A stretch of DNA of 32,724 nucleotides from an uncultured Clostridia bacterium (lineage in GTDB: Bacteria > Bacillota > Clostridia > Oscillospirales > Acutalibacteraceae), in NCBI GenBank assembly GCA_946186665.1, contig CAMHOE010000025.1, positions 1-32,724 on the forward strand. The letters run 5' to 3'. The notes beneath the pieces were generated by a model. That model was given only the letters and a program-made list of their open reading frames with translations, had not been told where the DNA came from and ran no database searches. Both the position numbers and the translations under genes were made by a program. This document shows, piece by piece, positions 1 to 32,724 of the stretch (positions are counted from its first letter, which is position 1; the number at the start of each line of letters is the position of its first letter).

Positions 1-14
1 GAGAAAGGAGAATT

Positions 15-46
15 AATAAAACCACCCCTTTCGGGATGGTTTTATT
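15..46 (+). terminator. Rho-independent terminator-like hairpin
   Basis: Arms 15-24 and 37-46 pair perfectly over 10 bp; an A/C mismatch follows and then three inner C:G pairs (26-28 with 33-35) close a TTTC loop. The outer stem is A/T-rich, so it could stop transcription in either direction. It probably ends a gene lying left of the window. Confidence 0.65.
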
Positions 47-60
47 ATACGTGAAAGAAA

Positions 61-237
61 ATGGAACAGCAGAATTCATGTGCTGATTGCCTGAATCTGG
101 GGCGTGCTGTTTATTGTATGCAGTGTGTCAGGTTAAATAAGGGACATAAGGATATGTTTCGCAGCAATGCTCCTGCCCCCCTCCCCCACAAGCCTGAAAG
201 CAGCAAAAATGATTTCTCACAGGTCGAGAAAAGATAA
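61..237 (+). CDS. Small Cys-rich (possible zinc-ribbon) protein, 58 aa
   Basis: An open frame of 58 codons starts at ATG 61 and stops at TAA 235. It holds two CxxC pairs (Cys7/Cys10 and Cys19/Cys22) eight residues apart, the spacing of a small zinc ribbon. The rest is hydrophilic, with a Pro-rich stretch near residue 40. No clear ribosome binding site is visible; only a GAAAG-like stretch precedes the start. I do not recognise a family. It follows the terminator at 15-46 and precedes a transposase relic, so it may be cargo of a lost mobile element. The paired cysteines argue for a real protein, the weak start argues against it. Confidence 0.4.
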   Translation: MEQQNSCADCLNLGRAVYCMQCVRLNKGHKDMFRSNAPAPLPHKPESSKNDFSQVEKR

Positions 238-297
238 TTGTTACATATTCTGTTACTCTAAAAATAGGAACTGATTCCGTTTTACTCAAAACGATAA

Positions 298-334
298 ATC
301 CCCTCCGCTACGAATTGCTCACGACGGAGGGGAT
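298..334 (+). promoter_or_regulatory. Hairpin that hides the transposase ribosome binding site
   Basis: Bases 298-307 and 325-334 form a perfect 10-bp stem with a 17-nt loop. The 3' arm contains the GGAGG Shine-Dalgarno element (326-330) for the ATG at 341. A transcript entering from upstream would fold and mask the site. Such anti-readthrough hairpins are known in several insertion sequences, for example IS10 and IS200. Its use here is inferred. Confidence 0.5.
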
Positions 335-340
335 GTTATT

Positions 341-827
341 ATGTACGTATTTTATATCCGAATGGAAAGCGTGACAGACCCACAAAAGGAATTGAAGAAA
401 AGCTTAGAATGTTATCTTCTTCATGTATGGTTTAATCTTTCTGATGAAGGAATAGAGGATGCTATATACGACAGCTATGCACTCAGAAAATTCATGAGTA
501 TTGATTTTAAAGAAGAACAAGTTCCGGATGCTACAACACTTCTGAAATTCAGACATCTTCTGGAAAAGAATCATCTGAGAGAGCAAATGTTCAAGGCTAT
601 CAATTATGTTCTTGAACAAGGCGGAGCAATGATGAAGGGCGGTACGATTATATGCTACAATCATCAATGCGCCGAGTTCAACAAAATATAAGGTTCGCTT
701 CAAATTTACAAAAGTTCGGTATCGTGGTATTGCCAAAAATCTTCATAAACAGAATGTCCTGTTTGCCTGTACAAATCTGCTTATGTATGCTTATGCAAAA
801 AAACATTCTGTACAAGCAATGGGATAA
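341..827 (+). pseudogene. IS5-family transposase relic (frameshifted, catalytic core deleted)
   Basis: Codons from 341 give an intact N-terminal DUF772-type region of an IS5-family transposase, including DATTLLKFRHLLEKN. Near position 650 about two bases are missing. The family sequence continues in another frame from 654 (ATIINAPSSTK) and joins directly, at about 687-690, to the C-terminal motif KVRYRGIAKN and ends at TAA 825. The catalytic middle, with its DDE aspartates, is absent. The join keeps the reading frame on both sides, so the large deletion was in phase and the small one broke the gene. The element cannot code for an active transposase. The start at 341 has a Shine-Dalgarno element inside the hairpin at 298-334. 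No convincing terminal inverted repeats were found. Confidence 0.85.
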
Positions 828-1084
828 GTGTACCCTATTGAGGGTAATAGCCATCAAAAATGCCTTATATAGGATGTTTTCACTCTGTTTTGTGCTATAC
901 TTGTGAAAAAAATTATGCAGTCTCAATTTTAACTTAGAATATATCGATTTATTCAGTGTCTCCTTAATAAAAACCATCCGGATTTCAGCTTGCCGGGGTG
1001 GTGGTAAATGGATGGAAACAGAGAAAAAGCCGTACACATCGCCGGAGCAGCTATTATTCAAATCAGTTTAATATTTTGATTCCC

Positions 1085-1114
1085 AGTCTCGCATTGAGCG
1101 GGGCTGTTTTTTTT
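1085..1114 (+). terminator. Rho-independent terminator
   Basis: Arms 1085-1092 and 1098-1105 pair over 8 bp, with three G:T pairs, around a five-base loop. A run of eight T follows at 1107-1114. It isolates the TetR gene from the IS relic. Confidence 0.6.
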
Positions 1115-1115
1115 A

Positions 1116-1144
1116 TAGACAATAACTTTATTTTCTGTTATCAT
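1116..1144 (+). promoter_or_regulatory. Possible promoter of the TetR gene
   Basis: TAGACA (1116-1121) and TATCAT (1139-1144) are 17 bp apart and lie 40 bp before the TetR start. Both boxes are imperfect. Confidence 0.35.
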
Positions 1145-1183
1145 GTATTATAAGACATATGATGCGGATATGAGGGAAGCATT

Positions 1184-1732
1184 ATGAAAAAACGAACATC
1201 CAAACAGATTTTTGCAGAAACCTTTCTTGAGCTGAGCCGTGAACTGCCGATAGACAAAATCACCGTCAAAAGAATCATTGAGGAAAGCGGATTGTCACTG
1301 AAAACCTTTTATAACCACTTTCCGGACAAATATTCGCTGATGCTGTATATTGAACAGGTAGAGAGCAACCGACTGCATGAAAAGCTGTCAGATGGTGATC
1401 TGACCTTTCAGGAATATTTGAGAGAGGGTATAGAATACTATGGGAAAATCAAGCATTTTCTCTTAAATGCTTTTGAAAACACGCAGGGTGCGGATTCCTA
1501 TATAAAAATGCACGCTGAGGAAGCTTGTCGTTCCCTGCTTGATTTCATACAGAAAAAGAATGGTCTTACAGAAATAGCTGCCGATGTAGTCTTTGCGGAA
1601 AGATTTTATGCAAATGGTCTTGCAAGCAGCTTTTTCGATTATAATTTCGGTAATAATAACCTCACGGAAGATGAGTTTATCCGCTATTGCGTGGAATGTA
1701 TCCCGGAAAAGCTCAGACCCTTCCTGCTATAA
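1184..1732 (+). CDS. TetR/AcrR-family transcriptional regulator
   Basis: This 182-aa protein has the TetR helix-turn-helix near residues 25-55, with the recognition segment SGLSLKTFYNHFPDK. The remaining helical part is a ligand-binding and dimerisation domain that I cannot assign to a ligand. Length and domain order are normal for the family. The start has a GAGG-type ribosome binding site about eight bases upstream. It lies 147 bp before the ferritin-like gene, in the same orientation, but that gene has its own promoter at 1791-1818. It may regulate itself and the redox operon downstream; this is inferred from position. A 10-bp direct repeat at 1734-1743 and 1762-1771, just before that promoter, is a candidate binding site. 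Confidence 0.9.
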   Translation: MKKRTSKQIFAETFLELSRELPIDKITVKRIIEESGLSLKTFYNHFPDKYSLMLYIEQVESNRLHEKLSDGDLTFQEYLREGIEYYGKIKHFLLNAFENTQGADSYIKMHAEEACRSLLDFIQKKNGLTEIAADVVFAERFYANGLASSFFDYNFGNNNLTEDEFIRYCVECIPEKLRPFLL

Positions 1733-1790
1733 AAAAAGTACAGGGTTTGGCAAATTGCTGTAAAAGTACAGTGATATTAAAAATCCACCA

Positions 1791-1818
1791 TTGAAATAAT
1801 TATCAAATGTGATATAAT
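1791..1818 (+). promoter_or_regulatory. Promoter of the redox/stress operon
   Basis: TTGAAA (1791-1796) and TATAAT (1813-1818) are 16 bp apart, and the -10 box is extended by an upstream TG. The 10-bp direct repeat AAAAGTACAG (1734-1743 and 1762-1771) lies just upstream. Confidence 0.75.
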
Positions 1819-1879
1819 TACATTAATGATTGTGCACAACCGGAATGCACACAATATTATATTTCAGGAGGGTCATACT

Positions 1880-2329
1880 ATGACAAAAATTGAACTGTTG
1901 AAGGCATTCGCAAAGGGCTGGTTCGGCAACTCCCAGCAGCACTCTATCCACGCTCAGCTTTTGAAGGCTCGTGGACTGAACAAGCTCGGTGACAAGATCA
2001 TGGCTGAATCAGATGAGGAATGGGAAGAGGCTAAAAAGGTCAATGCAAGACTTATTGAGCTTGGTGAAACACCTGTTGTTGAGATCGAACCTTATCCTGT
2101 TATCACCGACATCAAGGAAATGCTGGAATATGACTGCAAGGATGCTGCTGAAGCTCTGCCGATGATGTCAAAGTCTCTTGCTATGTTCGATGACGACTAT
2201 GTTACAAGACACATGATCGAGGAGTTTATCCTTGACGAGCAGGAACACTACAACTGGGTAAAGGGTCATCTCTGTCTGATCGAGCAAATCGGCATGGAAA
2301 ATTATATGATTGAGATGCTGGGTGATTGA
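1880..2329 (+). CDS. Ferritin-like (bacterioferritin-related) protein
   Basis: This 149-aa protein has the helical pattern of a ferritin-like four-helix bundle. The first half resembles bacterioferritin helices A and B (HSIHAQLLKARGLNKLG, then an acidic helix ending LGETP). The second half ends with an ExxH pair (Glu120, His123) in DEQEHYNW, a usual di-iron ligand motif. The matching ExxH of the first half is altered: Lys52 replaces the histidine. It may therefore bind one metal or differ in chemistry from true ferritins. The start at 1880 has an AGGAGGG site ten bases upstream; an in-frame ATG at 1826 lies too near the promoter. Its stop overlaps the next gene. Its company (OhrR-like and rubredoxin-type proteins) suggests iron handling or peroxide defence. 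Confidence 0.75.
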   Translation: MTKIELLKAFAKGWFGNSQQHSIHAQLLKARGLNKLGDKIMAESDEEWEEAKKVNARLIELGETPVVEIEPYPVITDIKEMLEYDCKDAAEALPMMSKSLAMFDDDYVTRHMIEEFILDEQEHYNWVKGHLCLIEQIGMENYMIEMLGD

Positions 2330-2514
2330 TGATGAGTGAAAAAGAACAGATTCTCGAAGCGATGAAAAAAGCCGGCGAGCCTCTGAATGCTGGCAAAATC
2401 GCTGAACTCACAGGCTTTGACCGCAAGGTTGTTGACAAAACAATGACCGCCATGAAAAAGGACGGTTCAATTGTATCGCCTGTCCGCTGCAAATGGGAAC
2501 CTGCTGATAAATAA
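2329..2514 (+). CDS. Mini winged-helix DNA-binding protein, 61 aa
   Basis: The protein is only a winged helix-turn-helix: helix EKEQILEAMKKAGE, then NAGKIAELTGFDRKVVDKTM, then a short wing (KDGSIVSPVRCKW). There is no effector domain. The ATG at 2329 overlaps the stop of the ferritin-like gene; ATG 2332 is an equal alternative, preceded by GGGTG at a better distance. Proteins of this type occur beside ferritin-like and rubrerythrin-like genes in anaerobes; the exact role is unknown. The single cysteine in the wing (CKW) might respond to oxidation, which is speculation. It is probably made by translational coupling to the upstream gene. Confidence 0.75.
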   Translation: MMSEKEQILEAMKKAGEPLNAGKIAELTGFDRKVVDKTMTAMKKDGSIVSPVRCKWEPADK

Positions 2515-2520
2515 TAAGCT

Positions 2521-2556
2521 GACCGGCATACCTCTTTATAATGGGATATGTCGGTC
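2521..2556 (+). terminator. Intra-operon hairpin, possible partial terminator
   Basis: Arms 2521-2530 and 2547-2556 pair over 10 bp with one G:T pair, and GTTTTAT follows. The T-run is short. It lies between the mini winged-helix gene and the 53-aa gene, so it may lower transcription of the downstream genes. Confidence 0.5.
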
Positions 2557-2589
2557 GTTTTATAAAATAATGAAAGGATGGACAGAATC

Positions 2590-2751
2590 ATGAGATCATT
2601 TTTAACTTTTATCGGAGGAATATGCACAGGTGTATTTCTTATCATGCTTTATCTTCACCGCAATGTTATCAAAGCGGCAATAACAGGAGAGGAAATGCCC
2701 AAAGCACCGGAAAGCTGCCCTGCTTTCAGACCGGAAGATGATGGCGAATGA
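2590..2751 (+). CDS. Small single-span membrane protein, 53 aa
   Basis: ATG 2590 opens a 53-codon frame with an AAAGGA site 11 bases upstream. Residues 4-22 form one hydrophobic span (FLTFIGGICTGVFLIMLYL); a basic turn (HRNVIK) and a hydrophilic, acidic, Pro-rich tail with Cys43 follow. The stop overlaps the OhrR-like start in an ATGA, so the two are translationally coupled, which strongly supports a real gene. It resembles in layout, though not clearly in sequence, the 98-aa membrane protein at 22690. Function is unknown; it could anchor or modulate a redox partner at the membrane. Confidence 0.65.
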   Translation: MRSFLTFIGGICTGVFLIMLYLHRNVIKAAITGEEMPKAPESCPAFRPEDDGE

Positions 2752-3206
2752 CAAACGAAATCATATCAGATAAATACAGCTCCATTCGCCTGAAAAATCA
2801 GCTTTGTTTTCCGCTTTATGCCTGTGCCAAGGAGATCGTGCGGCTCTACCGCAAGCCCCTTGAAAAAATAGGGCTGACCTATACTCAGTATGTCGTGATG
2901 ATGGTTTTCTGGGAGCATGGCGGAATGACAGAAAAGGAGCTGGGCATGATCGTACATCTTGATTCAGGCACGCTTGCACCGCTTCTTAAGCGTCTGGAAA
3001 AACAGGGTCTAGTTACAAGGACACGCCCCGAAGGCAGTGAAAACAAGCTTTATATTGCCCTTACTGAGCATGGTGAAAAGCTAAAGGAAGAGGCACTCCA
3101 TGTTCCCAAAGAAATGTCCGGCTGTATCTCATTACCGGATGAAGACCTAATAATGCTGAAAAGCTTGCTCAATAAGATGATGATAATGATGGAGGATACA
3201 AAATGA
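2748..3206 (+). CDS. MarR-family OhrR-like redox-sensing regulator
   Basis: This 152-aa protein has the OhrR pattern: LKNQLCFPLYA near the N terminus with the peroxide-reactive cysteine at position 20, then the MarR winged helix containing LDSGTLAPLLKRLEKQGLV. In known OhrR proteins this Cys is oxidised by organic peroxides, which releases DNA. A second cysteine at 25 could form a disulfide or take part in thiol exchange. The gene overlaps its neighbours by ATGA at both ends (2748 and 3203), so it is made together with the 53-aa protein and the EFR1 protein. It may regulate this operon in response to oxidants. No adjacent ohr peroxidase gene is present, which is unusual for the family. Confidence 0.85.
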   Translation: MTNEIISDKYSSIRLKNQLCFPLYACAKEIVRLYRKPLEKIGLTYTQYVVMMVFWEHGGMTEKELGMIVHLDSGTLAPLLKRLEKQGLVTRTRPEGSENKLYIALTEHGEKLKEEALHVPKEMSGCISLPDEDLIMLKSLLNKMMIMMEDTK

Positions 3207-3961
3207 CGGTTTGCTATTTTACGGCAAGCGGTAACTGCTTATATGCTGCAAGAAAAATCGGCGGAACACTGCTTTCTATACCTCAGCTGATGAAACAGGA
3301 TAATATAAAGATAGAAGATGAAGCAGTAGGGATCATATGCCCGGTGTATGCAGTGGAAATGCCGATGATGGTAAATGGATTTCTTGAAAAAGCCAGGATC
3401 ATAACACCGTATTTTTTCTTTATTTATACTTACGGAATGGGTTATGCCTCAGCGTTCGCTCATGTGGAATTATCCTGTCAGAAAGCAGGTATAAAGCTGT
3501 CATATATCAATGCCGTTCAGATGGTGGATAATTATTTACCTGGTTTTGAAATGCAGCACCAGATCAAAACATTGCCGAAAAAGAATGTAGAAGGTCAATT
3601 ACAGATCATTTGCGAGGATATTTCCAATCGTCGTGAGAAACCGGTAAAGATCACTGCTGCCAACAGGACACAAATGGCAATGTATAAGAATATGCTGGCA
3701 AAACGTATTCTCAGGAAGGATACGGCAAAAAGCTATATTGTCAATGATGACTGCATACGCTGCGGCATTTGTGCAAAGGTTTGTCCTGCAAACAATATCA
3801 CTGTTACCGACAAGGTGAATTTCTCAGATCAGTGTGAGGTCTGCTATGCCTGCCTGCATAATTGCCCCAAAAACGCGATACACATGAAGTCGGAAAAAAG
3901 TTCGGTACGATTTCGAAACGAGCATATCACGTTGAAAGATATTATAGATTCAAATGAATGA
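3203..3961 (+). CDS. EFR1-type ferrodoxin: flavodoxin-like domain plus two [4Fe-4S] clusters
   Basis: The 252-aa protein starts with a flavodoxin-like fold: FMN phosphate loop TASGNC near residue 8, then YAVEMPMM and YTYGMGYA loops. Its C terminus carries two bacterial ferredoxin motifs, CIRCGICAKVCP and CEVCYACLHNCP, for two [4Fe-4S] clusters. This order is typical of the EFR1 family of anaerobes, thought to move electrons between ferredoxin and flavin partners. The ATG overlaps the OhrR stop. The rubredoxin-fused gene downstream is a plausible electron partner; the two genes are only 12 bp apart. Confidence 0.85.
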   Translation: MTVCYFTASGNCLYAARKIGGTLLSIPQLMKQDNIKIEDEAVGIICPVYAVEMPMMVNGFLEKARIITPYFFFIYTYGMGYASAFAHVELSCQKAGIKLSYINAVQMVDNYLPGFEMQHQIKTLPKKNVEGQLQIICEDISNRREKPVKITAANRTQMAMYKNMLAKRILRKDTAKSYIVNDDCIRCGICAKVCPANNITVTDKVNFSDQCEVCYACLHNCPKNAIHMKSEKSSVRFRNEHITLKDIIDSNE

Positions 3962-3973
3962 GGAGGATTTTTA

Positions 3974-4915
3974 ATGATCATCAAAGCAGTAAAATTCAGA
4001 AAAGACGGTTTTTATTCACAGCCTTTTGTTTTTGGTGGTGAAGAAGGAACGGATAAGTTTGACCCGAATATCCGTTATCGTGGCAGCCTGCAAAATTATC
4101 TGATTGATACAGGCAGCGAGGTGATACTTGTAGATACTGGACTTCCCAAAGGCACACCGGAGGAAGCACCTGATGAGAGCAGTATTCTTTACACAGGCAA
4201 GGACATTTGCAGCTATTTGGAAGCCTTTGCAAATCTCGGTTATAAACCAGAACAGATCACAAAGATACTTCTTACCCATAAACACAACGATCATTCCGGA
4301 GAGCTTAAGTCCTTCCCCAACGCTCAGATTTTTGTCAATGAAGACGAACTCGTTGCGGATGAATTGCAGGGGATCCCGAATGTCGTTCCTGTGAAGTTCA
4401 CAGACGGTGCATACTACAATTTCCCCGAAAGCCAGAAAATAGCTGAGGGTATCTATTTCATCAAAGCAAAGGGTCATACTAACGGAAACAGCATTATTAT
4501 TGTGGAGTCAGACGGACTATTCTATATGCTGCACGGAGATATTACATACGTTGACGAAGCATTGTATGATAATAAACTTTCCGTTGTGTTTGATGATAAA
4601 GCTGCTGCCCGTGAAACGATGGACAGGGTGCGTGAGTTTGTCCGCAATCATCCGACAGTTTATTGCGGCACACATACGCCCCAGGGCTATGAAAACCTTG
4701 AAGCAAAGCGTGTGATAGACCTGGATAATCCTGTTCCGACAGTACTTGCTGAGGTTGATTTCTCCGAAAGTAAGTCTACGGGAGTTTATGTCTGTTCGAT
4801 TTGCGGATATGTTTATGACCCGGCAGAGCATGATGGAGAATCTTTTGAAGATCTGCCGGACGACTGGAAATGTCCTAGATGCAAGCAGCCTAAAGAAAAA
4901 TTTAACAAGGCATAA
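3974..4915 (+). CDS. Metallo-beta-lactamase fold protein fused to a C-terminal rubredoxin
   Basis: Residues 1 to about 250 form a metallo-beta-lactamase fold with a full ligand set: HKHNDH (102-107), the His of KGHTNGN, the Asp of HGDITYVD and the His of CGTHTPQG. The last 50 residues are a rubredoxin, with CSICG and CPRC binding one Fe. The metal motif is the HxHxDH hydrolase or persulfide-dioxygenase type, not the HxExD di-iron motif of flavodiiron proteins. Its chemistry is therefore open: hydrolase, sulfur dioxygenase or an oxygen-scavenging enzyme fed by rubredoxin. AGGAGG at 3961-3966 is a strong ribosome binding site. The gene ends the operon, before a terminator. Confidence 0.85.
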
Positions 4916-4935
4916 TGCTTTGACATCACAGCCTC

Positions 4936-4956
4936 GCCCCGTGCGGGGCTTTTTCT
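4936..4956 (+). terminator. Rho-independent terminator of the redox operon
   Basis: GCCCC (4936-4940) pairs with GGGGC (4945-4949), and a T-rich run follows to 4958. The surrounding bases, TGACATCACAGCCTCGCCCC, nearly match those at the end of brnA (from 20336). Confidence 0.8.
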
Positions 4957-5001
4957 TTTGCAAAATGCGGAAAAATGTAGTCGTGGGCAGGGTGAGTGTG
5001 G

Positions 5002-5007
5002 TATAAT
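5002..5007 (+). promoter_or_regulatory. Extended -10 promoter of the CatA-like gene
   Basis: TATAAT at 5002-5007 is preceded by TGG, an extended -10. No good -35 box is visible. The gene starts 33 bp downstream. Confidence 0.6.
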
Positions 5008-5039
5008 GGTTTTAGTTAGATTTTATAGGAGATATGAAA

Positions 5040-5663
5040 ATGAGTGTCAGAGAAATAAATCCTAATGAAACAACAAGAGCATCAGCTTTTGAATTATGGA
5101 TGAAAGCACCGAACCCTATGGTTACTTTCTTTAAAACATTTGATGTTATGCCCCTTATAAAAATGAGCAAAACAACCGGTATGAAGTTTAATATGCTTCT
5201 TGATTATTGTATATGTAAAGCGGCAAGTACGGTTAAAGAGTTCTATATTTTACCTGTTGGCGATAAGTTGATGCAGTATGATAAAATCGCAGTCAGCACG
5301 ATCGTAAAAAACAAGGAAAGCGAAATCAGTTCTTGTGACATTGCCTACACTGATGACCTTGATAGATTTAATGCAGATTATTTGAAATATACTGAACAAG
5401 TTCATGATACCTGTTCTAATTATGACTTATCAGAAGAATATATGGTTATTGGTACATCTGCTATTGTAGAAACTGAGATTGATGGTGCTGTTGGAATGAA
5501 CAGCGGTATTTTTAATAATCCGTTTATGATATGGGGCAGATATAGAATTGATGGTGACAAAGCTAAATTGCCTATTTCTTTTCAGTTTCATCATACACAA
5601 ATGGATGGTGCTCATGCAGGTGTATTCTTGAGAAATTTGGAAGAAGAAATCAGCATATTCTGA
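5040..5663 (+). CDS. CatA-like chloramphenicol acetyltransferase family protein
   Basis: This 207-aa protein has the CAT-family active-site motif HHTQMDG (His185 and Asp189 in the spacing HHxxxDG), which places the general base and the structural aspartate correctly. Known CAT enzymes form trimers and use acetyl-CoA. Many genomic CatA-like proteins of Clostridia have unproven substrates, so chloramphenicol resistance should not be assumed. The ATG at 5040 is preferred to 5034 because AGGAG (5027-5031) is eight bases from 5040 but only two from 5034. It is a single gene with its own promoter and the hairpin at 5691-5719 behind it. Confidence 0.85.
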   Translation: MSVREINPNETTRASAFELWMKAPNPMVTFFKTFDVMPLIKMSKTTGMKFNMLLDYCICKAASTVKEFYILPVGDKLMQYDKIAVSTIVKNKESEISSCDIAYTDDLDRFNADYLKYTEQVHDTCSNYDLSEEYMVIGTSAIVETEIDGAVGMNSGIFNNPFMIWGRYRIDGDKAKLPISFQFHHTQMDGAHAGVFLRNLEEEISIF

Positions 5664-5690
5664 TTTTCCTTACCAAATCAAAAAAACCTT

Positions 5691-5719
5691 AGTAGTAAAA
5701 CCTCCCAGTTTTTACTACT
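5691..5719 (+). terminator. Hairpin terminator after the CatA-like gene
   Basis: AGTAGTAAAA (5691-5700) and TTTTACTACT (5710-5719) pair perfectly with a nine-base loop. Another TTTTACTACT follows at once at 5721, so the 3' arm is duplicated. Confidence 0.55.
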
Positions 5720-5810
5720 ATTTTACTACTAACGACTTCCGCGATTTGCCCCGATTTGCAAAGACCAGCGTGACGCCGGATCCATAATCGCGTTGTGAGT
5801 TCTAAAGGGC

Positions 5811-5945
5811 ATGACTTTTAAAGCCGCGATTGTAACAAACTACCAACCGCGAGTTATAAATGTTAGCCTTTATGATAGTTATAACGCGAACACACTCAGC
5901 ACGAGCACACTCAGCGCGAGCACGCGCGAAAGGAAAAATCTATGA
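5811..5945 (+). CDS. Possible 44-aa peptide coupled to the phosphatase fragment
   Basis: ATG 5811, with AAAGGG just before it, opens 44 codons that end in an ATGA overlap with the phosphatase start at 5942. The peptide is Ser/Thr-rich near its end because the DNA there is a degenerate short repeat (ACACTCAGC/GCGAGCACG units, 5888-5932). Overlap of this kind suggests former translational coupling, but no family is recognised and the region is decayed. Confidence 0.25.
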   Translation: MTFKAAIVTNYQPRVINVSLYDSYNANTLSTSTLSASTRERKNL

Positions 5946-5986
5946 CAAAAGTAATGTTCATCTGCCACGGCAGAAGTCAAGGGTAG
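5942..5986 (+). pseudogene. 5' fragment of a low-molecular-weight tyrosine phosphatase gene
   Basis: After an AAAGGA site, the frame encodes MTKVMFICHGRSQG and stops. The first ten residues match the start of bacterial low-molecular-weight protein tyrosine phosphatases, whose active-site loop begins CHGNICRS. Here the loop residues NIC are missing and the gene ends at once. Only the ribosome binding site and first codons survive, as expected if an element once integrated into, or a deletion removed, the rest of the gene. Confidence 0.5.
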
Positions 5987-6129
5987 GATTTACTATCAGC
6001 TGAACTGCGGTATTATGTTTCAATACTTTGAAGTTACAGATAGTCATTAATACTGTTTTACTACTAACGATAAAATGAATAAAAGAGAGTGTTATTCTTC
6101 TGATAATAAGCCTATAAGGACAAAAAAAT

Positions 6130-6172
6130 CCCGGCACTGCCATCAAGTTTTCAGCCTGAAAGCGGTGTCGGG
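6130..6172. terminator. Hairpin, possible terminator
   Basis: CCCGGCAC (6130-6137) pairs with GTGTCGGG (6165-6172) over 8 bp with one G:T. A/T-rich sequence lies on both sides, with an A-run at 6122-6128 that would serve as a U-run on the minus strand. Confidence 0.4.
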
Positions 6173-6187
6173 TTATTATTGTTTTCT

Positions 6188-6442
6188 TCATCTTTTGAAA
6201 ATATCAACTGCCATGATTTTTTGCGACAGTCTGATAAGCTCATCTGTATCGGGTGTTTTATGACATCTGATGTATCTTTCAGTCATGCTGCACATTCCAA
6301 CTGACATAAATGAAGATGCGGCTTGATTTCTGTTTCCTCATACTGCTGAACTGTTAATAAAATGGCACGCTCGTGGTTCTTTTGATTCATAGCCATCCAT
6401 CATCTGAATGACAGCATCCTTTTGTTTAGCTGTAAGATTGAC
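6188..6442 (-). pseudogene. Broken unidentified minus-strand ORF
   Basis: Reading leftwards from about 6442, protein-like sequence runs LTAKQKDAVIQMMDGYE, shifts frame to ERAILLTVQQYEETEI, then returns to the first frame with SFMSVGMCSMTERYIR and DELIRLSQKIMAVDIFKR before the stop at 6190. Two frameshifts, or one in-frame stop near 6338, interrupt it. I do not recognise the family. The balanced, protein-like composition in successive frames suggests a decayed gene, not chance. Confidence 0.35.
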
Positions 6443-6838
6443 TCATCTGTCAATATCACTACCGAAGATGTCTTTTGGATATACAATACTTTAACAGCTC
6501 ATACGGAGTATTTCGAGCTTGAACAGACAAAGATATTTGGTCAGCCCGATCAGAACGGTTACAGTCAGATGACAAAGCTTCGTATTGTCCGTTCAGGCGT
6601 TGACAAGAACGGAGAAGTACGCCATTATCCATGTTGCATTACAGCCGAAAACGGTTTTGGAATTGCACAGCATACACGAGTTGGCGGTACTTACTGTCAG
6701 TCAGGCACTTACAGATCAGACAGAAAGGCTTTTATCAATCTGAGCGATTATAATTTCTTCCGCCTGATAAACATGGCGGTTCGTTATATCACTCAATTTG
6801 AAAACACCTACTGTCCCCCGATAATCGGTAACGTATGA
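6422..6838 (+). CDS. Uncharacterised protein fragment, probably 5'-truncated
   Basis: The frame is open from 6386 to the stop at 6836 but has no ATG or ribosome binding site near its start; TTG 6422 is the first usable codon. From residue 10 the product looks genuine: SVNITTEDVFWIYNTL, then GVDKNGEVRHYPCCITAENG, and an aromatic-rich end with FINLSDYNFFRLINMAVRYI. I do not recognise the family. The frame overlaps the minus-strand relic by about 20 bp, so a rearrangement junction probably lies near 6440 and the true 5' end is lost. It is likely a pseudogene of mobile-element origin. Confidence 0.4.
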   Translation: MFSCKIDSSVNITTEDVFWIYNTLTAHTEYFELEQTKIFGQPDQNGYSQMTKLRIVRSGVDKNGEVRHYPCCITAENGFGIAQHTRVGGTYCQSGTYRSDRKAFINLSDYNFFRLINMAVRYITQFENTYCPPIIGNV

Positions 6839-7001
6839 ACTGCTTACGGCAATAAGCTTATGCAAAGACAAATGGCAAATAATCCGCCAAATTGATAATT
6901 ACCATTTTTGTTACAGTATATTTAATAGAAATAGTTTTATCGGGATTTTGTTAATGCTATAATTACAGATTAAGAATAAATAGTTCCTACAGGCACAATG
7001 A

Positions 7002-7045
7002 AAACAAAGAGAAAGCTTGCCTTTGGGTACGCTTTCTCTTTGTTT
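7002..7045 (-). terminator. Strong bidirectional terminator
   Basis: Bases 7002-7016 and 7031-7045 form a perfect 15-bp stem with a 14-nt loop. It lies directly after the DUF454 stop and gives a T-rich exit on both strands. Confidence 0.75.
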
Positions 7046-7051
7046 ATATTT

Positions 7052-7486
7052 TTAAAGAAAGTGGTTATCAATGTTTTCAGATTGATGCAAATCAACTTCC
7101 ACTTCTTCCTTCGTGATAGTTTTAACTCTGAAAACAAAATAAAGGATATGTGCCAGCCACACTACCGCTATAATGATACAAGGTATCCATATTGCTTTTC
7201 TTGCCATCATAAAGAAACCGAAGCCCATTAAAAGTGTTACGGTTGTGATAATAGAGATCTTAGTAGAAAGTAGCATTCCCTTCTTTTTTACAAAGGAATC
7301 CAGATGTTTTTTGTAGAGCTTTGTGCCGAGAAACCACCGATGAAGCCGTTCCGAACTGTTCGCAAAGAAAAACAGCGTCAGTAGATAAAACGGCGTTGTC
7401 GGAAGGATCGGCAGAAAAACGCCAACTGTGCCAAGTCCGAGAAAAATCATTCCCAGCACAGCAAAAACAATTCGTTTAATTTTCAT
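7052..7486 (-). CDS. DUF454 (YbaN-type) inner membrane protein
   Basis: This 144-aa protein matches the DUF454/YbaN pattern: an N-terminal hydrophobic span containing GTVGVFLPILPTTPF, the segment SSERLHRWFLGTKLY, and two more spans around residues 75-115 (with MGFGFFMMA). It should lie in the cytoplasmic membrane; the family has no proven function, though members often sit beside heme or iron genes. It overlaps the YgbA-type gene by 11 bp and is the last gene of the operon that starts at 11207. The hydrophilic tail carries acidic residues and two His. Confidence 0.85.
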   Translation of the reverse strand: MKIKRIVFAVLGMIFLGLGTVGVFLPILPTTPFYLLTLFFFANSSERLHRWFLGTKLYKKHLDSFVKKKGMLLSTKISIITTVTLLMGFGFFMMARKAIWIPCIIIAVVWLAHILYFVFRVKTITKEEVEVDLHQSENIDNHFL

Positions 7487-7820
7487 TTTGCATCCTCTTC
7501 TTTTCTTTTTTCGGTTCTATAACATGGGAAACAGCAGTGATGGGATGAGAAAAAATCATTCTCGGACCGGAAAAACGCATGACAGCCCGTATCTTTTCAC
7601 GCATATCAGGCTTGTAGCAATGCACCCTACAATTTGAGCAAAAGGTTTTGTTTTCCATAAACGGACATTTTTCGCTTCCCTGCCTTGCATATTCTGTCAG
7701 CTCCGCACACTGTGTACAGAGCTGATCTCTTTTTGTTTTATGCTTTTTACGGCAGTAAAGAGCGATCATTTCGCTGACCATAGCTTTTTCTTTTTTCCGT
7801 TTTGACCTCAGATCTTTCAT
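7476..7820 (-). CDS. YgbA-type nitrous oxide-stimulated promoter family protein
   Basis: The 114-aa protein has the family's conserved cysteines in order: LCTQCAEL, CPF, CSNCRVHCYKPDMREKIR, and then VMRFSGPRM. The cysteine pattern suggests metal or Fe-S binding. Members such as E. coli YgbA are linked to nitrosative stress; the biochemical role is not settled. Its ATG overlaps the stop of the ABC transporter gene by four bases (7817-7820), so it is coupled to it. Its place next to a CydC-like transporter and a heme importer fits a role in heme-protein or NO protection, which is inference. Confidence 0.8.
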   Translation of the reverse strand: MKDLRSKRKKEKAMVSEMIALYCRKKHKTKRDQLCTQCAELTEYARQGSEKCPFMENKTFCSNCRVHCYKPDMREKIRAVMRFSGPRMIFSHPITAVSHVIEPKKEKKRMQNEN

Positions 7821-9475
7821 GATACCCTTCCGCTTTCCATAGAGATTATTTCATCAGCAATTCTTGCAGTAGATCTGCGGTGAGTTACAAGCACTACTGT
7901 TTTGCCTGCGGATTCCCCTTTCAGCGATTTCAGTATCACCGCTTCATTCAAACTGTCAAGGTTAGATGTCGGCTCGTCAAGAAGCATAAAGGGAGCATCA
8001 TGCAGAAAGGCTCTTGCAAGCCCTATCCTCTGCCTCTCTCCGCCCGAAAGAGTTTCGCCAAGCTCACCCACCTCTGTTTCATAACCGTTCGGGAGCGTCA
8101 TAATAAAATCATGCAGAGATGCTTTTTTGCAGGCGGCTTCAATTTCCTCTTGTGTGGCATTTAACTTTGCTATGCGGATGTTTCCGGCAACGGTGTCCTT
8201 GAAAAGCTGGGTTTCCTGCGTCATATAGCTTTCCATTTCACGCAGATTTCCGGTGTTGATCTCCTCCACACTCTTACCCGAAATGCTGACTGTACCCTCG
8301 TTTGTACTCCAGAAACGCATCAGCAGCTTCAAAAGTGTGGACTTTCCGCAGCCGCTTTTTCCTACAATGCCGATTATCTTGTTTTCGGGGAAGGTTATTG
8401 TCAGGTCTTTCAGCACCGTTTCACCGCCATAGGAGAAGGTAACATTCTCCGCTTTTGCACCGCTGAAGCTGATCATTTCCTTGCCTGTAATATCTTCCGT
8501 TTCGGGCTGCCCATCAATTATCGCAAGCACTCTTGCACCCGATGCGACAGTCGCTTGTAATGTCGTGCCAAGATTTGCAAGAGCCGTCACAGGACCGAAG
8601 GATGACATCAGAGCAATAAGCGGTATCAGAAAGCCGTCAAAGCTGATGAGACCCTTGCTGTACAGCAACGTGCAGAGTATCAGCATAGCAGCATCAAAAA
8701 ACAGAATAAAAGTATTGGCAAGCGCAAGGTTTACGCCTGTGAGCTTATTGAGTCTCCCCTGCTTTGCAGACAACTCGTTTGTTTTGTCCGTGAGCTTTTG
8801 CAGATGCTCCTGACCGCCGCCATACTGGATGGTTTCATCAAGACCGCGGATGCTTTCCAGCATAAAAGCAGCCAGATTTCCTGCGTCCCCTCTCAGCTCG
8901 TCACCGAGAGTGCCGCTGCGTTTTGAAATAATTAGCGGAAGAATCACACCTACGCTGACAAAAGCCGCAAGTGCCAAAAGACCAAGACTCCAATGATAGG
9001 AACCGATGAAAATCACCATTACAAGCTCCACCAAAAACGCTATACATATTGGTGAGATAGTGTGTGCATAGAACACTTCGAGCAGTTCAACATCCGAGGT
9101 AATCAGGGAGATAAGATCACCCTTGTCACGCCCTTCCAGCTTTGCGGGGCACAGACGGCGAAGAGCGCCAAAAACCTTATCCCGTATGATAGCAAGCAGT
9201 GTAAAAGCGATATAATGGTTCGTTCTCTGTTCGGTATATCGCAGAACGGCACGGATCAGGGCAAACACGATGAGCATCACCCACACCGCCGTGATCGGCA
9301 GTGGTATGTCAAAATTCAGTCCATGCAGAACCGCAAAGCCGCCGAGTATCGGGATAAACTGAGCGCATAAAAAACCGAGCGTTCCCATTGTAACAGCAAG
9401 TATCATAAAGCCTGTCAGAGGCTTTACAAGTTTTACCATGCGGAGAAGTGTTCCGATCTTGCTTGGCTTTTTCAT
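7817..9475 (-). CDS. CydC-like ABC transporter, fused permease and ATPase
   Basis: This 552-aa half-transporter has a six-span membrane domain (residues about 10-300) and an ATPase domain: Walker A GKSGCGKST, signature LSGGERQR, Walker B FMLLDEPTSN and H-loop VTHR. It pairs with the product of the gene just upstream to make a heterodimeric exporter of the CydDC/MsbA class. CydDC proteins export cysteine and glutathione and support heme-protein assembly; similar ABC pairs accompany heme uptake genes in streptococci (siaFGH). The ATG at 9475 follows an AAAGGAGG site and lies one base after the upstream stop; a start further upstream would run into the other gene. Confidence 0.85.
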   Translation of the reverse strand: MKKPSKIGTLLRMVKLVKPLTGFMILAVTMGTLGFLCAQFIPILGGFAVLHGLNFDIPLPITAVWVMLIVFALIRAVLRYTEQRTNHYIAFTLLAIIRDKVFGALRRLCPAKLEGRDKGDLISLITSDVELLEVFYAHTISPICIAFLVELVMVIFIGSYHWSLGLLALAAFVSVGVILPLIISKRSGTLGDELRGDAGNLAAFMLESIRGLDETIQYGGGQEHLQKLTDKTNELSAKQGRLNKLTGVNLALANTFILFFDAAMLILCTLLYSKGLISFDGFLIPLIALMSSFGPVTALANLGTTLQATVASGARVLAIIDGQPETEDITGKEMISFSGAKAENVTFSYGGETVLKDLTITFPENKIIGIVGKSGCGKSTLLKLLMRFWSTNEGTVSISGKSVEEINTGNLREMESYMTQETQLFKDTVAGNIRIAKLNATQEEIEAACKKASLHDFIMTLPNGYETEVGELGETLSGGERQRIGLARAFLHDAPFMLLDEPTSNLDSLNEAVILKSLKGESAGKTVVLVTHRRSTARIADEIISMESGRVS

Positions 9476-9476
9476 A

Positions 9477-11207
9477 TCAAACAGCCTCCTTTCCGTAGCT
9501 TTCCAGTGCCGACTGGGTTGCCCACAGACGTGCATAAGTTCCGTTTTTCTTTAGCAGCTCCGTATGTGTTCCGTTTTCTGCTACCTTGCCGCCATCCATT
9601 ACATAAACCTTATCCGCGTCCACCACATTCGCCAGACGGTGAGAGATCATGATAACAGTCTTTTTCTTTGTGAGTCTGTGTATCTGCGATAGTATCGCTT
9701 CTTCGCTTTCAATGTCGATGTTACTTGTCGCTTCATCAAAGATATAGACAGGCGAATCGTGCAGGATAGCACGGGCAAGGGCTAACCTCTGCTTCTGACC
9801 GCCGGAAAGATTTCCGGCATTTTCCAAAAGCTCGGTGTCAAGTCCGTTTTCTTCTTTTAGAAACTCGGAAAGCTGACAGTCATCAAGCACCTGCCACAGC
9901 TTTTTATCATCTGCATTTTTGTCGGCAAGGAGAAGATTTTCTCTCACAGTACCCTTAAAGAACACACTTCCAAAGCCGATATATGTAACAGCTTTCATCA
10001 GGCTTTGCTCGGAGATGGTGTTCATCTCTTTTCCGTCAATTGTCAGGCTGCCGCTGCCGACGGTATTTCTGCCCATTATCAGCGAAGCAACAGTAGATTT
10101 GCCGCTGCCGGATTCTCCGACAATTCCGACAAAGCCGTTTTTCGGAATTGTAATGCTGACATTATGCAAAATCTCTCTGTCCTCCGTGTAGGAGAAACAG
10201 GCATCTTTCAGGGCAATTTCGCCGCCGCTGACGTTTTCTGTTTTTTCGTCAGGCTCTGCTTCACTGAGAAATTTGAAGATCTTATCGCTTGCCGCCATAC
10301 CGTTCATGGCAACATGGAAATAGCTGCCGAGCCGCCGCATCGGCAGGAAAAAATCAGCGGAAAGCAGTATCATAAATATACAATTCGCAAGTCCGATATT
10401 CCCATCAACAAAGGATTTTGTTGCCAGCAAAATACCCAGAGCCGCACCGCCGTAAGCCACAAAATCCATAATGGTAACGGAGTTGAGCTGCATCGTCAGC
10501 ACCGCCATTGTCACCTTGCGGAAATGCTCGGATTCACGGTTCATTTCTTCGTTTTTGTAACCGTCAGCCTGATAGGTTTTGAGGGTCGTCATACCCTGCA
10601 AATTCTCAAGGAAGGTGCTGCCGAGCTTCGTATACTGTCCCCAGTATTTGGAGAGTATCTTTTTTGCGATCTTCTGTACCATCATAATAGCACCGGGGAT
10701 AAGCGGAACGCAGATCAGCAGTATCGCTGCCACAAGCCAGCTTCCACCGAAACCAAAGAGAAAAAACAGGGCTATCGGTGCAATAAAGGCATAGAAAAAC
10801 TGGGGCATATACTGTCCGAAATAACTTTCAAGCTGATCGACACCCTCTACACTTTCCTGCACCAGTTCGGCAGTTGTAGAATGTTCACGGTAGCTTGTAC
10901 CCAGCCGCAGCAGCTTGCTGTAGATTTTTTCACGCATTACTCTTTTGACGGTGCGTGAGGCAAAATAGCTCATACGTGTAGCATATTTTGTGGTAAAAAA
11001 TCGTGCGAAAATCGTACAGCCAATTATGATAAGCGGAACAATCAGGTCACTTAGCGTCCACACCTTTTCATACAGTCTTTGCACCGATACGGCAATGGTA
11101 ACGATCATCACCGCATTCAGACACAATTCTAAAAATTGCAGAATGATATTCCCTATAATATATTTGCGGCTTTCAGGACACATCTGCATCAGTCGTTTGT
11201 CAAACAT
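9477..11207 (-). CDS. CydD-like ABC transporter, fused permease and ATPase
   Basis: This 576-aa protein is the partner half-transporter: six membrane spans in residues 15-310, then an ATPase domain with GESGSGKST, LSGGQKQR, VYIFDEATSN and the H-loop ISHR. Both partners have complete ATPase motifs, so two working ATP sites are expected. Substrate is not visible in the sequence: thiols, a heme derivative or a siderophore are all possible. The ATG at 11207 has an AAGGAAC site upstream and a good minus-strand promoter at 11248-11275. It heads a four-gene coupled unit that ends at 7052. Confidence 0.85.
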   Translation of the reverse strand: MFDKRLMQMCPESRKYIIGNIILQFLELCLNAVMIVTIAVSVQRLYEKVWTLSDLIVPLIIIGCTIFARFFTTKYATRMSYFASRTVKRVMREKIYSKLLRLGTSYREHSTTAELVQESVEGVDQLESYFGQYMPQFFYAFIAPIALFFLFGFGGSWLVAAILLICVPLIPGAIMMVQKIAKKILSKYWGQYTKLGSTFLENLQGMTTLKTYQADGYKNEEMNRESEHFRKVTMAVLTMQLNSVTIMDFVAYGGAALGILLATKSFVDGNIGLANCIFMILLSADFFLPMRRLGSYFHVAMNGMAASDKIFKFLSEAEPDEKTENVSGGEIALKDACFSYTEDREILHNVSITIPKNGFVGIVGESGSGKSTVASLIMGRNTVGSGSLTIDGKEMNTISEQSLMKAVTYIGFGSVFFKGTVRENLLLADKNADDKKLWQVLDDCQLSEFLKEENGLDTELLENAGNLSGGQKQRLALARAILHDSPVYIFDEATSNIDIESEEAILSQIHRLTKKKTVIMISHRLANVVDADKVYVMDGGKVAENGTHTELLKKNGTYARLWATQSALESYGKEAV

Positions 11208-11247
11208 TTTCTTCGTTCCTTCTTTCTTGGTTGATTATAACTGATTA

Positions 11248-11275
11248 AATATATTTTACCATTTATTTAATTCAA
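11248..11275 (-). promoter_or_regulatory. Promoter of the ABC pair-YgbA-DUF454 operon
   Basis: On the minus strand TTGAAT (11275-11270) and TATATT (11253-11248) are 16 bp apart, 41 bp before the start at 11207. Confidence 0.55.
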
Positions 11276-11332
11276 TGTCTATGGATGAAGAAAACCGGCA
11301 AAATGCAAAATTATAAATGTGATTATATTTCA

Positions 11333-11362
11333 TTTGCAGCAGATGTTATACTCTGCTGCAAA
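11333..11362. repeat. Dyad between the two halves of the heme island
   Basis: TTTGCAGCAG (11333-11342) and CTGCTGCAAA (11353-11362) are perfect inverted repeats with a 10-bp spacer; GTGATT and AATCAC flank them further out. No U-run follows on the minus strand. The half-sites resemble those of the palindromes at 22211 and 22361 (TTTGTAGCA). It may be an operator or an RNA hairpin at the end of the importer operon. Confidence 0.45.
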
Positions 11363-11381
11363 AAATCACACTTAGGAGAGC

Positions 11382-12176
11382 CTATACCGGTATTACAAAG
11401 GGCTTTCCGTCTATTTGCCGGATATTGAGATCAACTCCGTAAACCGTTTTGACAAGCTCCGTTGTGATGACTTCCTCCGGTCTGCCCTGTGCAATGGTCT
11501 TTCCGTCCTTCATGGCAATGATCTCATCACTGTAGTATAGTGACTGGTTGATGTCGTGAAGCACCATTATAATGGTAATGCCAAACTCTTTATTCAGGCG
11601 ACGTATCAATCGGAGAATGTCAAGCTGATAACGCACATCAAGATAGGTTGTCGGTTCATCTAATAGAAGAATTTTAGTGTTCTGTGCCAGTGCCACAGCG
11701 ATCCATACACGCTGCTTCTGACCGCCTGACAGTCTTGAGACTTCTCTGTGGCGGTATTTTGTGATATCGGTGACCTCCATCGCCCATTCAATGCACCGTT
11801 CATCTTCTTCAGTAGAAGCTGACATCATTTTTTTGTGTGGTGTTCTGCCGAAGGACACCAACTGTTCTACGGTGATATCACCGCAAACGGTGTTGTACTG
11901 ATGAACGATAGCTGCCTTCTGAGCAAATTCTTTCAGATCAAGGTTATTGATGTTCCTGCTGCGAAGAAATATCTGACCGCTTTTGGGATAGAGATTTTTT
12001 GTCATCAGTGAGAACAGGGTCGATTTGCCGCAGCCGTTCGCACCGATCACAGTAGTTATCTTACCCTCTGTTATCTTGAGGGAAATGTCACGCAGCACCT
12101 CGTTCTTGCCGTATGCAAAGGTGACACCTCGTACCTCCATTGCCGGTCGTTTTTTCTTTGGCTGTATGTCAGACAT
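11382..12176 (-). CDS. Heme/siderophore ABC importer ATPase (FecE/HtsC-like)
   Basis: The 264-aa protein is a FepC/FecE-class ATPase: Walker A GANGCGKST, Q-loop VHQYN, signature LSGGQKQR, Walker B ILLLDEPTTYLD and H-loop VLHDINQ. It would energise the permease encoded by the gene it overlaps by eight bases (12169-12176). With the lipoprotein at 13220 it makes a complete iron-complex importer; NEAT proteins in the same operon point to heme as substrate. Length is normal. It is the last gene of the importer operon. Confidence 0.9.
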   Translation of the reverse strand: MSDIQPKKKRPAMEVRGVTFAYGKNEVLRDISLKITEGKITTVIGANGCGKSTLFSLMTKNLYPKSGQIFLRSRNINNLDLKEFAQKAAIVHQYNTVCGDITVEQLVSFGRTPHKKMMSASTEEDERCIEWAMEVTDITKYRHREVSRLSGGQKQRVWIAVALAQNTKILLLDEPTTYLDVRYQLDILRLIRRLNKEFGITIIMVLHDINQSLYYSDEIIAMKDGKTIAQGRPEEVITTELVKTVYGVDLNIRQIDGKPFVIPV

Positions 12177-13203
12177 ATTTTTTCGACCTCCTCAAAAGAA
12201 GAATAAAGAACGGACCTCCTGCAATATTCATAATAATAGAAGCAGACACCTCATATGGTGCGGCAATCGTTCTTCCAATTGTATCAGCACAGAGAAACAC
12301 CAACGCGCCGAACAGCGCTGAAAAGGGTATTAGCTTTTTATGGTCGCTGCCGACCAGTATTCTTCCGATATGGGGAACGATAAGTCCGATAAAGCCGATA
12401 ACACCGGCAACGGCTGTAGATACGCTGACAAGCGCCGCCGCAATTACAGAGATCACGATGCGGAGTCGGCTGACATTCACGCCGAGTCCTCTCGCGGTCT
12501 TATCCTCAAGAGACAGAATATTGCATCCGCCTGTCACGAACAGCGAAGCCGCCAGACCGATACCGGCATACGGAAGAAGCATATAAACATCGTCCCATGT
12601 TTTCATGGTAATATTGCCATTGACGATGGCAGCCACGCCCTGCATATTGCCGCCGTTCATAGAATTGAATGCAGACGATAGTCCCGAAAAAACGGCACTG
12701 ACCGCCACACCTACAAGAATAATACGCAGCGGCGACAGACCGCCCTTCCATGAAAGGGTATACACCAGCACAAACGCCAGTATGCCGCCGCAGCACGCCG
12801 CTATCGGCATCAGAAAGAACATAGACGGCAGAAAAGCTGTTATCAATACCGCCGCCAGACTTGCACCGCCTGATATACCGATAATGCCGGGGTCAGCAAG
12901 GGGGTTTTTAAGCACCGCCTGAAACAATGTTCCGGATACGGCAATAGACGCTCCTGCTACCATCGAAATAATAATTCTCGGAAAACGCAGGTCAATGACA
13001 GTGGCGGCATTGTCCGACAGATTTCCGCTGAACAAGCCGCCGAACAGTTCACCGGCACTGACCTTCAGCGAACCTATATTCATCGCCGCAAAGCATAGTA
13101 TCAAAAGGCACACAGCCGTGATAACAAACGAGATAACCGTTCGTAAGGTTTTAAATCGCTGTCTTTTCTCGTCCTCATTGACAGCTTTTGTTTTTTCACT
13201 CAT
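12169..13203 (-). CDS. FecCD-family permease of the heme importer
   Basis: This 344-aa protein has the eight to ten membrane spans of BtuC/FecCD permeases, with family motifs LRFPRIIISMVAGASIA, NPLADPGIIGISGGA and GFIGLIVPHIGR. The last includes the coupling region that contacts the ATPase. The N-terminal 20 residues are charged and cytoplasmic. A single permease gene implies a homodimer. It starts 17 bp after the lipoprotein stop, with AAAAGGAG as ribosome binding site. Confidence 0.92.
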   Translation of the reverse strand: MSEKTKAVNEDEKRQRFKTLRTVISFVITAVCLLILCFAAMNIGSLKVSAGELFGGLFSGNLSDNAATVIDLRFPRIIISMVAGASIAVSGTLFQAVLKNPLADPGIIGISGGASLAAVLITAFLPSMFFLMPIAACCGGILAFVLVYTLSWKGGLSPLRIILVGVAVSAVFSGLSSAFNSMNGGNMQGVAAIVNGNITMKTWDDVYMLLPYAGIGLAASLFVTGGCNILSLEDKTARGLGVNVSRLRIVISVIAAALVSVSTAVAGVIGFIGLIVPHIGRILVGSDHKKLIPFSALFGALVFLCADTIGRTIAAPYEVSASIIMNIAGGPFFILLLRRSKKYV

Positions 13204-13219
13204 GTTATTCTCGCTCCTT

Positions 13220-14194
13220 TTAGTCAGGATATAGTAACGGCTGGATCTCGTTCAGAGCGTCAGGATAGTTGAATTTGGCACTCATACCGAAGTTATCGTA
13301 GGAGAGGTCATAGACTCTGCCGTTTTTTACGGCTTCAAAGTGCTTCCATATATCGTTCTCGGCAAACTCTTTATTGAACATTTCCTTCACGCTGTCGGGA
13401 AGTGCATGAGCACACCGCAGGATAATATCCGGCTTTTTGGTTTTCATATCCTCTGTGTTGACTGTCAGGAATTCTTCGCCGGTTCCGGCATAGACATTCT
13501 CGCCGCCTGCCATTTCTACAAGACTTCCGACATAGCTGTTTTCAGTGGCAATAATATAGCTGCCCGGAAGACCCATGAGTATCATGACCTTAGGATGCGG
13601 TTTGCCCTCATTTTTTGACTTGTATGTATCGTAAAAATCTGTAAATTCCTTTACCGCAGCTTTGGCTTGCTCCTGTTTGCCAAACATATCTCCCAACTCG
13701 ATTATGGAGCGGTAAAGCCCCTGTACGCTTCGGGTATTCAGAAATGCCCAGTCTGCGCCAATGGCATCATACTTCGGCTGTAAGTCGCTTTGGAGAGATA
13801 CGGGACTCAATATCCAGTCGGGCTTCAAAGAAGCGACTATTTCAAGATCGGGACTCATTGCCAGTCCTACGACCGGAACATCCTTGTACCTCTCTGGTAT
13901 GTTGGAAATATTGCTGCTGCATACACCGACAAGCTCTATTTCCAGCTTGTCGCAAACATCGGCAATAGCAGGAGATGTGGCGATAATTCTCGGATCTCTG
14001 CCGAGTTTTTTTATCTTATCGACTGCTAAATCCACAGCTGCTTTTTCCTCTGGGTCAATATTTCCAAGCGCATCCACACCGCCGTAAGCTTCCGTGCTTT
14101 CACTATTTTCCGAACATCCGCTCAGTATGCCACAGAACAGAGACAACAGCATTGTCAGCAAAAGAAGAACTGCTTTCTGCCTTGTTTTAGTCAT
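13220..14194 (-). CDS. IsdE/HtsA-like heme-binding lipoprotein
   Basis: The 324-aa protein has a lipoprotein signal with lipobox LSGC (Cys27), so it is anchored outside the membrane. The rest is a FecB/PBP-type binding protein. Met113 in GLAMSPDLE and His263 in RCAHALPDS align with the axial heme ligands described for S. aureus IsdE (Met78, His229) and streptococcal HtsA. The segment NTEDMKTKKPDIIL before the His is also family-like. This is the best single indication that the importer carries heme. ATG 14194 overlaps the previous stop and has a GAGGACGG site; longer starts lie well inside the upstream gene. Confidence 0.9.
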   Translation of the reverse strand: MTKTRQKAVLLLLTMLLSLFCGILSGCSENSESTEAYGGVDALGNIDPEEKAAVDLAVDKIKKLGRDPRIIATSPAIADVCDKLEIELVGVCSSNISNIPERYKDVPVVGLAMSPDLEIVASLKPDWILSPVSLQSDLQPKYDAIGADWAFLNTRSVQGLYRSIIELGDMFGKQEQAKAAVKEFTDFYDTYKSKNEGKPHPKVMILMGLPGSYIIATENSYVGSLVEMAGGENVYAGTGEEFLTVNTEDMKTKKPDIILRCAHALPDSVKEMFNKEFAENDIWKHFEAVKNGRVYDLSYDNFGMSAKFNYPDALNEIQPLLYPD

Positions 14195-14888
14195 TATCAT
14201 CACCGTCCTCGTCATATTCTTCCATATCATCCTCTTTGTTCAGCTTTACCTTTGCTTTGGTTTTTACAATAAAGACGATTACGCCTGTTACGGCAGCACA
14301 AATAACAAATGTGACAATCACCCATAATATGGTGCTGTTCGGTTTTCCGCTGCTGTCTGAGACTTCCCCGACCTCCTTTTCTGTTGACAATATCAGTCCT
14401 CGTGTGTTGTCGGGAGCATATTCTTCACTGTGTGAGGTCTGCGGAGTCTGAACTTCCGACTTCGATACAGACTCTGCTTCCGGCAAAGGCATCATGGATA
14501 TCTCTGAACTTTCCTCAGCGGCTGACTCCGGCTTGCTGCTTTCCGGTGCAGACGACTCCTGTATACGGCTTTCCTCTTGTAAGGGTTCGTTGCGAGAGGC
14601 TTCTTCCGTTGATGTTTCTTCCGTTGAAGCGTATTCTGTACTGCTCTGCTGAATTGAGCCTTCGACGATCTGAGACGTTTCTTCAAAACTGTCCTCAACA
14701 CTTATCTCAACCGGAGCTTCGGCTGCACTTTCCACACTGATTTCGACAGACTCCTGTGAAGGCTCTGTCTGCGTATTGACAGAGGGTTCAGTGACCATAA
14801 GAGTGTTCATATCTGTAGTGTTGCCCTCTGTGAAGTCACTGGCATACATATACCATATCACCCAGCGTCCCATCGGCTCAACATACAT
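14187..14888 (-). CDS. C-terminal part of a split Shp-like NEAT protein (stalk and membrane anchor)
   Basis: Reading from 14888, the first 25 residues (YVEPMGRWVIWYMYASDF) look like the last strands of a NEAT domain, not a protein start. About 150 residues rich in Ser, Glu and Thr follow as a stalk, then one membrane span at about 186-208 (ILWVIVTFVICAAVTGVIVF), a Lys-rich stop-transfer stretch and an acidic tail. There is no signal peptide and no ribosome binding site at 14888. The frame overlaps the preceding NEAT gene by 31 bp in another phase. Together the two make the layout of streptococcal Shp (signal, NEAT, stalk, membrane span). Probably the downstream half of a frameshifted gene; the anchor may not reach the membrane correctly. 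Confidence 0.7.
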   Translation of the reverse strand: MYVEPMGRWVIWYMYASDFTEGNTTDMNTLMVTEPSVNTQTEPSQESVEISVESAAEAPVEISVEDSFEETSQIVEGSIQQSSTEYASTEETSTEEASRNEPLQEESRIQESSAPESSKPESAAEESSEISMMPLPEAESVSKSEVQTPQTSHSEEYAPDNTRGLILSTEKEVGEVSDSSGKPNSTILWVIVTFVICAAVTGVIVFIVKTKAKVKLNKEDDMEEYDEDGDDND

Positions 14889-15271
14889 TCGTTCTCGGTG
14901 TAGCCGGTCAGGAAGTAAGACAATGTGCCGAGATTCTCGGAAATTACCTTTGTTACCTTTCGAAGCTGTCCGAGATATCCTTCCATGCCGAGATAAGTCA
15001 TGGACTGCATTTCAATTTCAATATGCGAATTGCCGCTGCTGTCCGTTACAAGCGTTGCAGGCGATTTCATTGAACCGTTGCCCATTGAATACTCGTCATT
15101 GTCAAACTGCATAAGGCTGATATTGATCTTATATTTGCTCTGTACCGTATAAGACGCCGCCGAAACAGTCAGACTGCTGCTTACAGGAACAAATGAGGGC
15201 AATGCGGCCGTTCCTGTGACGGCAAGGGCTAATGCTGCCGCAAATATACATTTCATTGTTTTGCTTTTCAT
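14858..15271 (-). CDS. N-terminal part of a split Shp-like NEAT protein (signal peptide and partial NEAT domain)
   Basis: The 137-aa product has a signal peptide (residues 1-39, ending TVSAA) and the first half of a NEAT domain: SMGN at 62-65, SPATLVTD and GYLGQLRKVTKVISEN. Compared with the intact paralogue at 15287, about 45 residues are missing after ISEN, and the frame is lost just before the motif YVEPMG, so it ends with unrelated residues (SRWDAG). ATG 15271 is chosen because GGGGAG lies nine bases upstream. A secreted but incomplete heme-binding domain is expected. A sequencing error could explain the frameshift, but hardly the missing segment. Confidence 0.7.
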   Translation of the reverse strand: MKSKTMKCIFAAALALAVTGTAALPSFVPVSSSLTVSAASYTVQSKYKINISLMQFDNDEYSMGNGSMKSPATLVTDSSGNSHIEIEMQSMTYLGMEGYLGQLRKVTKVISENLGTLSYFLTGYTENECMLSRWDAG

Positions 15272-15286
15272 CAAAAGAAACTCCCC

Positions 15287-16456
15287 TTATTTAGTGACTT
15301 TTACATCATAATATGTCCTCGCGATTTTTCCGCTTGTATCCTTGACCTTGATACAGATCTGATAATCTGCGGCTTTGGCAGGTCTTATGGAAATATTTGT
15401 GTTTGAACTGTAATTCTGCTTTACAAGCCATTTGGCATCAGTCGTTTTCTTGTACAGCACTGCAAATGTGTAGCCGCCTGTACCGCCCTGAGCAGAGGCC
15501 TTGATATTGATCTTATCTCCGTACCTGACCGTATCCGACAAGATCTCAGAGGTATTCTTCAATGCAGGATTTACCGTTACATTAAAATATTTTTTGACGA
15601 TCGTTCCGGCGGAATCCTTTGCTTTTACGCACACACGATATTCCACAGCTTTAACAGGCGTTATCGATACCGTTGAGTTGCTGTTGAAGCTCTGCTTGAT
15701 AGTCCATGATCTGTCCGTCGTCTTTTTGTAGTAGAAAGCATAGGTGTAATCACCTGTACCACCTTGTGCTGAAGCACTGACTGTAAGCGAATGTCCAAAA
15801 ACAATACTTGTATCCGAAACCTCTGCGCTCATTTCAAGAGGTTCAACAACTCTTTCAAGTGTGCTGTAATCTATAACAAGTCTTGCAAACTTTGTGCCGC
15901 CGCCTGTCATGATGCTCTCCATAACAGGTACATATACCTGCACGAGTATATCATCTTCACCGTTTTCAACGGGGATCGACAGCTTTTTCGGGTACCACTT
16001 GCCGACAACATTACTGTCGGCGGCGGTGCTGTCAGGATCATTAAAGGCATCATATACACCTACATATTCTTCGAGCACTTCGGCATCCACTGTTTCGATC
16101 TCTGTAGGATAATGATATTTATTCTCTGAAATTACCTTTGTTACCTTGCGAAGCTGTCCGAGATAACCATCCCTGCCAAGATACTTCAGCGACTGCATAT
16201 CTATCTCTATACGGGAAGTACCGTCAGCATCTACAATAAGCGTTGCAGGATTTTTCATTGAAGCATTGCCCATTGAAAGGCTGTCACTGCCAAACTGCTC
16301 CAACCGGATATTAACGGTATATTTTCCGGGAGCGGTCTGTATATCAGCCGCACTTGCGGTCATACCTGTAAAAACCGCCGGTGCTGCCGGAAGCGCTCCA
16401 GCCATTCCTATTGCAAGGACTGCCGCTATGATACATCTTGCGGTTTTTATTTTCAT
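15287..16456 (-). CDS. Secreted NEAT-domain heme-binding protein with two Ig-like repeats
   Basis: The 389-aa protein has a signal peptide (1-37, ending TASAA), a NEAT domain at about 45-200 and two 90-residue beta repeats at about 208-296 and 297-389. The NEAT domain carries SMGNASM (61-67) in the heme-lip position and VYVPVME with Met179 in a late strand. The beta repeats share GGTGxYTxA, a Tyr-rich strand and KAxxYxxCxKxKD, as in triple-tyrosine or Ig-like cell-surface modules. There is no LPxTG signal, membrane span or S-layer motif, so it is probably released or held non-covalently. It would take heme from host or food hemoproteins and pass it on. AAAGGCGGGCG is the likely ribosome binding site. 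Confidence 0.87.
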   Translation of the reverse strand: MKIKTARCIIAAVLAIGMAGALPAAPAVFTGMTASAADIQTAPGKYTVNIRLEQFGSDSLSMGNASMKNPATLIVDADGTSRIEIDMQSLKYLGRDGYLGQLRKVTKVISENKYHYPTEIETVDAEVLEEYVGVYDAFNDPDSTAADSNVVGKWYPKKLSIPVENGEDDILVQVYVPVMESIMTGGGTKFARLVIDYSTLERVVEPLEMSAEVSDTSIVFGHSLTVSASAQGGTGDYTYAFYYKKTTDRSWTIKQSFNSNSTVSITPVKAVEYRVCVKAKDSAGTIVKKYFNVTVNPALKNTSEILSDTVRYGDKINIKASAQGGTGGYTFAVLYKKTTDAKWLVKQNYSSNTNISIRPAKAADYQICIKVKDTSGKIARTYYDVKVTK

Positions 16457-16482
16457 AAAATCGCCCGCCTTTCATATATTGC

Positions 16483-16515
16483 CGAAAGCCGACAGAGTTT
16501 TTCCATCGGCTTTCG
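16483..16515. promoter_or_regulatory. Intercistronic hairpin between the two secreted NEAT genes
   Basis: Bases 16483-16492 and 16506-16515 pair perfectly over 10 bp with a 13-nt loop. No U-run follows on the minus strand, so it is not a standard terminator. It may protect the 3' end of the upstream message or set the ratio of the two proteins. Confidence 0.5.
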
Positions 16516-16522
16516 AATGGTT

Positions 16523-19500
16523 TTATTCTTCTACATTTACAACAAAGTATTTTTTCTCAACAACACCGCTGTCGTCCTTTACTTTTACGCAAACCAAATA
16601 CTGAGTTGCCTTTGCCGGTTTAATAGAAACATCTGTATTTGTGGAGAAATACTGCCTTCTCACCCATTTTGTACCGGCTAATTTCCTGTAGTAAACGGCA
16701 TAGGTATGATCACCGCTGCCGTCCTCTGACGATACGTTTATCGTCATTCTATCACCAAGCTTGATAGTCTGTTCGGGGATAGTGGAAGTATTTTTCAATG
16801 CGCCCTCATCATCTGTTATGGTGTCTTTAACATCTACGGTAAAGTACTTCTTTACAACTGTACCGTCAGCGTCCTTTGCCTTTACACATATAATATACTG
16901 CGTTGCTTTGGCAGGCTTGATATGTACAGCCGTATTGTCTTTATAGTCCTGAGCTACTACCCAATTTGTGCCGTTCATTTTCCTGTACATTACGGCATAA
17001 GTGTAGTCACCTGCTCCGCCTTCTGCGCTCATATTCACTGTCAGTCTTGTACCGAGTGTGATGGTATCGCTGTCGATTGAAGAGGTGTTGGTCAGGGCAT
17101 CAGGCTCAACCTCTGCTTCAACCAGTCCTTCAATAGCCGTCTGTACAGCAGTTACCGCATTGTCTACACTTTCTTGTGTCTTGCTCTCGTCAGCCAGTAC
17201 AGCCTTGGCACTTTCTACGGCAGTTGTCAGAGCGGCATAGCTTTCCTCTGTATATTTGCCATCAGTGTTGCTGATTGCTTCGGCTTCGGCAATCTTTGTT
17301 TCAAGAGCAGAAGTATCAACTTCAACAGGTTTCCATTCGTAGTCGTTCCATTCGCTTGTCTGATAATTTGTAAGATATACGCTGTGAGTCATTACTCCGT
17401 TATCGCCGAGAGACGGGATTCCGGTGTTGTAGCTGAACGAAAGCTTGTGGTCACTTGTTATATCAGCAATGTCCATAGTAAACTCATACGCTGTACCTGT
17501 AGAATCCTTGCCGTACTCTGTTTTTACACCTTCAACACCGTCCATAGCCAGTTTCTGCATATCTATTTTAGAAGGCTTGTAAAGCAGGCTGACTTTCATT
17601 TTGCCGTCGCTGTCAACGGTGAGCTTGATATTCGGGTCAAACTGACGGGAAAGTGCAAACTCATTTTCACTGTCAGTTCCGTAGGTGCTTTCTGTTATTG
17701 CCTTAACGGAGAGGTTGTATGTACCTTCGGCAAGGACAGGTTTATTTTCCAGTACAAGTCCGTCAATAGCTGCCTGCAAACCGTTTATAATCAAATTTGC
17801 GGATTGTTCGGAAACATCAGTTGAAGAAGATAATACATAGTTAGCAATGAAAAGGAACTGCTGTAAACCGGCAAAGCTATCTTCTGTATATTTTCCGTCA
17901 TCATTATTGATAGCCTGTGCTTGTGCCATCAGAGTATTGATAGTTTCCATTTGCTCGTCTGTTGCTTTTTTCTCCAATGCCTGACGGGCAGCTTTCAATT
18001 CTTCTACAGAATTGTCAACAAGTTTTTGAGATGATGTATCATCATCATAAACCTGCTGTGCTTTGCTAAGTACATCCTTTAGATTTTGAACAGAAGCACT
18101 TGTATAAGCAGATATGGCATTGCTTTCAATAAGTGCTTTAGTTGCACCTATCTGAAGTTCAAGATCTGATTTGTCTATTTTCAGTTCTCCGACATATTCG
18201 ATATTTTCCCAATCAATATCCATTGCTGCATCAATGAATTCGCCCGGTAATGTTTTTTCGTCTATTTTGAATCTCGCTATTCTTGTAATCAGGCTTTCAG
18301 CACTATATTGATTGGCGATTGTACCTTCTGTGCTATCTTGATCAGTAAGTATCGGGAGTTTATCTCCAAAATAATCGACATTGGTACGGGAAAGGAACTC
18401 AAGTTCACTCTGAAATCCCCATACGGAGTAAGTTGAGGCGTATGCACTAATACTGCCAACATAATATCCTGTATCAGAATAATTATCCACAGGAACTATT
18501 TTCAAGGTATAATTTCCGTTCTGAGCTGTTATTTCTACAGTATCTCCAAAATACTCATTAAAGAATGGTATCTCTTTATCGGTCAACAGACCATCTTGTG
18601 TATATCTTCCAGAGCCACTGTCATAGGTCGGCGTATTCCAACTTGTTTCATAGAACTTAACCTTTGCCTTATATACGCCATCAGCAAGAATCTTATCTTT
18701 TTCAACAAGTCCGCTCTTTGCCTTAACCAGTATAGCGTAATCTCTCATAGCATAAATTGGAAAATACTTGTCACGGTTATTTGCATTTTCGACAGAGGTC
18801 ACAGAGGATTGAAGTTTATTAACACTCTCTTGTGTGTATTTATCATTATTTGCAATAATGGACTTGCATTCTTCAAGCATTGGTTCAACTTTTTCTGTCC
18901 ATTCAGAGCATCTGAGATTGTTCCAATCAATAACCAAATTACAATCCTGTTCGGAATCGCCCATAGCATCAACTTTTACTCTGCAAACAATTTCTGTGGG
19001 ATAAACTGGCTTATTTCCTGTACCTAAATCCCAAAGCGGGATGGTTGTTTCTTCAAGAATGGAATACACATCTGATAAGTCTGCCGACGCATAAACATAA
19101 TCGAGTTTCTTATTGATTGTGTCCTGTTTATGACCGTTCTCGTCATAGTACCATAAATTTTGAAGATGACCTATCAACGCTCCTGCTTCACCAAAATCAA
19201 GAGTGATAGCATTAAAACCGAGTATCAAATAAGCGTTTCCGTCTTTTATCTGTATTTTTGCTGTATGCTTTACAGCACCGTTAGCCATTGACATTGTATT
19301 TTCATCTGCTGCATAGCGTGAATAGATATAAACCGGAACTGTATAAATATCATCTTCATACTTATCTCCACCATTATTATCGGTTAAACGCAAATCTGTG
19401 GGATTTGATGCAGTAGGACGAGTTTCGGGTTTTGACTGTAAAGATGCTGTTGTTTCTTCAAGACTGAGTACCTGAACAGCCGCATCTGCCTGTATTGAAA

Positions 19501-19585
19501 GTAAACCTGTCGGAATTGACGCACCGCCGATTACCGTAACTGCAAGGGCAATGGCACATATACGCCGTAGCAGTTTGCTCTTCAT
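16523..19585 (-). CDS. Large secreted NEAT/FIVAR surface protein (heme capture)
   Basis: This 1020-aa protein begins with a signal peptide (1-36). A clear NEAT domain spans about 81-225, with MSMAN at 98-102, KHTAKIQIKDG and a late strand with KVDAMG (Met208) before VIDW. A divergent NEAT-like region follows at about 300-466, ending DIDWENI, and a third at about 615-755 (EGTYNLSVKAI, then QFDPNIKLTVDSDGKM). FIVAR-type helical repeats (GKYTEESYAAL, SVDNAV patterns) lie at about 231-294, 471-540, 541-612 and 756-822. Two Ig-like repeats, as in the 389-aa neighbour, close the protein (829-920, 929-1020). There is no LPxTG motif or membrane anchor. By analogy with streptococcal Shr it would capture heme at the surface. 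The ribosome binding site is AAGGAG. It heads the heme operon. Confidence 0.88.
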   Translation of the reverse strand: MKSKLLRRICAIALAVTVIGGASIPTGLLSIQADAAVQVLSLEETTASLQSKPETRPTASNPTDLRLTDNNGGDKYEDDIYTVPVYIYSRYAADENTMSMANGAVKHTAKIQIKDGNAYLILGFNAITLDFGEAGALIGHLQNLWYYDENGHKQDTINKKLDYVYASADLSDVYSILEETTIPLWDLGTGNKPVYPTEIVCRVKVDAMGDSEQDCNLVIDWNNLRCSEWTEKVEPMLEECKSIIANNDKYTQESVNKLQSSVTSVENANNRDKYFPIYAMRDYAILVKAKSGLVEKDKILADGVYKAKVKFYETSWNTPTYDSGSGRYTQDGLLTDKEIPFFNEYFGDTVEITAQNGNYTLKIVPVDNYSDTGYYVGSISAYASTYSVWGFQSELEFLSRTNVDYFGDKLPILTDQDSTEGTIANQYSAESLITRIARFKIDEKTLPGEFIDAAMDIDWENIEYVGELKIDKSDLELQIGATKALIESNAISAYTSASVQNLKDVLSKAQQVYDDDTSSQKLVDNSVEELKAARQALEKKATDEQMETINTLMAQAQAINNDDGKYTEDSFAGLQQFLFIANYVLSSSTDVSEQSANLIINGLQAAIDGLVLENKPVLAEGTYNLSVKAITESTYGTDSENEFALSRQFDPNIKLTVDSDGKMKVSLLYKPSKIDMQKLAMDGVEGVKTEYGKDSTGTAYEFTMDIADITSDHKLSFSYNTGIPSLGDNGVMTHSVYLTNYQTSEWNDYEWKPVEVDTSALETKIAEAEAISNTDGKYTEESYAALTTAVESAKAVLADESKTQESVDNAVTAVQTAIEGLVEAEVEPDALTNTSSIDSDTITLGTRLTVNMSAEGGAGDYTYAVMYRKMNGTNWVVAQDYKDNTAVHIKPAKATQYIICVKAKDADGTVVKKYFTVDVKDTITDDEGALKNTSTIPEQTIKLGDRMTINVSSEDGSGDHTYAVYYRKLAGTKWVRRQYFSTNTDVSIKPAKATQYLVCVKVKDDSGVVEKKYFVVNVEE

Positions 19586-19641
19586 AAATAATCACTCCTT
19601 GATTTCCTTTTGAGTAAAATGTTGTTTTTTGAGGTTTCAAA

Positions 19642-19678
19642 TCAATAGTGTAAACATCGCTTTTGAGGCGGGCATATG
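19642..19678 (-). pseudogene. Remnant of the regulator gene's 3' end, copy A (12-13 codons)
   Basis: Read leftwards the sequence encodes HMPASKAMFTLLI and a stop, against HMPTSRAMFTLLI at the end of the intact regulator (21207). It has lost all upstream sequence. It lies between the NEAT operon promoter and its first gene, so it is now part of that operon's leader. Confidence 0.7.
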
Positions 19679-19691
19679 ACTGATAAAATCA

Positions 19692-19721
19692 AGTATAAAT
19701 TAACTGATAAAAAATTTGTAA
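19692..19721 (-). promoter_or_regulatory. Possible promoter of the NEAT operon with flanking direct repeats
   Basis: On the minus strand TTACAA (19721-19716) and TATACT (19697-19692) are 18 bp apart. ACTGATAAAA occurs at 19679-19688 and 19703-19712, on either side of the -10 box, and could bind a repressor. The -35 hexamer is shared, read in the other direction, with the brnT promoter, so the two divergent promoters overlap. Confidence 0.45.
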
Positions 19722-19744
19722 AACGTATTACTTAATGTTATACT
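19716..19744 (+). promoter_or_regulatory. brnT promoter
   Basis: TTGTAA (19716-19721) and TATACT (19739-19744) are 17 bp apart. Transcription should start about seven bases later, at or next to the ATG at 19751, so the message may be leaderless. Confidence 0.65.
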
Positions 19745-19750
19745 TGAAGT

Positions 19751-20040
19751 ATGAAAACCGTGATAGAAGGTCTTCCTGTTGAACGGGACGACCGCAAGAA
19801 TGAAATCAACAAGAAGAAGCATGGGATCAGCTTTGAAACTGCTGCGTTGGTATTCGCCGATAAGGAGCGGATCGAATACTACGACAGATTACACAGCGAT
19901 GAGGAAGACAGGTACATCGTGCTTGCATGGTGGAGAAAATCCTCTATGTTGTATATACTGATCGTGAGGACGCAACAAGGCTGATTTCTGCAAGACTCGC
20001 AACCCCCACTGAAAGGAGAGTGTACTATGGCAACTATTAA
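19751..20040 (+). pseudogene. brnT: BrnT-type toxin gene with one frameshift
   Basis: The first part matches BrnT ribonuclease toxins: RKNEINKKKHGISFETAALVF and then DEEDRYIVL. About position 19925 one base, probably a G, is missing. The family sequence continues in another frame: MVEKILYVVYTDRED, then RLISARLATPTERRVYY, ending at TAA 20038. As read, the product ends after unrelated residues at 19984 and lacks the conserved C-terminal ISAR motif. Intact BrnT cleaves RNA and is neutralised by BrnA. The complete ancestral frame overlaps brnA by 14 bases, the normal arrangement. The start has no ribosome binding site and sits at the expected transcription start. Confidence 0.82.
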
Positions 20041-20338
20041 AACCACAATCTACGACGGTCAGCAGCCGACCGAGGCTCAAAAAGCCGAAATTGAGGCTGC
20101 ATCCAAGCAACCTATCTCGTTTGACGATGCACCGGAGCTTACGCCGGAACAGTACGCAGAAATGGCGGAACTCGCAAGAGCAAAACGTGAAGATGCAGTG
20201 AAACCTGTCATCTCGCTGCGTATTTCTCCCGATACGCTGGAAAAAGCGAAAGCTACGGGAAAGGGCTACACCGGTTTTCTCAGTCGATTGCTCGACAATG
20301 CGATCAACGATCCGTCCATGGTTCTCAAAAGCCTGTGA
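20027..20338 (+). CDS. brnA: BrnA-family antitoxin
   Basis: The 103-aa protein has the BrnA layout: a disordered, acidic N-terminal half that would wrap the toxin, and a C-terminal DNA-binding part with SLRISPDTLEKAKATGKGY and FLSRLLDNAI. BrnA usually binds its own promoter as a dimer together with BrnT. AAAGGAG at 20013-20019, inside the toxin gene, is a strong ribosome binding site. The gene is intact although its toxin partner is frameshifted. It ends just before the terminator at 20351. Confidence 0.87.
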   Translation: MATIKTTIYDGQQPTEAQKAEIEAASKQPISFDDAPELTPEQYAEMAELARAKREDAVKPVISLRISPDTLEKAKATGKGYTGFLSRLLDNAINDPSMVLKSL

Positions 20339-20350
20339 CATCTCAGCCTC

Positions 20351-20370
20351 GCCCCACGGCGGGGCTTTTT
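20351..20370 (+). terminator. Terminator of brnTA
   Basis: GCCCC (20351-20355) pairs with GGGGC (20361-20365) and five T follow. It forms the left end of the repeat that continues into copy B of the regulator 3' end. Confidence 0.8.
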
Positions 20371-20375
20371 GCTGC

Positions 20376-20496
20376 CTAAATCAGTAGTGTAAACATCGCC
20401 TTTGAGGTGGGCATATGCTGAACCCCAACGGTGCAGTCCATCTGCAAACAAACCGTGCCGTGCAAAACCTGCCCCATGCTGTCGCCGATATTGACA
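20376..20496 (-). pseudogene. Remnant of the regulator gene's 3' end, copy B (38-39 codons)
   Basis: Read leftwards the frame encodes NIGDSMGQVLHGTVCLQMDC, then TVGVQHMPTSKAMFTLLI and a stop. The intact regulator has the same 38 residues with three conservative changes (Ile/Val, Val/Leu, Arg/Lys). Upstream codons are replaced by the promoter region of the next toxin-antitoxin pair. Frame and residues are kept while silent bases differ, so the copy came from a once-functional gene. Confidence 0.85.
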
Positions 20497-20528
20497 CATA
20501 CAATTATTGTCAAATTCTATCATTTATA

Positions 20529-20557
20529 TTGCAATTTGCTTCATTTTGATATATAAT
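20529..20557 (+). promoter_or_regulatory. Promoter of the RelB/RelE-like operon
   Basis: TTGCAA (20529-20534) and TATAAT (20552-20557) are 17 bp apart. Upstream, TTGACA (20491-20496) and TGTCAA (20509-20514) form an inverted repeat with a 12-bp spacer that could be the antitoxin operator. Confidence 0.65.
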
Positions 20558-20582
20558 AGAAGCAGAAAGGAGATGATTTTCC

Positions 20583-20882
20583 ATGACAACAATTAGCCTG
20601 CGTCTTGATGACGATTTAAAGCGCGACCTCGAACAGATGTGCAGCGAAATGGGTATGAGCCTTACGACTTTCTTCACCATTTACGCTAAACGTGCCCTCC
20701 GTGACCGCAAGATCCCCTTTGAGATCACCGCCCCTGCTCCCGCCATTGACCCAGATAAACTTGATTGGGATCGCATCGGTAAGCTGCTCGACGAAGCCGA
20801 GCGTATCAACAAGGATGCTGAGGGCGTACCTCTCGAAGATTTCTTGAAAGAAATGGAGATGCTTGTTAATGAAGCGGTATAA
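20583..20882 (+). CDS. RelB/DinJ-family antitoxin
   Basis: The 99-aa protein opens with a ribbon-helix-helix DNA-binding segment (TTISLRLDDDLKRDLEQMC, then GMSLTTFFTIYAKRAL), typical of RelB/DinJ antitoxins. The rest is an acidic helical tail (LLDEAERINKD) that would cover the toxin. AAAGGAG at 20566-20572 is a good ribosome binding site. The toxin gene overlaps its last codons by 14 bases. Family assignment rests on the N-terminal motif and on the toxin next door. Confidence 0.87.
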   Translation: MTTISLRLDDDLKRDLEQMCSEMGMSLTTFFTIYAKRALRDRKIPFEITAPAPAIDPDKLDWDRIGKLLDEAERINKDAEGVPLEDFLKEMEMLVNEAV

Positions 20883-21171
20883 AGTTATAGTCCTTCCTGC
20901 GGCAAAAGATGATGAAAGGGCGATACTGAAATACCTCTTAGGCATCTCTGGTTATACCGCAAGGTACTACCATAAGCTTTTCGCCGAAAAGTTTCGTTCT
21001 CTCGCAGAATTTCCGCTGCGCTGCCCGCCGGCAAAAAACGAGAAGTATGCCAAATTGGGCTATCACTATCTTGTGATAAACTACTATCTTGCTTTCTTCA
21101 CCGTTGAGGGTGATACCGTGAAAATTCAGCGAATTTTTGACGGCCGCAGCGATTACACCGCACAAATCTGA
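20869..21171 (+). CDS. RelE/ParE-superfamily toxin
   Basis: The 100-aa protein has the RelE/ParE pattern: a first strand YKVIVLPAAKDDERAILKYL, a helix with YYHKLFAEKFRSLAEFP, then the strands LGYHYLVINYYLAFF and VKIQRIFDGRSDY. The end signature (RIFDGR.DY) is common in ParE/YafQ-like proteins. Whether it cuts mRNA on the ribosome or poisons gyrase cannot be told from sequence. ATG 20869 is chosen over TTG 20863; it overlaps the antitoxin gene and has GGAGA nine bases upstream. Unlike brnT, this gene is intact. Confidence 0.85.
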   Translation: MKRYKVIVLPAAKDDERAILKYLLGISGYTARYYHKLFAEKFRSLAEFPLRCPPAKNEKYAKLGYHYLVINYYLAFFTVEGDTVKIQRIFDGRSDYTAQI

Positions 21172-21178
21172 TACGAAA

Positions 21179-21201
21179 GCCTCGCTACGGCGGGGCTTTT
21201 T
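21179..21201 (+). terminator. Terminator of the RelB/RelE-like operon
   Basis: GCCTCG (21179-21184) pairs with CGGGGC (21191-21196), and five T follow. It is the counterpart of the brnTA terminator in the repeat and also abuts the 3' end of the regulator gene. Confidence 0.75.
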
Positions 21202-21206
21202 GCTGC

Positions 21207-22040
21207 CTAAATCAGTAGTGTAAACATAGCCCTTGAAGTGGGCATATGCTGAACACCAACGGTGCAGTCCATCTGCACACAAACCGTGCCGTGCAAAATT
21301 TGCCCCATGCTGTCACCGATATTGACAAAGCTGATGGCATCTGCCGGAATGGTGTAACATTCGCCGTCCCATGCCGCATTGGCAAACTGCCCTGCAATAT
21401 AGTATTTCAGGTTCGTGACATGACCGGACAGGAACTGATCGTTGATCTTTGATTTTGCGGACATGGGCGTGACACGGAGCCTGATCTCTCCTACACCGTC
21501 CTTGACTATCAGCGTACACGGATACTCAAAGCCCTCGTTTGCCATAGAAAGAATGTTGCTGCTGTTCTGCACATTCTCACGATAAAACAAAAACGGAAGC
21601 TGTGTGCGGCTGTCCTTCATCAGACGGCAAAGCTCACCGCCGCTAAAGGTCTTTTTGTTCCGAAGCTCATATTTGATACGGCAGCGTTCAACGCTCTTGC
21701 GGACGATCTCTATATATTCGTCAGTGCAGTCCCTCGCCCAAGCATAAGTATCATGCTGCGCGTTTTCCATGCTCATGCCTTCGTAAAGCAAATGACTCAG
21801 ACTGACATCGGCTCGTTCCTGTATGCGTTTTGCTTCCGTCAGACCCTTGTCTGTGAGCTTCGGGTGACGGGGTTCGCTGCGGTCAACAAGACCTGCACCC
21901 TCAAGGACTGCGATAACTCTGCTGATCTTGTACTTTTCCGTTTTCAAAGCACGGGCGATTCCTGTTACCGTGCGGTCCTTCGGGTCGTTATTCAGCAAAC
22001 CTAAAAGCACCTGCATATCCAAGGCTTCAAGCTGTTCCAT
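21207..22040 (-). CDS. Winged-helix, DtxR-like regulator with a NEAT-like C-terminal domain
   Basis: This 277-aa protein has three parts. Residues 5-75 are a winged helix of MarR/DtxR type (TVTGIARALKTEKYKISRVI, then GLVDRSEPRHPKLTDKG). Residues 76-115 resemble the DtxR/MntR dimerisation and metal-binding helices (LSHLLYEGMSMENAQHD, then CTDEY). Residues 150-262 look like a NEAT domain: SMANEGFEYPCTLIVKDG fits the SMGN...PATLIVDADG segment of the NEAT proteins nearby, and FLSGHVTNLKYYI fits GYLGQLRKVTKVI. VCVQMD near residue 257 sits where the NEAT proteins have VYVPVME or VKVDAMG. There is no signal peptide, so this domain would act in the cytoplasm, presumably sensing heme. AGAGGAG is the ribosome binding site. 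The gene once lay directly upstream of the NEAT operon. The NEAT-like reading is my inference. Confidence 0.75.
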   Translation of the reverse strand: MEQLEALDMQVLLGLLNNDPKDRTVTGIARALKTEKYKISRVIAVLEGAGLVDRSEPRHPKLTDKGLTEAKRIQERADVSLSHLLYEGMSMENAQHDTYAWARDCTDEYIEIVRKSVERCRIKYELRNKKTFSGGELCRLMKDSRTQLPFLFYRENVQNSSNILSMANEGFEYPCTLIVKDGVGEIRLRVTPMSAKSKINDQFLSGHVTNLKYYIAGQFANAAWDGECYTIPADAISFVNIGDSMGQILHGTVCVQMDCTVGVQHMPTSRAMFTLLI

Positions 22041-22084
22041 TGTACACTCCTCTTTTTTGAGATAACACTATTGACTGATTATCT

Positions 22085-22162
22085 AAGCTCCGAAGAGCTT
22101 TTATCCGCCTTTTGGCAGATGGTGTATCAGGTAAAATCAGAACCGGTTAAACAGATTTAACC
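22085..22162 (-). promoter_or_regulatory. Structured 5' leader of the regulator mRNA (three hairpins)
   Basis: On the minus strand the leader can form a 7-bp stem at 22162-22145, a 7-bp stem with AAAA loop at 22120-22103 (one G:T), and a 6-bp stem with a TTCG loop at 22100-22085. All lie between the predicted transcription start (about 22168) and ATG 22040. No U-run follows, so control would be at translation or stability. Confidence 0.5.
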
Positions 22163-22174
22163 TTAACATTTTGT

Positions 22175-22203
22175 ATAATAACACAAGAAATACCTTTTGT
22201 CAA
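22175..22203 (-). promoter_or_regulatory. Promoter of the NEAT-like regulator
   Basis: On the minus strand a perfect TTGACA (22203-22198) and TATTAT (22180-22175) are 17 bp apart. The palindrome at 22211-22231 lies just upstream of the -35 box. Confidence 0.75.
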
Positions 22204-22210
22204 GATTTAG

Positions 22211-22231
22211 TTTGTAGCAATTTGCTACAAA
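22211..22231. promoter_or_regulatory. Operator-like palindrome 1
   Basis: TTTGTAGCA (22211-22219) and TGCTACAAA (22223-22231) are perfect 9-bp arms around a 3-bp centre. It touches the regulator promoter. A 21-bp dyad of this size suits a winged-helix dimer. Confidence 0.6.
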
Positions 22232-22360
22232 ATGGTGAACTCGTTGTTATTTGAATTGTGACAAGAAGTAATCAAAATATACAAGTCAAACAGACAGTTA
22301 GACTTATTAAACTATTTTTTATGCAATCCGCCAAATTCTTTCAACGCCTATTTTTTCATG

Positions 22361-22381
22361 TTTGAAGCAAATTGCTACAAA
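22361..22381. promoter_or_regulatory. Operator-like palindrome 2
   Basis: TTTGAAGCA (22361-22369) and TGCTACAAA (22373-22381) repeat palindrome 1 with one changed base in the left arm and the same 3-bp spacing. The two sites are 150 bp apart centre to centre, which would permit looping or control of both divergent promoters. Confidence 0.6.
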
Positions 22382-22508
22382 CTGAAAAATTTTTTTAATA
22401 TTCCTGCCCTTTACATCCCTGTTTTCACTGCGGACAGATATGACAATTTTCGGAATCATCTGTATCGGTAATTGTTATAAGTCAATTATTATAAGTGTTG
22501 GTTTTCTG

Positions 22509-22537
22509 TTGACATTTGTCGATAACAGTTATATAAT
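22509..22537 (+). promoter_or_regulatory. Consensus promoter of the P-type ATPase operon
   Basis: TTGACA (22509-22514) and TATAAT (22532-22537) are both perfect and 17 bp apart. Such a strong promoter normally needs a repressor. Confidence 0.88.
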
Positions 22538-22567
22538 TTTAACTGTGATTAGTTATGTCTAACAAAT
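22525..22567 (+). promoter_or_regulatory. Overlapping operator dyads, one DtxR-like
   Basis: ACAGTTA (22525-22531) and TAACTGT (22540-22546) are inverted around the -10 box. Just downstream TTAGTTATGTCTAACAAAT (22549-22567) agrees with much of the DtxR-family iron box TTAGGNTAGNCTAACCTAA. Both would block RNA polymerase, so metal-dependent repression is likely. Confidence 0.5.
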
Positions 22568-22592
22568 TCAGCAGGAATAGAGATGATACCGG

Positions 22593-22673
22593 ATGAAACA
22601 CCATAAATTCTGGGCGATCGCTGCCCTTGTATGTATGTTGATGACAATTATCACAGGTTATGAGAAAAAATAA
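22593..22673 (+). CDS. Tiny membrane peptide, 26 aa
   Basis: ATG 22593 opens 26 codons: MKHHKFWAIAALVCMLMTII followed by TGYEKK. It is a single hydrophobic span between a His/Lys-rich start and a charged end, like the small DUF6219-type membrane peptides of Clostridia; this family link is from memory and uncertain. The ribosome binding site is weak (GGA about 18 bases upstream). It is the first frame after the consensus promoter and ends two bases before the AGGAGG of the next gene, which suggests a real, coupled cistron. Confidence 0.5.
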   Translation: MKHHKFWAIAALVCMLMTIITGYEKK

Positions 22674-22689
22674 TAGGAGGTTATTAACC

Positions 22690-22986
22690 ATGAAACCAAT
22701 CAGCAAAACACTTCTGGCATTTTTAGGAGGAGTAGCATTCGGAACAGCAGGTATCAAGCTGCTTTCAAGCAAGGATGCCAAAAAGCTTTACACACAATGC
22801 ACAGCGGCTACTCTCAGAGCGAAGGACAGTGTCGTAAAAACCGCCACAACGATTCAGGAAAATGCAGAGGATATTCTGGCAGAAGCAAAGCAGATCAATG
22901 CAGAACGTGAAGCGGAAGAAGAAGACACTATCCCGGAAGAAGCTGAGGAAGACTCCTCTGAAGAGGATGACAATAGCGAGGACTAA
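22690..22986 (+). CDS. DUF6110-like membrane-associated protein
   Basis: The 98-aa protein has one Gly-rich hydrophobic segment (residues 7-25, LLAFLGGVAFGTAGIKLL), a helical middle (KDAKKLYTQCTAATLRAKDS) and a very acidic tail with over 20 Glu/Asp. It resembles DUF6110 proteins that sit before heavy-metal P-type ATPases in Clostridia. The acidic tail could gather metal ions for the pump or act as a scaffold; this is inference. AGGAGG at 22675-22680 fixes the start at 22690. Only 28 bp separate it from the ATPase gene. Confidence 0.75.
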   Translation: MKPISKTLLAFLGGVAFGTAGIKLLSSKDAKKLYTQCTAATLRAKDSVVKTATTIQENAEDILAEAKQINAEREAEEEDTIPEEAEEDSSEEDDNSED

Positions 22987-23014
22987 ACATCCACGTTTGT
23001 TGTGGTGAACCAAT

Positions 23015-25090
23015 ATGAAATATAAGATCAAACATGAACTCAAAGGTCGTATACGGCTGCATTTTATTCAAAAGCTTAGCCTGACAGAGCTTGATAAGCT
23101 TTATTGCAGTTTGTCTGAAAGGAAATTTATCAGACGATGTAAGGTGTATGCTCCCACTAATGACCTAATGCTAGAATACACCTGCGACAGAAAAAAAGTT
23201 CTGAAGCTTTTAACAGATTTGCGTACAGATGATATTACTGTTTCAGAAAGCTCTCTTGCAGCAGTAACAGCTTCAAGAGAACTGAACGCCGAATATAAAA
23301 GTAAGCTTCTTCGGAAAGCTGCAGCTCATGCAGTAAACAAAATAGTACTGCCGCTTAAGCTTCGTATTATCATTTTAGCAGCAAAAACAGTACGCTTTGT
23401 ATGGAAGGCTCTCAGGTGTCTTGCTAAAGGAAGATTAGAGGTCCCTGTTTTAGATGCAACGGCAATTTTTGTTTCTATGCTCAGACGGGACTATAATACA
23501 GCAGGCTCTGTAATGTTCTTACTCGATATCGGAGAAATACTTGAGGACTGGACGCACAAAAAATCAGTCAGTGATCTGGCAGGCAGTATGTCGCTGAACG
23601 TGGGTAAGGTATGGCTGAAAACAGGAGAGCAGTCCGTTCTTATCGATGCCTCTGATGTTAAAGAAGGCAATGAGATCATGATACGCACCGGAAGTATGAT
23701 CCCCTTTGACGGTGTCGTTACATCAGGTGACGCTATGGTAAATCAGGCGTCCCTGACGGGAGAAAGCACACCCGTTCATAAAAATGCTGAAAGCACGGTG
23801 TATGCAGGGACAGTTATTGAAGAAGGTGAGCTGACTGTCTGTGTAAAGAATGCTGTAGGATCTACCAGATACGAAAAGATCGTATCTATGATCGAGGATA
23901 CAGAAAAGCTGAAGTCCGAAGTAGAAAGCAAAGCGGAGCATCTTGCGGACAGGCTGGTGCCGTATACCTTCTTCGGCACTCTGCTTGTCTGGCTGATCAC
24001 AAGAAATATAACAAAGGCATTATCTGTTCTGATGGTGGATTTTTCCTGTGCATTAAAGCTTGCAATGCCTGTTACGGTATTGTCGGCTATAAGGGAAGCC
24101 AACAATTATGGAATCACCATCAAGGGCGGAAAGTTTATAGAGAAGCTGGCGCTCGCCAATACGATAGTATTTGATAAAACCGGAACACTGACAAAGGCAG
24201 TTCCTACGGTCAGGAAGGTCGTTTCATTCTGTGATCTGAGCGATGATGAGCTGTTGAGGATTGCAGCGTGTCTGGAAGAGCATTTCCCCCATTCTATTGC
24301 AAATGCAGTTGTCAAGGCTGCAAAGGATAAAAAACTTATTCATGAAGAAATGCACACGAATGTCGAGTATGTTGTTGCGCATGGCATAAGATCCACCATT
24401 GACGGCAAGACTGTACTTATAGGCAGCTATCACTTCATATTTGAGGATATGGGCGCTGCTGTTCCTCTGGGTGAGGAAAAGAAGCTGCTCTCCATTTCAA
24501 TGGAGTATTCCAGACTATATATGGCAATAGACGGCTATCTTGCGGCGGTGATCTGCATCGAGGATCCTTTGCGTGAGGAAGCCTCAGAAATCGTAAATGA
24601 GCTAAGGGGCTGCGGATTTACAAACATCGTGATGATGACAGGCGACAGCAAGCACACAGCAAGCTCAATAGCTGCAAAAGTCGGGGTTGATTCCTTTTAT
24701 GCGGAGACATTACCAGAGGATAAAGCAGGATTTATACTGAATGAAAAAGCAAAGGGCAATACAGTCGTGATGGTCGGAGACGGCATCAACGATTCTCCTG
24801 CCCTATCGTCTGCCGATGTGGGTATTGCAATATCTGACGGTGCAGCTATTGCAAGAGAGATAGCCGACATTACAATTTCGGAAGACGATCTGCATGGGAT
24901 CATTACCATCAGAAAACTGAGCACAGCTATGATGAAGCGTATAAATCAGAATTACCGCTCCATCCTTGCTATAAATGGTGGTCTGATTGCTCTTGGAGTA
25001 ACAGGAATTGCACCACCCACGCTCACCGCTACGATACATAACGCTTCAACTATAGGCATCGGTCTGATGAGTACAAAAAAGCTTCTGTAA
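23015..25090 (+). CDS. P1B-type heavy-metal-translocating ATPase
   Basis: This 691-aa protein has an HMA-like N-terminal domain without CxxC (KYKIKHELKGRIRLHF), a TGES actuator loop (248-251), the phosphorylation motif DKTGT (Asp387) and the hinge MVGDGINDSPAL. The usual membrane CPx motif is replaced by SCALKLAMP (344-352), and the last span has HNASTIGI. These features mark an atypical P1B group, often linked to Mn or Fe export, not Cu or Cd. The ion cannot be named from sequence. With a DtxR-like box at the promoter, an iron or heme-stress efflux role (as for FrvA/PfeT) is plausible. The ribosome binding site is weak, so it may rely on translation of the upstream gene. Confidence 0.88.
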   Translation: MKYKIKHELKGRIRLHFIQKLSLTELDKLYCSLSERKFIRRCKVYAPTNDLMLEYTCDRKKVLKLLTDLRTDDITVSESSLAAVTASRELNAEYKSKLLRKAAAHAVNKIVLPLKLRIIILAAKTVRFVWKALRCLAKGRLEVPVLDATAIFVSMLRRDYNTAGSVMFLLDIGEILEDWTHKKSVSDLAGSMSLNVGKVWLKTGEQSVLIDASDVKEGNEIMIRTGSMIPFDGVVTSGDAMVNQASLTGESTPVHKNAESTVYAGTVIEEGELTVCVKNAVGSTRYEKIVSMIEDTEKLKSEVESKAEHLADRLVPYTFFGTLLVWLITRNITKALSVLMVDFSCALKLAMPVTVLSAIREANNYGITIKGGKFIEKLALANTIVFDKTGTLTKAVPTVRKVVSFCDLSDDELLRIAACLEEHFPHSIANAVVKAAKDKKLIHEEMHTNVEYVVAHGIRSTIDGKTVLIGSYHFIFEDMGAAVPLGEEKKLLSISMEYSRLYMAIDGYLAAVICIEDPLREEASEIVNELRGCGFTNIVMMTGDSKHTASSIAAKVGVDSFYAETLPEDKAGFILNEKAKGNTVVMVGDGINDSPALSSADVGIAISDGAAIAREIADITISEDDLHGIITIRKLSTAMMKRINQNYRSILAINGGLIALGVTGIAPPTLTATIHNASTIGIGLMSTKKLL

Positions 25091-25107
25091 GTATCATACA
25101 CAAAAAG

Positions 25108-25139
25108 CAGTCCTCCGGATCTGCGGACGACTGTTTTTT
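25108..25139 (+). terminator. Terminator of the P-type ATPase operon
   Basis: CAGTC (25108-25112) pairs with GACTG (25129-25133), one mismatch follows, and TCCG pairs with CGGA inside. Six T follow. Confidence 0.8.
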
Positions 25140-25194
25140 ATGGAAAACCCACTTATTATCAGCTATAACTGATCTGTTTTTGAATAACATCACA

Positions 25195-25233
25195 AAACGC
25201 AGCTTCCGAAGTTAATTCCGGAGCTGCGTTTTT
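25195..25233. terminator. Terminator between convergent operons
   Basis: AAACGCAGCT with CCG pairs with CGG and AGCTGCGTTT, with one bulged base, and the loop lies at 25209-25218. A T-run follows on the plus strand and A/T-rich bases on the other, so it may serve the FMN reductase operon from the right as well. Confidence 0.65.
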
Positions 25234-25279
25234 ATCAACATATAATCTGCCTCATACTGCTGTAAAAATCAGATGTGTT

Positions 25280-25900
25280 TCATATAAAATTGGTATAAAT
25301 AGTTTCTTCATATTCAGGCTTTTCGACACCGCTGTCGGATGCCGCCTTCTGTGCTTTAAGAAGATATGCAATATTTTGTCCGAGGGTACGCATAGTCTGT
25401 AGACCCTCTTCATCCTTTCGCACATCATCAGGAGTATATCCATGCACCTGATTCCAGTACTGTGAGCTGACAATGTGCATATTCAGCATGGAGAAATACA
25501 TATTTAGCCTTTCAAATGCTGCTGTTGCACCGCCTCTGCGACAGGATACAACTGACGCTGCTAACTTTCCCCTGAGCTTTGAATTGGGAGTGCTGAACAT
25601 CAGTCTGTCAAGGAAGGATGTCAGCCGACCGTTCGGACCGCCGTAATATACAGGCGAACCCACAACAAGTGCATCGAACTCATCCATACGTGCAGATGTT
25701 TCATTGACAATATCCCCGAACACACACTCGCCCTTTGTTCTGCACTGAAAACAGGCGATACAGTCCGGCATAGCCTTTTTCCCGAGCCACAGGATCTCTG
25801 CGTCAACATCATTCTTTTTCAGCGTTTCTGCAACCTCGCTTAGTGCGGTATACGTACATCCGTGTTCATTAGGGCTGCCATTGACGAGCAGTACCTTCAT
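25280..25900 (-). CDS. NADPH-dependent FMN reductase / flavodoxin-fold protein
   Basis: The 206-aa protein has the flavodoxin-like FMN-reductase fold: phosphate loop NGSPNEHGCTYTAL at residues 8-21, and GSPVYYGGPNGRL for the flavin ring. The Cys cluster CIACFQCRTKGEC near residue 47 is typical of Fe-S flavoprotein relatives and may bind a cluster or act in thiol chemistry. It would reduce flavins or quinone-like substrates with NAD(P)H. Its ATG overlaps the stop of the PNPOx-like gene by four bases. It is the last gene of a three-gene unit with an alcohol dehydrogenase. Confidence 0.88.
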   Translation of the reverse strand: MKVLLVNGSPNEHGCTYTALSEVAETLKKNDVDAEILWLGKKAMPDCIACFQCRTKGECVFGDIVNETSARMDEFDALVVGSPVYYGGPNGRLTSFLDRLMFSTPNSKLRGKLAASVVSCRRGGATAAFERLNMYFSMLNMHIVSSQYWNQVHGYTPDDVRKDEEGLQTMRTLGQNIAYLLKAQKAASDSGVEKPEYEETIYTNFI

Positions 25901-26298
25901 ACGTCAAATTCCTCCTTCAGATCCATCATTCCTCTGATCTCGGCATGACCGTCATCAAGATAGAACAATGCCATCTCCCAGCCGTTCTTATCGTACATCG
26001 CCATGATCTGCGGCATAGCGGCACGTACCTTATCCATTAGTGCGTCATCCTTTACAAAGTGTACCTTGCCGTCATATCGCATGAAATCACTGCCGCTGAC
26101 GGCTAACACTTCAACATTCGAATTTGATGTAAGCTGTGCATAGACCTTTTTGAATGTGCCGCAGCCAAAGTACAGCTTATCACCATCCAGCAAATGAAAG
26201 CTGAACGGTCTGCCCTTAGGCTGCATACCATCTGTTGTCAGAAAATAAAAAACCTTCGCCTTGTCTAAAAATTCATTAACTTTCGCTGCATTTGACAT
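25897..26298 (-). CDS. Pyridoxamine 5'-phosphate oxidase-like flavin-binding protein
   Basis: This 133-aa protein has the split-barrel pattern of PNPOx-like proteins: VFYFLTTDGMQPKGRPFSF, then KLYFGCGTFKKVYAQL and a late strand with WEMALFYL. Such short proteins bind FMN or F420, or sometimes heme, and rarely make vitamin B6. GGAGG lies a few bases upstream of the ATG. It is 15 bp behind the dehydrogenase gene and overlaps the FMN reductase gene, so the two flavoproteins are probably partners. Confidence 0.88.
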   Translation of the reverse strand: MSNAAKVNEFLDKAKVFYFLTTDGMQPKGRPFSFHLLDGDKLYFGCGTFKKVYAQLTSNSNVEVLAVSGSDFMRYDGKVHFVKDDALMDKVRAAMPQIMAMYDKNGWEMALFYLDDGHAEIRGMMDLKEEFDV

Positions 26299-26313
26299 TA
26301 TCGTTTCCTCCCA

Positions 26314-27477
26314 TTACAAAGAAGCTGTAAATATTTCTGCTATATCCCTTTCACTCAGGGGCGCCCATGCTTTTTCAAGACCCTCGTTTACGGCAACATG
26401 ATTTGCCATCTCACCTATACGGCTTTCGTCTATTCCGACATCCTTAAGGTGCATGGGGATATTTATGGACTCAAAGAATTTGTATGTTTCATCTATTGCT
26501 TTTTCTGCAATTTCAAATTTATCAAGGCTGCTGTCAATTCCGAAAACATTAATACCATACTTTACAAATCGGTCAACAGTCTTTTCGGAAAGAATATGCT
26601 TCATCCATCTTGGGGTGATTATCGCAAGACCCTCTCCGTGAGTTATATCATAGTAAGCAGAAAGAGCGTGCTCCATTCCGTGACATGGCCAACCGGAATA
26701 GCTGCTGCCAAGAGAATAGATACCATTGCAGCCGTAGGTGCAGTCCAGCATCATTTCCGCTCTTGCGGTATAATCCTCCGGATCATCAAGACACTTTCTT
26801 GTGTTTATCATAAGGCTCTTTAGTCCTGCTTCCATGAAGCCGTCATTCAGCAGCGTTGAATCCTCACAGAAATACTGCTCCATAATATGGTTCATTGCAT
26901 CGGCACAGCCTGCGGCAGTCTGCTTTTTAGATACAGTAAAGGTGTAAGTAGGATCAAGAATGGAAACGGCAGGATAATTATTGTTGTCCATATAACCGAT
27001 CTTGTCGTTTGTTTCTGTTCTTGAGATCACCGCACCGGGATCATACTCACTGCCCGTTGCGGCAAGTGTAAGTATATCCACGATCGGAAGTGATGCCTTG
27101 CCGACAGCCTTGTAGGTAATAAGATCCCAGGGGTCGCCATCATAAAGCGCTCCGGCAGCAATAGCCTTTGAACAGTCAAGTACACTTCCGCCGCCGACAG
27201 CAAGGATAACATCAATATTGTTTTCTTTACACAGCTTAACGCCGTCCAGTACACTGGGGTCATATTTCGGATTAGGCTGGATACCCGAAAGCTCAAAGAT
27301 CTCAAATCCCTCAAGCAGTTCCTTTACCTTATCGTAAAGACCAAGCTTTTTGATACTTCCGCCGCCATAAGTAAGAAGCACCTTTTTGCCGTAGCTGCCC
27401 ATTACTTCGGGGAGCTTTTCAATAACTCCCTTTCCAAAAATCAGCCTTGTAGGTGTCATATAATCAAAGTTTTGCAT
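26314..27477 (-). CDS. Iron-containing alcohol dehydrogenase (BDH/YqhD-like)
   Basis: The 387-aa protein belongs to the group III metal-dependent dehydrogenases. GGGSVLDCSK (95-104) is the nucleotide-binding loop. Asp193, His197, His266 and His280 (in CADAMNHIME, PCHGMEHAL and DITHGEG) match the metal ligands of YqhD and butanol dehydrogenases. It would reduce aldehydes to alcohols with NAD(P)H in the cytoplasm, either for fermentation or to detoxify aldehydes. It has an AAGGAGG site and a clear promoter at 27515-27543. The flavoprotein genes downstream suggest a stress-type reductase unit. Confidence 0.93.
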   Translation of the reverse strand: MQNFDYMTPTRLIFGKGVIEKLPEVMGSYGKKVLLTYGGGSIKKLGLYDKVKELLEGFEIFELSGIQPNPKYDPSVLDGVKLCKENNIDVILAVGGGSVLDCSKAIAAGALYDGDPWDLITYKAVGKASLPIVDILTLAATGSEYDPGAVISRTETNDKIGYMDNNNYPAVSILDPTYTFTVSKKQTAAGCADAMNHIMEQYFCEDSTLLNDGFMEAGLKSLMINTRKCLDDPEDYTARAEMMLDCTYGCNGIYSLGSSYSGWPCHGMEHALSAYYDITHGEGLAIITPRWMKHILSEKTVDRFVKYGINVFGIDSSLDKFEIAEKAIDETYKFFESINIPMHLKDVGIDESRIGEMANHVAVNEGLEKAWAPLSERDIAEIFTASL

Positions 27478-27514
27478 TGTATGATCCTCCTTGTGATTTA
27501 TATATTTGGTACAT

Positions 27515-27543
27515 ATTATAACCTATTTTGTTGGTAATTACAA
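27515..27543 (-). promoter_or_regulatory. Promoter of the alcohol dehydrogenase operon
   Basis: On the minus strand TTGTAA (27543-27538) and TATAAT (27520-27515) are 17 bp apart, 38 bp before the start codon. Confidence 0.75.
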
Positions 27544-27589
27544 GCACCTATGTATAAAATATATTAAAGATATTACTATAGTATAGAAT

Positions 27590-27635
27590 AAAAAAACACA
27601 TTACATCACTTAATAATTATCAAATGATGTAATGT
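27590..27635 (-). terminator. Terminator of the hydrolase/unknown gene operon
   Basis: Bases 27598-27608 and 27625-27635 pair perfectly over 11 bp with a 16-nt loop. On the minus strand the stem is followed by G and seven T (27596-27590), a classic terminator about 80 bp after the stop at 27716. Confidence 0.8.
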
Positions 27636-27715
27636 ACGCTTCAGATATAGTATTCTGTTTACCTGACATAATGCTGAAAAAACAGCTATATGCTATACTT
27701 TTGAATATATTGCTG

Positions 27716-28342
27716 TCATTCCAGATAATATGGTTTGTAATTCAGATAGGTCGGTATCCATTTTTCAGCTTCCAGATCTCTCACAATATAATCATCAAGC
27801 CCGATGCCACTGCTTCTTATGTATCGGGCAAACTCAAGGTGTTCCCTTCTCACCCTCTCTAACAAAACGCCTTGTTTCGCAGAGCTTTTCTCAAAAAGCC
27901 CCTTGCAGTTTTTGAGGATACTTTCCATTTCAGGATCTTTGGGAGGGAACAGAATTGAGGAAGGTTTTGTATCAAGATAGATCACAGTTTTATCTTCCTC
28001 ATTGTTATTTGTACAATCCCTGTATCTGATCACCCAGTTTGCAGGTACGCCTCCTGCCGGATGATCCGCCTGCTGAACAGGGCTTCCCTCTTTAAAGAGC
28101 ATGGAAATGATCTCAGAATACATTATCACTCCAAGTTCCTTTAAGATAAGAAAATTCCTGCCAACAACCATATGATCACTGAACGCCCTTGCGGAAACCG
28201 CAAAATCATCCAAGATCATCGGACCGTAACCGTTATTAAAAAAACTATCCAGACGATTTTCCTGTTTTGATTTTACCGGTATCAACCGATGGGGCAAACA
28301 ATAATCAACTAAAGCACTTCTAAGTTCCTGTTCAGACATCAT
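27716..28342 (-). CDS. Uncharacterised protein, 208 aa
   Basis: I do not recognise this protein. It is soluble, with no signal peptide or membrane span. Visible segments are an N-terminal helix (SEQELRSALVDYCLPH), a central stretch with GPMILDDFAVSARAFSDHM, the sequence GGVPANWVIRYRDC, and a basic C-terminal half with HLEFARYIRSSGIGLDDYI. The central part suggests a substrate- or protein-binding domain, not an enzyme with obvious catalytic residues. ATG 28342 is preferred over 28363 because GGAGTG lies eight bases before it. It follows an alpha/beta hydrolase gene by 29 bp and ends before a strong terminator. Confidence 0.75.
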   Translation of the reverse strand: MMSEQELRSALVDYCLPHRLIPVKSKQENRLDSFFNNGYGPMILDDFAVSARAFSDHMVVGRNFLILKELGVIMYSEIISMLFKEGSPVQQADHPAGGVPANWVIRYRDCTNNNEEDKTVIYLDTKPSSILFPPKDPEMESILKNCKGLFEKSSAKQGVLLERVRREHLEFARYIRSSGIGLDDYIVRDLEAEKWIPTYLNYKPYYLE

Positions 28343-28371
28343 ATTATTTTCACTCCAAATCATCGATTAAC

Positions 28372-29148
28372 TCAGCTCAACTCGGCTCTCATCATATCAA
28401 GATATTCCTCTGTATGCTTTGCCGAATATGTCATGTGAGCGTAGTTGTCAAATACCGTCATCTTCGCATGGGGGTATTCCTTTTCTACCAGCTTATGGCA
28501 AGTCTTATATGCCTTCTCACCGCTGCCGTAAAGAAAATGTATACGTTTCTGCATTTCTTCAGAAAACTCCGGAAAATCAAATGTATAGCAGCATTCCGTT
28601 TCGTTGCGGATGGTTTTCTTTGTCAGATATGGCGAGATCACTTTCAGCGACTCTATCATCGGGCGCAGTGATTCTGTATCGCCGTTTGTAAATTTGTTAA
28701 GGAACTTCCAGTTGATGACATCATCTACCGACTTATCACGCATCATATTGATCATAGTTTTGAACTTGAAATACATAAAACTCTTGTAAGGCTTTGAAAG
28801 CCGGATACACGGTGCACCGTCAAACATAGCGTGCTTTACATTTACACCAAATTTCGTAAGCTGGCGCAAAAGTTCAAGACCTACCTCGCTTCCCATAGAC
28901 TGACCATACACCATTGCTACAGAAGAGATATTATGTTTTTTTATGAATTCTACTATCGTTGCCGCTTCGTTTTTCCTTGTGGTAAACGCCGGCGAACCTT
29001 CATAGTGACCGTTGTATTCCGGTACAACCACATAATAGTCCTTTGAAAGCGGTCCATACAAGTATTCCAGTGCTGCCGCAGGACAAAATGAACCTGTGAG
29101 CATAATGATTACAGGACGATTGGGTTTTCCGTATTTGTGAAACTTCAT
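28372..29148 (-). CDS. Alpha/beta hydrolase, paralogue 1
   Basis: This 258-aa protein has the alpha/beta hydrolase fold: nucleophile elbow GQSMGS (Ser near residue 84), a C-terminal catalytic His in NYAHMTYS and an acidic residue after the strand HFLYGSGEKA. The usual HG oxyanion motif is replaced by TGSFCP near residue 18, which may alter catalysis. It is soluble and cytoplasmic. It resembles the 250-aa protein just upstream over its whole length (same start, NEA and NISSV segments, DGAP loop), so they arose by tandem duplication. The substrate is unknown. Confidence 0.82.
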   Translation of the reverse strand: MKFHKYGKPNRPVIIMLTGSFCPAAALEYLYGPLSKDYYVVVPEYNGHYEGSPAFTTRKNEAATIVEFIKKHNISSVAMVYGQSMGSEVGLELLRQLTKFGVNVKHAMFDGAPCIRLSKPYKSFMYFKFKTMINMMRDKSVDDVINWKFLNKFTNGDTESLRPMIESLKVISPYLTKKTIRNETECCYTFDFPEFSEEMQKRIHFLYGSGEKAYKTCHKLVEKEYPHAKMTVFDNYAHMTYSAKHTEEYLDMMRAELS

Positions 29149-29211
29149 ATTATATCATCCTTTTTATTTTGTATTATTTTATTCTGTTTTTTCTTCCGGA
29201 CTTCAGGTTCA

Positions 29212-29964
29212 TCAACTGAGAAAAGAAGACACGGCATCAAGCCATTTATCCGGTTCGTATACTGCAGGCTCGGCGTGCTTGTAACCATCAAAGCATTTTA
29301 TCTCTGCTTCCGGATAATGCTTTTTCAGTTTTTTTGCCGATTTTATCGAGTATACTTCATTTCCTTTTGTTCCGTGCATATAGAGTATTCTTGTATTGTT
29401 CCGGTTTTCAACAGGTATAAACTCACCGGCACACACAGAGTGAAGCATATTCTTTACAGTACTGTCACTCATTGTATCGGCAAATTTCAGGTAGCTTTCA
29501 AGATACCTTTCAGGCAGAAAAAACCTTTTGAAATTTTCAAGAGTTTTGCTGTCTCTCTTTTTCGATTTATGGATAATACCTTTATATGCGCTTGTCATTG
29601 CCTTTTCCGCAATAAACGGCATCTTCACAAGAGGTGCGCCATCAAGTATCAGGTTTTCTATGTGCAGCTTATTTCTTTCAAAAATCTTATAGGCGATAAC
29701 ACCGCCCATAGATAAACCGCAAAGCGCAAAGACTGATGAGATATTTTCCTTGCTGATGTAAGACTCTATCTGCTGAGCTTCGTTTTCAACTGAAACAAAC
29801 TCACTCTCATGCGCCTCGATATGACCGTCCAAAGCCGGAACGATAATATAATATTCTTCTTTAAGCGCTGTGATCTGTCTTTCCCATATCTGCCACGGAG
29901 TAAGTACACCGTGTATCAGAACAACAGCCTTATTGTTTTTGTTTCCGAATGTATGAAATTCCAT
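29212..29964 (-). CDS. Alpha/beta hydrolase, paralogue 2
   Basis: The 250-aa protein has an intact HG oxyanion motif (LIHGVLTPWQIW), nucleophile elbow GLSMGG and catalytic His in YKHAEPA. ILYMHGTKGNEVY precedes the likely acidic residue. It is closer to a standard hydrolase than paralogue 1, whose HG motif is lost. Spacing to the downstream paralogue is 63 bp. A candidate promoter lies at 30066-30071. Substrate is unknown; a lipase, esterase or C-C hydrolase role is possible. Confidence 0.85.
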   Translation of the reverse strand: MEFHTFGNKNNKAVVLIHGVLTPWQIWERQITALKEEYYIIVPALDGHIEAHESEFVSVENEAQQIESYISKENISSVFALCGLSMGGVIAYKIFERNKLHIENLILDGAPLVKMPFIAEKAMTSAYKGIIHKSKKRDSKTLENFKRFFLPERYLESYLKFADTMSDSTVKNMLHSVCAGEFIPVENRNNTRILYMHGTKGNEVYSIKSAKKLKKHYPEAEIKCFDGYKHAEPAVYEPDKWLDAVSSFLS

Positions 29965-30015
29965 ATTATCTCTCCGTTATTATCAAATTCATTCTGAGCT
30001 TTCGACGCATTTATT

Positions 30016-30071
30016 TCAGTTCTTATCCCTCAGTTCTTATCCCGAAAAAACATACCCGCTAAAACATTATA
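30016..30071 (-). promoter_or_regulatory. Hydrolase operon promoter region with a 14-bp tandem repeat
   Basis: On the minus strand TATAAT (30071-30066) has an upstream TG (extended -10); the -35 box is weak. TCAGTTCTTATCCC is repeated back to back at 30016-30029 and 30030-30043, just downstream of that start, and may be an operator. Confidence 0.45.
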
Positions 30072-30108
30072 ACACATACAGACACGCATATCTACAACTA
30101 TTTTCATC

Positions 30109-31086
30109 TTATTTAAGAGCGGCTATGACTTCTCCGCAGTCTCCGTCTATACATATCGAACGGCTTTCGATATGCTTCGGACAATACGCGTCATCATAAT
30201 TCAGGCAGGCATACACTGCATCAGGATAATCATTTGTCATCTGCCAAAAAGGAAGCTTTATTATAACAGGAGTGTTGGAGCCTACCCCCAATTCCATAAA
30301 CAGAATGTGTTTATTTTTATGGCTGTGCAGAAAATCAGCATACGCCGCCGACGCTCTATGCCAGCCTTCATCCTCCACAAAGCTATCGTCAGATCTCAGG
30401 TTCATTGTCATTTCACTGCCGTCAACAGGACATACCGGTATAAGCTCTGAAGGAATCCTCATTGACAAACGTTTATCATACGGGATATCGTATATACCGT
30501 CATTATTTTTCTCAAAGCCCTGTGCTTTAATTGCTCTTATCACCCATTCCTCATTGTCGAAAGTCTTACGGATATCAGGGTTTACACTCTGGAACAATCC
30601 ATAGTCCCCCTGCGTATAAAATAATCTTCCCTTGTCAAAGCCTGCTTTCTGGAAACAGTGATCAACATTTGTTGTTATGACAAAATAATCTTTTTCTTTC
30701 ACAAGCTCATATAAGTCACTATAGACAGACTTCGGCGGATCCATATAGCGGTTTATATAAATATATCTTGCCCAGTATGCCCAGAACTCTTCCTTAGACG
30801 GATATGGATAGAAGCCGCCGGAATACATATCCTTAAATCCGTATTTTTCAGAAAAATCTCCAAAATACTTTCTGAACCTCTCGCCGCTGTATGTAAAGCC
30901 GGCAGAGGTCGACAATCCTGCACCTGCGCCTATAACAACAGCTTCTGCCCTGTCAAGCTCCAGTTTCAATCTTGCAAGAGACTCTGCTCTTGTATAAATA
31001 CCCTCAGATGTCTCTGTGCCATACTTCTTCAAAGCCAGTATACCCTTCTCTATCGTTTCCTGATAACCGTTTTTAATAAAAGCCAC
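30109..31086 (-). CDS. Sir2-family protein, SirTM-like
   Basis: The 325-aa protein has the sirtuin NAD loop GAGAGLSTSAG (about 53-63), the TTNVDH motif and a late GVGSNTP loop. Where sirtuins have the catalytic His, this one has Gln in YTQGDYG, a change reported for SirTM-type enzymes that transfer ADP-ribose. The zinc region keeps the first Cys (CPVDG) but has Asp where the second is expected, and NLRSDD where relatives have NLRCDD, so the zinc site seems lost. No macrodomain or GcvH-L/LplA partner lies in the window. GTG 31086 is chosen, eight bases after AGGAGG; TTG 31092 is too close to it. The two genes downstream may not be coupled. Confidence 0.82.
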   Translation of the reverse strand: MAFIKNGYQETIEKGILALKKYGTETSEGIYTRAESLARLKLELDRAEAVVIGAGAGLSTSAGFTYSGERFRKYFGDFSEKYGFKDMYSGGFYPYPSKEEFWAYWARYIYINRYMDPPKSVYSDLYELVKEKDYFVITTNVDHCFQKAGFDKGRLFYTQGDYGLFQSVNPDIRKTFDNEEWVIRAIKAQGFEKNNDGIYDIPYDKRLSMRIPSELIPVCPVDGSEMTMNLRSDDSFVEDEGWHRASAAYADFLHSHKNKHILFMELGVGSNTPVIIKLPFWQMTNDYPDAVYACLNYDDAYCPKHIESRSICIDGDCGEVIAALK

Positions 31087-31168
31087 AAACAAGCCCTCCT
31101 TGTCATTTTTTCAAAAGGACACTATTCCCCTTCATTTACAATTATACATATTTTCACGAAAAGTACAA

Positions 31169-31254
31169 GGTGCGTGACCGCACTGGACAACTTAGAACGC
31201 AGCGACTTCTGATTGAACCGTCCGCGTCGTGCTCTTTAAAGAGCACTTTGGCTA
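31169..31254. repeat. 86-bp structured repeat, copy 1 (left of proB)
   Basis: The unit begins GGTGCGTGACCGCACTGGAC, a 5-bp hairpin with a TGAC loop, and ends with the palindrome at 31229-31246 and CACTTTGGCTA. A second copy lies at 32531-32618 in the same orientation. Confidence 0.75.
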
Positions 31255-31619
31255 TTTTCATACACGTTTATGGTTTTAATGCGGAATGGAGAGTGAAGAG
31301 TTAGGAGTGAGGTATGGTACGTTTTCGCTGGGGCACCCGTAGTAAGTGCCCTTGGGGTACGAAAACAATCATAGTAAGTATAATAAAAACTATTAATTAT
31401 TAATTTATACTGTACAGGCGCATAAAGTTGAGTAGGAGAATAAACTATAATCCAGAAAGAATAGCCGAAACAGCAGGCTATTAGCCTGCGCCGGCGGATG
31501 GGGACGGATGTCTGACGGTTCTGCGCCGTCAATCGCGGGCAGGAAAAGTTTCGGTCATATTGTCAGAGTGAGCTTTAGCGAACGCCAACGCGAATCGGGT
31601 GCGCAAGCCTTGCGCCGGG
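31255..31619. other. Gene-free, highly structured stretch upstream of proB
   Basis: No gene is seen. Features are a two-part hairpin (GTTTTCG 31321-31327 with CGAAAAC 31360-31366, and GGGCAC 31331-31336 with GTGCCC 31346-31351), an A/T-rich stretch at 31371-31410, a GCAGGC/GCCTGC hairpin near 31472, a GACGG/CCGTC hairpin near 31515, and CGGTCA/TGACCG arms (31553 and 31620) that enclose a GCGCA/TGCGC hairpin. The make-up suggests stacked miniature elements or intergenic repeats. Confidence 0.55.
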
Positions 31620-31648
31620 TTGACCGATGGGGGGAGATGTGGTATAAT
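31620..31648 (+). promoter_or_regulatory. proB promoter
   Basis: TTGACC (31620-31625) and TATAAT (31643-31648) are 17 bp apart, with a TGG extension. The -35 box is the edge of the structured stretch upstream, so the repeat supplies part of the promoter. Confidence 0.75.
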
Positions 31649-31682
31649 CTGGGTATTATTAAATGATGTGGGGAAATAGGAA

Positions 31683-32486
31683 ATGGATATTTTTCAGACA
31701 AGAAGAATTGTTGTGAAGGTAGGCACTTCTACACTTACCTATGAAAACGGAAAGGTCAATCTTCGCAGATTGGAAATGCTCTGTAAGGTGCTGAGCGATC
31801 TGCATAACAGCGGTAAACAAATAATCCTCGTAAGCTCCGGCGCAATAGGTGTTGGCGTGGGTAAACTCAAGCTTAAAGAACGCCCTGCTGAAACACGCTA
31901 TAAACAGGCTCTCGCCGCTGTTGGTCAGTGTGAGCTTATGTTCCTCTATGATAAATTCTTCGGGGAATATAATAACTCCGTGGCTCAGATACTGCTTACT
32001 AAAAATGTAGTTGTTAACGACCATTCCAGACAGAATGTCGTCAATACCTTCCAGACACTTCTTGAAATGGGTATAATACCTATCGTTAATGAAAATGATA
32101 CCGTAGCTATTGATGAGCTTGTCGGCGCTAACTTCGGAGATAATGATAATCTCTCCGCTATCGTAGCTGACCTTGTAGGGGCTGACCTGCTGGTGATACT
32201 TACGGATATCGACGGTCTGTATGACTCTGACCCGAGAAAAAATCCCGATGCCGTCAGAATACCTGTCGTTGACCATATCGATGACAAAATCAAAGAAATG
32301 GCAGGCGGCTCCGGATCTAACAGAGGTACCGGCGGAATGGCAACAAAAATCATCGCTGCCGCAGCTGCTACAAGCGCTGGTATAAACTGCTGCGTTATGA
32401 GCGGTAACGAACCTAAAAATATCTACAGGCTTATTGACGGTGAACAAATAGGAACAATGTTCACCGCCGCTGAAGGAAGCATCTGA
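31683..32486 (+). CDS. proB: Glutamate 5-kinase (short form, no PUA domain)
   Basis: The 267-aa protein is an amino-acid kinase: VVKVGTSTL near the start binds ATP, SSGAIGVGVGKL and NENDTVAIDEL bind glutamate, and LTDIDGLYDSDPR and NRGTGGMATKI are family motifs. It makes gamma-glutamyl phosphate, the first step to proline. It lacks the C-terminal PUA domain of the roughly 367-aa enterobacterial enzyme, as in many Firmicutes. The ribosome binding site is weak (TAGGA seven bases away). No proA is visible; the gene beginning at the right edge could be it, but only two codons are seen. Confidence 0.93.
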   Translation: MDIFQTRRIVVKVGTSTLTYENGKVNLRRLEMLCKVLSDLHNSGKQIILVSSGAIGVGVGKLKLKERPAETRYKQALAAVGQCELMFLYDKFFGEYNNSVAQILLTKNVVVNDHSRQNVVNTFQTLLEMGIIPIVNENDTVAIDELVGANFGDNDNLSAIVADLVGADLLVILTDIDGLYDSDPRKNPDAVRIPVVDHIDDKIKEMAGGSGSNRGTGGMATKIIAAAAATSAGINCCVMSGNEPKNIYRLIDGEQIGTMFTAAEGSI

Positions 32487-32530
32487 TATAAATAATGAGT
32501 ACTGAAAACTTAAGCATGAATAATAGTGGT

Positions 32531-32618
32531 GGTGCGTGACCGCACTGGACAATTTAACAACGCATTTGCGTCTTAATTGAGCCATCCGCGTCGCGCTCCT
32601 TATGGAGCACTTTGGCTA
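32531..32618. repeat. 88-bp structured repeat, copy 2 (right of proB)
   Basis: This matches copy 1 (31169-31254) at both ends and in the middle block ATCCGCGTCG. In the stem at 32595-32608 a C:G pair replaces the T:A pair of copy 1, a compensatory change that suggests the hairpin itself is kept. Confidence 0.75.
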
Positions 32619-32683
32619 ATACTGTTCACGTCCACAACTGCCGAGCGGAAACCCCTTCGGCACTTCGAGCCACGGAAATCAAT

Positions 32684-32724
32684 TTTCAAAAAAGTAGAAA
32701 ATGTGATATAATATTCGTATGAAA
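32684..32724 (+). promoter_or_regulatory. Promoter and first codons of the next gene (cut by the window)
   Basis: TTTCAA (32684-32689) and TATAAT (32707-32712) are 17 bp apart. ATG AAA follows at 32719-32724, where the window ends, so the product is unknown. The ATG lies close to the expected transcription start. Confidence 0.5.

Follow-up and report, generated by a model that had tools for sequence, protein, structure and literature searches.

An MntR-like regulator with a fused NEAT domain beside heme-uptake genes in Clostridia, a candidate heme-responsive transcription factor

The window, the whole 32,724-nucleotide stretch of DNA analysed here from an uncultured Clostridia bacterium, carries a gene whose product joins an MntR-type DNA-binding and dimerisation unit to a NEAT domain. 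With a probability of about 0.72, this protein is a cytosolic one-component regulator of heme uptake that has lost the MntR metal site and in which the fused NEAT domain has taken over sensing. At the level of sequence and structural modelling, the regulator has two domains and a NEAT fold, lacks the MntR metal ligands, is linked to uptake genes and is accompanied by a conserved paired operator. The first-pass annotation had read the locus as a NEAT-domain regulator next to a NEAT uptake operon, and this was largely right. The protein is a one-component and probably heme-responsive regulator, and no example of its sensing domain in such a role turned up in the openly licensed literature. Chances are about even that it represents a new class of heme-responsive transcription factor, one combining a surface carrier domain placed in the cytosol, a bis-Met switch, paired phased operators, a NEAT/Shp regulon and a second box for iron. 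The features of the window are as follows.

21207-22040, minus strand: MntR-NEAT regulator, 277 aa, ATG start (open reading frame and profile matches)
21654-22040, minus strand: regulator residues 1-129, winged helix and DtxR/MntR-type dimerisation helices without metal ligands
21210-21653, minus strand: regulator residues 130-277, NEAT domain
21543-21545, minus strand: codon of Met166 (SMAN), proposed heme ligand, in 26 of 28 aligned relatives
21243-21245, minus strand: codon of Met266 (HMP), proposed heme ligand, in 26 of 28, absent in the same two as Met166
22211-22231, no strand: proximal putative operator TTTGTAGCAATTTGCTACAAA
22361-22381, no strand: distal putative operator TTTGAAGCAAATTGCTACAAA, 150 bp from the proximal one
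22175-22203, minus strand: predicted sigma-A promoter of the regulator, TTGACA-17-TATTAT, with the proximal operator centred at -53
22509-22537, plus strand: predicted sigma-A promoter, TTGACA-17-TATAAT, towards the divergent DUF6110 and P-ATPase genes
22548-22563, plus strand: GTTAGN6CTAAC-like box ATTAGTTATGTCTAAC
22660-22986, plus strand: DUF6110 protein (Pfam E 1.8e-33)
23015-25090, plus strand: heavy-metal P1B-type ATPase
20583-21171, plus strand: RelB antitoxin and ParE toxin genes, between the regulator and the uptake operon
20356-20496, minus strand: copy of the regulator 3' end, 94% identical to 21187-21327
16523-19585, minus strand: secreted NEAT/FIVAR protein, 1020 aa
15287-16456, minus strand: secreted NEAT-like protein, 389 aa
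14187-15274, minus strand: Shp-like gene, in two frames in this assembly
11382-14230, minus strand: heme/iron-type ABC importer (binding protein, FecCD permease, ATPase)
7817-11207, minus strand: two ABC transporters with fused membrane domains, recurrent in relatives' loci
7052-7820, minus strand: YgbA_NO and DUF454 genes, recurrent in relatives' loci

A DNA-binding unit joined to a NEAT domain

The 277-residue open reading frame at 21207-22040 on the minus strand is as originally described. Residues 7-59 match MarR_2 (PF12802) in Pfam with 34.6 bits, above the cut-off of 27. For a profile of 14 N-terminal parts, the best PDB match is the MntR chain 2h09 (E 8.9e-14), with more MntR chains following, and this fit covers a longer stretch of the N-terminal half than MarR_2 does; Fe_dep_repr_C is matched in 4 of 15 family members. 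Because MntR chains head the PDB matches, the N-terminal half is assigned to the MntR/DtxR type of winged helix with dimerisation helices, which bears out the earlier recognition of DtxR-like helices behind the winged helix. The metal ligands of MntR, which we take to be H77, E99, E102 and H103, were mapped through the 2h09 alignment onto 29 relatives and are found in 0/28, 0/29, 1/29 and 0/29, respectively. Metal sensing through the MntR site is unlikely, since its ligands are gone in the relatives.

Divergent regulators in four loci have an adjoining second gene (L080 888-1751, L085 10335-11129, L086 8506-9375 and L079 5477-6346). This gene has a DtxR dimerisation domain (Fe_dep_repr_C) in the first three, and in L085 it also has a degenerate NEAT-like tail (E 1.1e-4). 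These may be tandem regulator pairs.

The C-terminal 148 residues are a NEAT domain by profile comparison and modelled fold. The segments that the regulator was said to share with its secreted neighbours are real: SMAN, P.TL.VKDG and GHVTNLKYY correspond to SMANGAVKHTAKIQIKDG and GHLQNLWYY of the protein encoded at 16523-19585 on the minus strand. A match to the NEAT family model was also expected, and this holds for the family, with 14 of 15 members, the window's regulator included, matched at E ≤ 1 (best 1.2e-6); on its own, the regulator (E 0.092, 13.6 bits) stays under the curated cut-off of 32.8 for PF05031. Profiles of the domain reach much further. All eight PDB matches of a 15-row profile at E ≤ 1 are NEAT-type chains, and all nine matches of a 28-row profile up to E 10 are Isd, Hbp2 or Shr chains, headed by IsdX1 (E 3.7e-8); Shr we take to be a NEAT-bearing protein. 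In hhalign, a profile of 14 secreted NEAT domains from these loci is matched with 97.9% probability (E 3.5e-13) over columns 10-86. These columns, like the alignments to solved NEAT domains, cover mainly the first half of the domain.

A structure model of residues 130-277 (pLDDT 76, pTM 0.73) was built on a 7-row alignment and is not independent of the NEAT assignment, because 5 of the rows are secreted NEAT/Shp pieces of the window and L032. In a Foldseek search with this model, all eight matches at E ≤ 0.001 are NEAT entries, as are 49 of the best 50 of 964 matches (up to E 10), the other being rank 49. The best entry, 3sz6, aligns over 143 columns with E 3.0e-5, probability 1.00 and an rmsd of 5.6 Å; the two best entries span 4.4-5.6 Å, with TM scores by query length of up to 0.57. 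A full-length model from a 3-row alignment reached a pLDDT of 43.9 and was set aside. The predicted fold is thus the NEAT beta-sandwich proposed at the outset and not an unrelated one, and scans of Pfam, NCBIfam and the PDB brought up no rival family for the C-terminal part.

The candidate heme ligands are two methionines. In the 28-row alignment Ser165 is invariant, Met166 and Met266 are each kept in 26 rows, and L037 and L040 lack both; for independent rows such a coincidence of losses would have a chance of 1 in 378, but these rows are not independent. Few positions of the domain are as well conserved as the SM and MP motifs. In a divergent alignment, three secreted NEAT domains, two from the window and one from L032, have Met in the same two columns, and the placement of Met266 rests on this alignment and on the model. 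The axial Tyr of NEAT domains belongs to a YxxxY motif; the corresponding region of the regulator lacks this Tyr pair and has Met in 26 of 28 rows. In Shp, the ligands of the heme iron are Met66 and Met153, according to the available part of PMC2266757. The conservation and joint loss of the two methionines, the columns shared with secreted NEAT domains and the Shp precedent together lead to the reasoned proposal that heme would be held between Met166 and Met266 in a bis-Met manner, by analogy with Shp.

Predicted operators and linkage to uptake genes

The palindrome noted earlier at 22211-22231 is real and has a second counterpart at 22361-22381. Both follow the consensus TTTGTWGCA-N3/4-TGCWACAAA, and none arose in 100 shuffles. 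When the window and the stretches of 32 relatives were scanned with spacers of 3, 4 or 5 bp, 7, 4, 10, 18 and 36 sites were found at 0-4 mismatches, compared with 0, 0.25, 0.75, 4 and 30.5 in Markov-sampled control sequence (4 replicates). The sites are paired beside the regulator gene. Counted from the last codon of that gene, their positions in most loci are +11 to +55 and +83 to +142; in the window, L032 and L037 the pair is upstream of the regulator. Pair spacings are 67, 68, 77-79, 89, 131, 142 and 150 bp. A phasing of 10.5 bp is seen across six spacing classes (Monte Carlo p 0.003), and the 150-bp spacing of the window is an out-of-phase outlier.

By one scan criterion, no site is present at L035, L038, L040, L045, L046, L077, L080, L081, L085 and L086. 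L045, L046, L077 and L080 are near contig ends, and the looser stretch scan gives L035 a pair with 3 and 4 mismatches. L109 (6602-7207, G520:C10) has a second, broken regulator copy with an adjoining operator pair 78 bp apart.

Genome-wide, exact sites with a 4-bp spacer occur in 6 of 21 regulator genomes, each adjoining the regulator, and in 0 of 20 genomes that lack a full regulator; this count does not cover the sites in the window, whose spacer is 3 bp. Because the consensus was derived from these loci, the informative part of the result is the absence of exact sites elsewhere. With up to 2 mismatches, regulator genomes have 29 sites (6 for a reversed control) and regulator-free genomes 13 (5 for the control). 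One regulator-free genome, G300, has a site with 1 mismatch, which is not at a NEAT gene.

Base 7 of the half-site changes with the recognition helix across 17 loci, a set that leaves out L032, L048, L075, L079, L109 and L110. With Tyr or Trp at residue 37 and Arg at residue 41, base 7 is G in 28/28 and 20/20 cases, although some second sites in these two classes were picked with a pattern that requires G. The remaining classes were found despite that pattern: base 7 is T in 10/12 cases with Val37/Arg41, A in 3/4 with Gln37/Arg41 and C in 4/4 with Ser37/His41. The C may go with His41 rather than Ser37, because L079, with Ser and Arg, has G at its single site.

Candidate sites away from the regulator also point to heme genes. 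The only other site in the window's genome at ≤2 mismatches (G000:C5:28367) is accompanied by a 3-mismatch partner at a distance of 150 bp and precedes an unlinked gene for a secreted protein with a NEAT match (E 8.1e-5). This promoter region is visibly similar to the window's and is therefore a paralogue rather than a site of independent origin; at 3 mismatches the pattern does no better than the control in this genome (9 versus 7 sites in all). In the other regulator genomes, 2 of 10 off-locus sites at ≤2 mismatches, one each in G878 and G1027, precede orthologous genes for NEAT cell-wall proteins. NEAT is matched by Pfam in G878 (E 1.9e-4); in G1027 it is matched by our own profile only (4.5e-12), with no Pfam match at 0.1. 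Both sites have weak partners 79 bp away, with 5 mismatches each; among the 11 control sites listed, however, a partner with as many mismatches lies within 160 bp of 3 sites, at other distances. None of the 13 sites in regulator-free genomes has a NEAT gene in its fetched stretch. These results suggest that the TTTGTWGCA pairs are the regulator's predicted operator beside heme-uptake genes. The control of uptake genes that had been surmised from gene order is backed by the conserved pair, by covariation with the recognition helix and by the off-locus sites before NEAT genes.

The uptake genes themselves recur with the regulator. In the window, the 1020-residue secreted protein matches NEAT at E 3.4e-7 (31.1 bits, just below the Pfam cut-off), and the 389-residue protein gives a weak match (Pfam E 0.0033). 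The Shp-like gene (Pfam Shp, E 7.8e-7) consists of frames 14858-15274 and 14187-14888, which reflects either a frameshift or faulty assembly. In 24 of 28 loci the fetched stretch contains homologues of the NEAT, binding-protein, permease, ATPase or paired ABC genes of the window. L045, L077 and L080, all near contig ends, have none, and L038 has only a 60-residue ATPase fragment beside the regulator. Among 100 family genomes, Shp occurs in exactly the 3 with a full regulator (G000, G007 and G047), and NEAT in these three, in G002 and weakly in G022; L083 also contains an Shp gene. A link between Met-less regulators and a lack of NEAT and Shp was dropped, since G047, the source of L040, has both gene types on other contigs. 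An operator was looked for near the Shp gene of G047 and was not found.

Relatives of the regulator occur in the class Clostridia. Of the 300 genomes in the family sample, 12 have a full relative, with one more split over two contigs and one fragment. In the order sample (394 genomes) 13 have relatives, 10 full and 3 divergent, next to the same fragment; in the class sample (391 genomes, E ≤ 1e-17) 10 do (7 full, 2 divergent, 1 fragment); and in the phylum sample (299 genomes) there are 2, the genome of the window and G312, a member of the same order. These samples overlap. A scan of viral_contigs gave 25 pattern matches and 0 confirmed relatives.

Because DUF6110 and P1B ATPase genes diverge from the regulator, ferrosome control was considered (PMC12574912, in the part available); it was set aside because the constant partner in relatives is the heme operon. 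L074 and L076 nevertheless have homologues of both genes no more than 10 kb away, and L043 and L075 have one of the two. Two papers on partners of PacL-type P-ATPases appear to cover DUF6110.

Proposed mechanism and alternatives

In 13 of 17 loci, a set that leaves out the near-identical L075, the centre of the proximal site falls between -53 and -55; L036, L037 (-76), L083 and L084 have it elsewhere. In a further set with a restricted search range, 3 of 6 promoters show the same position, the others being L048, L111 and L120. Taken together, 16 of 23 promoters have the site about 54 bp before the predicted start. The predicted promoters match the consensus at 9-12 of 12 positions.

In the proposed mechanism, heme reaching the cytosol would bind between the two methionines and alter the way in which the regulator dimer engages its operators. 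With sites in helical phase and, in the commonest arrangement, about 78 bp apart, two dimers may form a bridge through a short loop, and the proximal dimer near -54, just upstream of the -35 element, would act on RNA polymerase. A separate box of the GTTAGN6CTAAC type may add an iron response, which would make a two-input switch. As the window's pair is upstream of the regulator itself, its target would be the promoter of the regulator and, possibly, the uptake genes that follow on the same strand.

Heme binding is a proposal, and so is the sign of control, for which there is a close competitor. The same protein and operator could serve a heme-loaded repressor that shuts off uptake homeostatically, perhaps by looping or by covering the alpha-CTD region; we would put this somewhat below even odds. 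Classic DtxR and MntR members are metal-loaded repressors of uptake, and promoters that approach the consensus, some at 12 of 12 positions, likewise favour repression. The proximal site is nevertheless clear of the -35 element in 16 of 23 promoters, and because the sites leave the core promoter free and contact with RNA polymerase is favoured, there is a slight lean to activation. As for the ligand, heme is suggested by the type of domain, by gene content and by the targets. A NEAT-type domain might instead sense something else, such as another porphyrin, a corrinoid, the apo or iron state, or a protein partner, and the Met in place of the axial Tyr as well as the two relatives without both methionines would agree with this. 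Such a ligand is unlikely, given that the operon and the off-locus targets consist of NEAT/Shp heme genes and that the secreted neighbours have Met in the same two alignment columns.

The SH3-like domain at the C-terminus of DtxR proteins and the similarity of the regulator to MntR raise the thought that its NEAT domain is a comparable structural remnant, with sensing by metal or not at all. The loss of the MntR metal ligands and the SM and MP motifs, which are well kept and lost together, make this very improbable. A final alternative assigns the TTTGTWGCA pairs to another regulator, with the NEAT protein as a bystander or as the factor that binds GTTAGN6CTAAC. Its main attraction is the distribution of the latter box: AGTTAGN6CTAACT (≤1 mismatch) has 7-21 sites, above control, in 20 of 21 regulator genomes, and exceeds 6 sites in 1 of 20 regulator-free genomes. 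That one genome, G021, has 12 sites without the regulator, while the window's genome has the regulator without an excess of boxes (3 versus 2 in the control). Exact TTTGTWGCA sites, moreover, were found only beside the regulator gene in the 41 genomes searched, and base 7 follows its recognition helix in 17 loci. Assignment of the pairs to another factor is consequently improbable, and GTTAGN6CTAAC was placed second, behind the TTTGTWGCA pairs, as a candidate for the NEAT regulator's own site.

The same two exceptions, G021 and the window's genome, lead us to read the GTTAG box as the site of a separate factor. The box travels with the regulator, as its enrichment in regulator genomes indicates, and is probably bound by an iron-responsive protein whose site tends to be co-inherited with the regulator system. 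It lies within 120 bp after the proximal site in 9 of 17 loci. GTTAGN6CTAAC palindromes are far above chance in many loci, for example at L041 9065, 9233 and 10601. At L034 9350-9363 and L076 9232-9245, the predicted NEAT-operon promoter is followed after about 20-40 nt by a short hairpin with a T-run, which precedes a GTTAG-type box. Such a hairpin was seen by eye in several more loci; it is possibly an attenuator or a pause site.

Known systems and minor features

The regulator has the fold, the SMxN lip segment and the VKDG strand in common with the NEAT proteins IsdX1, Hbp2 and IsdX2 (PF05031). It differs from them in the fusion to a DNA-binding unit and in having Met for the axial Tyr, and it has no room for a signal sequence because the winged helix begins at the N-terminus. 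With MntR and DtxR it shares the winged helix and the dimerisation helices; unlike them, it is without metal ligands and has NEAT in place of the SH3-like tail. The two conserved methionines, column-shared with secreted NEAT neighbours, recall Shp (PF11545), a streptococcal bis-Met heme protein, but Shp is a surface heme carrier, whereas the regulator domain would be cytosolic and regulatory.

Bacterial heme sensors include PefR, HsmR, HrtR, HatR, FhtR, Irr, HbrL and HssRS, none with NEAT in the available parts of PMC12670364 and PMC11442138, where NEAT domains appear as surface heme carriers. The MarR proteins PefR and HsmR and the TetR proteins HrtR, HatR and FhtR resemble the regulator in being one-component and heme-responsive; as described in those portions, they control heme efflux, storage or detoxification with no mention of NEAT, whereas the present regulator is linked to uptake (PMC12670364, PMC11442138). 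HasI/HasS/HasR may share with it a substrate-linked control of heme uptake but, according to the same excerpts, works through sigma and anti-sigma factors and an outer-membrane receptor (PMC12670364, PMC11442138). Searches of the CC-licensed part of PMC brought up no NEAT-bearing regulator. If the proposal is correct, the regulator would represent, in Gram-positive bacteria, the equivalent of heme-induced heme uptake, with a link to iron through the second box. A regulator that reads heme with the kind of domain used by the uptake system would show a transport domain recruited for sensing, and suggests a new way of bacterial heme sensing. It would also open a way into the control of heme in gut Clostridia, with an operator and ligand pair that is directly testable.

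The end of the regulator gene looks like an insertion hotspot for toxin-antitoxin modules. Displaced copies of its 3' end lie at 21187-21327, 20356-20496 and 19639-19678, and the interval between them (19639-21327) contains the RelB/ParE module and a BrnA-type antitoxin gene at 20027-20338 (Pfam E 3.5e-10). In L032 (8680-9700), a related RelB/ParE pair is flanked by the locus's own regulator tail on one side and, on the other, by a copy that shares about 94% identity with that of the window, and the arrangement is also marked at L033 141-670. Elsewhere in the window, 5034-5663 is a gene of the chloramphenicol acetyltransferase family (Pfam E 1.9e-16).
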